Shown one piece after another: positions 1 through 41,355 of a stretch of DNA of 41,355 bases. A program made the position numbers and the translations under genes. The first letter of the stretch is position 1; every line of letters begins with the position of its first letter. The stretch is taken from positions 1-41,355 of IMG/VR virus record IMGVR_UViG_3300042261_002215, one strand, 5' to 3'. The stretch is from a virus. The notes under the pieces were generated by a model. The model made no database searches, was not told the DNA's origin, and saw only the letters and a list, made by a program, of their open reading frames with translations.

Positions 1-54
1 TGTTTAACATTGGTTTTAGTATTTGGTTGTAGCTTAGAATCGCTTTAGAAAAAA

Positions 55-88
55 AAAGGCAGTCTCAATTAAAATCGAGACAGCCTTT
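55..88 (-). terminator. Rho-independent terminator of a minus-strand host tRNA gene
   Basis: The arms 55-66 and 77-88 pair over 12 positions with one A-A mismatch and enclose a 10-base loop. Read on the minus strand the hairpin is followed by a run of nine T (complement of 49-57). It lies just past the 3' end of the tRNA fragment at 91-118, in the same orientation, so it is most simply that tRNA's terminator left in the host flank. Confidence 0.75.
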
Positions 89-90
89 AA

Positions 91-118
91 TTGTACCGGA
101 GGAGGGATTTGAACCCCA
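91..118 (-). other. tRNA 3'-end fragment, candidate phage attachment site
   Basis: On the minus strand this reads as the T-arm (loop TTCAAAT with GGGG/CCCT stem bases) and the 3' acceptor strand of a tRNA. No anticodon or D arm lies further along toward position 258, so only the 3' end is present. The integrase gene begins 140 bases away. This is the classic arrangement for a tyrosine-integrase element inserted in a tRNA 3' end: the rest of the tRNA, completed by an element-borne copy of this core, should lie at the other prophage end outside the window. The tRNA identity was not determined. One T-stem pair is mismatched. Confidence 0.65.
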
Positions 119-195
119 AATACGACCGGTAAAATATCTAAAAATAACAAATGTGTAACCATAAGAATTATCAACGTTTTTTCATCTTTTCTTTG

Positions 196-203
196 TAGTT
201 TTG
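196..203 (+). promoter_or_regulatory. Possible Bacteroidota -7 element upstream of the integrase
   Basis: TAGTTTTG fits TAnnTTTG, the -7 element of Bacteroidota housekeeping promoters. It lies about 55 bases before the integrase start. No convincing -33 TTG was seen at the expected distance, so this is weak. The rest of 119-258 shows no gene. Confidence 0.3.
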
Positions 204-258
204 TATTTGTAATTATTTCGTTATTTGATAAATTTCCTTACTTATTCCTTACTCGAGT

Positions 259-1335
259 ATGAAGACAGTAATTTCAAAATCACCTGGAGTTGTTCTCCGG
301 AAAAAGAAACTAAAAAAAGGTTTCTCCCTTTACCTTGATTTCAATGTTAATGGTAAGCAATGGTATGAATTTTTAAAATTATACCTTACCGGAAATAAAG
401 ACACCGATAAAGAGACTATGGAACTCGCAAAAAAAATCCATGCTAAAAGAGTTTTAGAATTGCAAGCTCATTCTCATAATGAAATAGATATGTCAAAACT
501 CCATTCTGATTTTATCGTTTTTTTTGAAGACTTGGGTAATAAAAAGTCAATGCAAGGAAATCGCAAAACCAATAAATGGACAAACACATTGAATCATTTA
601 AAAGCTTATGCAGGAGAATCATTAAGTTTTTCAAATATTACTCCTACTTGGATAGATGGTTTCAAAGAACACTTACTTGCCAAATTAAAAAGAAATTCAG
701 CTGCTACATATTTTGAGACGTTCAAAGCCTCTCTAAATTATGCTGTAAGGAATAAAATATTAAAAGAAAATCCGTGCAATTTCACCGATAACATAACACG
801 GAAGCAAAATGAAAGAGTCTTTTTAGATGTTGAAGAAATTACTGCACTTGATAACACCCCATGCTCTTATAATGAAGATGTAAAAAGAGCATTCCTTTTT
901 GCTTGTTTTAGTGGTTTAAGAATTTCTGATGTAAAAACATTGCGTTGGAAGCAGGTTAATAAAGACACTTTAAAATTTAGACAAAAGAAAACCAACGAAT
1001 ATGAGATAATGCCTTTATCAGAACAAGCAAGTAAATATCTTGGGTCTAAGGGTGAACCAGAAGAACTAATATTTAAACTCAAGGAAGATGAAAACACCAG
1101 AAGAATTATTATAAAGTGGGCTAAGGATGCTGAGATAGAAAAAAACATTTCATTTCATACTGCAAGACATACATTTGCTACCATGGCATTAACATATGGA
1201 GTCGATATTTATACAGTCTCAAAATTACTCGGACATTCAGAATTAAAGAATACTCAAATTTATGCTAAAATTGTTGATAAGAAAAAAAAGGAAGCTGTTA
1301 TGATGCTTCCTAAAATTGAAAAGAAAAAGAAATAA
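259..1335 (+). CDS. int: Tyrosine recombinase / phage integrase
   Basis: This 358-residue site-specific recombinase would integrate and excise the prophage at the tRNA-end site next to it. Residues ~1-100 look like an arm-type DNA-binding region, ~80-180 like a SAM-like core-binding domain, and ~190-350 form the catalytic domain. The catalytic set is visible: R221 (GLRISD), H300-x-x-R303 (HTARH), H326 (LGHS) and the nucleophile Y335 (QIYAKI). Length and order match Bacteroidota phage and conjugative-element integrases. It ends in a Lys-rich tail. Its stop codon directly abuts the stop of the opposing RloB gene with no intergenic base. It reads away from the attachment site, toward the prophage interior. 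Confidence 0.96.
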   Translation: MKTVISKSPGVVLRKKKLKKGFSLYLDFNVNGKQWYEFLKLYLTGNKDTDKETMELAKKIHAKRVLELQAHSHNEIDMSKLHSDFIVFFEDLGNKKSMQGNRKTNKWTNTLNHLKAYAGESLSFSNITPTWIDGFKEHLLAKLKRNSAATYFETFKASLNYAVRNKILKENPCNFTDNITRKQNERVFLDVEEITALDNTPCSYNEDVKRAFLFACFSGLRISDVKTLRWKQVNKDTLKFRQKKTNEYEIMPLSEQASKYLGSKGEPEELIFKLKEDENTRRIIIKWAKDAEIEKNISFHTARHTFATMALTYGVDIYTVSKLLGHSELKNTQIYAKIVDKKKKEAVMMLPKIEKKKK

Positions 1336-1935
1336 TCAATTTTTCTTGAACTCCCTTATCGATTTAGCCAATATGAAAACTGTTGTTGAGGATTCTTCTG
1401 TTGCAGGATTCGAGTGATCGAATTGATTGAATGATTTTTCGGAGTTGATGATTGCTTCATCAAATCTTGGATATAATTCTTCAACAATTCGCTTTGTACT
1501 CTTCTCACTTTTATCATAAGGAAATCCTAAAAGTTTACTCAATTCCCTACTGTAATGTTGCCTGTCCAAAGGTGATGAATATTGCTTGAAATGGTGTATA
1601 AACCAAATCTCAAAAGCTTGGATAGAATAGGCACAATGACATTTGTTTTTGGTAGCGAGAGAAATTGCATTGTTGAAATTAGTAGTTTCTGTAGCATCTT
1701 TATCGAATACAAGCCAGAATTCATCATAATTTTTTATTTCATCTTGAAAATTATTGATAGCATATTTGACAAAATCGTATGCATTAGTTTCATGCTTTGA
1801 TTTCACCTGAATTTGCAAAGACAAAACTCTATTTGTATTTTTAAAATATTTGAAATATTCTACTTCTGTAACAGTTCCTTGTGTTAAGATAAAAATAGTT
1901 TTGTTGAATCTCTTTTGACCTATGCTTCTTTTCAT
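1336..1935 (-). CDS. RloB-like TOPRIM protein (AbiLii-type component)
   Basis: This 199-residue protein belongs to the RloB family, which has a TOPRIM-like fold. The conserved acidic residues are visible: an N-terminal strand followed by TEVEYF (E24/E26) and a later strand with FDKD (D78, D80). In AbiL-type abortive-infection systems an RloB protein is the presumed nuclease or toxin partner of an AAA ATPase, and that ATPase lies directly upstream here, overlapping by ATGA (1932-1935). The pair is one transcription unit on the minus strand, separate from the lytic early operon and so potentially expressed in the lysogen. The activity has not been shown from sequence. RloB is also found with other ATPases, so the exact subtype is inferred. 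Confidence 0.85.
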   Translation of the reverse strand: MKRSIGQKRFNKTIFILTQGTVTEVEYFKYFKNTNRVLSLQIQVKSKHETNAYDFVKYAINNFQDEIKNYDEFWLVFDKDATETTNFNNAISLATKNKCHCAYSIQAFEIWFIHHFKQYSSPLDRQHYSRELSKLLGFPYDKSEKSTKRIVEELYPRFDEAIINSEKSFNQFDHSNPATEESSTTVFILAKSIREFKKN

Positions 1936-3224
1936 ACAATTTCCTCTTTTAGTTTGAAATCATCGAAAGAAGCAAGAAAAGGGATAGCTCCGTATTTGCC
2001 AATCAAGTAGTTCTTCTCTAAAGATTCGTCATTTCTGATACCATTTTTACCATTCTTGAAATCAACCAAAGAATAAAGTTCAGACTCTCCAATTTCATTT
2101 TTTTCAACAAGCCATATTTGATCACGTCTGAAAGTTTTTAAGCTCAATAAAGTAGTATTATGGGTTGTAAAAACTAACTGAGCCTGATGAGGATTTGTAT
2201 TAGGATTATGGAACAGTTCAACAATTTTTTTTACTAATAATGGATGAAGCTTTGTATCCAATTCATCTACGAAAAGTGTATATCCATTCAGGAGGCAATC
2301 AATAACGGGTCCTGAAATATGAAAGAATTTCTTTGTCCCTTCTGATTCAAGAGCCATCATATTAAATCTAATTTCTTCTTGAGTTATTTTAGCTCCATCA
2401 AAAATTCTCTTTTTTACAAATATATCAGGTAGAACTTTTTTCTCTCGAGAAACATTTGCTTTTTCCTGATTAACATGAAAAGTTATAGATTCCCCTTCCG
2501 CTTTTACAGTTTCCAAACCAGAAATTGTTGAATCGGCAAATATAAGAAGCTCCATAATTTTAATTTTGAATGAATCTTCGTTTATAGCTTCTATAGTATA
2601 ATCCCGGTATAAAAAGTCATCTATACCAGAAATGATTCTTAATTCAGTCAAATGTTTAAGAAATTCTATAGCAATTCCTTCATTGAATTGAGCCGCTTTG
2701 GTAATCAATAAAGAATTTTTAGGAATCATCTTGCGTTTAGATATTTCATTCATGATTTTATATTTGACTGCAATATCATAATCGCCCTTGATACGCTTGA
2801 ATACCGAACTTTCACGTTCTTTCCTTATTGAGAAGCTTTCATTTACCACTTCATTAGGTGTCAAACTAAATCCATAAGTAAAATAAGTATCATCTTTTAA
2901 AATGATAATTTCAAAATCGGAAGGCTTTGATTTGCTTTCCGTATTTAAAAGATATGGAACAATACCTGTGTGGTCTTTCTCTGTTATGAAATTAGAACGA
3001 TTAAGGATAAAGTCAATAAAAAACTGAAGTGCTTTTATTAAATTAGTTTTTCCACTTGCATTAGCTCCATAGATAGCAGCAGTCTTCAATAATGTAGTTT
3101 TTCTGATGACTGCTGTATTATTCAACAATCTTTCATCCTTTTCCTTAATTGGAGCGGTCAATAGACTAAATGTAACCTTCTCTTTAAAAGAAAGTATATT
3201 CGATATTGAAAATTGCACTAACAT
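1932..3224 (-). CDS. AAA ATPase of the RloA/AbiLi type (defence)
   Basis: This 430-residue ATPase has an N-terminal Walker A, YGANASGKTN (~residues 52-61), directly after the family-typical opening MLVQFSISNILSF. A long middle region follows, then Walker B FVDELDTKLHP and a downstream TTHN switch-like motif. This is the OLD/RloA-like AAA_15/21 architecture. I place the start at the ATG at 3224 rather than an in-frame GTG at 3257, because families of this kind start at this point. Together with the RloB gene it resembles AbiL phage-defence modules: the ATPase senses infection and controls the TOPRIM partner. Its position between int and the repressor is a usual slot for prophage immunity cargo. 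Confidence 0.87.
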   Translation of the reverse strand: MLVQFSISNILSFKEKVTFSLLTAPIKEKDERLLNNTAVIRKTTLLKTAAIYGANASGKTNLIKALQFFIDFILNRSNFITEKDHTGIVPYLLNTESKSKPSDFEIIILKDDTYFTYGFSLTPNEVVNESFSIRKERESSVFKRIKGDYDIAVKYKIMNEISKRKMIPKNSLLITKAAQFNEGIAIEFLKHLTELRIISGIDDFLYRDYTIEAINEDSFKIKIMELLIFADSTISGLETVKAEGESITFHVNQEKANVSREKKVLPDIFVKKRIFDGAKITQEEIRFNMMALESEGTKKFFHISGPVIDCLLNGYTLFVDELDTKLHPLLVKKIVELFHNPNTNPHQAQLVFTTHNTTLLSLKTFRRDQIWLVEKNEIGESELYSLVDFKNGKNGIRNDESLEKNYLIGKYGAIPFLASFDDFKLKEEIV

Positions 3225-3375
3225 AATCTTTAACCACTTATATTGTGAAAAAAACACAAAATTAACACATTAGACTAAGATTACCAAATTTTATTTTGAT
3301 GTTTTTGTGATATTTTCGATAATATCTGCATTAAGGCTAAATTTTATGTATTTATCTTTTTATTTGAACAAAATA

Positions 3376-3789
3376 TCAATTTTCCAATTTAACTTTTTCA
3401 ATCATTCTAACTACCCCGAAATAAATATCATTACTAAAATCAGTAATGTAAGGTTGATTGATGTTAGTGATCGAATTGAGTTCTATCATTTCATTCTGAA
3501 CTTTATATCTTTTAACCCAGTAATCACCTTCATAATTGAGTATCACCAAATCATTGTCTTTAAAAGTTGCTCCCTTTTCAATAGCCAGTCTCCGAAAATA
3601 TGTTCCGTTGAATTCTGGATCCTGTTCAGGGTCGATTGTACCTAAGTACATATTATCTTTGTTCAAAGTATCGAAATAGGACTTAAAACCTTTCCATTCT
3701 TCGAATTTATCGGAATTTTTCGGATTGGGTAGAAACCCTATTTCGATCTTCTCTTCCGTGTCAACCTCTTTAACATCAATGATTCTCAT
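3376..3789 (-). CDS. S24/LexA-like protein lacking HTH and serine nucleophile
   Basis: This 137-residue protein sits directly downstream of the repressor gene in the same orientation. Its C-terminal half has the beta-rich S24 pattern (KDNDLVIL, then WVKRYKV), aligning with DGDLVFF and LIKRYVV in the CI-like neighbour. K93 would correspond to the catalytic lysine. About 37 residues earlier, where S24 proteins carry the Ser of GxSM, there is no serine, and there is no N-terminal HTH. It therefore looks like a non-proteolytic S24 paralogue. It might modulate the repressor by mixed dimer formation, but that is inference. An operator-like palindrome lies 34 bases upstream of its ATG. Bases 3225-3375 hold nothing recognised. 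Confidence 0.6.
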   Translation of the reverse strand: MRIIDVKEVDTEEKIEIGFLPNPKNSDKFEEWKGFKSYFDTLNKDNMYLGTIDPEQDPEFNGTYFRRLAIEKGATFKDNDLVILNYEGDYWVKRYKVQNEMIELNSITNINQPYITDFSNDIYFGVVRMIEKVKLEN

Positions 3790-3822
3790 TTTGACACCTA
3801 AATTTGTTTAGTGATAAAAACA

Positions 3823-3840
3823 ATAGTAACATTTTACTAT
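3823..3840. promoter_or_regulatory. Operator-like palindrome, copy 1
   Basis: ATAGTAACATTTTACTAT is a perfect palindrome with two 7-base arms and a 4-base spacer, lying between the repressor gene and the S24-like gene. The same 7-4-7 layout with a GTAA-N4-TTAC core recurs at 4585-4602 and 5279-5296. This is probably a CI-type repressor operator. Confidence 0.55.
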
Positions 3841-3850
3841 CCTAATAAAA

Positions 3851-4558
3851 TCAATACTGATTTCTAAAAAATCCTCTAAAGACTCCAATAATCTTGAAGT
3901 GTTCTTCTCCTGTAACCTTTATAGGTTTAAATTTCTCGTTTGAAGACTCAAGATAAACTACCCCATCTTCCTTGACTACATACCGTTTGATTAAGATTGA
4001 ATCTTCAAATTCGGCTACAACAATTTGCTTATTACGAGGATTGATACCAGCTTCAAAAAAGACTAAGTCCCCATCTTCGATACCGTCTTCGATCATACTT
4101 TCACCACGCGCTATAATGGCTGAAACCTTTTTAGCACTAGGAGCAATATAGTTACGGAAGGTTGTAACTGTTGAAGGTATATCGCTGAATGATAGTGGTT
4201 GTCCCATCTTGGCTTCTGGAGTGAGATATAAAGTAATGTTCAATATATCTTGCAATTCATCATAAGCATCGTTGGACATCCAAGAATAAGGAGACCTGTT
4301 CGAGTCAGTTCTTTTATCTTGTTCGGAAATGGTTTTTTCTGGTTCGAACAACATAGTTCCTTTACCTGTGGTATACCAAGTTGGATTCAAATTGAGTTCT
4401 ATCATTTTACTATGGTAAGAAGCACCTAAAACACTACTGTCTTTACCAAGATATTTATTAAGGTTGGGTAGTGTAACTCCCAAAGCCTTTGCAAAGTCAG
4501 TCTTACTCTGAAAAAACTTACTTATAAAGTATTCCAATCTTTCTTGCGGCGTATCCAT
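3851..4558 (-). CDS. CI-type phage repressor, HTH plus S24 peptidase
   Basis: This 235-residue protein has an N-terminal HTH domain (residues ~5-60, including SKTDFAKALGVTLPNLNKYL) and a C-terminal S24/LexA-like self-cleavage domain. The catalytic dyad is visible: S154 in RGESM and K191 in LIKRY, 37 residues apart as in LexA. RecA-stimulated autocleavage during the SOS response would inactivate it and induce the prophage. It is divergent from the early operon that starts with a Cro-sized gene, the standard genetic-switch layout. Three related palindromes around it are candidate operators, and the middle one overlaps the -33 region of the putative early promoter. No clear Ala-Gly cleavage site was identified in the linker. 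Confidence 0.93.
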   Translation of the reverse strand: MDTPQERLEYFISKFFQSKTDFAKALGVTLPNLNKYLGKDSSVLGASYHSKMIELNLNPTWYTTGKGTMLFEPEKTISEQDKRTDSNRSPYSWMSNDAYDELQDILNITLYLTPEAKMGQPLSFSDIPSTVTTFRNYIAPSAKKVSAIIARGESMIEDGIEDGDLVFFEAGINPRNKQIVVAEFEDSILIKRYVVKEDGVVYLESSNEKFKPIKVTGEEHFKIIGVFRGFFRNQY

Positions 4559-4584
4559 ATAATCTTTCCAAAATATTTTTTGAA

Positions 4585-4602
4585 ATAGTAAAAATTTACT
4601 TG
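4585..4602. promoter_or_regulatory. Operator-like palindrome, copy 2, at the early promoter
   Basis: ATAGTAAAAATTTACTTG shares the ATAGTAA left arm, the 4-base spacer and TTACT of the right arm with the copy at 3823. Its last three bases overlap the TTG at 4600-4602, which serves as a plausible -33 element of the early promoter. Binding here would block early transcription. Confidence 0.55.
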
Positions 4603-4630
4603 CATATATTCTAAAATTTTAGTATTTTTG
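4600..4630 (+). promoter_or_regulatory. Putative early promoter of Bacteroidota type
   Basis: TTG at 4600-4602 and TATTTTTG at 4623-4630 (fits TAnnTTTG) are separated by 20 bases, the spacing of Bacteroidota -33/-7 promoters. It reads toward the Cro-sized gene. A facing TATTTTTG lies on the minus strand (complement of 4661-4668) and may belong to the repressor promoter. Confidence 0.5.
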
Positions 4631-4639
4631 TATGTTAGA

Positions 4640-4704
4640 AATTTGCAAAGCAAATTGTAACAAAAATACAAAGCAAAAATAATAAAAATTGTATAACTAT
4701 ACAA
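4640..4704. promoter_or_regulatory. Two further palindromes in the switch region
   Basis: AATTTGC-AAA-GCAAATT (4640-4656) and TTGTATA-AC-TATACAA (4689-4704) are perfect palindromes with 7-base arms between the divergent repressor and Cro-sized genes. They differ from the GTAA-N4-TTAC motif and may be sites for a second regulator such as the Cro-like protein. Confidence 0.4.
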
Positions 4705-4744
4705 CAAAAATTTTAAAAAAATGAAAATAAATGGAGAAATAAAA

Positions 4745-4951
4745 ATGAAGAGATTACCAAATGGAATCATTGATTACATCAGCAAGAACCTTCATATTAC
4801 AACTCATGCTGTAAATCTAAGACTCAAACGTGGAGATGCAGAAGCAGCAAAACTGCTTGAATTGGCAATAGAAGATTACAAACTAAGGCAAATAGAGAAA
4901 GAAGAAAACAAGAAAATCATACAACAATTAAAAAAATCAATTATAGTATAA
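4745..4951 (+). CDS. Small Cro-position protein
   Basis: This 68-residue protein is the first gene of the early operon, divergent from the repressor. I chose the ATG at 4745 because GGAG at 4733-4736 lies 8 bases upstream; an in-frame ATG at 4721 has no such site. Residues ~5-40 (IIDYISKNLHITTHAVNLRLKRGD) can be read as a helix-turn-helix, followed by a charged C-terminal helix. Position and size suggest a Cro-like regulator, but no family is recognised, so the function is inferred from context. Confidence 0.6.
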   Translation: MKRLPNGIIDYISKNLHITTHAVNLRLKRGDAEAAKLLELAIEDYKLRQIEKEENKKIIQQLKKSIIV

Positions 4952-4972
4952 ATTTAATATCTGGAGTTGAAA

Positions 4973-5254
4973 ATGAATATTGAAAATGAAATTTGCGAAA
5001 TTAAGGGATTACTGAAACAAGTCCTTTCATCCAATAAAGAGATAATGAATGTGCAGGAAGTAAGCATCTACACTGGAATTCCGGTAGCTACCATATATGC
5101 AAAAATAGATTCTATTCCAAGAAGCAAGCAAGGAAAAAGACTTTTCTTTCAAAGAAAAGATATAGATATATGGTTAATGGCGAATCGAAAGAAAACATCA
5201 GAAGAAATTGAAATGGAAGCTTCAACTTATGTAATGAAGAGAAAATTTAGATAA
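4973..5254 (+). CDS. Excisionase-like helix-turn-helix protein
   Basis: This 93-residue protein has a short N-terminal helical region and then a MerR/excisionase-type HTH_17 domain: NVQEVSIYTGIPVATIYAKI, followed by a basic wing and FFQRKDIDIWL. Such proteins bind DNA as excisionases or small regulators. The ATG at 4973 follows GGAG at 4963-4966 with good spacing, which favours it over the TTG at 4967. The C-terminal segment SEEIEMEASTYVMKRK resembles that of the HTH protein at 34933, so the two are probably paralogues. Either could direct excision; this one sits in the repressor-controlled early region. Confidence 0.75.
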   Translation: MNIENEICEIKGLLKQVLSSNKEIMNVQEVSIYTGIPVATIYAKIDSIPRSKQGKRLFFQRKDIDIWLMANRKKTSEEIEMEASTYVMKRKFR

Positions 5255-5278
5255 TCATTTACAATGAACCTAAAGTTC

Positions 5279-5296
5279 AATGTAAAACTTTACTAT
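5279..5296. promoter_or_regulatory. Operator-like palindrome, copy 3
   Basis: AATGTAAAACTTTACTAT keeps the GTAA-N4-TTAC core and the full TTACTAT right arm of the copy at 3823. It lies 31 bases before the gene at 5328. No TAnnTTTG element was found beside it. It is probably a third repressor site. Confidence 0.5.
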
Positions 5297-5327
5297 AACA
5301 TTTTATTAATTATTCAGGAGTTCTTAA

Positions 5328-5567
5328 ATGGACAAAACAGAAACAAAAGAAAGGCTAATCGAAATTAAAGAGCAAATGCTCGAACTGCTCGATGAAGCCA
5401 AAGACCTTCTTCCAGAAGGAATGGCAAAAGAGCGTGCCAGATGTTATTGGTATGCTCATATAAAAACAGCAATACTCAAAGAACATGAGCACCTTGGAGG
5501 TTCATTGGTAACAATGGATGACACAATCATTGAACTTGAAGAAGAATCAGAGGACGAATCAGAATGA
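5328..5567 (+). CDS. Small acidic protein of unknown function
   Basis: This 79-residue protein has a strongly charged helical N-terminus (residues 1-30), a middle segment with CYWYAHIKTAI, and an acidic tail (ELEEESEDESE). AGGAG at 5316-5320 supports the start. Its stop overlaps the next ATG (5564). No family is recognised. Operon position and size fit the small early phage proteins that often act as host-takeover or DNA-mimic factors; the acidic tail is compatible with that but proves nothing. Confidence 0.65.
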   Translation: MDKTETKERLIEIKEQMLELLDEAKDLLPEGMAKERARCYWYAHIKTAILKEHEHLGGSLVTMDDTIIELEEESEDESE

Positions 5568-5779
5568 ACCTGATATTCACATGCAGTACTCAGAAAGACT
5601 TTGACAGATTCAAGTTAATCATCAACAAGTCAAAGTATTATGCTGATTCAATCAATTATGAATTCAAATCTTTACGGTTTCATTGTCAGGATCAAGATGA
5701 TGCTGATAATCTTGAACCAAAGATTCAAGAACATGCAGACAGAAATGATATTTCAGGTTACTTTGAATCGGAGGACTAA
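5564..5779 (+). CDS. Small early phage protein, unknown
   Basis: This 71-residue protein is translationally coupled on both sides: ATGA overlap with the gene before, TAATG overlap with the gene after. It has alternating strands and helices (LIFTCSTQKDFDRF, YEFKSLRFHCQ) and an acidic C-terminus. No motif or family is recognised. The tight coupling and the coding sense of the whole stretch make it a real gene. Confidence 0.65.
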   Translation: MNLIFTCSTQKDFDRFKLIINKSKYYADSINYEFKSLRFHCQDQDDADNLEPKIQEHADRNDISGYFESED

Positions 5780-6168
5780 TGAGAAGATTAGCTAATCAAG
5801 AAGAAGAAAAAGCACTTTGGTTTTCCGAAGAAAATGATTGGAATACACCTGAAGGCAATGTGATTGCTGTCTGGGACGGTTGCATAATCAAAGAAGAAGA
5901 ATACAAAGACTTCCAGAATTTTGTCAAAGAAGAAGCTGATTCAGAAGTAGAACCAATCGGAAGTTTCAATACTGACGAGGGTTCGGCAATGTTTGTATTC
6001 ATCGTAAAATCTAATGTTCCACGCTTTTCAATCTGGCGATTCAAACTTCCCGGTATGAGATGGTGGTTCGACGCTTTCTGGGAAACCAACGGAGGAAGAG
6101 TAGCCAAAGATTCTGAAATCCTGCCAATAATAAACAAATTAGGTTTAACTGTTTCAGGAGTTAACTAA
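5779..6168 (+). CDS. Hypothetical early phage protein
   Basis: This 129-residue protein is rich in Trp and acidic residues (WFSEENDWNTPEGN, RWWFDAFWE). Its start is the ATG of a TAATG overlap with the gene before. It ends one base before the next start at 6170. No family is recognised. The mixed alpha/beta pattern suggests a soluble cytoplasmic protein. It belongs to the repressor-controlled early operon. Confidence 0.65.
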   Translation: MRRLANQEEEKALWFSEENDWNTPEGNVIAVWDGCIIKEEEYKDFQNFVKEEADSEVEPIGSFNTDEGSAMFVFIVKSNVPRFSIWRFKLPGMRWWFDAFWETNGGRVAKDSEILPIINKLGLTVSGVN

Positions 6169-6169
6169 T

Positions 6170-6721
6170 ATGGGATATTCACATTATTGGGAAAGACCAA
6201 AAGAACTTGACCAGAAGCAGTTCATCAATTTTTCAAACGATGTAAGAAAGATATTTAAAGCATCGATGGAAAGCAGAATAACTTTGGCAGACGGACAAGG
6301 TAAAACGACTGAACCTTTAGCTGATGATAATGTAATTTGCTTTAACGGATTAGGCTCTTACAGCCATGAAACATTCTTCTTACCAAGAATATTTGAACCA
6401 TTGAAATGGATGAAACCAAGTGAAGCAGGTCTATATTTCCATTTCTGCAAAACCAACAGAAAACCTTATGACCTTACAGTTAGGGCTGTTCTTTTTGCTT
6501 TTAAACATCACTTCAAAGATGCAATAGTAACAAGCGATGGAGATGATGATTCTTGGTCACCTGCAAAAATCTTATGTCAGCAATTACTTGGTTATGGACT
6601 TGATTTTAAACTCGATAAGGAAATCACTCTTGACCCTGTGAAAGTTTACGGATTGAAAGTAATCGAAATCAATGATTTATCAGAATTAAAGGATTTGGGC
6701 AATGTACATGATGAAAATTGA
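6170..6721 (+). CDS. Conserved phage protein of the MGYSHYW type
   Basis: This 183-residue protein opens with MGYSHYWERP, a start shared by a widespread family of uncharacterised phage and plasmid proteins. Later conserved-looking stretches are CFNGLGSYSHETF and FCKTNRKPYD, then a helix with LFAFKHHF. No catalytic motif can be assigned. It sits between two small early genes and overlaps the next one by 20 bases. Function unknown; the family assignment rests on the N-terminal signature only. Confidence 0.7.
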   Translation: MGYSHYWERPKELDQKQFINFSNDVRKIFKASMESRITLADGQGKTTEPLADDNVICFNGLGSYSHETFFLPRIFEPLKWMKPSEAGLYFHFCKTNRKPYDLTVRAVLFAFKHHFKDAIVTSDGDDDSWSPAKILCQQLLGYGLDFKLDKEITLDPVKVYGLKVIEINDLSELKDLGNVHDEN

Positions 6722-6911
6722 TCCGGAACAAGTATCTGAACTTTATTTCAGAAGAGAAAACCTGAAGACTTATGGTATCAAAAAGCCAATAGCAATGCAG
6801 GTTAGAGAGGCAATAGCTGAATACATCGATAAAAACAAAAACGAAAAAAGCCCTTTGACTGGAACTCAAAAGGCTTTCAAAAATTCAATTAATTTTCAAC
6901 TACAAAAATAA
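6702..6911 (+). CDS. Small early phage protein, unknown
   Basis: This 69-residue basic protein overlaps the end of the previous gene. An AAAGG about 9 bases upstream favours the ATG at 6702, though ATG codons at 6708 and 6711 are also possible. It is mostly helical (VREAIAEYIDKNKNE) with a Lys-rich C-terminus. No family is recognised. Confidence 0.5.
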   Translation: MYMMKIDPEQVSELYFRRENLKTYGIKKPIAMQVREAIAEYIDKNKNEKSPLTGTQKAFKNSINFQLQK

Positions 6912-6924
6912 GGAGAAATCCATT

Positions 6925-8115
6925 ATGGAACAAACAAATTTTTCAAAAATCGACTTGGCAGAGTTGGTTAAAGAACTCGAAAGCCAGAAATTAAGGAAAA
7001 GGGACTTGATAGTACCTTCAACTGCATTAACCATGCAAGAGGGACGATTGTCACTTTTAAATAACAACTCTAATGAAAGCTTAACCAATATCCTTTCAAA
7101 CACAGGAATCACTTTGTCAGGAGATGTTGATAACGAAGTCTATGAAATTACTGAATCCTGCCATGCCCAAATATCAGAAAAACTCGGCATACCGGGCAGA
7201 TATTATGAGAGACTAAGAAAAGAGGCAATAGACATGCTTGACTACAATGTAACAGAGTGGCTAAACAGAAGACCGATAAACTATTTCCTAAGAACTTTTA
7301 TTTCAAATGAAAGAGAATATGGAATTGCACGAGCATTCTTATCAGACAGATTCAAGGTAATCGATCATCTTGACATCCTTTTAACTGCTCTGGAAGCCAT
7401 AAGACAATCAGATAAAAAAGTCATTATTGAAAGCGCAGATTTAACAGACCAAAGAATGTATGTTAGATTCATTGCTCCGGAAATCGTTAAATCAGCACCG
7501 GGGCTACTAAAGAACTACAAAGTTCCAAACGGAAGAAATGATGACAGCGGATTCGGAGTTTGTTCAGGATTTATACTCTCAAATTCTGAAACAGGACACG
7601 CTACATTTACAATCGCGCCCAGACTGACAGTTTTGGCATGCAGAAACGGAATGATATTCCACAAAGACAAGATTGCAGAAAGACATCTTGGAACTAAGAT
7701 GGATGTTGGAACTTTCGACTGGAGTGAAGATACAAGACAGAAGGAACTTGAATTAATTCAGTGCCAAGTTAAAGATGCTGTGAATGCATACCTTTCGACA
7801 GACTATCTTGGAAATGTTTTGAACGAACTCTCGATGAAAGGTAGTAAAATCCTCGAACATCCTGTAGATGCAGTTCATAACATAAGTCTATCTTTGGGAT
7901 TTTCAGAAGAAAGAAAAAGCGAACTATTAAGCTACTTTGTTCAGGGAGGCGATACAACAGGATTCGGAGCTGTACAAAGCCTTACATATCTTGCTCAAAA
8001 AGTCCAACCGGATTTGAGATATGAACTTGAAACAGCTTCTATAAGTATTTTGGATAACATCGGCAATTACGACAGACCGGCAGTAAAGAATTACAATCAA
8101 TTGACAATCAACTGA
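6925..8115 (+). CDS. DUF932 phage/plasmid protein
   Basis: This 396-residue protein matches the DUF932 family found in phages and plasmids, usually close to recombination and replication genes. Diagnostic stretches include the segment around residues 75-110 (HAQISEKLGIPGRYYERL), the FRTFI-like FLRTFI and RAFLSDRFKVIDH, the FGVCSGFILSNSETG region, and PRLTVLACRNGMI. The biochemical role of the family is unknown. AAGGAG ends 9 bases before the ATG. Full family length, no sign of decay. Here it opens the recombination block, just before a single-TM peptide and the Sak4-like ATPase. Confidence 0.88.
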   Translation: MEQTNFSKIDLAELVKELESQKLRKRDLIVPSTALTMQEGRLSLLNNNSNESLTNILSNTGITLSGDVDNEVYEITESCHAQISEKLGIPGRYYERLRKEAIDMLDYNVTEWLNRRPINYFLRTFISNEREYGIARAFLSDRFKVIDHLDILLTALEAIRQSDKKVIIESADLTDQRMYVRFIAPEIVKSAPGLLKNYKVPNGRNDDSGFGVCSGFILSNSETGHATFTIAPRLTVLACRNGMIFHKDKIAERHLGTKMDVGTFDWSEDTRQKELELIQCQVKDAVNAYLSTDYLGNVLNELSMKGSKILEHPVDAVHNISLSLGFSEERKSELLSYFVQGGDTTGFGAVQSLTYLAQKVQPDLRYELETASISILDNIGNYDRPAVKNYNQLTIN

Positions 8116-8125
8116 AAGGTCTGAA

Positions 8126-8269
8126 ATGAAACCAGTCAAAATAAAGAAATTCCACTATGTTTCTCCATCAGAGAGAAAAGTAATCGATAAAATTTCTGTT
8201 GCCTTGCTATACACGGCAATAGGACTTCTTCTAATAACAATTTTAGTAATCAAATCAGGAGTTAAATAA
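8126..8269 (+). CDS. 47-residue single-pass membrane peptide
   Basis: A 47-residue reading frame fills the gap between DUF932 and the Sak4-like gene. It has a basic N-terminus (KPVKIKKFHYVSPSERK) and one hydrophobic helix (VALLYTAIGLLLITILVI), which predicts N-in topology by the positive-inside rule. GAAAGG lies upstream of the ATG, and the next gene starts 1 base after its stop, as elsewhere in this densely packed operon. Function unknown; small phage membrane peptides often act in lysis, superinfection exclusion or membrane anchoring. Confidence 0.55.
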   Translation: MKPVKIKKFHYVSPSERKVIDKISVALLYTAIGLLLITILVIKSGVK

Positions 8270-8270
8270 T

Positions 8271-9260
8271 ATGTTTAAAATAGTAAAATCAGACGAGCCT
8301 TTAGTTGTTGAAACCGTAAACATACTAATCTACGGAGAACCCGGGGCTGGCAAAACAAGCATTGTAAACACAGCAGAAAGTCCATTGACTTTGGATTTCG
8401 ATAAAGGAGTTCACAGAAGCGATTTCAGAAAGGATGTTCTTGTTATCGAGAGCTGGAAGCAGATAAACGATAACATGGCAGAACTAATAAAGACCTTTGG
8501 CAATTATAATACCGTAATCCTTGACACAATCGACACACTTTTAGACTATATGGGAGCTTGGATTATAGACCAGGAGCCAAAACTTGCAAGAAACAAACTA
8601 CAATTCTACGGAAAACTTAAAGACGAATTTTCTCTGTTTGTCGGCAAACTCAAAACACTTGGAAAAGACGTTGTGATGATTGCTCATGTCAGAGAAAAGG
8701 AAGAAGGAGACTTGAGAATCAAAAGACCGGCAATAACTGGTGGAAGCTACGATAGGGTTTTGCAAACTGCTGATTTCGTTGGTTATCTTTTTATAAAAGA
8801 CAACAAGCGAACCATTGACTTCAATCCAACAGATTACTGGATTGGCAAGAATTCTGCAAAGTTTAGTTCAATGCTAATTCCAGATTTCAACTCAGTTCCG
8901 GATTTCTTCTCTGGATTGATAAAGGACATGAAAACTGCTATCAATGGACAAACACAGGCACAGGTAGAAACAGTCAAGTTGATAAAATCAATGACAGACA
9001 AAATTCAAAGTCTGAGCGAATTAACAGAATTGAACTCATTTTTGAATGAATTACCCGGCATGAAGAACGGAGTAAAGAAACAGATTTGGGACAAAGTTCA
9101 AATAAGAGCAAAGGAACTCAATTTTGAGTTTAACAAGGATGAAAAGAAATTTTATCCTCTTAAACCAAAAACAGAAGAAAAGCCTGAACCAGTAAAAACA
9201 GCAACTAAAGCTAAAAAAGCAGTTGTTGAGGCAGAAGAAACTGATTTCAGTTTTGAATAA
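8271..9260 (+). CDS. Sak4-like RecA-fold ATPase (AAA_24)
   Basis: This 329-residue protein has Walker A GEPGAGKTS (residues 22-30), Walker B-like VILDTIDTL and a MIAHVREKEEG segment typical of the AAA_24/Sak4 phage recombinases, which have a reduced RecA core. Such proteins promote single-strand annealing or strand exchange with phage SSB. The last ~40 residues are Lys/Glu-rich and end in ETDFSFE, an acidic-aromatic tail that could contact a partner. It sits in a recombination module with a RecB-type nuclease/ATPase fusion downstream. The assignment to Sak4 rather than another AAA_24 role rests on context. Confidence 0.85.
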   Translation: MFKIVKSDEPLVVETVNILIYGEPGAGKTSIVNTAESPLTLDFDKGVHRSDFRKDVLVIESWKQINDNMAELIKTFGNYNTVILDTIDTLLDYMGAWIIDQEPKLARNKLQFYGKLKDEFSLFVGKLKTLGKDVVMIAHVREKEEGDLRIKRPAITGGSYDRVLQTADFVGYLFIKDNKRTIDFNPTDYWIGKNSAKFSSMLIPDFNSVPDFFSGLIKDMKTAINGQTQAQVETVKLIKSMTDKIQSLSELTELNSFLNELPGMKNGVKKQIWDKVQIRAKELNFEFNKDEKKFYPLKPKTEEKPEPVKTATKAKKAVVEAEETDFSFE

Positions 9261-9270
9261 GGAGGATGTC

Positions 9271-9588
9271 ATGATTCAAATTGATTTCAGAAAAGAACTA
9301 CCTCAATGGTCTGGCAAGTCAAGGATTAATGGTCTGCTCTCTGTATTTACAAGAGAAATCATCTATTATATCCAGACAAAGCATCATATTAGAAAACCGC
9401 TGTTGAAGCCATATTACAAAATCTTCTATGACGAAGAAAAGATGACAGAATACCTTAGCATAGTTTGGTATGTTGACGACAAGGATTCACTTTGCAAATA
9501 TAAAGTTATCTGGTTAAATACAGTAAACATAAAACCTATGGTGAACAGATACATAGGAAACAGGAAACGGAGGTATTGTTATGCTTAA
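9271..9588 (+). CDS. Small basic protein in the recombination module
   Basis: This 105-residue protein starts at the ATG at 9271, which follows a strong AAGGAGG at 9259-9265; an in-frame start further upstream would lie inside the Sak4 gene. It is basic and aromatic-rich (KPYYKIFYDEEKM, VNRYIGNRKRR). It overlaps the next gene by 8 bases. No family is recognised. The location between two recombination genes suggests a DNA-related accessory role. Confidence 0.6.
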   Translation: MIQIDFRKELPQWSGKSRINGLLSVFTREIIYYIQTKHHIRKPLLKPYYKIFYDEEKMTEYLSIVWYVDDKDSLCKYKVIWLNTVNIKPMVNRYIGNRKRRYCYA

Positions 9589-11599
9589 AATTGCAGTAAC
9601 AACGATAGAATCCTTCAGGAATTATCAGAACGGATCAATTGAACTTGAAGATTTCCTAAGAAGAGTACGTGGGGAATTCACACCATCACGGTACATGGAT
9701 CTTGGTTCTGCATTCCACGATATTCTTGAAAATATAGAATTGAGATACAACAAGGAATTGAACATATTCAAGGCTAAAAACGGTTTGGAGTTTGAGTATG
9801 AAGTAATTGCTCAATGCTATAAAAAAATCGTTTCTGAAGCCCCTTTTGAAGTTAAAATCACCAAGATATACAATACAGGTAAGGAAGAAATTGAAGTTGT
9901 TGCCAAAGTTGACCAACTTTACGGCAATTATGTAATAGAAAACAAAACCTGTTGGGGAATGTTTGACTTTGAAAGATATTTCGGTTCTTGTCAATGGAAA
10001 TTTTATCTCGACATATTTGAAGCAGAAAGAGTTTTCTATAATGTATTCTGTCTGTCGGATAAAAAGGACGGTATTGAGTTAAGAAACATCGAACAATTTT
10101 CTTTCAATGCTTATCCTGACCTGATGGAAGATTTGAATGAACTCATGAAAGACTTGGTAGAGTTTATTCATGCTAAAAATCTTGAAGAATATTTTGCTCC
10201 GGATTACAGATATAAAGAGCAAAGACCGCAACCAGTCTATTCAGAAATAAAGCAACAAATTCAATCAATAAATGATGAAGAGGAATCAACAATGAATATT
10301 CAAAAAATTAAAATTGCCAACTTGCTTGGTATTGAAGAATTGGAATTTGATCCGGGCAAGTTCACTCTTATTGAAGGTAAAAATGGTTCTGGCAAAACCT
10401 CAATCCTTGAATCAATCAAACACGCTTTGAATGGCGGACATGATGCAAAACTATTACGAAACGGATCCGACAAAGGAGAAATTGTACTTGTACTCGATGA
10501 CGGAGTTCAATTAACCAAGACTGTTACTCCAAACAAATCAGATGTAAAAATATATGACAAAGAAGGCAACCGGATAAATAAACCTCAAACCTATATCGAC
10601 AGACTGATAGACATGCTGTCAGTTAATCCAGTACAGTTTCTAACATCAGATAAAAAGAACCGGGTAAATTATCTGCTTGAAGCAATACCAATGAAATTAA
10701 CAAAGGATCATCTCGAAAAATCACTTAACGGTATGAGTGGAAGAGTTAGAGATGATTTAAATGGTCATGCCCTTGAAGTTATCGGCAGAATTTACAAACA
10801 ATTCTATGATGAAAGAACTGGAATTAACAGGGCTTTGAAAGAAAAGTCAGCCACTATGACACAACTTAAAGAATCGGTTTCAGATTTCAATTCTTCTCCA
10901 AAGGAAATTACTGATAAAATCAAACTACTTGAGAACAAGAAAGGGGAAATGGAATCCAAGAAAAGCTTGTTTATGGAACAGGCTGTCAGGAACCGCATGA
11001 ATAAACTTGATGATGAAGAAGAAAGATTCAGGGAGGAAGTTAACAGATTAAGGCTTGAGCATGAAGAAAACAAAGAAGCAATCCATAATCATTTTGATTC
11101 TCAAAAAACAGATATTCAGTCCAAATTTGAAGAAAAATACTTGCCTTTATTGAGTGAGTTAACTCTTCTCCAAGAACAGGAAAAGCAATATGCTTCCCAC
11201 GAAAAGACCAGGGAACTTGTTGAACAATTCCACAGGGAATGCCAGAGCCTGAAGGAAGAATCTGAGAAACTAAGCGGAGCTTTAACAGGATTAGATAACC
11301 TGAAAGAAGGCTTGCTAAGGGAATTACCAATACAAGGTCTTGAAATCAAAGAAGGTGAAATCTATTGTAAAGATATAATCTTTGACAAGCTTAATACTGC
11401 GGAACAGGTAAAAATTGCTGTGGAAGTAGCAAAGCTAAGGGCAAACGAACTCGGAATAATTTGTGTGGACGGAATTGAAAGACTTGACAATGACACTTTC
11501 AATGAATTCAAACACAAGGCTATTGAATCAGGATTACAGATGATAGTTACCAAGGTTGGAGATAGTGAATTAAGAATTCAGTCTGAAATGGTAGCATGA
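9581..11599 (+). CDS. Fusion of RecB-type PD-(D/E)XK nuclease and SMC-like AAA ATPase
   Basis: This 672-residue protein has two parts. Residues ~1-220 form a RecB/Cas4-type nuclease with H46 (GSAFHDILE), D111 (AKVDQLY) and E120-x-K122 (VIENKT). Residues ~238-672 form an SbcC/Rad50-like ATPase: Walker A EGKNGSGKTS (265-274), a coiled coil (~430-590), a signature-like LNTAEQ and Walker B IICVDGIERLD. Together these would make an end-processing exonuclease that loads the Sak4-like annealase. An internal ATG at residue 238 is preceded by GAGG at good spacing, so the ATPase may also be made alone. CGGAGG supports the start at 9581. Many phages encode these two parts as separate genes. Confidence 0.87.
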   Translation: MLKIAVTTIESFRNYQNGSIELEDFLRRVRGEFTPSRYMDLGSAFHDILENIELRYNKELNIFKAKNGLEFEYEVIAQCYKKIVSEAPFEVKITKIYNTGKEEIEVVAKVDQLYGNYVIENKTCWGMFDFERYFGSCQWKFYLDIFEAERVFYNVFCLSDKKDGIELRNIEQFSFNAYPDLMEDLNELMKDLVEFIHAKNLEEYFAPDYRYKEQRPQPVYSEIKQQIQSINDEEESTMNIQKIKIANLLGIEELEFDPGKFTLIEGKNGSGKTSILESIKHALNGGHDAKLLRNGSDKGEIVLVLDDGVQLTKTVTPNKSDVKIYDKEGNRINKPQTYIDRLIDMLSVNPVQFLTSDKKNRVNYLLEAIPMKLTKDHLEKSLNGMSGRVRDDLNGHALEVIGRIYKQFYDERTGINRALKEKSATMTQLKESVSDFNSSPKEITDKIKLLENKKGEMESKKSLFMEQAVRNRMNKLDDEEERFREEVNRLRLEHEENKEAIHNHFDSQKTDIQSKFEEKYLPLLSELTLLQEQEKQYASHEKTRELVEQFHRECQSLKEESEKLSGALTGLDNLKEGLLRELPIQGLEIKEGEIYCKDIIFDKLNTAEQVKIAVEVAKLRANELGIICVDGIERLDNDTFNEFKHKAIESGLQMIVTKVGDSELRIQSEMVA

Positions 11600-11703
11600 A
11601 AAAACAAGCCCCGGCATTTCCAAAAATCCACAATTCCTCTTTATGCTGCAGGAAGTGTCGGGGCATTTCTAAACTAATATTGGAGAATCAAAAATGTTAT
11701 TAA
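11596..11703 (+). CDS. Possible 35-residue Cys-containing peptide
   Basis: An ATGA overlap with the previous stop opens a 35-codon frame that also overlaps the next gene's start by 10 bases. It contains CCRKCRG in the middle and one more Cys near the end. The frame coincides with the long hairpin at 11608-11664, so the sequence may be constrained by RNA structure rather than by protein. No Shine-Dalgarno of its own was identified. Tentative. Confidence 0.25.
   Translation: MKKQAPAFPKIHNSSLCCRKCRGISKLILENQKCY
11608..11664 (+). other. Long intergenic RNA hairpin
   Basis: Arms 11608-11621 and 11651-11664 pair over 14 bases with two G-T wobbles, enclosing a 29-base loop, between the nuclease/ATPase gene and the AEP-like gene. 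The lower stem is GC-rich (GCCCCG/CGGGGC), striking in this AT-rich phage. There is no T-run after it, so it is not a standard terminator. It could be a processing or stability element, or an attenuator inside the early operon. Confidence 0.6.
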
Positions 11704-12284
11704 ATTTAAGTATAAATAAAAGCATGATAAATAAAGCCAACCCTTCACTTTACGGTTGGAAAAATGCTGAAATTAACGGCGAAGAACTTGCTGATCACAT
11801 TCATAACGGGTTTGCATTTTCTCCCGGTGTCTTGAAACCAAATGCTTCAGGTAGGAAACCTTCCATAAAAGATATCAAATTCGCTCATATTTTGGCAATA
11901 GATATTGATAATGACATCAAGTCATATAACAGCCTTACCAAAAAATATGACAAGAGAATCAAGAATATCGATGAAGGATATAAGACTTATTCGGAAGCTG
12001 TTAATGATGATTTTATCAAAGACAATGCTTTGCTTGTTTACACCACGCCAAGTCATAAAGATGGATTTGAAAGATTCAGAATTGTCTTTGTTATCGAAAA
12101 ACTAATAAACAATCCTGATGAATATAGGCAAATAATAACTCCTTTAATCGACAGGTTTGGAGGAGATAAATCCTGTTCAAACATAGACAGGTTGTTTTAT
12201 GGGAACAGAGATTGCCAGCTCGAATATTTTGGAAAGATTTTAAAAAACATATCTGAAACAACAAACCGGATAAATTATGAGTAA
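11694..12284 (+). CDS. AEP-like primase domain protein
   Basis: This 196-residue protein shows the three motifs of archaeo-eukaryotic primase (PrimPol-type) domains: a DxD at the end of a strand (LAIDIDND, D70 and D72), a TPSHK segment (H121) followed by ERFRIVFVIE, and a later acidic residue in the CSNIDRLFYGN stretch (D165). The FRIVF...D.SCSN.DR.FYGN pattern is typical of phage and plasmid primase-polymerases. No helicase or PriCT domain follows, so this is a minimal catalytic unit. It would make primers or extend DNA in phage replication alongside the T7-type primase-helicase at 13882. It overlaps the next gene by 8 bases. Confidence 0.65.
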   Translation: MLLNLSINKSMINKANPSLYGWKNAEINGEELADHIHNGFAFSPGVLKPNASGRKPSIKDIKFAHILAIDIDNDIKSYNSLTKKYDKRIKNIDEGYKTYSEAVNDDFIKDNALLVYTTPSHKDGFERFRIVFVIEKLINNPDEYRQIITPLIDRFGGDKSCSNIDRLFYGNRDCQLEYFGKILKNISETTNRINYE

Positions 12285-13188
12285 AGATGCCTATTATTTT
12301 TCGCATGATGCAAATGCCCGTCATGATGAAAAGGTTCTTGAGCTGAGAGCAGAACTTGGCTGGGAAGGTTATGGTATCTTTTGGGCTATTATCGAATGTT
12401 TAAGGGAAGCATCAGGGTACAAATACAGTATTAAAAGACTGAATGGTCTTGCCTTGCAATTGTCCACCACAAAGGAAAAGCTCGAACAGATAATTCTTAA
12501 CTTCGGACTTTTTAGTTTCGATGATGAGAACTTCTGGAGTGAGAGCCTTCTTAGAAGAATGGAAGAACGTGATTCGAAGGTTCGCAAAGCGAAGGAATCA
12601 GCCCAGAAGCGGTGGGAAGATTATTATGCAAAGCAAGAGCAAAACCCAAAAAATGCTGATGAAGAAACATTGGAAACAAACGGCATTAACAACGCAGATA
12701 ATTCCTTAACCGAACCTTATGCGGTTGCAGAAGAATCGCATAACGAAAGTTCTGCTATAAAAGGAAAGGAAAAGAAAGGAAAGGAAATAAAAGAAAAAGA
12801 AATTCTTTCTTCTTCTCCTCCGAAATCTGAAATTTCGGAAGAAGCAAAGGAATTTGCAGGTTTTTTCAAGGATCTTTTGCCACCCACACAGAAAGTAACC
12901 GATTCTGATTTTAAAAATTGGGGTGATACTTTCGATAAACTTGTGAGAATTGACAAGCGACCTGTTGAAGAAATCTACAAAATCACAGAATGGGCTCGCA
13001 AAGATTCTTTCTGGGGTGAAATGGGAAATTTCCTTTCTGCCTGCAAACTAAGGAGTAAGAACAAGGACGGAGTTTTATTCTATGACATCTTTTTGCAAAA
13101 ATTCTTAAAGGAAAGGAGTAAGTCCAATGGAACAACAGGTTCAGTACAGCAAGTCCAAAGACCAGCTTGGATTACAGCAAAAGAGTGA
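12277..13188 (+). CDS. DUF4373 (Lin1244/Lin1753-like) replication-associated protein
   Basis: This 303-residue protein has the N-terminal Lin1244/Lin1753 domain (residues ~5-105: YYFSHDANARHDEKVLELR, GYGIFWAIIECLRE, SLLRRMEERDSKV), a winged-helix type module found in phage replication-initiation proteins. It is followed by a Lys/Glu-rich linker (~155-185) and a second small helical domain near the C-terminus. It probably brings the replication machinery to the phage origin, as DnaD-like proteins do. Its 3' end overlaps the next gene by 62 bases in another frame. Confidence 0.85.
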   Translation: MSKDAYYFSHDANARHDEKVLELRAELGWEGYGIFWAIIECLREASGYKYSIKRLNGLALQLSTTKEKLEQIILNFGLFSFDDENFWSESLLRRMEERDSKVRKAKESAQKRWEDYYAKQEQNPKNADEETLETNGINNADNSLTEPYAVAEESHNESSAIKGKEKKGKEIKEKEILSSSPPKSEISEEAKEFAGFFKDLLPPTQKVTDSDFKNWGDTFDKLVRIDKRPVEEIYKITEWARKDSFWGEMGNFLSACKLRSKNKDGVLFYDIFLQKFLKERSKSNGTTGSVQQVQRPAWITAKE

Positions 13189-13426
13189 ACTGCTTGCTAT
13201 TCTTGATTCTCTTTTTCCTGAACAAAGACTACTTGACGAGAAAAGTCCCGGTAGAAAAAAGGCAGACTTCACTTTTGAATTAATGCAGAAGCAGAATTGG
13301 ACTGTAGTCGAGTTTGAAAAATCAATGCTTGAATTCTCAATGAAGTGGTCTTACACTACTTGGATGCCTGCCAACATTCTCGAATTCAAAAGAAAACTGT
13401 TTTCTGACAATGAAATGGTGATTTGA
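13127..13426 (+). CDS. Small replication-module protein, unknown
   Basis: This 99-residue protein begins inside the previous gene: an AAAGGAG-type site lies about 10 bases before the ATG at 13127, and the coding sense continues cleanly to 13426. It is helical, with KADFTFELMQKQNWTVVEFEKSM and an aromatic WSYTTWMPANILEF. No family is recognised. Its place between an initiator-like protein and the primase-helicase suggests a loader or accessory role; this is inference. Confidence 0.6.
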   Translation: MEQQVQYSKSKDQLGLQQKSELLAILDSLFPEQRLLDEKSPGRKKADFTFELMQKQNWTVVEFEKSMLEFSMKWSYTTWMPANILEFKRKLFSDNEMVI

Positions 13427-13427
13427 A

Positions 13428-13637
13428 ATGAAAAGGCAGATTGAAAAGGATGAAAAGCATAAACTCATTGACGAAATGTACAGCAGGAAGCTCTTTAATG
13501 GAATTGACTTTTACGAGTTTGAAGAGAGGGCGGCTATTATGGAATTTGATGGCAACATGAAAGCAGAATTAGCCGCTACTCTTGCTTTTAATGATATTAC
13601 TAAAAATTTTGCATATTCTAAAGGAAAAATAAAATGA
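13428..13637 (+). CDS. Small replication-module protein, unknown
   Basis: This 69-residue helical protein begins one base after the previous stop and overlaps the next start by 4 bases (ATGA). It is charged, with AAIMEFDGNMKAELAATLAFND in the middle and a basic tail. No family is recognised. It is conserved in position within a tightly packed replication cluster. Confidence 0.55.
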   Translation: MKRQIEKDEKHKLIDEMYSRKLFNGIDFYEFEERAAIMEFDGNMKAELAATLAFNDITKNFAYSKGKIK

Positions 13638-13870
13638 TTAAAATTACAGGCTTGTATAAAGCCACATCCAAGAAAAATGAATCTTACTTGTCCGGCAGAA
13701 CAATTGACGGAGTGAAGTATTTCGTTTTCAAAAACAACAAAACAAAAGACAATCATCCAGATTATAACTTGTATATGGAAGACACGGAACAAAATCCTCC
13801 CAAGTCAAAACCTGAATATTCAGAAGACTATGTGAAACAGGTTGAAACTGATGATGATTTACCATTTTAG
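13634..13870 (+). CDS. Small protein with an SSB-type acidic C-terminal tip
   Basis: This 78-residue protein has a beta-rich N-terminal part (MIKITGLYKATSKKNESYL, VKYFVFKNNK, PDYNLYM), an acidic disordered linker and the ending DDDLPF. The last six residues reproduce the tip by which bacterial SSB proteins recruit replication and repair partners. A short OB-like body or a partner-mimic is possible. It lies immediately upstream of the primase-helicase (11-base gap) and downstream of the initiator-like gene, which supports a role at the phage replisome. Similar tiny proteins occur in other phages but have no established name that I can assign. Confidence 0.7.
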   Translation: MIKITGLYKATSKKNESYLSGRTIDGVKYFVFKNNKTKDNHPDYNLYMEDTEQNPPKSKPEYSEDYVKQVETDDDLPF

Positions 13871-13881
13871 GAGATGGAAGC

Positions 13882-15690
13882 ATGTCTCAAAGATTTGAAG
13901 ATTTTGGAATCTACGGAATTGACCTGAATAAATATGGAGAACAAAGGACAACTTGTCCTAAATGTTCTTCAACAAGGCAGAATTCGCATAAAAATATCAA
14001 GTGCTTGTCTGTGAATGCAGATAAAGGAACTTGGTTCTGTCATCATTGTGGCCATTCCGGTGGACTATACGAAAAACAGAATTTCAGAAAATTTGAACCT
14101 AAACCGATTAAATCGAACTCTGTTTCTCCAACTGATAAGGTCTTTCAATGGTTTGAATCTAGGAAAATACCAAAGTCTATTGTTGAACGGAACAAGATTT
14201 CAATTGAAAAGGTATTCTTATCTCAAATGGACAAGGAAGATACTTGTGTTTGCTTCAATTATTTTCTTGATGATACTCTTGTTAATATCAAGTATAGAAA
14301 TCCTCAAAAGGTTTTCCAACAGGTTAAAGGAGGTTCGAAGATATTCTACAAGTTGAACGACCTTAATAATCAAACTGATGCAATCATTACAGAAGGTGAA
14401 ATTGATGCTTTATCGTTTGAAGTAGCAGGTTTTCTTAATGCTGTTTCTGTTCCTGACGGTGGAATAAATCCTGAAGTTAAGCAAATCCAAACAAAGCTTG
14501 ATTACTTGGATAATTGTTCCGATTACTTCAAAAATATGCACAGAATTTATCTTGCAACTGATTCTGATGCACCAGGGATTAGACTTAGGGAAGAACTAGC
14601 CAGAAGACTTGGAAAATCTCGTTGTTGGATTGTAAGGTATCCGAATGACTGCAAAGATGCTAACGAAGTCTTGATGAAGTACGGTAATCTTAAACTTAAA
14701 CAATGTATCGAAAATGCTGAACTTTATCCTATCGAAGGTATTCACTATGCTAATGATAGAAGAGATGAACTGAAGGATTTGTATGAAAATGGATTTCCGA
14801 ACGGAGCGAAGACTGGTTATTCAAACCTTGACGAACTGATTACTTTCTATGGTTCTCAATTAACAATAGTAACCGGAATTCCTTCTCATGGAAAATCAAA
14901 CTTCATGGATCAGCTTATGATTAAACTTGCAATCAACCATAACTGGTCCTGGGGGATTTTTTCTCCTGAGAATGCAACGATTGAAATTCATTTGCTTAGA
15001 CTTTGCGAAATCCTGATTGGCAAGCCTTTTTTAAAAGACTATAATAATCGAATGTCTTTTGATGAAATGGAATCTGCCAGGGAGTTTATCAATAATCATA
15101 CTTACTTTATTCTTCCGGACAACGAAGAATACAGATTGGAAAGAATTCTCGAAGCGGCATCAGGTCTTGTGTTAAAGCATGGAATAAAGGGATTGATTCT
15201 CGATCCTTGGAACACACTTGAACATCAATATGGCAACGATTCTGAAACTATCTATACAGGGAAGGTCTTAAATCAGCTTAAATATTTTGCAAGAATCCAT
15301 GACATCCATTTGATATTGGTGGCGCACCCACGTAAAATGGCTCGTCGAAAAGACAGCAAGTTATTTGAGGTTCCAACTCTATATGATATTTCGGGTTCTG
15401 CAAATTGGTTTAATATAGCAGACAACGGTATAGTGGTTTACAGGCAATTTAACGAAGCTATGACAGAGAGCTATCCTATTGTTTACATTCAAAAAGTTAA
15501 GCACAAATTTATCGGGAAGACTGGCTTTGCTAAGTTCGATTTCGATGTGTCATGTCAAAGATATATTGAAAAGGACAGCAGACAAGGTAAAAATGAATTG
15601 GATTCTTATGTTGAAATGTGTCCCGGCGGATATCCGAGTTCTTGGATGAATGATTGGGAGAATCAAAAAGAGGATGATGTAGATTTTTAA
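13882..15690 (+). CDS. T7 gp4-type bifunctional primase-helicase
   Basis: This 602-residue protein has the full primase-helicase layout. A zinc-binding domain has C25, C28, C53 and C56. A TOPRIM primase domain follows, with the glutamate of TEGEIDAL near residue 173 and a later LATDSDAPG acidic motif. The C-terminal DnaB-type helicase has a Walker A-like GIPSHGKSN (~332-340), LILDPWNTLEHQ as Walker B and a downstream HPRKM arginine-containing loop. It unwinds DNA and primes the lagging strand during phage replication. It is the last large gene of the early replication operon, and the hairpin at 15705 follows its stop. Confidence 0.95.
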   Translation: MSQRFEDFGIYGIDLNKYGEQRTTCPKCSSTRQNSHKNIKCLSVNADKGTWFCHHCGHSGGLYEKQNFRKFEPKPIKSNSVSPTDKVFQWFESRKIPKSIVERNKISIEKVFLSQMDKEDTCVCFNYFLDDTLVNIKYRNPQKVFQQVKGGSKIFYKLNDLNNQTDAIITEGEIDALSFEVAGFLNAVSVPDGGINPEVKQIQTKLDYLDNCSDYFKNMHRIYLATDSDAPGIRLREELARRLGKSRCWIVRYPNDCKDANEVLMKYGNLKLKQCIENAELYPIEGIHYANDRRDELKDLYENGFPNGAKTGYSNLDELITFYGSQLTIVTGIPSHGKSNFMDQLMIKLAINHNWSWGIFSPENATIEIHLLRLCEILIGKPFLKDYNNRMSFDEMESAREFINNHTYFILPDNEEYRLERILEAASGLVLKHGIKGLILDPWNTLEHQYGNDSETIYTGKVLNQLKYFARIHDIHLILVAHPRKMARRKDSKLFEVPTLYDISGSANWFNIADNGIVVYRQFNEAMTESYPIVYIQKVKHKFIGKTGFAKFDFDVSCQRYIEKDSRQGKNELDSYVEMCPGGYPSSWMNDWENQKEDDVDF

Positions 15691-15704
15691 GTATTAAGGA
15701 ATTG

Positions 15705-15746
15705 GTAATGAAGAGTCTTTAACTCATGTTTCAGGCTCTTCATTAC
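15705..15746 (+). other. Intergenic hairpin after the primase-helicase gene
   Basis: Arms 15705-15718 (GTAATGAAGAGTCT) and 15733-15746 pair over 14 bases with one wobble around a 14-base loop, 14 bases after the stop codon. No T-run follows, so it may be a weak terminator, a 3' stability element or an RNA-processing site separating replication genes from the Mor-like activator. Confidence 0.6.
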
Positions 15747-15792
15747 TAATTTACAAAGATTTATAAAGTTATTTAAAATTAAGGATATAAGT

Positions 15793-16071
15793 ATGAGAAA
15801 TGAAGAAATAATTGAATTGCTTGAAGAAAAAGATTTGCCTGAACACTTTCAGATTGTAGCAGAAGTATGTGGTATTGAGACGGCACGAATTTTGATTAAA
15901 GAACTTGGAGGTATATCATTGAGTATTCCCATGGTTAACTCCTTGCGTTCTTTGATTGAAAGGTATATTTCAGAAAATTCAAAAGTGATCCCTATAAAAA
16001 AAATTGCTAGGGAATTAGGCATGAATGAAAGAGCAGTAACAAAAATTTTTAAGTCGATTAAGAAATATTAA
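15793..16071 (+). CDS. Mor-like transcriptional activator
   Basis: This 92-residue protein resembles the Mor family of phage Mu middle/late activators. The N-terminal half has the dimerisation pattern IVAEVCGIETARILIKELGGISLSIP, and the C-terminal half has a helix-turn-helix (IPIKKIARELGMNERAVTKIFK). AAGGA at 15781-15785 supports the start. Such proteins bind DNA as dimers and activate later phage promoters, fitting its place at the end of the early operon. A truncated second copy (~82% identical over ~73 residues by hand alignment) lies at 31384-31607, on the far side of the cargo island. Confidence 0.8.
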   Translation: MRNEEIIELLEEKDLPEHFQIVAEVCGIETARILIKELGGISLSIPMVNSLRSLIERYISENSKVIPIKKIARELGMNERAVTKIFKSIKKY

Positions 16072-16335
16072 ATTACTTACAATAATGGATTTAATAATGT
16101 AATGAAAAAAAGTAAAAAAAATTGTCACTTTTTTCTTGAAAATAGCCATATATATTTAAGAAAGGTTTTATTTTTAAATTTTATGGAGATTCACATTCAA
16201 AAGGTAAAAAAAATCGGACAAAACCGGCTCATTGAATTTAAGTCTTTGGCTGTTGCTTTTCTCCTGTAGCTCTAACAAGTTAAAGGAGATTGAAGAAATA
16301 AACAATTTCAAATTATTTAATTTAAGGGTGAAGAA
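16072..16335. other. Left junction of the cargo island, no clear gene
   Basis: These 264 bases between the Mor-like gene and the first cargo gene are very AT-rich. A 28-codon frame starting with ATG at 16183 is present, but nothing supports it. No terminal inverted repeat or target duplication was seen at this edge. Confidence 0.4.
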
Positions 16336-16929
16336 ATGAAAAAATTATTACTGATTTTATTCTTTTTAGTTTTTGCAAATACTTTAAAAACCTTTGCAGA
16401 TTGTCCGTCATGGGCAACAAATAGTAATATTTATATTTTTACTGTAAATGGTTGTAAATATGCTGCTACAGTTTGTTGGAAATGTCCTATTAATATTGGT
16501 GAGGCTTGGATTACAATTGACTATCCAGTTCCAATTAATCCTAATTGTATTCCAAATCCTTATATAAATTTAGCTGGAGTTAAAAGAGCAATTCTTGATC
16601 AGTTAAGTGATCCCGCATGGTTATATCAACTTTGCTCAGGTTACCCATTCCCAGAATGCCCTTCTAATACGTATACATACAAAATTAAAGATTATAATTG
16701 TACATATATGTACAGGGACTTTAATAACAACATAACCTACCATACATGTAACTTTGATGGATGGTGTGAACAAACATGGTATATTTGTTGGGATATTAAT
16801 GGTCCTCATAAGTATTTAGTTTCTAATTGGTCTCATCAGGGAGATAACAGTTGTCCAACAGTTATGCCAGGTGTTCCTCAAAATCCTGGCGAAATGTCGA
16901 CTTGTTGGCAATGGATTTTATGTCCTTAA
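16336..16929 (+). CDS. Secreted cysteine-rich protein
   Basis: This 197-residue protein has a signal peptide (MKKLLLILFFLVFANTLKTFA, cleavage probably before D22), followed by a Cys- and Trp-rich mature part with about 16 cysteines (for example CWKCP, WCEQTWYICW). The number of cysteines suggests disulfides formed in the periplasm or outside the cell. No family is recognised. The pattern of spaced Cys/Trp resembles the other secreted protein at 21830, so the two may be distant paralogues. No sorting domain is visible at its end. Base composition is more AT-rich than the upstream phage genes. Confidence 0.75.
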   Translation: MKKLLLILFFLVFANTLKTFADCPSWATNSNIYIFTVNGCKYAATVCWKCPINIGEAWITIDYPVPINPNCIPNPYINLAGVKRAILDQLSDPAWLYQLCSGYPFPECPSNTYTYKIKDYNCTYMYRDFNNNITYHTCNFDGWCEQTWYICWDINGPHKYLVSNWSHQGDNSCPTVMPGVPQNPGEMSTCWQWILCP

Positions 16930-16940
16930 TCAAAGTAAAG

Positions 16941-17061
16941 GATAGTCTCAAATATTAAAATGAATAATTAGAGAAAACAATTTTAGTGCTATTTTAATGA
17001 TTTAAAAATTAATTTATTTAAACTTATTGTTTTATGATTTAAGTTAAATTTTGAGACTATC
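16941..17061 (+). repeat. Widely spaced 12-bp inverted repeat with T-rich tail
   Basis: GATAGTCTCAAA (16941-16952) and TTTGAGACTATC (17050-17061) are perfect inverted repeats enclosing 97 AT-rich bases, followed by a T-run (TAATTTTTTTA). It may be a terminator with a long loop, or a small insertion-like remnant. It separates the first cargo gene from the 806-residue protein. Confidence 0.55.
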
Positions 17062-17092
17062 TAATTTTTTTATAAAATACATTTGATTTTTT

Positions 17093-19513
17093 ATGAAATA
17101 TAAATTACAAATAATTTTTTTCTTTATTATGCCTTTAATGTTGATTGGTAAGAACAATTATGAAATTACACCAGTTGTCATTAATTTTAAAGGTGTAGAA
17201 GCTTCTGATAATGCTGTTGTTGCTTATTCTGATTATGGTTCTGTTTTTACTAGTTATGATAATGGTAAGACTTGGAATCAAAATAAAGTATTTGATCAAG
17301 GAGACATTATTAATGTTTTTTTAGAAAATGACAGAATAACAGCCTTTTCAATCGATGGAAACTTTTCAGTTTCAACTGATCGTGGAATTACATGGAAATC
17401 GCAAAATAATATTAACGACTCAATTTCATATGTAATAAAATATAATGAAGGATATTTCTTAAGTTGTAAATCTGGTATTATTCAGTTAAATAATGATTTT
17501 AAAATAATTAATACTAAATCTCTTGATAACAGTTCTTTCAAATTTTTTAAAAACAACTATAATTCTGATTTTGGTGATGTGTTTTTTAGAAAAAACTTGA
17601 TTTATTTTAAAGGTAATTTGTTCTTTTTAAATGATACAAATTCAACAATTTACAAATTTGATTCATATTTAAATCAAATAGATCGTATTGATTTGAAACA
17701 ACTGGTTCCATCAAGAAATTATTATACTAATTACAGTTTTTGTGCAGATTCTCAAAAAGTTTATATTAAATTAGCTGATTCAGTTTATCAGACGCAAGAT
17801 TTTAAATCATTCGATTATCTTTTTAAATATAATATTAGTAAACAAATTTTTGGTGATTCATCGCTTCCAGTACTACACAAAGTAATTAACAATAAATTAT
17901 ATTGTATAACCCAATTTTACAATTATTTGCCAATTTCAGGACCATATTTTTCTTTATATGAAATAAATGGTAAAAATTCTGCAATAAAAGTCGGAAATAT
18001 AAATTGTTCGTTGCCTCCTACTGAAGGAGGATTAAAACCATTTCAATTATTCCTAAATGATTTTCATTTTGTTAATAACCAAATAATAGTTGTATCAAAC
18101 AAGAAATTTATTAATTCTAAAAATTTTACTGTTGATAAAGAAAATAGAATTTGTGAAAGACTTGAATTCACTTCTCGAATGCCAGATATAATTAATGACA
18201 AAACTTTTCTTATTGATAATTATGATAATCAGTTATATTCTTCTAAAAATAGTGGTTTGACATTTCAAAGAGAGAATGGAGATAGTGTTTTTTTTAAACA
18301 AAAAAACTATTTTTATAGAAAAATTCAAAACTTTTTTAATCAGGAAAATAAACTTGTTTATGGCGGTGAATTTCTACTAGATTCTATTAAATCGACAATT
18401 GCTATATCCAATGATTTAGGAAAAACATTTCAATTTAGAAAAGTTCCTAATATTAATTTTTCACTTCAAAGTTCGAATTTGCAGCTTAACGATGAAAATT
18501 TTGTGTTAGCACAAAATTTAGGATATGGTAAATCATGGAAAACTTGGATTAAAAAGTTTAATAATAATTTTGATTCATTATTTACTATAACTGATTCATT
18601 ATTCAATATCAACTATATTTACTTTAAAAATCCTGATTATTACTTTGTTATTGCAAGTAACCCAGATTCATCAAGTGAATTAAAATTTCAATCAAATAAT
18701 TTTTCGAAATGGACTAATTTGAAAAAATATGATTCATATATTGATTCATTATTCATGCCAAATGGTACTTATTTAACTTCGTATATTACTAAAGAATTAT
18801 GGAATTGGAAAGAATTTGTTTATAAGAGTAAAAAATATTTATCACTTGTAAGTTTTAAAAAAAGTGATTTTATTTTTAGAGTAGAATTACTCGATTTGAG
18901 TAATAATAGTATAATTGAAATTTACCATTCAAAATTCATTAACTATAAAACAAAATTGAATTATGGTTTAGATTTCTATAATGATACATTATACTTAAAT
19001 GTAAATGATTCACTATTTGTCTTTTCAAATTTCAATGATAAACTAACAAAATATTATTATCTATTACCAAATAATGGAATTATTGCTAATGGAAACTTTA
19101 AGAAAATGGATGATAAAATATTTGCCTTCTACTTCGATTCTCTAAATTCTTTGAATTATTATTTTCTCAAATTTAACAATTTAGATTCCTTGACTTTAGA
19201 TGTTAAACAAGAAATTGAAATCGAAAGTTCATATCTTTTCACTTATCCTCCTTTTCCTATTCCTGCTATTAATTTTATAAAATCACTAATATATTGGGAT
19301 AATAGTTCAGAAATTGAAATTGATGGTATATTTGATTTATATGGTAATAAAATTGATCATGAAAATAAAGCGTTTATTGATAAGATAAATACTTATAGTG
19401 GATATGTAATATGGATTTGCTCAAATGTACCTGATGGAATTTATTTTGTCAAAATTAAACATGGAAACGATATAAAATATATCAAAGTTTTAATAAATCG
19501 AGTCAGAAAATAA
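17093..19513 (+). CDS. Secreted BNR/sialidase-like repeat protein with T9SS sorting domain
   Basis: This 806-residue protein has an N-terminal signal peptide (MKYKLQIIFFFIMPLMLIG). It carries several Asp-box motifs of the SxDxGxTW type (SYDNGKTW, STDRGITW, SKNSGLTF, SNDLGKTF), as in BNR/beta-propeller proteins such as sialidases and photosystem II assembly-like factors. The last ~90 residues form a type IX secretion sorting domain (IFDLYGNKI, VPDGIYFVKIKHGN, KYIKVLI). It should be exported to the cell surface or released. No sialidase catalytic residues can be assigned, so the propeller is more likely a binding or structural domain. There is no Shine-Dalgarno at the start, which is usual in Bacteroidota. 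Confidence 0.82.
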   Translation: MKYKLQIIFFFIMPLMLIGKNNYEITPVVINFKGVEASDNAVVAYSDYGSVFTSYDNGKTWNQNKVFDQGDIINVFLENDRITAFSIDGNFSVSTDRGITWKSQNNINDSISYVIKYNEGYFLSCKSGIIQLNNDFKIINTKSLDNSSFKFFKNNYNSDFGDVFFRKNLIYFKGNLFFLNDTNSTIYKFDSYLNQIDRIDLKQLVPSRNYYTNYSFCADSQKVYIKLADSVYQTQDFKSFDYLFKYNISKQIFGDSSLPVLHKVINNKLYCITQFYNYLPISGPYFSLYEINGKNSAIKVGNINCSLPPTEGGLKPFQLFLNDFHFVNNQIIVVSNKKFINSKNFTVDKENRICERLEFTSRMPDIINDKTFLIDNYDNQLYSSKNSGLTFQRENGDSVFFKQKNYFYRKIQNFFNQENKLVYGGEFLLDSIKSTIAISNDLGKTFQFRKVPNINFSLQSSNLQLNDENFVLAQNLGYGKSWKTWIKKFNNNFDSLFTITDSLFNINYIYFKNPDYYFVIASNPDSSSELKFQSNNFSKWTNLKKYDSYIDSLFMPNGTYLTSYITKELWNWKEFVYKSKKYLSLVSFKKSDFIFRVELLDLSNNSIIEIYHSKFINYKTKLNYGLDFYNDTLYLNVNDSLFVFSNFNDKLTKYYYLLPNNGIIANGNFKKMDDKIFAFYFDSLNSLNYYFLKFNNLDSLTLDVKQEIEIESSYLFTYPPFPIPAINFIKSLIYWDNSSEIEIDGIFDLYGNKIDHENKAFIDKINTYSGYVIWICSNVPDGIYFVKIKHGNDIKYIKVLINRVRK

Positions 19514-19548
19514 CAAATACAAGTTTAATATTAATTTAATTTTATAAT

Positions 19549-20133
19549 TTGATAGATTACAGTAAATATGATGATAAGCAGCTAATTGGCTTCATAAGTC
19601 TTGAAGGCAATGAAAAAGAATTTGCTTTTAAGGAGATTTATTTTCGTTATGCTAAACGAATATATTCTCATTGTAAATTGAAATGTACAGATGAACATGA
19701 AGCAAAAGATATGCATCAAGAAATATGGATGATATTCTTTCAAGCAATCAAAGATGGTAAAACCGACCTTAAATTACCACATTATTTATATGGAATAGCT
19801 AGAAATATTTACTTGCAAAATTGTAAAAAACATAATAAACAAACAATAATTAACGAAGACAAATTTGAAATTGATTCTATTATATCACCATATATCAGTC
19901 TTGAAGCTTCAATTGAAGAACAAGATTTAATAAAAATTATCAAAATGGCTTCAGAATATTTAAATGAACCATTAAAAGAAACTTTCCATTTAAAATGGTT
20001 TTCCGGTTTACCAAATAATGAAATTGCAGAAATAACAGGTGAATCAGTTGATAATATAAAGCAACGTAGTCATAGATCTATGACTAAAATTTTGAAAATA
20101 TTATCTCCATTTATTAAAGATTTTCAAAAATAA
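19549..20133 (+). CDS. ECF-family RNA polymerase sigma factor
   Basis: This 194-residue protein has sigma region 2 (residues ~25-95: FKEIYFRYAKRIYSHC, DEHEAKDMHQEIWMIFFQAI) and region 4 (~135-190: LNEPLKETFHLKWFSGLPNNEIAEITGESVDNIKQRSHRSM), with no region 3, as in ECF sigma factors. The start is a TTG; no in-frame ATG lies near. It is followed after 7 bases by a membrane protein with an anti-sigma-like N-terminus, the usual pairing. It would redirect host RNA polymerase to a small set of promoters in response to an envelope signal, possibly those of this cargo island. A sigma factor inside a prophage cargo block is unusual. Confidence 0.9.
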   Translation: MIDYSKYDDKQLIGFISLEGNEKEFAFKEIYFRYAKRIYSHCKLKCTDEHEAKDMHQEIWMIFFQAIKDGKTDLKLPHYLYGIARNIYLQNCKKHNKQTIINEDKFEIDSIISPYISLEASIEEQDLIKIIKMASEYLNEPLKETFHLKWFSGLPNNEIAEITGESVDNIKQRSHRSMTKILKILSPFIKDFQK

Positions 20134-20140
20134 GGTTAAA

Positions 20141-21328
20141 ATGCTAGAAACTGAAATATATGAAAAATTTATTGAAGGTGAACTAACACCTGAAAGTGAA
20201 AAAAAATTTATGGCTCGTCTAACATTAAATGATGAATTAAGAACCAATTTTCGACATTATTTAGTTATGACCAATTCTATAAGAAATTATGTCGAAAATG
20301 ATAATTTACCACTTGAAGTATCTAATTCTATTTTCACTGCATTAGGTTTTTCAACAATAACAAATAATACAGATAAAATTAAAAAAGATAAATCCTCCTT
20401 TTTTCGAAGTAGATTTTTTACAGCACTTGTTACAGGTCTATTTACATTCATCATAGCATATTTCATTTTTAAACCCAATGATTCATTAGTTGAAATGAAA
20501 AAGGAAGATGAAAGTATACTAACTCAAAAAAATGAAATCCCTTTGGTAAAAATTGATAAAAATGAAAACTATAAGTCAGAGAAATCAGAGAAAAGTACAA
20601 AAGCTGAAAAATCATCAATAAATAAACTGATACCTGAAAACGAATTTGATAACAATAATTCAATTCTCCCAAAAAATCAATTGGCATTTGAAGAAATTTC
20701 TCCTTGTCAGGTTTCTTTTAATAAACAAAGCAACAACTCAATTCAAAGTTTAAGAAACTTTGAATTTACTAATATGAAAATAAAACCTTTTCCTGAATAT
20801 TCGGCAACAAAATATGATACACTTACATTTTACCGAAGTTACGATTCGAAATATAGATTCGAATTCAAGAATACACCTTCTTGGTTTTCATCTTCTCCAA
20901 TTGTTCAACCAAATAGGTTGAACAATTTCAATAATTTATCAATTTCACTATATTATCCAGTAACAAAAACAATTTTGCTAGGAGCTGAATTCAGACAAGA
21001 AACTTTTTATATAAATTATGACGATAAAGAAAAATCAGGTCAGGATTTTACCTTCTTCATGCAACCAAATATTTCCACTTATGGATTATTAATAAGGTAT
21101 TTGCCATTAGATATATGTTGTAGAATAAAACCTTATGGTCAAATAGAAATTGGTGGGAATAGTACAGGATTAGTATCAAGAGAAATGCTTGGCTTGGAAT
21201 GTCATTTATTTGAAAATGCTTATTTAACTATTGGTGGAGAAATTAATCAATTTTATTATCATCATCTGAATAAATGGTATACTTCTTCTAAATATAATAT
21301 TAATTACGGACTAGGACTTAAATTTTGA
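20141..21328 (+). CDS. Anti-sigma factor fused to an outer-membrane beta-barrel (dual-membrane type)
   Basis: This 395-residue protein follows the sigma gene by 7 bases. Residues ~1-60 are a cytoplasmic helical domain (YEKFIEGELTPESEKKFMARL) of the anti-sigma kind. One inner-membrane helix is seen (~91-112, FFTALVTGLFTFIIAYFIF). A ~140-residue polar linker (Lys/Asn/Ser-rich) follows. The last ~130 residues have alternating strands and end in YGLGLKF with a terminal Phe, a barrel-type beta-signal. This is the architecture of the dual membrane-spanning anti-sigma factors known from Bacteroides, whose barrel sits in the outer membrane while the N-terminus holds sigma. It would sense envelope state directly. 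No zinc-finger motif is present. Confidence 0.72.
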   Translation: MLETEIYEKFIEGELTPESEKKFMARLTLNDELRTNFRHYLVMTNSIRNYVENDNLPLEVSNSIFTALGFSTITNNTDKIKKDKSSFFRSRFFTALVTGLFTFIIAYFIFKPNDSLVEMKKEDESILTQKNEIPLVKIDKNENYKSEKSEKSTKAEKSSINKLIPENEFDNNNSILPKNQLAFEEISPCQVSFNKQSNNSIQSLRNFEFTNMKIKPFPEYSATKYDTLTFYRSYDSKYRFEFKNTPSWFSSSPIVQPNRLNNFNNLSISLYYPVTKTILLGAEFRQETFYINYDDKEKSGQDFTFFMQPNISTYGLLIRYLPLDICCRIKPYGQIEIGGNSTGLVSREMLGLECHLFENAYLTIGGEINQFYYHHLNKWYTSSKYNINYGLGLKF

Positions 21329-21804
21329 AATTACTTAATTTGAAAATACTTTATTTTATTTTTATAGCTAGCATAATTGTAAGCTGTTCTGATATTGTTA
21401 ATAGTGACTTGAATAAAGTTGGAGTTAAAAAAGATGGAAATTCATTAAATCCTATACTAATCGAATTTAGGTTTGATTTAGATGGACTTACATTTTATAA
21501 CGGAGACACTACTAAGCTATGGAGTGTTATAAAACCATCAATATGGGCAAAAACCTTTAATATAAGATTTCTTGGTAATGATAGTCTCAAAATATATAAT
21601 GTTTCAATGCTTAAAACAAATGATTTTAATGTATTTGCATTAAATTCACTACCTATTATACTAAAACCTAATGAAATAAAACCTGAAGATGTGATAATGA
21701 TAGAATTAAAAACATTAAATTTATTGCCAGGAATATATATTGATAAAATAATAATAAATAATGATCCAAATATAGGTTTCTTTATAAGTATAAAAGTAAA
21801 CTAA
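21325..21804 (+). CDS. Small lipoprotein
   Basis: This 159-residue protein starts with TTG overlapping the previous stop by 4 bases. It has a lipoprotein signal with a lipobox (SIIVSC, Cys21 or close), followed by a beta-rich domain with an immunoglobulin-like pattern (NPILIEFRFDLDGLTF, TFNIRFLGNDSLKIYNVSM). It is probably anchored in the inner or outer membrane. Coupled translation with the sigma/anti-sigma pair suggests it belongs to the same regulatory or envelope unit. No family is recognised. Confidence 0.7.
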   Translation: MKLLNLKILYFIFIASIIVSCSDIVNSDLNKVGVKKDGNSLNPILIEFRFDLDGLTFYNGDTTKLWSVIKPSIWAKTFNIRFLGNDSLKIYNVSMLKTNDFNVFALNSLPIILKPNEIKPEDVIMIELKTLNLLPGIYIDKIIINNDPNIGFFISIKVN

Positions 21805-21829
21805 TTTTTAAATTAAAATAAGGAATTTT

Positions 21830-22516
21830 ATGAAAAACAAAACACTACTTCTTTTCACTTTCACATTTATTTTGTTAAATATGCTGTTTACAACATTTTC
21901 ATCAGCACAAAATATCTGTCCACCTGATACAGGTTCAAATTGTAATCCATGGCAATTTGCTACTTACCAAACAACTACAGATAATCCAGATTGTAATTTA
22001 TCGGTCTATTATCATTATCGTATTTGTAATAATGTTTATCAAATTTATATCGATAGTTTGATTAAAAGTGGAAATTGTAATTATTTGAATGATAATTCTG
22101 GTGCGACTTCATTTCAGGATTGGCTTAATTTGGTTTTAATTGAAGAAACAACTAATTTATATGGTATTAATCCAGCTCATGATTGTCCTGATTCTTCTTT
22201 AAAAGTGATATTTTATACAGCCAGTTGCGGGCTTTGGGTGAAATGTGAGTATACAGTTGACTCGACCAGCAGAGTTTGCGATCCAGATTGGAGAGGAGAA
22301 TATCCTGATTTTTCTTTAGGTGGTAAAAGAAAAATACGTTTCTGGAAATGGCAATCTTGTGGTATTACTTGTTGCAAAAAAACTTATAGTATTTGTAAAA
22401 CACCTTCTACAACTGGAAGTGGATATATAATTCATATCAATTCAGTATCTAAACAGAAAATAGGTAATTGTACAAACCCAGATAATTTTATTCAACCTTG
22501 TCAAGATGGATGTTAG
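21830..22516 (+). CDS. Secreted cysteine-rich protein
   Basis: This 228-residue protein has a signal peptide (MKNKTLLLFTFTFILLNMLF, ending near SSAQ) and about 19 cysteines in the mature part, with clusters such as CNLSVYYHYRIC, WKWQSCGITCCKKTYSIC and a C-terminal CQDGC. Disulfide-bonded extracellular protein is the best reading. The alternation of short strands and Cys/Trp resembles the first cargo gene at 16336. AAGGAA precedes the ATG. The function is unknown; no sorting domain is visible. Confidence 0.72.
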   Translation: MKNKTLLLFTFTFILLNMLFTTFSSAQNICPPDTGSNCNPWQFATYQTTTDNPDCNLSVYYHYRICNNVYQIYIDSLIKSGNCNYLNDNSGATSFQDWLNLVLIEETTNLYGINPAHDCPDSSLKVIFYTASCGLWVKCEYTVDSTSRVCDPDWRGEYPDFSLGGKRKIRFWKWQSCGITCCKKTYSICKTPSTTGSGYIIHINSVSKQKIGNCTNPDNFIQPCQDGC

Positions 22517-22524
22517 GAGAAAAC

Positions 22525-23025
22525 ATGAAATATTTATTAATAATTGCGATTTTGTTATTACAGTTTCGAACAGTAATTGCTGAGGATTACTTTAATAATA
22601 ATCGAAAAGTGAATCTGTATAAAGTAGGTTATTTTAAAGACTTTCAGGGTAAATTAATAAAATTTGAAAATCTAAAAATAAATAAAACAAAACAACAAAA
22701 TTCAAATATTACTGAATTCCGATTTCATCGACTTGATGAAAAAGTATTTACTTCTAAAGATTTAAAAGAATGGCTTGAAGTAATAGATTTTACTGATATA
22801 AATTCGAGTTATGGTTTAAATTCATATATTCGTATTTCTCCAAATCCGGTTATTGAAAATTTAATGATTTATAGTAATGAAGGAGAAAAGTTTGAAATTT
22901 ATTCAGTTTATGGAATAAAAGTATTAGAAGGGATTACTCAAATACAAATTGATGTTAGAACTTTAAATTCAGGATTTTACTTGCTGAAAATTGGAACGGT
23001 TATTACTAAATTTATCAAAATTTAA
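22525..23025 (+). CDS. Small secreted protein with T9SS sorting domain
   Basis: This 166-residue protein starts at the ATG at 22525, preceded by AGGAG; an in-frame TTG at 22498 would lie inside the previous gene. It has a signal peptide (MKYLLIIAILLLQFRTVIA), a short variable middle of ~75 residues, and a clear T9SS type A sorting domain: ISPNPVIENLMIYS, FEIYSVYGIKV, then LNSGFYLLKIG and a KFIKI end. The sorting domain makes up about half of the protein, so the exported passenger is very small. It would be secreted across the outer membrane by the host's type IX machinery. Confidence 0.83.
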   Translation: MKYLLIIAILLLQFRTVIAEDYFNNNRKVNLYKVGYFKDFQGKLIKFENLKINKTKQQNSNITEFRFHRLDEKVFTSKDLKEWLEVIDFTDINSSYGLNSYIRISPNPVIENLMIYSNEGEKFEIYSVYGIKVLEGITQIQIDVRTLNSGFYLLKIGTVITKFIKI

Positions 23026-23041
23026 ATTGCATGGAGGAAAA

Positions 23042-23593
23042 ATGAGTTGGTTTAATGAATTTATTAAAGAATGTTGGATGATTTACCATAAGGGAAAAGG
23101 CTTAGGCGATATGATAAAAGAAATTTCCAATTACGAAATTGGCTTGTCTGGAGAAAATCATGTAGAAAAAAAATTAAAGGAATTGAAGTTTATTACTGGA
23201 AAGTCTCCTTTGAGTCATACACCTGCAGATGTATGGGGTTTTAAACATCGAACTTATTTTTATCATTTATCGTTATTTCAGGTAAAAACATCATTATCAG
23301 CAAATTTACCTGTCAAACTAAATGATTCTGATAAGGCTAAATTTAAAGAATTTGCCAAATTTGTTAAAGAACAATTTAACAAGTCTGACTTAGTTACTGA
23401 AGATTTCAAAGAAAAAAGCCTTGCTGTATCATTTGGTTATATTGGAGTAATTATAGGGGGTTCAAAGGAAAGAATGTCATACAAAATTTTTGAACCTTCC
23501 TATTTCGGATATTTAAGAAAAAATATACCAGATAGTAAATTAGAAAATGTTCTAAATTTAGTAAAAGCCTTACATGAGAAGGATATATGTTAA
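23042..23593 (+). CDS. PD-(D/E)XK-like nuclease-fold protein
   Basis: This 183-residue cytoplasmic protein (no signal peptide) starts at the ATG at 23042, preceded by GGAGG. Residues ~32-80 show a restriction-endonuclease-like pattern: a helix with GENHVEKKLKEL (E), PADVWGF (D), then a strand with LSLFQVKTS, a Q-x-K variant of the (D/E)xK motif like that in Mrr-type enzymes. A Lys-rich helical region and a C-terminal beta-rich part follow. Possible roles are a resolvase, a restriction or toxin nuclease, or a degenerate relative. It lies between the secreted-protein block and the lanthipeptide operon. The assignment is tentative. Confidence 0.45.
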   Translation: MSWFNEFIKECWMIYHKGKGLGDMIKEISNYEIGLSGENHVEKKLKELKFITGKSPLSHTPADVWGFKHRTYFYHLSLFQVKTSLSANLPVKLNDSDKAKFKEFAKFVKEQFNKSDLVTEDFKEKSLAVSFGYIGVIIGGSKERMSYKIFEPSYFGYLRKNIPDSKLENVLNLVKALHEKDIC

Positions 23594-23698
23594 TTGTATA
23601 AATGTTAATTCTATCTATGAAAATATTTGTTTTGAATTTAATTTTCAAACAGATATGGTCAGTTAAAATTTAATAAATTTGTCAAAATATTTAATCAA

Positions 23699-23731
23699 AA
23701 AGGAGGATAGCATATGATTGTTTTATGCTGA
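23699..23731 (+). other. Strong Shine-Dalgarno with a 5-codon reading frame
   Basis: AAAGGAGG (to 23706) is followed after 7 bases by ATG and a five-codon frame (MIVLC) ending at 23731. A second ATG at 23725 opens 12 more codons in another frame. The site is one of the strongest ribosome-binding sites in the cargo, yet no real gene follows it. It may be a regulatory leader peptide upstream of the lanthipeptide precursor. Confidence 0.45.
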
Positions 23732-23821
23732 ATACAGAAAAAAGCACAGTCGAAAGGATTTAAAACCTTTCGACTGGCATCGTTGATAAATCACGCTCAG
23801 TTCAATTAAATGTGATTTATC
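23709..23821 (+). promoter_or_regulatory. Structured leader RNA of the lanthipeptide operon: three consecutive hairpins
   Basis: Three perfect inverted repeats follow one another upstream of the precursor gene: AGCATA/TATGCT (23709-23714 with 23724-23729), CAGTCGAAAGG/CCTTTCGACTG (23747-23757 with 23766-23776, 8-base loop) and GATAAATCAC/GTGATTTATC (23785-23794 with 23812-23821, 17-base loop). None is followed directly by a clean T-run. The first stem overlaps the mini frame that starts at 23714. With that frame the arrangement resembles a translation-coupled attenuator or riboregulator. Bases 23594-23698 hold nothing else recognised. Confidence 0.6.
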
Positions 23822-23865
23822 TTATTACAAAATTAATTATTATTTTTTTATTAGGAGAAAAAAAA

Positions 23866-24114
23866 ATGGCACTATTAGAAGTAATGGAAATGAAAGTTGC
23901 AGACTTGCAATTTTTAACAACTAATTTCAATGGAGCAATGGGTTCATCTGGAACTGGCAGTGGACCTCAATGTGACCATACAACTGTACATTGTTGTTTT
24001 AGAGGTTCTAATGTAATAAAAGTAGCTCCAGCTTTACCAGGTGAATCAGCATCAGGTTATAAATTAATAGTTGGAACAAGTGAATTTGGCATAGGCATCG
24101 AATCGCCAGTTTAA
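23866..24114 (+). CDS. Putative class II lanthipeptide precursor
   Basis: This 82-residue peptide starts at the ATG at 23866 after AGGAGA. A leader of ~24 residues (MALLEVMEMKVADLQFLTTN...) ends in a double-glycine-type NGA at residues 22-24. The putative core is rich in Ser/Thr (S27, S28, T30, S32, T39, T40, S48, S61, S63, T71, S72, S80) and has three Cys (C36, C43, C44). It lies 56 bases before a LanM gene. It is probably the LanM substrate: Ser/Thr dehydrated, then joined to Cys as (methyl)lanthionine. The C-terminal ~38 residues have no Cys, which is unusual. No known lanthipeptide is recognised, so identity rests on context and composition. Confidence 0.72.
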   Translation: MALLEVMEMKVADLQFLTTNFNGAMGSSGTGSGPQCDHTTVHCCFRGSNVIKVAPALPGESASGYKLIVGTSEFGIGIESPV

Positions 24115-24123
24115 TGATTTAAA

Positions 24124-24150
24124 GATGAGTGCAATAATATTGCACTCATC
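24124..24150 (+). terminator. Hairpin between precursor and LanM genes
   Basis: GATGAGTGCAAT and ATTGCACTCATC form a perfect 12-bp stem with a 3-base loop (24136-24138). An A/T-rich stretch follows but no solid T-run, so it is probably a partial terminator or a 3'-end stabiliser. Such an element between lanA and lanM is common and yields more precursor than enzyme mRNA. Confidence 0.65.
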
Positions 24151-24170
24151 AAATTCTTATAAAAAACATT

Positions 24171-27083
24171 ATGATAAATAAAAATCGAATATACCATATT
24201 GAATTCTGCAATTCATTAGTTGATTGTAATGGTTTTCAATTAAAATCTGATGGTTCTTTTGAACTCATAGATTTAATACCTGGAACTGTTGATTTTATAG
24301 AAAATCTTATTGATGAAATTTTTGAGATTGATCAAATTTCTAAAAGAGAATTATCAATAATAATTTCAAAAAATTTACTTGAATTGCTAAGAGATCCAAT
24401 GCTTTATATCTTCAATTTTCATTCAGAATACAAATTTAATTCATTTTTTGAAAATTTGCATAATCAAGGTATTAAGAATATAGTAAAAACAATATTCTAT
24501 GAATATCCTAAATTAAGTCATTATTTTAATAAAAGTTTAGTATACATTTTGAACTACTTTGAAACATTATTTAATAATTTTAAAAATAATTTGGTTGAAT
24601 TAAGTAGTTATTATGGACAAATAGAGAATATAACAAAAATATCGTGGCCTATTGGTGATTTTCATAATAGAAACACAAGTAATACACTTCTGACTTTTTC
24701 TAACGGTAAGGAAATATATTATAAAAAAAGAAATCCTGAAAATAACTATTTTTTTTCAGAATTTGTATCATATCTCAAAATTTTAGGTTTACAAATTGAT
24801 TTTAAAGAACCTTATAGGCATTCTTATACAAATTATTATTGGGAAGAAAAAATTAATGTATTAGAATCATTAAACCCTGAAATGATTAATGATTATTATT
24901 TTAATTTAGGAAATTATCTTGCAATATTTTATTTTGTTGGAATTTATGATATTACTTTGGATAATTTATTAGCAAATTTAAACTGCCCAATATTTATTGA
25001 TTTAGAGTGTATTTTTCGACCAAATTTAAATTATTCAGATAAAAATCCATTCCCAGAATTTTATTCATATTTTAATGAATCATGTGTAAGTTCTGGATTA
25101 CTTCCATTTTGGACACCTCTCGGAGCAGATAAAGTAAGTAATATTGGAGGAATTAATAAAGAATTAAATTTTACGGATGAATTACCAGAATTAGTAATTA
25201 GAAATGATGGAAAATTAGGAAGAGATACTAAGAAAATAAAAAGAGAAATTAATCATATTCCAAAATTGACAAATAATAAATATTGCTTTATCGAGGATTA
25301 TATTGAACAATTTCTATCAGGTTTTGGAACTTGTATGAAGTTTTTTTTAACCAATAAAAATAGAATTCATGATTTTATTAATAATAATAAAAATATAAAT
25401 AAAATAAAGTCTAGGGTTTTGCTAAGACATACTTTCGTATACAATTCTATAATTAAAGAAATAAAGCACCCTGTTAAATTGAAAGATTTAAAAAAAACAA
25501 ATTTGTTATTAAATTTTTTGTATAATGCACAAGATAATGTAATGACAAAAGAAATAATTAAATCAGAAATAAATCAGATTAAAAATTTGGACATTCCATA
25601 TTTTTACACTTATCCTAATTCATTAACAATATATGCATTTAATAATAAAATTAATTTTCCAATAATTAAGGAAACAGGTTTAAACGCCACGTTTAGAAGG
25701 ATTTTAAATTTAAATGATAAAGAAATTGAAAATCAAACTACTCTTGTAAAAAAATCACTTATATGTTTCAAAGAAATTGAAACTGAAATTTTAGGAGAAA
25801 AAACAATTTCAAAAAAAATCAATGCTAATAATCAATTAGAAAATACATTTAGCAAAGAAGATTTAAAGAAATATTTATCAAGCCTTGGAGAATACATTTT
25901 ATCAAGAGGAATTTCTACAGACAATTCTTATAATTGGTTTGAAATATCTGTAGGAAGGTCAGGGAATTGGGAGTTTTTACCAAAAACACCAGGAATTTAT
26001 GATGGTTTAGATGGATTAGGTATTTTCTATTTATACTTATATAAAATTACGAATGTTATTGAATTTAAAAACATTTCAAAAAATATTCTTGAAAAATCAA
26101 TATTTTTACTTGAAAAAATTGATTTAAAGGCAAAATACCATCTCTTATCCCCTTTAAATTTTCCTTTGAGTACAATATTTTTTTTATGGCATTATAGTAG
26201 ATTAACTGGTGAGATGGAAAATATCTTAAAACATTTAATCAAAAATTTTCTAGTTCCATTAGTTAATAAAAATATTAATTGTGATGAATATTTAGATTTT
26301 GTTAATGGTTCAGCCGGCTTATTAACATTAGTTTGCAATTTATATAAGATGTATCCATCAAATGACCTTAAGAATATCATTGTTAAGACTAAAAATCATA
26401 TTATTAATAAATCAATAAATAATAATAATTGTTTAACATGGAATTCTTTGAATTTTAATAACTTAGTTGGTTTTGCCCACGGAAATAGTGGTTTTATCTT
26501 TGCTTTAACAAATTATTATGAAATATCGCAAGATAAAAGTATATTAGATTATATAGTTGGATCATTTAATTATATTCAATCGCAATACAATTCCAAAAGT
26601 TCTTCTTGGTATGATTTGCGATATCCCCAAAAACAAGATTCTTTAGCTTCCTGGTGTCATGGTTCATCAGGAATTATAATATCTTATGCTAAAGCAAAAA
26701 AATATTTAAAAAATAATTATTTTGAATTTGAAAATGATCTTCAAAAAATTATTCATAAAATATTTGATGATGAAATATATAATGATGATTGTATTTGTCA
26801 TGGCTTTTGGGGAAATATTGAAGCAATTAGCATATTAAATAATCAATTAAATAATCAATTAAATAATCCTTCTTTAAACAATATTATTTTGGAAAAAGGA
26901 ATTATAAAATTACAAAATATTGCTAAAAATCATGAAAATTGGAAAACAGGATTTAAAAGCAATAAATATAATATAGTAGGTTTATTTTTGGGTCTAACTG
27001 GTATTGGCTATAATATAATGAAAATGTTTTGGCCTGATGAAATTCCTTCAATACTCAGTTTAGATGGACCTATTATTGAATAA
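24171..27083 (+). CDS. lanM: Class II lanthipeptide synthetase LanM
   Basis: This 970-residue bifunctional enzyme dehydrates Ser/Thr of the precursor and cyclises them with Cys. The N-terminal DUF4135 dehydratase part has kinase-like elements: YYKKRN near 190, DITLDN near 257-262 and FIDLE near 273-277. The C-terminal LanC cyclase (~570-970) has GFAHG (H770) and the zinc ligands C829 (WCHG) and C876-H877 (CHG), all intact. Length is typical of LanM. A tandem repeat in the linker region encodes NNQLNNQLNN (near residue 890). It lies between the precursor and two exported zinc peptidases. No LanT transporter is seen. Confidence 0.93.
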   Translation: MINKNRIYHIEFCNSLVDCNGFQLKSDGSFELIDLIPGTVDFIENLIDEIFEIDQISKRELSIIISKNLLELLRDPMLYIFNFHSEYKFNSFFENLHNQGIKNIVKTIFYEYPKLSHYFNKSLVYILNYFETLFNNFKNNLVELSSYYGQIENITKISWPIGDFHNRNTSNTLLTFSNGKEIYYKKRNPENNYFFSEFVSYLKILGLQIDFKEPYRHSYTNYYWEEKINVLESLNPEMINDYYFNLGNYLAIFYFVGIYDITLDNLLANLNCPIFIDLECIFRPNLNYSDKNPFPEFYSYFNESCVSSGLLPFWTPLGADKVSNIGGINKELNFTDELPELVIRNDGKLGRDTKKIKREINHIPKLTNNKYCFIEDYIEQFLSGFGTCMKFFLTNKNRIHDFINNNKNINKIKSRVLLRHTFVYNSIIKEIKHPVKLKDLKKTNLLLNFLYNAQDNVMTKEIIKSEINQIKNLDIPYFYTYPNSLTIYAFNNKINFPIIKETGLNATFRRILNLNDKEIENQTTLVKKSLICFKEIETEILGEKTISKKINANNQLENTFSKEDLKKYLSSLGEYILSRGISTDNSYNWFEISVGRSGNWEFLPKTPGIYDGLDGLGIFYLYLYKITNVIEFKNISKNILEKSIFLLEKIDLKAKYHLLSPLNFPLSTIFFLWHYSRLTGEMENILKHLIKNFLVPLVNKNINCDEYLDFVNGSAGLLTLVCNLYKMYPSNDLKNIIVKTKNHIINKSINNNNCLTWNSLNFNNLVGFAHGNSGFIFALTNYYEISQDKSILDYIVGSFNYIQSQYNSKSSSWYDLRYPQKQDSLASWCHGSSGIIISYAKAKKYLKNNYFEFENDLQKIIHKIFDDEIYNDDCICHGFWGNIEAISILNNQLNNQLNNPSLNNIILEKGIIKLQNIAKNHENWKTGFKSNKYNIVGLFLGLTGIGYNIMKMFWPDEIPSILSLDGPIIE

Positions 27084-27099
27084 TGATAAAGGAGAAATC

Positions 27100-28236
27100 A
27101 TGTATAATAAAAAGGTTTTTACTCTGTTTGTTCTATTTAGTCTATTTACTTATTTTTCATATTCTCAAATAAAAGACAAAAATAATTATTTTCTTCATTC
27201 TTTGGTTGGGCAGAATTTGAATCAAGAATCTAAATCAGCAATTAGTCATTGGATAAAATACCTATATGAATCAAATGATAGTTTAAGAGCAAATTATTGG
27301 GATAAAGCTGAAAGTGTGGAATTAAAAGAGGACTATTGCCTTTTTGATAAATTATTAATGCAAATGCCGAGAGAAATGCTTCTTCAATACTTCCCTCCTT
27401 ATATCCTTTCTGTTGAAAAGATTGAGAATGATTATTTTATTAAGACTGTGTTTGCACAAAAAGAAGTTGTGCTGAACGATACATCTTTAAATAATCAAAA
27501 TCCTGTTGCAATTATTGATGTAATTGTATCAAAACAAAATAATCAATTCGTTTTAAAAAATACTCTTAATTACCAGACCCTTAATTATAAAAAATTTAAG
27601 ATCGGAAATATCGAATATTTTGTTCATCCTCTACTCAAGATTGAAGAATTATCTTGCAAGAATGCTGTTAAATTTTGTGATTCACTTTCAAATATTTGGA
27701 ATGGATCTAATCTTAAAGAATCTATAAAATATTTTGTAACACCTTCTCCAGAGTCTCTTTCAAGATTACTTGGTTTTGATTTTGCTTATTTTGGTTACAC
27801 TTTTGGCTATACTTCAATAAATGCCAAATATATATTTTCAGGAACAGGCAATTTCAATTATAAGCACGAACTTTCACACTTGATTTTAGGAAATGTGAGA
27901 AATAAGTTTTTAGATGAAGGCTTAGCTACTTTTTTTGGAGGTACTGGTAATGAGGATTTTTCGAAGCTTGAAAAGGAGTTTAGTAAAGAAAATTATCCGT
28001 TAAGTAGTGAAAAAATTGATTCAATACTTAAGTATAGTAATAGCAAAAATTTTTATGTTCTTGGAGCTTTAATTGTAAGAGATATTATTGAATCAAAAGG
28101 AATAGGTGAAATAAAAAAGCTTACAAATGTTGAGAACAATAATAACAAACTATTTGAATTATTATTCAACTTTACAAGAACAAAAAAAGAAGATTTTATT
28201 AAAAGATTGAATCTGAAACTACTGAAAGTAAAATAA
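27100..28236 (+). CDS. Exported gluzincin-type zinc peptidase
   Basis: This 378-residue protein has a signal peptide (MYNKKVFTLFVLFSLFTYFSYS) and a zinc-binding H256-E-L-S-H260 followed by E273 in FLDEGLATFF, the HExxH...E pattern of peptidase MA-like (gluzincin) enzymes. I chose the ATG at 27100 (GGAGA upstream); an in-frame ATG at 27064 lies inside lanM. It is the third gene of the operon, 16 bases after lanM and 2 bases before an M16 peptidase. It could trim the lanthipeptide leader in the periplasm, or be an immunity or scavenging protease. The N-terminal ~200 residues are of unknown fold. Confidence 0.78.
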   Translation: MYNKKVFTLFVLFSLFTYFSYSQIKDKNNYFLHSLVGQNLNQESKSAISHWIKYLYESNDSLRANYWDKAESVELKEDYCLFDKLLMQMPREMLLQYFPPYILSVEKIENDYFIKTVFAQKEVVLNDTSLNNQNPVAIIDVIVSKQNNQFVLKNTLNYQTLNYKKFKIGNIEYFVHPLLKIEELSCKNAVKFCDSLSNIWNGSNLKESIKYFVTPSPESLSRLLGFDFAYFGYTFGYTSINAKYIFSGTGNFNYKHELSHLILGNVRNKFLDEGLATFFGGTGNEDFSKLEKEFSKENYPLSSEKIDSILKYSNSKNFYVLGALIVRDIIESKGIGEIKKLTNVENNNNKLFELLFNFTRTKKEDFIKRLNLKLLKVK

Positions 28237-28238
28237 TT

Positions 28239-31178
28239 ATGAATAAGTACATTATCTTTTTCTCTATTTTTTCCATAAATTTCTTATTAGCACAAAAGCA
28301 ACAACATTATGAAAAAATATCTCAAAAGGATTTTAATGGCTTCATTTATGAGTATGTTACAGATGACCCTACACAATTAAGAATTTACACTTTGAATAAT
28401 GGATTAAAAGTCTATTTATCAAAAAACTCAGATGAACCAAGAATTCAGACTTATATCGCTGTTAAAGCCGGCTCTACTTATGATCCTTCAGATGCTACCG
28501 GATTAGCACATTATTTAGAGCATATGATGTTTAAAGGTTCAGATAAAATTTCAACAACTAATTTTGAAAAGGAAGAACCACTAATTAATGATATTTCAGA
28601 TTTATATGAAGAACATTTTATAGAAACTAATGTAGAAAAGAAGAAACAGATTTATCATAAAATTGATAGTATATCAAACATTGCATCAAAGTTTGCAATT
28701 GCCAATGAATTCGATAAATTGTTATTAAGCATTGGAGCTAAAGATATAAATGCTACTACATCTAATGAAAGAACTATTTATTATAGCAATATTCCATCAA
28801 ATGAAGTTGAGAAATGGTTGATATTGGAAAAAGAAAGATTTTCAAAACTTGTTTTACGCCTTTTTCATACAGAATTAGAAGCAGTTTATGAAGAATTTAA
28901 TATGAGCCAAGATAATGAAGAAGAACGCATTTATAATTCATTATATGAAAATTTATTTAAAGATCATCCTTATGGAACTCAAACAATTATTGGCAAATCT
29001 GAGCATCTAAAAAGTCCTTCGATGAAAAAAATTATGGATTATTGGTCAAAATATTATGTACCCAATAATATGGCAATTTGTTTATCCGGAGATTTTGACT
29101 GCGATAAAGTAATATTATTGATTAATAAGTATTTTGGTGGTTTAGAACTTAAAGATTTAAATTTGCCAATATATCACAAGTTAAATCATATTGAAAAACC
29201 TATTGTTGTAAATATATATGGTCCTGAAACTGAAAAAGTATTTATTGGTTTTAGATCTTGTGGTAGTAATGATAATGAAAAAAAGTACTACCAGATTATT
29301 AATCTATTATTAAACAATAATAAATCTGGTATTATTGATACTGATTTATTGCAATCACAAAAAGTTTTAAAAGCAGGCTCAATTTTTAAACCATTAATTA
29401 ATAGTGGTACTGAAATACTTTATGGAGAACCTAACCAAAATCAGGATATTGAATCTGTCAAGGAATTATTATTGAAATCAATCGAAAAGATTAAAGAAGG
29501 TAAATTTGATGATTGGCTAATTAAAGCATGTATTAATCAGATGAAAATTCTAAGAATAAATGAATTTGAAAAAAATGGATCAAGAGCATTTTCATTCGTA
29601 AAATCATTTACTGAAGAATACAATTGGGAAGATTATTTAAAAGTATTTAATGATTTAGAAAAAATCACAAAAATAGATATTATTAATTTTGCTAATCAAC
29701 ATTTTAAAGACAATTATGTAGTAGTTTTTAAAAGAAAAGGTATTGATAACACAGTTATAAAACTCGATAAGCCGAAAATATCGGCAATTGAAGTAAATAA
29801 AGACCTAAATTCGGAATTTTACAAAAGCTTTATCAAAATTTCTGTAATACCAATTTTACCTGAATTTATTGACTACGAAAAATCCATTTTAAAAAGCAAA
29901 TTAAAAAATAATATTGAGCTTAATTATATTAAAAATCAAAGCAATGATTTATTTAAATTGTATTATATAGTTGATATTGGTAAAAAACATAATAAATATC
30001 TTGATATTGCTTTAAGTTATTTAACAAAATTAGGAACATCGAGCCTTTCACCACCTGATTTACAAAAAGAACTTTTTAAATTGGGATTGGAATTTAAAGT
30101 CTCTGTTGATGATAATCGAGCAATTGTTTCATTGACAGGAATTGATGAATCATTTGATAAAGGAATTGAGATTTTAGAAAATATAATCAATACTTCTTTA
30201 CCTGACACAAAAATATTTAATGATTTTATAAATAGTTATTTAACTTCCAGAGAAAATTCAAAATCAGATAAAGACCAAATATTTTGGAGTGGATTATTAA
30301 ATTATGGTCAATATGGAAGAGTAAATCCATTCACAGACATTCTTTCTTCAAATGAAATAAAAAAAATAAAGCCTGATGATTTAACTAATTTAATTAAATC
30401 AATATTAAGCTATAAGCACTATATTTTTTATTATGGTAAAAGAGATTTAAGTGGTGTATCAAAACTATTAACTGAAAAACATAAGATACCTAATGATAAA
30501 CTCAAAGATACACCTAATGGAAAAATATTTGAAACAAAAAAAACCGATAAAAATCAAGTCTATTTTGTAAACTATGATATGGTTCAAACATATATTTTAT
30601 TAATGCAAAGAAAAGAAAAATTTAACAGTAATGTTTATATAAAATCAAAGGTTTTCAATGAGTATTATGGTGGTGGTTTATCTTCTATTGCATTCCAAGA
30701 AATTAGAGAATCAAAAGGATTGGCATATTCTGTTTATGCAGCATTATTTAATGCAGAAAAGGAAAACGAAAATAATTATTTGTTAGGATTTATGGCAACT
30801 CAACCAGACAAAATGCAATCAGCAATTGAAGAAATGAAAAAACTATTCTATAAAATGCCAAAATCTGATAATTTATTTTATTCAGCAAAAGAATCAGTCA
30901 AAAAGAATATTGAAAGTGAAAGAATTACGAAGGATAAAATATTCTGGAAATATTTAGCTTTGAAAGATTTAGGTGTAAATTATGATATAAGAAAAGATAT
31001 TTATCATGATATACAAGATTTTTCATTTAAAGATTTAAATGATTTTTTTGATGATAATATAAAAAGTGAAAAATTCACTTTCTTAATTATGGGTAATAGA
31101 AATACTATAAATATCGACAATTTAAAGTCAATTGGTAATGTTAAAGAGCTATCAGTTGAAGAAATTTTTAATTATTGA
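28239..31178 (+). CDS. Exported M16-family zinc metallopeptidase
   Basis: This 979-residue protein is an insulinase/pitrilysin-like M16 peptidase. It has a signal peptide (MNKYIIFFSIFSINFLLAQ) and the inverted zinc motif H91-Y-L-E94-H95. A third ligand is expected in ELEAVYEEF (residues 212-220). Before it lies a ~45-residue insertion, and NATTSNERTIYY is a family-typical substrate-cleft stretch. A second, non-catalytic M16 domain fills ~500-979. Some lanthipeptide leaders are known to be removed by M16B peptidases, so it is a good candidate for maturation, paired with the gluzincin upstream. It ends the operon; a long AT-rich intergenic stretch with a mor remnant follows. Confidence 0.9.
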   Translation: MNKYIIFFSIFSINFLLAQKQQHYEKISQKDFNGFIYEYVTDDPTQLRIYTLNNGLKVYLSKNSDEPRIQTYIAVKAGSTYDPSDATGLAHYLEHMMFKGSDKISTTNFEKEEPLINDISDLYEEHFIETNVEKKKQIYHKIDSISNIASKFAIANEFDKLLLSIGAKDINATTSNERTIYYSNIPSNEVEKWLILEKERFSKLVLRLFHTELEAVYEEFNMSQDNEEERIYNSLYENLFKDHPYGTQTIIGKSEHLKSPSMKKIMDYWSKYYVPNNMAICLSGDFDCDKVILLINKYFGGLELKDLNLPIYHKLNHIEKPIVVNIYGPETEKVFIGFRSCGSNDNEKKYYQIINLLLNNNKSGIIDTDLLQSQKVLKAGSIFKPLINSGTEILYGEPNQNQDIESVKELLLKSIEKIKEGKFDDWLIKACINQMKILRINEFEKNGSRAFSFVKSFTEEYNWEDYLKVFNDLEKITKIDIINFANQHFKDNYVVVFKRKGIDNTVIKLDKPKISAIEVNKDLNSEFYKSFIKISVIPILPEFIDYEKSILKSKLKNNIELNYIKNQSNDLFKLYYIVDIGKKHNKYLDIALSYLTKLGTSSLSPPDLQKELFKLGLEFKVSVDDNRAIVSLTGIDESFDKGIEILENIINTSLPDTKIFNDFINSYLTSRENSKSDKDQIFWSGLLNYGQYGRVNPFTDILSSNEIKKIKPDDLTNLIKSILSYKHYIFYYGKRDLSGVSKLLTEKHKIPNDKLKDTPNGKIFETKKTDKNQVYFVNYDMVQTYILLMQRKEKFNSNVYIKSKVFNEYYGGGLSSIAFQEIRESKGLAYSVYAALFNAEKENENNYLLGFMATQPDKMQSAIEEMKKLFYKMPKSDNLFYSAKESVKKNIESERITKDKIFWKYLALKDLGVNYDIRKDIYHDIQDFSFKDLNDFFDDNIKSEKFTFLIMGNRNTINIDNLKSIGNVKELSVEEIFNY

Positions 31179-31383
31179 GAGAATTTTATTGGAATTAATT
31201 TCAAGATTAGGGTTTTGTGAAGTAATTTTAAATAGATTTAATATAAAAGAGAAGATACAGTATTATTACAATTTTACTTTTTTAATTTAAAATTGTGAAA
31301 ATAGTTTGCAAACATTCACATGAAATTTCTAAATAAAAGTGAAAAAGATAAAAATGATATATTCTAAATTAAACTTTCAGAAT

Positions 31384-31607
31384 AACACTTTCAGATTGTT
31401 GCTGAAGTCTGTGGTATTGAGACGGCACAGCTTTTGATAAAAGAACTTGGTGGGATAACATTGAGTATTCCCATGGTTAATTCTTTACGTACTTTGATAG
31501 AGAGATATGTTTCAGAAAATGCAAAAGAAATACCTATCAAGAAAATAGCCAGGGAGCTTGGAATGAATGAAAGAGCAATTTCAAATATTTTAAAGAGATT
31601 GAAATAA
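31384..31607 (+). pseudogene. 5'-truncated second copy of the Mor-like gene
   Basis: The frame reads HFQIVAEVCGIETAQLLIKE and onward to a stop at 31605-31607. It aligns with residues ~18-90 of the intact Mor-like protein at 15793, with roughly 60 of 73 residues identical by eye. An in-frame TAA (31383-31385) directly precedes the homology, and the first ~17 codons and any start are missing. The remaining protein retains a complete helix-turn-helix. It is a remnant or recombination scar marking the right edge of the cargo. Bases 31179-31383 and 31608-31762 hold nothing else recognised. Confidence 0.85.
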
Positions 31608-31762
31608 TCTTGATATTAGTAAGAGCTAATTTGTGTAATTTTGTATTTCGTTTTTTGAGAGTAGGTAAATAATTGAGTTTCAATAAAAATGTTGTGTAAA
31701 CAACTGATCTCTTAAGATTGTTTTGAAATTGATTTGAGTAAATAGTTATAAGAATAAATGAA

Positions 31763-32731
31763 ATGAATAGAGACCTTTATTTTAAATATATAGACGAAAA
31801 ACTTCATGTTTTGGCAAACAGGATTGAAACAAGAGGTAAACTTAATATTCTTGATATTCATTTACATTCAGAGAATTTTTATCTTCATTTCTTCAACATG
31901 CTTTATGGATATCAGCTTGAAAATTTAAATTCAAAATTGCAAAATGTTGAAGCAATTGATTTGATTGACCATAAAAACAAAATAATCATCCAAGTATCTG
32001 GAACATGTTCTAAACAAAAAGTTGAATCTGCTCTTGGAAAGCAAATATTAGATAATTATAGAAATTATTCTTTTAAATTTATTTCCATTGCAAAGGACAC
32101 ATCGGAATTAAGGAAGAAAACGTTTAATAATCCCTATTCATTAACGTTTACACCCAGCATAGATATTTTCGATATAGTTACTTTGTTAAAAGAAATTTTA
32201 AGCAAAAAGGCTGAAGAAATAAAAAAAATATACAATTTCATAAAAGATGAACTTGGTGGCGAAATAGATATCGTGAAGCTTGATTCAAATTTAGCATCTG
32301 TTATAAATATTCTATCAAAAGAAAAATGGGATGATGCTAATAAAAGTGAATTTGTTAATAGCTTTGAAATTGAAAGAAAAATAACCCATAATGATCTGAA
32401 AGATTCAAAAGGATTGATAGATGAATATTGTCAATTTTATGGAAGAGTTGACCAGAAATATTCTGAATTCGATGCAATGGGTACAAATAAAAGCAATTCA
32501 GTTTTAGCAACTATCAAAAGAGAATATTTAAAAATAAAGAGTTCTGGAAATGCTGATTTTGTATTTTTATCTGTCATTGAAAAAATTAAAGATAAAGTCA
32601 TAGAAAGTGCCAATTTTGTTGAACTTCCTATAGATGAAATAGAGCTATGCATCGACATTTTGGTTGTTGATGCATTCATTCGTTGTAAAATATTTGAAAA
32701 CCCTAAAGACTATAATTATGCTATTGCCTGA
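31763..32731 (+). CDS. ABC-3C system SMEK-domain protein (effector)
   Basis: This 322-residue protein opens with a SMEK domain. Its diagnostic stretch, LNILDIHLHSENFYLHFFNMLYGYQLENLN, is followed by AIDLIDHKNKIIIQVSG and then a helical region that could bind partners. SMEK proteins are effector components of ABC-three-component (ABC-3C) defence systems, together with a middle component and a DUF2326 ATPase, both directly downstream. The ID...IQV segment resembles a restriction-endonuclease-like core, suggesting a nuclease effector, but the catalytic lysine is not obvious. It overlaps the next gene by 14 bases. Confidence 0.83.
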   Translation: MNRDLYFKYIDEKLHVLANRIETRGKLNILDIHLHSENFYLHFFNMLYGYQLENLNSKLQNVEAIDLIDHKNKIIIQVSGTCSKQKVESALGKQILDNYRNYSFKFISIAKDTSELRKKTFNNPYSLTFTPSIDIFDIVTLLKEILSKKAEEIKKIYNFIKDELGGEIDIVKLDSNLASVINILSKEKWDDANKSEFVNSFEIERKITHNDLKDSKGLIDEYCQFYGRVDQKYSEFDAMGTNKSNSVLATIKREYLKIKSSGNADFVFLSVIEKIKDKVIESANFVELPIDEIELCIDILVVDAFIRCKIFENPKDYNYAIA

Positions 32732-32942
32732 TAACATACATCCAGATAAAAGCATCTATTATAATGGTGCCCTTGTATTACAAATTCTTCAAAAGAAAGA
32801 AGGATTAGATTTAGTCAACCTTTATCATGAAGTAAAGCAACAGAAAGAATTAACATTTCCTGTTTTTATTTTATGCTTGGATTGGTTGTACATTGTAAAT
32901 ATTGCTGAAGTTATAGACGGTAGGGTAGAATTATGTTCTTAA
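32718..32942 (+). CDS. ABC-3C system middle component
   Basis: This 74-residue protein (ATG at 32718, coupled to the gene before) has the pattern of ABC-3C middle-component 6 proteins: MLLPDNIHPDKSIYYNGALVL at the start and FPVFILCLDWLYIVNI in the second half, ending near RVELCS. Middle components link the ATPase to the effector. It overlaps the SMEK gene by 14 bases and the ATPase gene by 10, giving a single tightly coupled unit. A longer in-frame start at 32664 is less likely. Confidence 0.82.
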   Translation: MLLPDNIHPDKSIYYNGALVLQILQKKEGLDLVNLYHEVKQQKELTFPVFILCLDWLYIVNIAEVIDGRVELCS

Positions 32943-34639
32943 AATCGCTGAAAATAACAAAAGGAGCAATGGTTATACGGGATATTGAGTTTCGCAAAGG
33001 AATAAATTTAATCGTAGATAACAGTGCAGGTAAAATTACAGGTAATAGTGTTGGAAAAACAACTGTTCTTAAACTGATTGATTTTTGTTTTGGTGCCGAC
33101 AAAAAAAATATTTGGGAAGATCCAGAGAATAAAAAAGAAGTTTATAATCTCGTAAAAAATTATTTAATAGACAATGAGATATTAATTACCCTTACTTTGA
33201 CTGAAAATCTTGATAATGAGTTTACTAAAGAGTTAGTGATTGAGAGAAACTTTTTAAGTGCTAGAAGTAAAGTAATAAGAAAAATAAATGGAGAAAGTCT
33301 TACAGAGGATGATTTTGAGCCCAAATTAACTGAAATTCTATTTCCTGAACATTTTTCTGATAAACCTACACTGAGACAAATAATATCTCATAATATTAGA
33401 TATAATGATTTAAGTATAAATAACACACTGAAAACCCTTAATAGATATACTACTGATGCTGAATATGAAACTTTGCACTTATTCCTATTAGGATGTGAGT
33501 TTACAAATGGGGATAGCAAGCAAAAGTTGCTAGAAAAAATAAAACAAGAAAATACCTTTAAAAACAGATTGGAAAAAGTCCAAACTAAATCTGCATATGA
33601 AACAACACTGTCTTTAATCGAAAATGATATTGAGGAACTTAATAGAAGAAAATCAAATCTTAATTTGAATGAAAATTTTGAATCTGACCTTGATGCTTTA
33701 AATAAAGTGAAATATAATATCAATAAACTTAGTTCAGAAATAAGTAAATTGAATATTCGAAAAGACCTGATAAATGAAGCTGTATCAGAATTGAAAGCAT
33801 CAAGTTCAACAATAGATACTAATCAACTAAATCAAATTTACCAACAGGCTACCGATGCTTTAGGAAAGTTACAGAAGTCATTTGAAGATATGGTTGAATA
33901 TCATAATAAAATGATTTTTGAAAAGATAAAGTTTATCTCAAACGAACTCCCAACAATTATATCAAAAATTGATATAAATAATATTCAATTAACCAAACTT
34001 TTAGAAAAAGAAGAGGAGTTATCTCAGATTATATCGAAAAGTGATTCGTTTGAAGAACTTGAGATTCTTATCGGAGAATTGAACGAAAAATATAGGCTTA
34101 AAGGTGAATATGATAATATTGTTCAGCAGTTAACAGAAGTTGAAAATAACCTTGAATCATATAATGAGACTTTAAGATCAATTGATGAAGAATTATTCTC
34201 TGATGATTTTGAAGCAATTGTAAAGACTCAATTGAATAAGTTTAACAGGCATTTTTCAACAGTATCAGAGTTGTTATATAATGAAAAGTATGCTTTAAAA
34301 TACGATAAGGTTATAAATAAAATAGGACAACGACTTTATAAGTTTAGTGCATTTAATACAAATTTCAGTTCTGGAAAAAAACAAGGAGAGATTTCTTGTT
34401 TTGATATAGCGTATACTTTTTTTGCTGATGAAGAAAACATTCCTTGTATGCATTTTATCCTTAATGACAAAAAAGAATTGATGCATGATAACCAACTTGT
34501 TAAAATCGCCAATTTGGTTAACAAAAGTGAGATCCAATTTGTTGCATCAATCTTGAGAGATAAACTACCAGATGATTTAAATAAAGAAGAATTTTTTATA
34601 ATTGAACTGTCTGAAGATAGTAAATTATTTAAAATTTAA
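32933..34639 (+). CDS. ABC-3C system DUF2326 ATPase
   Basis: This 568-residue ABC/SMC-like ATPase has Walker A GNSVGKTT (residues 37-44, preceded by INLIVDNSAGK), a long coiled coil (~200-460) and a C-terminal DUF2326 part with SCFDIAYTFFADEENIPCMHFILNDKKEL. It is the sensor/motor of the ABC-3C set, expected to recognise DNA or DNA-end structures of invading phage and activate the SMEK effector. Start by ATG at 32933 overlapping the middle component. The family is found in prophages and other mobile elements. Confidence 0.86.
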   Translation: MFLKSLKITKGAMVIRDIEFRKGINLIVDNSAGKITGNSVGKTTVLKLIDFCFGADKKNIWEDPENKKEVYNLVKNYLIDNEILITLTLTENLDNEFTKELVIERNFLSARSKVIRKINGESLTEDDFEPKLTEILFPEHFSDKPTLRQIISHNIRYNDLSINNTLKTLNRYTTDAEYETLHLFLLGCEFTNGDSKQKLLEKIKQENTFKNRLEKVQTKSAYETTLSLIENDIEELNRRKSNLNLNENFESDLDALNKVKYNINKLSSEISKLNIRKDLINEAVSELKASSSTIDTNQLNQIYQQATDALGKLQKSFEDMVEYHNKMIFEKIKFISNELPTIISKIDINNIQLTKLLEKEEELSQIISKSDSFEELEILIGELNEKYRLKGEYDNIVQQLTEVENNLESYNETLRSIDEELFSDDFEAIVKTQLNKFNRHFSTVSELLYNEKYALKYDKVINKIGQRLYKFSAFNTNFSSGKKQGEISCFDIAYTFFADEENIPCMHFILNDKKELMHDNQLVKIANLVNKSEIQFVASILRDKLPDDLNKEEFFIIELSEDSKLFKI

Positions 34640-34932
34640 GAGTTAGAATAGATCGGTTTATAATAAAGTTGGTGATATTTAATCTTATCGCGCTTAAATT
34701 TATACTATATATTGAATTTTAAATAAAAAAATTTATAGTATCTTCCTAATCTTCCTCCGTCAAGTAATAAAAGGTCTAGTTGGTATCTGAATAACGAGTT
34801 TCTGCTCTTTTTTTATCTTTACATGAGCTTTTCTATTTGATTAAACAAATCGTTAGTAATTTTGAATAATAAATTTGCAACGGAACACGAAATGAATTAA
34901 AAAGTTATTCAAATAATATTTAAAGGTAAGTT
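34640..34932. promoter_or_regulatory. Intergenic region with a possible TAnnTTTG promoter
   Basis: These 293 bases contain no convincing gene. TAATTTTG at 34857-34864 fits TAnnTTTG, and TTTG at 34836-34839 lies 17 bases upstream, slightly short of the normal spacing; together they could drive the HTH gene at 34933. Nothing else is recognised. Confidence 0.35.
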
Positions 34933-35280
34933 ATGGAAACAATGGATTTATTTTCTTTAGAAGAAATCAAGGATATCATTCGTAATGAGGTTCAAAAGGT
35001 AATTAAAGAAAATCTCAGAAAACCATTTTTAACAATTGAAGAAACTTGTCTGTACTTAGGTATTAGTAGAAGTACCTTATATATGTGGAATGGTAAAAAC
35101 AAAATTCCCTATTATAAGCCAGAAGGGAAAAATATTTTTTATAAATTGGAAGATCTCGATGCTTTTATTTTAAATCCCAAAAATAGAATAAAATCACACA
35201 AAGAGATTGAATCAGAAGTTAGAACAAAGATAGTACTACAAAGGATGAGTCCAAAGAAATCAAAGTTCAAATTATTGTAG
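34933..35280 (+). CDS. Excisionase-like helix-turn-helix protein, second copy
   Basis: This 115-residue protein has a helical N-terminus (residues 1-35) and an HTH_17/excisionase domain: FLTIEETCLYLGISRSTLYMW followed by KIPYYKPEGKNIFYKLEDLDAFI. The C-terminus (HKEIESEVRTKIVLQRMSPKK) parallels that of the HTH protein at 4973, so they are probably paralogues. Its 3' end overlaps the opposing gpG-like gene by 9 bases. It could be an excisionase or a regulator; its place in the cargo/defence region and separate promoter suggest independent control. Confidence 0.75.
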   Translation: METMDLFSLEEIKDIIRNEVQKVIKENLRKPFLTIEETCLYLGISRSTLYMWNGKNKIPYYKPEGKNIFYKLEDLDAFILNPKNRIKSHKEIESEVRTKIVLQRMSPKKSKFKLL

Positions 35281-35847
35281 CAATATAAAGAGAATTTCTT
35301 CTAAATTCTCTTCGGTCAAGGTTATGTATGGACGAGCTGGAATCTGTAATACAGGTCTCAGCTCTTTCTTTTTTGTAAGTGCCAGAGCTTTCCAACTTTC
35401 AAAACCTGTTTCATAAAATTTAGCCCAGAAGAATTTTCTCATTCTTGAAGTAATCGGAATTTTTGGCTTTACGGTACCTCCAAATTGATGAATAGCAGCA
35501 TAAGGAGAATTTGCTGAAATTACTACAGATGATTTGCCTTGTGGTCTTACTTCAATTGTTGACATCAGACCTTTACTTCGATTCAAGGTTGGTTCTAATT
35601 CCCAACCCAACCTTTGATATTTTTCTTTAGTAGATGAAGCAAGAGCTTTCCATTTCTGTGAACCGCCGGAAAAAATTGTTATGTCTGCTTCATTGCCATC
35701 CCAACGACCTCTTTCATCAAAATTTGCTGTAATTGCTCTGTCAATCAGTGCAGAAACCATTTCAAGTACCGGTGTAAGGTCATCATATTGACTTTTTAGA
35801 TTTCTGAAAACACTGTTTAATTGTGATATTATCTGTTCGTTTATCAT
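35272..35847 (-). CDS. Phage virion morphogenesis protein (Mu gpG-like)
   Basis: This 191-residue protein matches the phage virion morphogenesis family. Visible features are the early DERGRWDGN segment, KWKALASSTKEKYQRLG, SKGLMSTIEVRP, SPYAAIHQFGGTVKPKIP and the C-terminal PARPYITLTEENLEEI. The HQFGG and IPARPY stretches are characteristic of the family. In Mu, gpG acts in head and tail assembly and follows gpF, the same order as here (4-base overlap). It is the last gene of the minus-strand late block; the capsid and tail genes do not follow it in this window. Confidence 0.87.
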   Translation of the reverse strand: MINEQIISQLNSVFRNLKSQYDDLTPVLEMVSALIDRAITANFDERGRWDGNEADITIFSGGSQKWKALASSTKEKYQRLGWELEPTLNRSKGLMSTIEVRPQGKSSVVISANSPYAAIHQFGGTVKPKIPITSRMRKFFWAKFYETGFESWKALALTKKKELRPVLQIPARPYITLTEENLEEILFILLQ

Positions 35848-36593
35848 TGTTTTAGCATTTCCTCCAAGGCTTTTCTTATTCCATCAACATAGTTATTGAC
35901 TATAGGCTCCCATGCTTTCAAAGGAGTTAATTGAAAATCAGTACTCTTCTCCAAATCAGGTAAATATTTATGTCCTTCTTCGAGCTTGGAATCATCTTTT
36001 ATTGGCACAACTGAACATTTGCAACCGAATCCCGAAGGAGGATAAATCTTTTTCCAAATAGGATCGTCATGCCTGAACACTTTCCCGTTTAATAAACTGT
36101 GGTCATGTCTTTTAGTCGGTCTTTCAATCTGGGTGTATTTCCAGTATGGATATAAATTTGAAATAAGTTTCTGTTGCTTGAATTTTCCTTGAGAATATGA
36201 CATCTGCATATTTGTATCATAAACTACTTTTAACCTTGATGGAGCGATACCTGTCCATCCGGATTCTGTTAGTCTTTTCAGAAGTTTTTCTCTAAATTCT
36301 GATAAGCTCCAACCTTCAGTTTTAGCTTGTTCAATATAGTCATAAATGAGTTGAAGTATATCTGCATTCATAACTTTTGCAACTGTAAAAGCCTTGTTGT
36401 GAGCTTCAGCATCCAATTCATCCCAATCAGTTGATACTTTCAAGTTCTTTCCTCTTTGCTTTAGCCACTCAATAGCTCTTTCTGGAGAAAGTTTGAAAGC
36501 AGTCTGTAAAGGATCTTCAAAGCTAAAAATTTTTAGTTTAGGTATTGAACCTGTATTCTTGTAAAAATCTACTATGTATTTATCTTTTTCCAC
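35844..36593 (-). CDS. Phage head morphogenesis protein (Mu gpF-like)
   Basis: This 249-residue minor head protein is of the Mu gpF / SPP1 gp7 type. The family hallmark is in the C-terminal half: SRLKVVYDTNMQMSYSQGKF, then WKYTQIERPTKRHDHSLLNGKVF and PPSGFGCKCSVVPI with the paired cysteines. It helps build the prohead. It overlaps the portal gene by 14 bases and the gpG-like gene by 4. The N-terminus (FSFEDPLQTAF...ERAIEWLKQRGK) fits the gpF helical region. Confidence 0.9.
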   Translation of the reverse strand: MEKDKYIVDFYKNTGSIPKLKIFSFEDPLQTAFKLSPERAIEWLKQRGKNLKVSTDWDELDAEAHNKAFTVAKVMNADILQLIYDYIEQAKTEGWSLSEFREKLLKRLTESGWTGIAPSRLKVVYDTNMQMSYSQGKFKQQKLISNLYPYWKYTQIERPTKRHDHSLLNGKVFRHDDPIWKKIYPPSGFGCKCSVVPIKDDSKLEEGHKYLPDLEKSTDFQLTPLKAWEPIVNNYVDGIRKALEEMLKQ

Positions 36594-38052
36594 TTATGAA
36601 ACCACTCCCTGTAGCTATTAGAATACCTTTCGCCAAGAAGTCTTCAAGTTCGCTTGTTTCCAAATCCGGAAACATTTCAACAATTTTGTCCTGAATCTCA
36701 TTATAGGAAGTACCATGTTCAATCATATCAAGGACAGGTTTCAACACTGCTTGAGTTAGTTCATCAAACTGTGAAATGTCATAAGGTGATTTTTGAGTTG
36801 TAATACCATTTTCGCTGAATGGCGAAATTGGTTGCGTGGCAGATGCAATCTCAATTTCATCATCTTTAAAACCATAATTTCTTTTGAAGTATTCTTTGGT
36901 AAATTTTATTTGATTTGTTGATGCAAGAGCTTGGTCACGTTGTGCCAAAGTCATATCTACGTCCTGTTCTTCAAACAACACAAATTTTGGCATTTCCGTA
37001 ACAGTTTCAAAGTTAAAATCAATTATCCACTCTATAAGTTTGTTTAACCAGTATTCTACAAGCTGTTTATCCGAATCTACTACATCCTTGCGTACCTGCA
37101 AGTGAGTTTGGGACATGGCATAAGAACCTGTGTCGCCTTGTTCTGTTGTTAGAGTTTGAGAAAGGATTGCTTTGGAAATTTCTGCATTACAGAAATGAAG
37201 CAAGTTTTTGTAGATGTCTGCTGAACTTCCTTTTGCCGATTCTAAGATGTCAATATTTACTTCTTCTTCTGTAACAGCTATACCATCCTGTTGCAGTTTC
37301 TCAAGAACATTGAACAGTTCAAAAGCTTCTTCCTGACCTTTACCCAAAGCAATTTTGCCATGAAGAAAAGGCATACCATATTTTTGTGTATAGATTGACC
37401 AGAGTTTCATTCCACCTTTTTTGAATACAACCGGATAATAACATTTAGCAAGAACTGATTCTCCGTAAGGATTGTCATAAGTTGCATTATTTTGAACAAC
37501 AAGGAATTTTTTATTCGGTAATAGAAAACCATTGGCTTTGAACCTGTCCCTGAATCGAAGCATATTATTTCCATCAAATTCAAACCACCAGGAAGGTTTA
37601 CCTTTAATATCTTTTGGTAAGATAAAACCATCTCTTTCTCCCCAATAAATTTCCAAGGGTTTAAATCCATATAAAGGTGCATCGAGTAAATCACTGATTA
37701 TCTGTCTCATATTTAAATCATTGAATATTTCTTCAATAAATAGAGCTTCATTTGATTTCTGACCACCTCTGTTTATTTCCCATTCAAGAGACATCACACC
37801 TGCTTTCCTGGATTGAACACAACTTGAAACATGGGCATCATATAGGAAATTTCTATAAGTCTCAAGTGTTTCATTATTTTTCTGTAAAACCACATCAGGA
37901 TTAGGAAGCAACTCATTCATTGAGCTAAAAAGAAAAGCCTGTCTTGTGGCTATAACTCCAAGAGGATAAGGTCTCGATTGCTGATTTACATTTTGAACTT
38001 GTCTATCCTGACTATCGCTAAAAAGATTCTTTATATTTTTTATGAAACCCAT
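36580..38052 (-). CDS. Portal protein, DUF935 (Mu gp29-like)
   Basis: This 490-residue protein belongs to the DUF935 portal family. Visible marks are VQSRKAGVMSLEWEI, FGFKPLEIYWG-like YGFKPLEIYWG, NPYGESVLAKCYYPVVFKKGG, a stem region around GMPFLHGKI, and LSQTLTTEQGDTGSYAMSQTH. The portal is the DNA-entry ring of the head. It lies 9 bases downstream of the terminase large subunit and overlaps the gpF-like gene by 14, as in Mu-type head operons. Together with gpF and gpG it defines a Mu-like head module carried by a phage that integrates with a tyrosine integrase. Confidence 0.92.
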   Translation of the reverse strand: MGFIKNIKNLFSDSQDRQVQNVNQQSRPYPLGVIATRQAFLFSSMNELLPNPDVVLQKNNETLETYRNFLYDAHVSSCVQSRKAGVMSLEWEINRGGQKSNEALFIEEIFNDLNMRQIISDLLDAPLYGFKPLEIYWGERDGFILPKDIKGKPSWWFEFDGNNMLRFRDRFKANGFLLPNKKFLVVQNNATYDNPYGESVLAKCYYPVVFKKGGMKLWSIYTQKYGMPFLHGKIALGKGQEEAFELFNVLEKLQQDGIAVTEEEVNIDILESAKGSSADIYKNLLHFCNAEISKAILSQTLTTEQGDTGSYAMSQTHLQVRKDVVDSDKQLVEYWLNKLIEWIIDFNFETVTEMPKFVLFEEQDVDMTLAQRDQALASTNQIKFTKEYFKRNYGFKDDEIEIASATQPISPFSENGITTQKSPYDISQFDELTQAVLKPVLDMIEHGTSYNEIQDKIVEMFPDLETSELEDFLAKGILIATGSGFISGKR

Positions 38053-38061
38053 AAATATTCT

Positions 38062-39492
38062 CTAATAAGTGGTGAAATAATTTTCCTTTTTTCTATCGTA
38101 TTTGGTAAGCAGACCAAGATTCTTACCTGAGGAACTACGTTTTCTCAAATAATCGAGAGCTTGAGTAATGCTGTCAACAATATCATCGTGGTTTCCATAA
38201 GGAAATTCAGAACATTCATTGATAATATCAGCAAGAAATTGAGCATCTTTTGGAATAAATACTTTACCTGCTTCGAGTAGTGGCGTTATCAAATGAGCTC
38301 TTGTAACCTTGTCTTTTATAGCAGGAATAGCTTTAATAGGAATCTTGGTTTCCCTTTGCAAAACCTGAATTAGACTTTGACCACTTGCGGCATCCTCGAT
38401 AAGAACTACATTGGGTTTGTGTTTATGATACTGCATGATAACCTGTCTTTGTAGGTCTGGGAATAAAACCTTAGCTCTCCAATAATCAATTAAGAAATAA
38501 CCTTTGTCGGTCAAGAGCCAGGTAGTACAAACAGAGTAATCGTTTTGCTGTTTTTCTTTGAATGCTGTATCCCAAGACTGAATAAGAATAGAACCATTAG
38601 GAGCTTCTTCATATTCTTTCCACCATTCAGTTTTGAAGATTTGATATTCAGTTGCTATCGGTTGTTGTTGATATAATGCAGAAAACCAATAAGAACCGAT
38701 TTGATTTTTAATATTCTGGAGCTTTTCTTCCGGATACCTTAATTTCCAAAGCGGTTCTCCTTCTTCTCTTCCAAGCATATCATTTTCTTTGGCTATTGCA
38801 GGAAAGCTTAGAACTTCCCATTTATCATCAGAATTAGTATCATTGACAAGTCTTCCAGCAAGATCGTCAAAATGCCATCTGGTCATGATAACAATAATTG
38901 CTCCATCAGGTTCAAGTCTTGTATATGCAGTTGCTCTGAACCAGTCATAAGTTTTGTCCCTGTATGTTTTACTGTTAGCTTGTTCATCATTTTTTACAGG
39001 GTCATCAATTATCAAAACATTTGCTCCCTTACCTGTTATAGCTCCACCAACACCTGTGGCATTCAAACCTCCTTCATGCCCCAAAACATCCCAACGGTAA
39101 GCAGAATTAGATAATCTATTTAATTTTATTCCAAATAAATCATCTCCATGCTCTTCCAAAAGTTCTTTGGTCTTTCGTCCCCACGAGGCTGCAAAACCAG
39201 CTTCATAAGAAACAAGTATAATTCTCCTGTCCGGATAAGTTCCAAGATACCATGCAGGAAAATATCTTGAAATTAATTCAGATTTTCCATGTCTGGGCGG
39301 CATGTTGACGATTAATCTCTTTGTTCTTCCTCCTGCAACATCGAGCAGTTTTTTATTCAATATGTTAATGTGAGGTGCTATCTGATACCTCCCTTTCGAC
39401 AGATACATCGCCATTGTAGCCGGACTTGCCGTTTTGAGCATCTCCCACGGCAGAGAGGAATTTAAGTAAAGCTTCTGCTGATTCTTCGTCAT
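38062..39492 (-). CDS. terL: Terminase large subunit
   Basis: This 476-residue packaging motor has an ATPase domain with Walker A PPRHGKSE (K70), a Walker B VLIIDDP near residue 167, a coupling TRWHFDD motif, and a C-terminal RNase H-like nuclease with acidic residues in SWDTAF, VLIEDAASG and HDDIVDS. It cuts concatemers and pumps DNA into the head through the portal encoded downstream. Its N-terminus overlaps the small-subunit gene by 128 bases; the overlap part (ATMAMYLSKGRYQIAPHINILNK) looks genuine by family pattern. Confidence 0.95.
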   Translation of the reverse strand: MTKNQQKLYLNSSLPWEMLKTASPATMAMYLSKGRYQIAPHINILNKKLLDVAGGRTKRLIVNMPPRHGKSELISRYFPAWYLGTYPDRRIILVSYEAGFAASWGRKTKELLEEHGDDLFGIKLNRLSNSAYRWDVLGHEGGLNATGVGGAITGKGANVLIIDDPVKNDEQANSKTYRDKTYDWFRATAYTRLEPDGAIIVIMTRWHFDDLAGRLVNDTNSDDKWEVLSFPAIAKENDMLGREEGEPLWKLRYPEEKLQNIKNQIGSYWFSALYQQQPIATEYQIFKTEWWKEYEEAPNGSILIQSWDTAFKEKQQNDYSVCTTWLLTDKGYFLIDYWRAKVLFPDLQRQVIMQYHKHKPNVVLIEDAASGQSLIQVLQRETKIPIKAIPAIKDKVTRAHLITPLLEAGKVFIPKDAQFLADIINECSEFPYGNHDDIVDSITQALDYLRKRSSSGKNLGLLTKYDRKKENYFTTY

Positions 39493-40042
39493 TTGCTACA
39501 ATCTCCCCGAATTTATCCTTTTGCGGTTGTAAAAGAATTGTGTTTTCATTTCTTCCTATCTCTGTTGGTACTCCCCGGGCAATTCTTTCGATATTTACAA
39601 GATTTCCATAACTTCTGCTAACCTGAATAATCAAATCAATAAGCTCTACAGTTGTAAGCTTATTCAAATCTTCAATGGCAGGCATCTTGTTATCTTTATC
39701 TTTTTTCAACCTTTCAGAAAAGGCTGTAACAGGCAGAAAGACAATTCTTTGAAAAGTCTCCGCCTGTTGTGCCTGCCTTTCATTCATTTTCTGAATACTT
39801 TCCTGTTGCTTAATCCTGTTCTTTCTGTCTTCGTCATCATCAAAAGCTCTTACTCTAACTTGCCAGTTATTTTTTCTTGACCAGACTGCAAATTGAGTTT
39901 TACTTTTTTTCCCAAGTCTGTCCAGAAGAGCGCTGAAACTTCTGTTTTGACGAAGATCACGATATACACAGAAAGCTTTAAAGGCTTTATCGGTTTCCCT
40001 AGGAAGTCTTTCCCAGGGTAGATTTGCCCACTGTTCCGACAT
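39365..40042 (-). CDS. Probable terminase small subunit
   Basis: This 225-residue protein is directly upstream of terL. Its N-terminus (PRETDKAFKAFCVYRDL, then SKTQFAVWSRKNNWQVRVRAFDDDED) has the HTH-plus-WxxRxxAxD pattern of phage terminase small subunits, followed by a long helical segment. It would bind the packaging site and hand DNA to TerL. The last ~40 codons overlap terL in another frame. Its ATG overlaps the ParB-like gene's stop by one base. Confidence 0.8.
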   Translation of the reverse strand: MSEQWANLPWERLPRETDKAFKAFCVYRDLRQNRSFSALLDRLGKKSKTQFAVWSRKNNWQVRVRAFDDDEDRKNRIKQQESIQKMNERQAQQAETFQRIVFLPVTAFSERLKKDKDNKMPAIEDLNKLTTVELIDLIIQVSRSYGNLVNIERIARGVPTEIGRNENTILLQPQKDKFGEIVANDEESAEALLKFLSAVGDAQNGKSGYNGDVSVEREVSDSTSH

Positions 40043-40911
40043 TATTCAGTACTCAATTCCTTTTTACATAATTCAAGTAGTTTCAAAGCAGGTTCTTTTC
40101 CTAAAACCTTTTCGATGATTTCTGCTTCTTCATTTGCAAAGATTAGACTTACTCTGTATAGTTTGGTCTGTTGTCTTGCCATCTCACGTTCTTCTTCATT
40201 CTTGGCTATTTGAATCAAAGCCTGTCTTTCTTTGATTGTTTCAACTGCTTTGGTTGAAGCTGCAGTAATCATTTCTCCTCCATGAGTTGTACCGTCAACC
40301 TGTCTGGAGGTGGTATTGGTGATTTGACTATCTTCATCTGAGAGTTCAGAAGGTTCCCAAGATTGAGAATAATCGTCATTAGCAAGAGCTTCAGGAACCG
40401 GAATATCTTCCAGCAATCTGTTTACTTCTTCATCAGTAAGCATAAGAGAATCCTGTGCCCAATCCAATGCTCCGAGTTCCTGCAAGTCCCTCAAAACCTG
40501 AACTGATAATTCCATGTCTTCGCTTCCTCTTGCTCTATTATGCCTAAGAGTAGCTATTCTCATTTGCTCAGGTGTCATATCCACATAAACAACGGGAATT
40601 TCTTTGTAACCAAGAACACTTGCCGCTCTCCATCTGTGCTCTCCGTCAACAATCATTTTAGTTGCTTTTTGAACTATAATTGGTTGAGTGAAACCGTCCT
40701 CTTCCATAGACTTAATCAAAAGCTCAAAGTCATGTTCGCTTTGTCTGTTTGGATTATAGTTATTCGGTTTGATAGAATCTATCGAAACATATTCGATAGC
40801 AAGTTCTTGCAAGGAAACATTCTTCTTCTCAATTTCCTTTTTGCCTTTTCTGATGATTTTTTCAGTAACAGCCTTTTGAGTGGCTTCTGGTGTGGTGTTG
40901 TAATTTTCCAT
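40042..40911 (-). CDS. ParB/Srx-fold protein in the packaging operon
   Basis: This 289-residue protein carries a ParB-like domain (residues ~40-150): VSIDSIKPNNYNPNRQ, QPIIVQ, then VDGEHRWRAASVLGYKEIPVVYVD with the GEHR box (90-93). A helical C-terminus follows. Many phages place such a protein just upstream of the terminase. Roles proposed for the family include DNA binding, CTP-dependent clamp formation and nuclease activity; here the context suggests DNA packaging or modification. No centromere-like repeats or ParA were seen, so plasmid-style partitioning is unlikely. Confidence 0.87.
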   Translation of the reverse strand: MENYNTTPEATQKAVTEKIIRKGKKEIEKKNVSLQELAIEYVSIDSIKPNNYNPNRQSEHDFELLIKSMEEDGFTQPIIVQKATKMIVDGEHRWRAASVLGYKEIPVVYVDMTPEQMRIATLRHNRARGSEDMELSVQVLRDLQELGALDWAQDSLMLTDEEVNRLLEDIPVPEALANDDYSQSWEPSELSDEDSQITNTTSRQVDGTTHGGEMITAASTKAVETIKERQALIQIAKNEEEREMARQQTKLYRVSLIFANEEAEIIEKVLGKEPALKLLELCKKELSTE

Positions 40912-40922
40912 TTTTAAAATCC

Positions 40923-41355
40923 TTATAATTTTTGAATAGTTAAACCTTGTTGGCTATAATAGTCAATTAAACAGGCAAGTCTTCTCTTGTTCAATTCAGT
41001 ACCAAAGAAAGTTTTGCCTAATGAATGAGCAGTTCTGCCAGTTAAACCTCTTCCTGTACACAAGTCAAGAACAGAGTTAACATCAGGTTCAAACTGCATT
41101 GCAAATCGGGGTGTGTAATCGTCATCAATTCCGGTGAAATCAAAATCAATAATCGTTGGAGAATCAAAAGAATATCGAATCAAAAAGCAGGGATTTTTCT
41201 GATAATATTTGATTTTCCAGACATTAGTAACAATGCCATTTAAAGAATTAATCAGGTCCTTAACGAAGTCAAGATTCTGACTACCCATTTCGATATAGTT
41301 TATTTTTCGAGAATGAATACTAATCAGAGTAATCAACTTTTTGATAAAAGAATCA
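40923..41355 (-). CDS. DNA methyltransferase, partial at window edge
   Basis: The reading frame stays open to the end of the window, so the N-terminus lies outside; an in-frame TTG at 41336 is not a credible start. At least 144 residues are present. Near the C-terminus is an AdoMet-binding motif, VLDLCTGRGLTGRTA, followed by FGTELNKRRLACLIDY, placed late as in methyltransferases with the catalytic motif first. The catalytic (D/N)PPY motif is expected upstream, beyond the edge. It may modify phage DNA against host restriction, and it reads into the ParB-like and terminase genes as one operon. Confidence 0.72.
   Translation of the reverse strand, partial: DSFIKKLITLISIHSRKINYIEMGSQNLDFVKDLINSLNGIVTNVWKIKYYQKNPCFLIRYSFDSPTIIDFDFTGIDDDYTPRFAMQFEPDVNSVLDLCTGRGLTGRTAHSLGKTFFGTELNKRRLACLIDYYSQQGLTIQKL

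Follow-up and report, generated by a model that had tools for sequence, protein, structure and literature searches.

Classical leader-peptide attenuation requires a terminator on the plus strand, or a stem that sequesters the Shine-Dalgarno (SD) sequence, and either has to respond to the position of the ribosome. In the amino-acid attenuators (ilv, his and trp) a short SD-led frame is followed by hairpins. The Bacteroides have DonS-type cis-antisense RNAs, 78–128 nt long, which face susC of PULs (PMC7366714). In plasmid R1 (IncFII), the antisense RNA CopA faces a leader that contains an SD-led mini-ORF, tap, ahead of the main ribosome site, and it controls the downstream gene, repA, indirectly through leader-peptide coupling (PMC5717011).

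Here we investigate the leader of a candidate lanthipeptide precursor gene, lanA, on a 41,355-base virus contig, the whole of which was analysed and is referred to as the window. A preliminary description of this leader had proposed leader-peptide attenuation or a riboregulator. Like the amino-acid attenuators, the locus has a short SD-led frame and then hairpins, but it lacks a plus-strand terminator and anti-terminator pairing, and the frame is too short. The likeness to the DonS-type RNAs would lie in the phylum, the length (about 86 nt predicted here), the TAnnTTTG promoter (a candidate here), and the position opposite the start region of the target (PMC7366714). However, their target is susC, while here it would be the precursor gene of a prophage lanthipeptide locus, lanA-lanM, and the RNA is predicted from sequence. 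CopA/tap/repA has in common with the locus the SD-led leader mini-ORF and an antisense RNA, predicted here, that faces the leader ahead of the main ribosome site. It differs in that there is no replication gene here and that the mini-ORF is of 5 codons with 135 nt from its stop to the start of lanA, so that translational coupling is not evident. By analogy, the locus plausibly works like the DonS-type RNAs or CopA.

Are the hairpins of this leader part of the lanA mRNA, or do they belong to a gene on the other strand? We give a probability of about 0.45 to the latter, that is, to a cis-antisense RNA gene on the minus strand that tunes lanA. If this is true, it would be a case of antisense control of a phage-carried lanthipeptide in Kapabacteria/Ignavibacteria, for which we know of no described small RNAs, and it would show how a prophage silences costly antimicrobial cargo. 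The element is of an ordinary regulatory kind and is notable for its cargo and its host.

The prophage and its lanthipeptide genes

The contig encodes a tyrosine integrase, S24 repressor-like genes, and a DnaB-like helicase, as well as a Mu-type portal, protein F, a tail gene, and terminase. The portal has relatives, at 79–96% identity, in MAGs assigned to Ignavibacteria and to Candidatus Kapabacteria. On this sequence evidence the contig is therefore a Mu-like prophage or temperate phage of the Kapabacteria/Ignavibacteria part of the Bacteroidota. It also has an AbiL-type defence-like pair (AbiLi/AbiLii, RloB-like; 1336–3257) adjoining the integrase, and an ABC-three-component/Lamassu-like defence-like set with SMEK and DUF2326 domains (31763–34639).

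Between the replication genes and the late genes is a cargo region containing an ECF sigma factor, T9SS-type secreted proteins, the candidate lanA, LanM, a HELSH metalloprotease-like protein, and an M16 peptidase. The cargo, of about 15 kb, has a complete small DNA-binding-type gene at one end and, at the other, a second copy that is partial and has diverged (15793–16071 and 31384–31607); a related phage contig, L011, has one copy of this gene and is without such cargo. Between two of the cargo genes, at 16930–17066, GATAGTCTCAAA and TTTGAGACTATC are present as inverted copies about 100 nt apart, possibly a small inserted element. The lanthipeptide part of the cargo is comprised of the following:

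23866..24114, plus strand: candidate lanA, an 82-aa precursor containing Cys/Ser/Thr, named by its position beside LanM
24124..24150, plus strand: terminator-like hairpin of 12 bp in the gap from lanA to lanM
24171..27083, plus strand: class II lanthipeptide synthetase LanM (PF13575, PF05147; TIGR03897, 505 bits)
27064..28236, plus strand: secreted HELSH metalloprotease-like protein (motif seen in the translation; no Pfam match)
28239..31178, plus strand: M16 double-domain peptidase

As expected of a class II lanthipeptide locus, a LanM with DUF4135 and LanC-like domains adjoins a Ser/Thr/Cys precursor, which itself has no match in a family search. The hairpin at 24124..24150 may reduce read-through into lanM. 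In this LanM cluster of a phage genome (24171–31178) there are two metalloproteases and no obvious C39 transporter. A longer lanA starting from GTG 23812 (100 aa) was rejected; there is no SD there, and ATG 23866 has AGGAG at 8 nt.

The lanA leader on the plus strand

The features of the leader, from its candidate promoter to lanA, are:

23674..23681, plus strand: TAAATTTG, candidate -7 box for the predicted leader transcript of lanA, a perfect TAnnTTTG and the only one on this strand of the intergenic region
23700..23706, plus strand: mini-ORF SD, AAGGAGG, with a 7-nt spacer to the ATG
23709–23714/23724–23729 (23709..23729), plus strand: 6-bp inverted repeat AGCATA/TATGCT over the mini-ORF, at chance level (z = -0.46)
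23714..23731, plus strand: mini-ORF MIVLC* (ATG ATT GTT TTA TGC TGA), a predicted frame of 5 codons and a stop
23747–23757/23766–23776: 11-bp inverted repeat CAGTCGAAAGG/CCTTTCGACTG with a loop of 8
23785–23794/23812–23821, a hairpin on either strand: 10-bp inverted repeat GATAAATCAC/GTGATTTATC with a loop of 17, in the plus leader or as the 5' hairpin of a predicted minus-strand RNA
23853..23857, plus strand: lanA SD, AGGAG, with the lanA ATG at 23866

The TAnnTTTG sequence is the primary -7 box of the Bacteroidota (PMC7366714; PMC9723704), and in flavobacteria it spans -12 to -5 (PMC9723704). With this spacing, transcripts would start near 23686 on the plus strand and near 23823 on the minus strand, where the intergenic region has its one other perfect box. 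The predicted lanA leader is thus about 180 nt long with the mini-ORF near its 5' end. The plus-strand box has no clear -33 TTTG. In the bacteria of the host class, TAnnTTTG is enriched upstream of genes on the coding strand (G002, 47 versus 24; G003, 32 versus 22), as it is in the window (8 versus 3), and in the same comparison TATAAT is not enriched.

The SD of the mini-ORF, previously called near-perfect, is in fact a perfect AAGGAGG seven bases before the ATG, and the five-codon frame is present as described. AAGGAGG followed after 4–10 bases by ATG is rare, with 5 sites in 1.05 Mb of strand sequence from the host contigs, and strong SD sites are also rare before the genes of host-class contigs. 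Given this rarity of a strong SD with a nearby ATG, it is unlikely that the mini-ORF arose by chance alone, and it is probably meaningful. Its frame stays open for another 25 codons past the TGA, to a TAA at 23807 (23732–23809), probably by chance.

All three of the perfect inverted repeats reported earlier are there, yet they are not of equal weight: the 11-bp and 10-bp repeats are far above chance, and the 6-bp repeat is not. When the 272-nt intergenic region is shuffled, only 0.3% of the resulting sequences have two stems of at least 10 bp. The 120-nt windows at this position rank 4–5 of 2062 on the plus strand and 2–3 of 2062 on the minus strand when corrected for G+C, and the 90-nt core folds with z = -6.8 on the plus and -7.3 on the minus strand, where the structure is more defined. 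The statement that there is more structure here than in anything else in the cargo was nearly right, although other perfect stems of 10–12 bp are present, for example at 20740, 20899, and 24124. That no RNA family matches is borne out by an Rfam search of the leader, in which nothing was above the gathering threshold and the weak matches were at chance level (E 1.5–10). Two other candidates were dropped. A partial copy of the hairpin at 3671–3694 is inside an S24-peptidase-like coding frame and does not match in structure, and an integron attC site was dismissed by eye, there being no RYYYAAC/GTTRRRY cores.

No plus-strand terminator was found between the mini-ORF and lanA; on this strand the 11-bp hairpin is followed by GGCATCG and not by a U-tract. 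In ensemble folding, the predicted exposure of the lanA SD stays at about 0.66 for a free leader, for one that is bound by antisense RNA or masked at its hairpins, and for one with a ribosome on the mini-ORF. Neither a stem covering the lanA ribosome site nor an alternative pairing over that site is predicted, nor is any pairing that bridges the mini-ORF stop and the lanA start. By simple folding, then, the lanA site is predicted to be neither opened nor closed by a stalled ribosome or by pairing with the antisense RNA. With no plus-strand terminator and no hairpin that hides the SD, leader-peptide attenuation is left without visible machinery, and the 6-bp stem that spans the mini-ORF does not exceed chance; the attenuation reading is overall weakly supported. 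The riboregulator that had been proposed along with it survives as a putative regulator of lanA, though of a different form and on the minus strand, where the strong hairpins read as parts of a candidate promoter, 5' hairpin, and intrinsic terminator series.

Minus-strand signals and a predicted antisense RNA

Before strong hairpins ahead of a gene are taken for a riboswitch or an attenuator, both strands need to be considered. Because hairpins can be read on both strands, signals that are strand-asymmetric were sought. Those of the minus strand are:

23835–23828, minus strand: TAATTTTG, candidate -7 box for the predicted antisense RNA, a perfect TAnnTTTG 6 nt ahead of the 10-bp hairpin
23823–23738, minus strand: predicted cis-antisense RNA of about 86 nt, with a 5' hairpin and a 3' intrinsic terminator (fold z = -7.3; MFE frequency 0.43)
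23738..23778, minus strand: predicted intrinsic terminator, the 11-bp stem, lengthened past a one-base bulge by two G-C pairs and followed directly by TTTTTT at 23743–23738

A strict scan finds 2 canonical terminators on both strands of the window together and 0 in 5 shuffles. In host-class contigs there are 21 terminators of the same type versus 4 in shuffles, and 11 of the 21 are within 150 nt of the end of a gene on the same strand. The enrichment and the placement just after same-strand genes show that this type of terminator is real in these bacteria. The -33 region of the minus-strand box is weak, with TTTC at 21 nt and no good TTTG. The layout of the signals is not random. When the hairpins are held fixed and the flanks are shuffled, a minus-strand box at the right distance together with a U-tract appears in 0.1% of shuffles on this strand, and in 0.55% on either strand, a test that was devised after the pattern had been seen and that counts as moderate support. 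The combination of box, 5' hairpin, and terminator occurs 0 times in 526 kb of host contigs.

The second of the two canonical terminators, at 6849–6910, is on the minus strand as well; it too has a TAnnTTTG before it and is in a short gap ahead of a gene at 6925. This box-terminator pair (6910–6849) may well be fortuitous and shows that such a layout is possible without a regulatory role. A minus-strand protein across the lanA leader was also considered and rejected, the longest frame being 37 codons with no SD.

The predicted 86-nt RNA has one dominant structure, two hairpins joined by a short linker, and lies wholly inside the interval from the stop of the mini-ORF (23731) to the ribosome site of lanA (23853). 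Its complementarity to the lanA leader is perfect over 23738–23823, provided that the lanA mRNA starts upstream of 23738, as the plus-strand box at 23674 suggests. From these signals we infer the two transcripts, their pairing, and an effect on lanA together with its sign. From TAATTTTG, RNA polymerase would begin at about 23823, and it would halt at six U's near 23738, giving an RNA of about 86 nt with a 5' stem-loop and a terminator stem-loop. This RNA would pair with the middle of the lanA leader, in the part that separates the mini-ORF from the lanA ribosome site, and would hold expression low for lanA and, via read-through, for lanM. Since the predicted pairing neither hides nor frees the lanA SD, the likelier routes would be RNase III cleavage of the duplex, polymerase collision, or a block of translation coupled to the mini-ORF.

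The mini-ORF may act as a leader peptide, as Tap does for RepA in plasmid R1. It is quite unlikely, though conceivable, that the antisense RNA blocks translation of the five-codon frame and that the lanthipeptide is freed on a change in antisense synthesis or in the prophage state, which would be a CopA/Tap-type circuit transferred from the control of plasmid copy number to a lysogenic-conversion bacteriocin. Against an antisense RNA of any such function is the finding that the antisense RNAs of flavobacteria stem mostly from imperfect termination or non-canonical initiation, and have been termed pervasive transcription (PMC9723704).

Other readings and the border of the lan module

Might the hairpins serve the lanA mRNA itself? 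As a structured 5' leader on the plus strand, with or without the mini-ORF, they could stabilise the mRNA or pace its translation, a weaker form of the preliminary proposal that we regard as rather unlikely. The plus-strand core folds almost equally well (z = -6.8), the perfect box at 23674–23681 puts both hairpins and the mini-ORF inside the leader, and the mini-ORF SD is strong and rare. However, there is no plus-strand terminator, the exposure of the lanA SD is the same whatever the occupancy of the mini-ORF, the 6-bp stem is at chance, and the U-tract and box of the minus strand would be left without a reason.

Another unlikely reading, given slightly less credit, is that only the minus-strand terminator functions. 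Placed where the lanthipeptide module begins on the left, it would stop transcription that arrives leftward, such as that of the phage late genes, and the 10-bp hairpin would be incidental or part of the same insulator. The late genes, from 41 kb to 35 kb, are indeed on the minus strand, and the canonical terminator is at the border where a module shared with related prophages (genes as far as 23593) gives way to the lan module, which is not shared. Yet the late genes are 11 kb away with no minus-strand gene between, and the 10-bp hairpin and its adjacent -7 box are unexplained.

It is improbable that the repeats act as DNA, either as operators for a regulator such as the upstream ECF sigma/anti-sigma pair or as a recombination scar of module exchange: a 30-bp near-palindrome at 23747–23776 and the 10-bp arms could bind dimers, and the module border is nearby, but no second copy is present in the window, no known site is recognised, and the U-tract and box are again unexplained. 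Strict attenuation, in which a ribosome stalled at the Ile-Val-Leu-Cys codons would switch either a terminator or the ribosome site of lanA, has in its favour a perfect-SD mini-ORF directly ahead of the hairpins with Ile, Val, Leu, and Cys codons, but with no plus-strand terminator, no alternative pairing over the lanA ribosome site, and five codons only, it is close to refuted.

How does the antisense reading fare in related loci? No related lan leader was found in searches via lanA, LanM, the flanking gene p22991, the hairpin sequences, plasmids, or phages, and the leader DNA has only short, chance-level matches (17–49 nt) in 391 host-class genomes. Full-length relatives of LanM were found at about 25% identity, and none of the loci examined has a comparable promoter and terminator pair. 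The genes just upstream of the leader are present in two related prophages. Contig C58 of G003 has the sigma factor (59% identity), a 228-aa secreted protein (78%), and p22991 (57%), and contig C330 of G004 has the 228-aa protein at 90% identity. Downstream, both contigs have other, unrelated modules in place of the lan genes. Because these related prophages share the upstream genes and carry unrelated modules downstream, the leader is assigned to the lan module, with which it would have entered or to which it would belong.

A variable cargo slot adjoining the tail genes is seen in this prophage family of Kapabacteria/Ignavibacteria (19549–23593 here; 5200–9238 in L122; 7–1137 in L121). Its shared part holds the ECF sigma factor, a probable anti-sigma-like gene, and secreted proteins. 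The part that is exchanged follows p22991 or a T9SS gene, and is the lan module here and large T9SS-type secreted proteins elsewhere.
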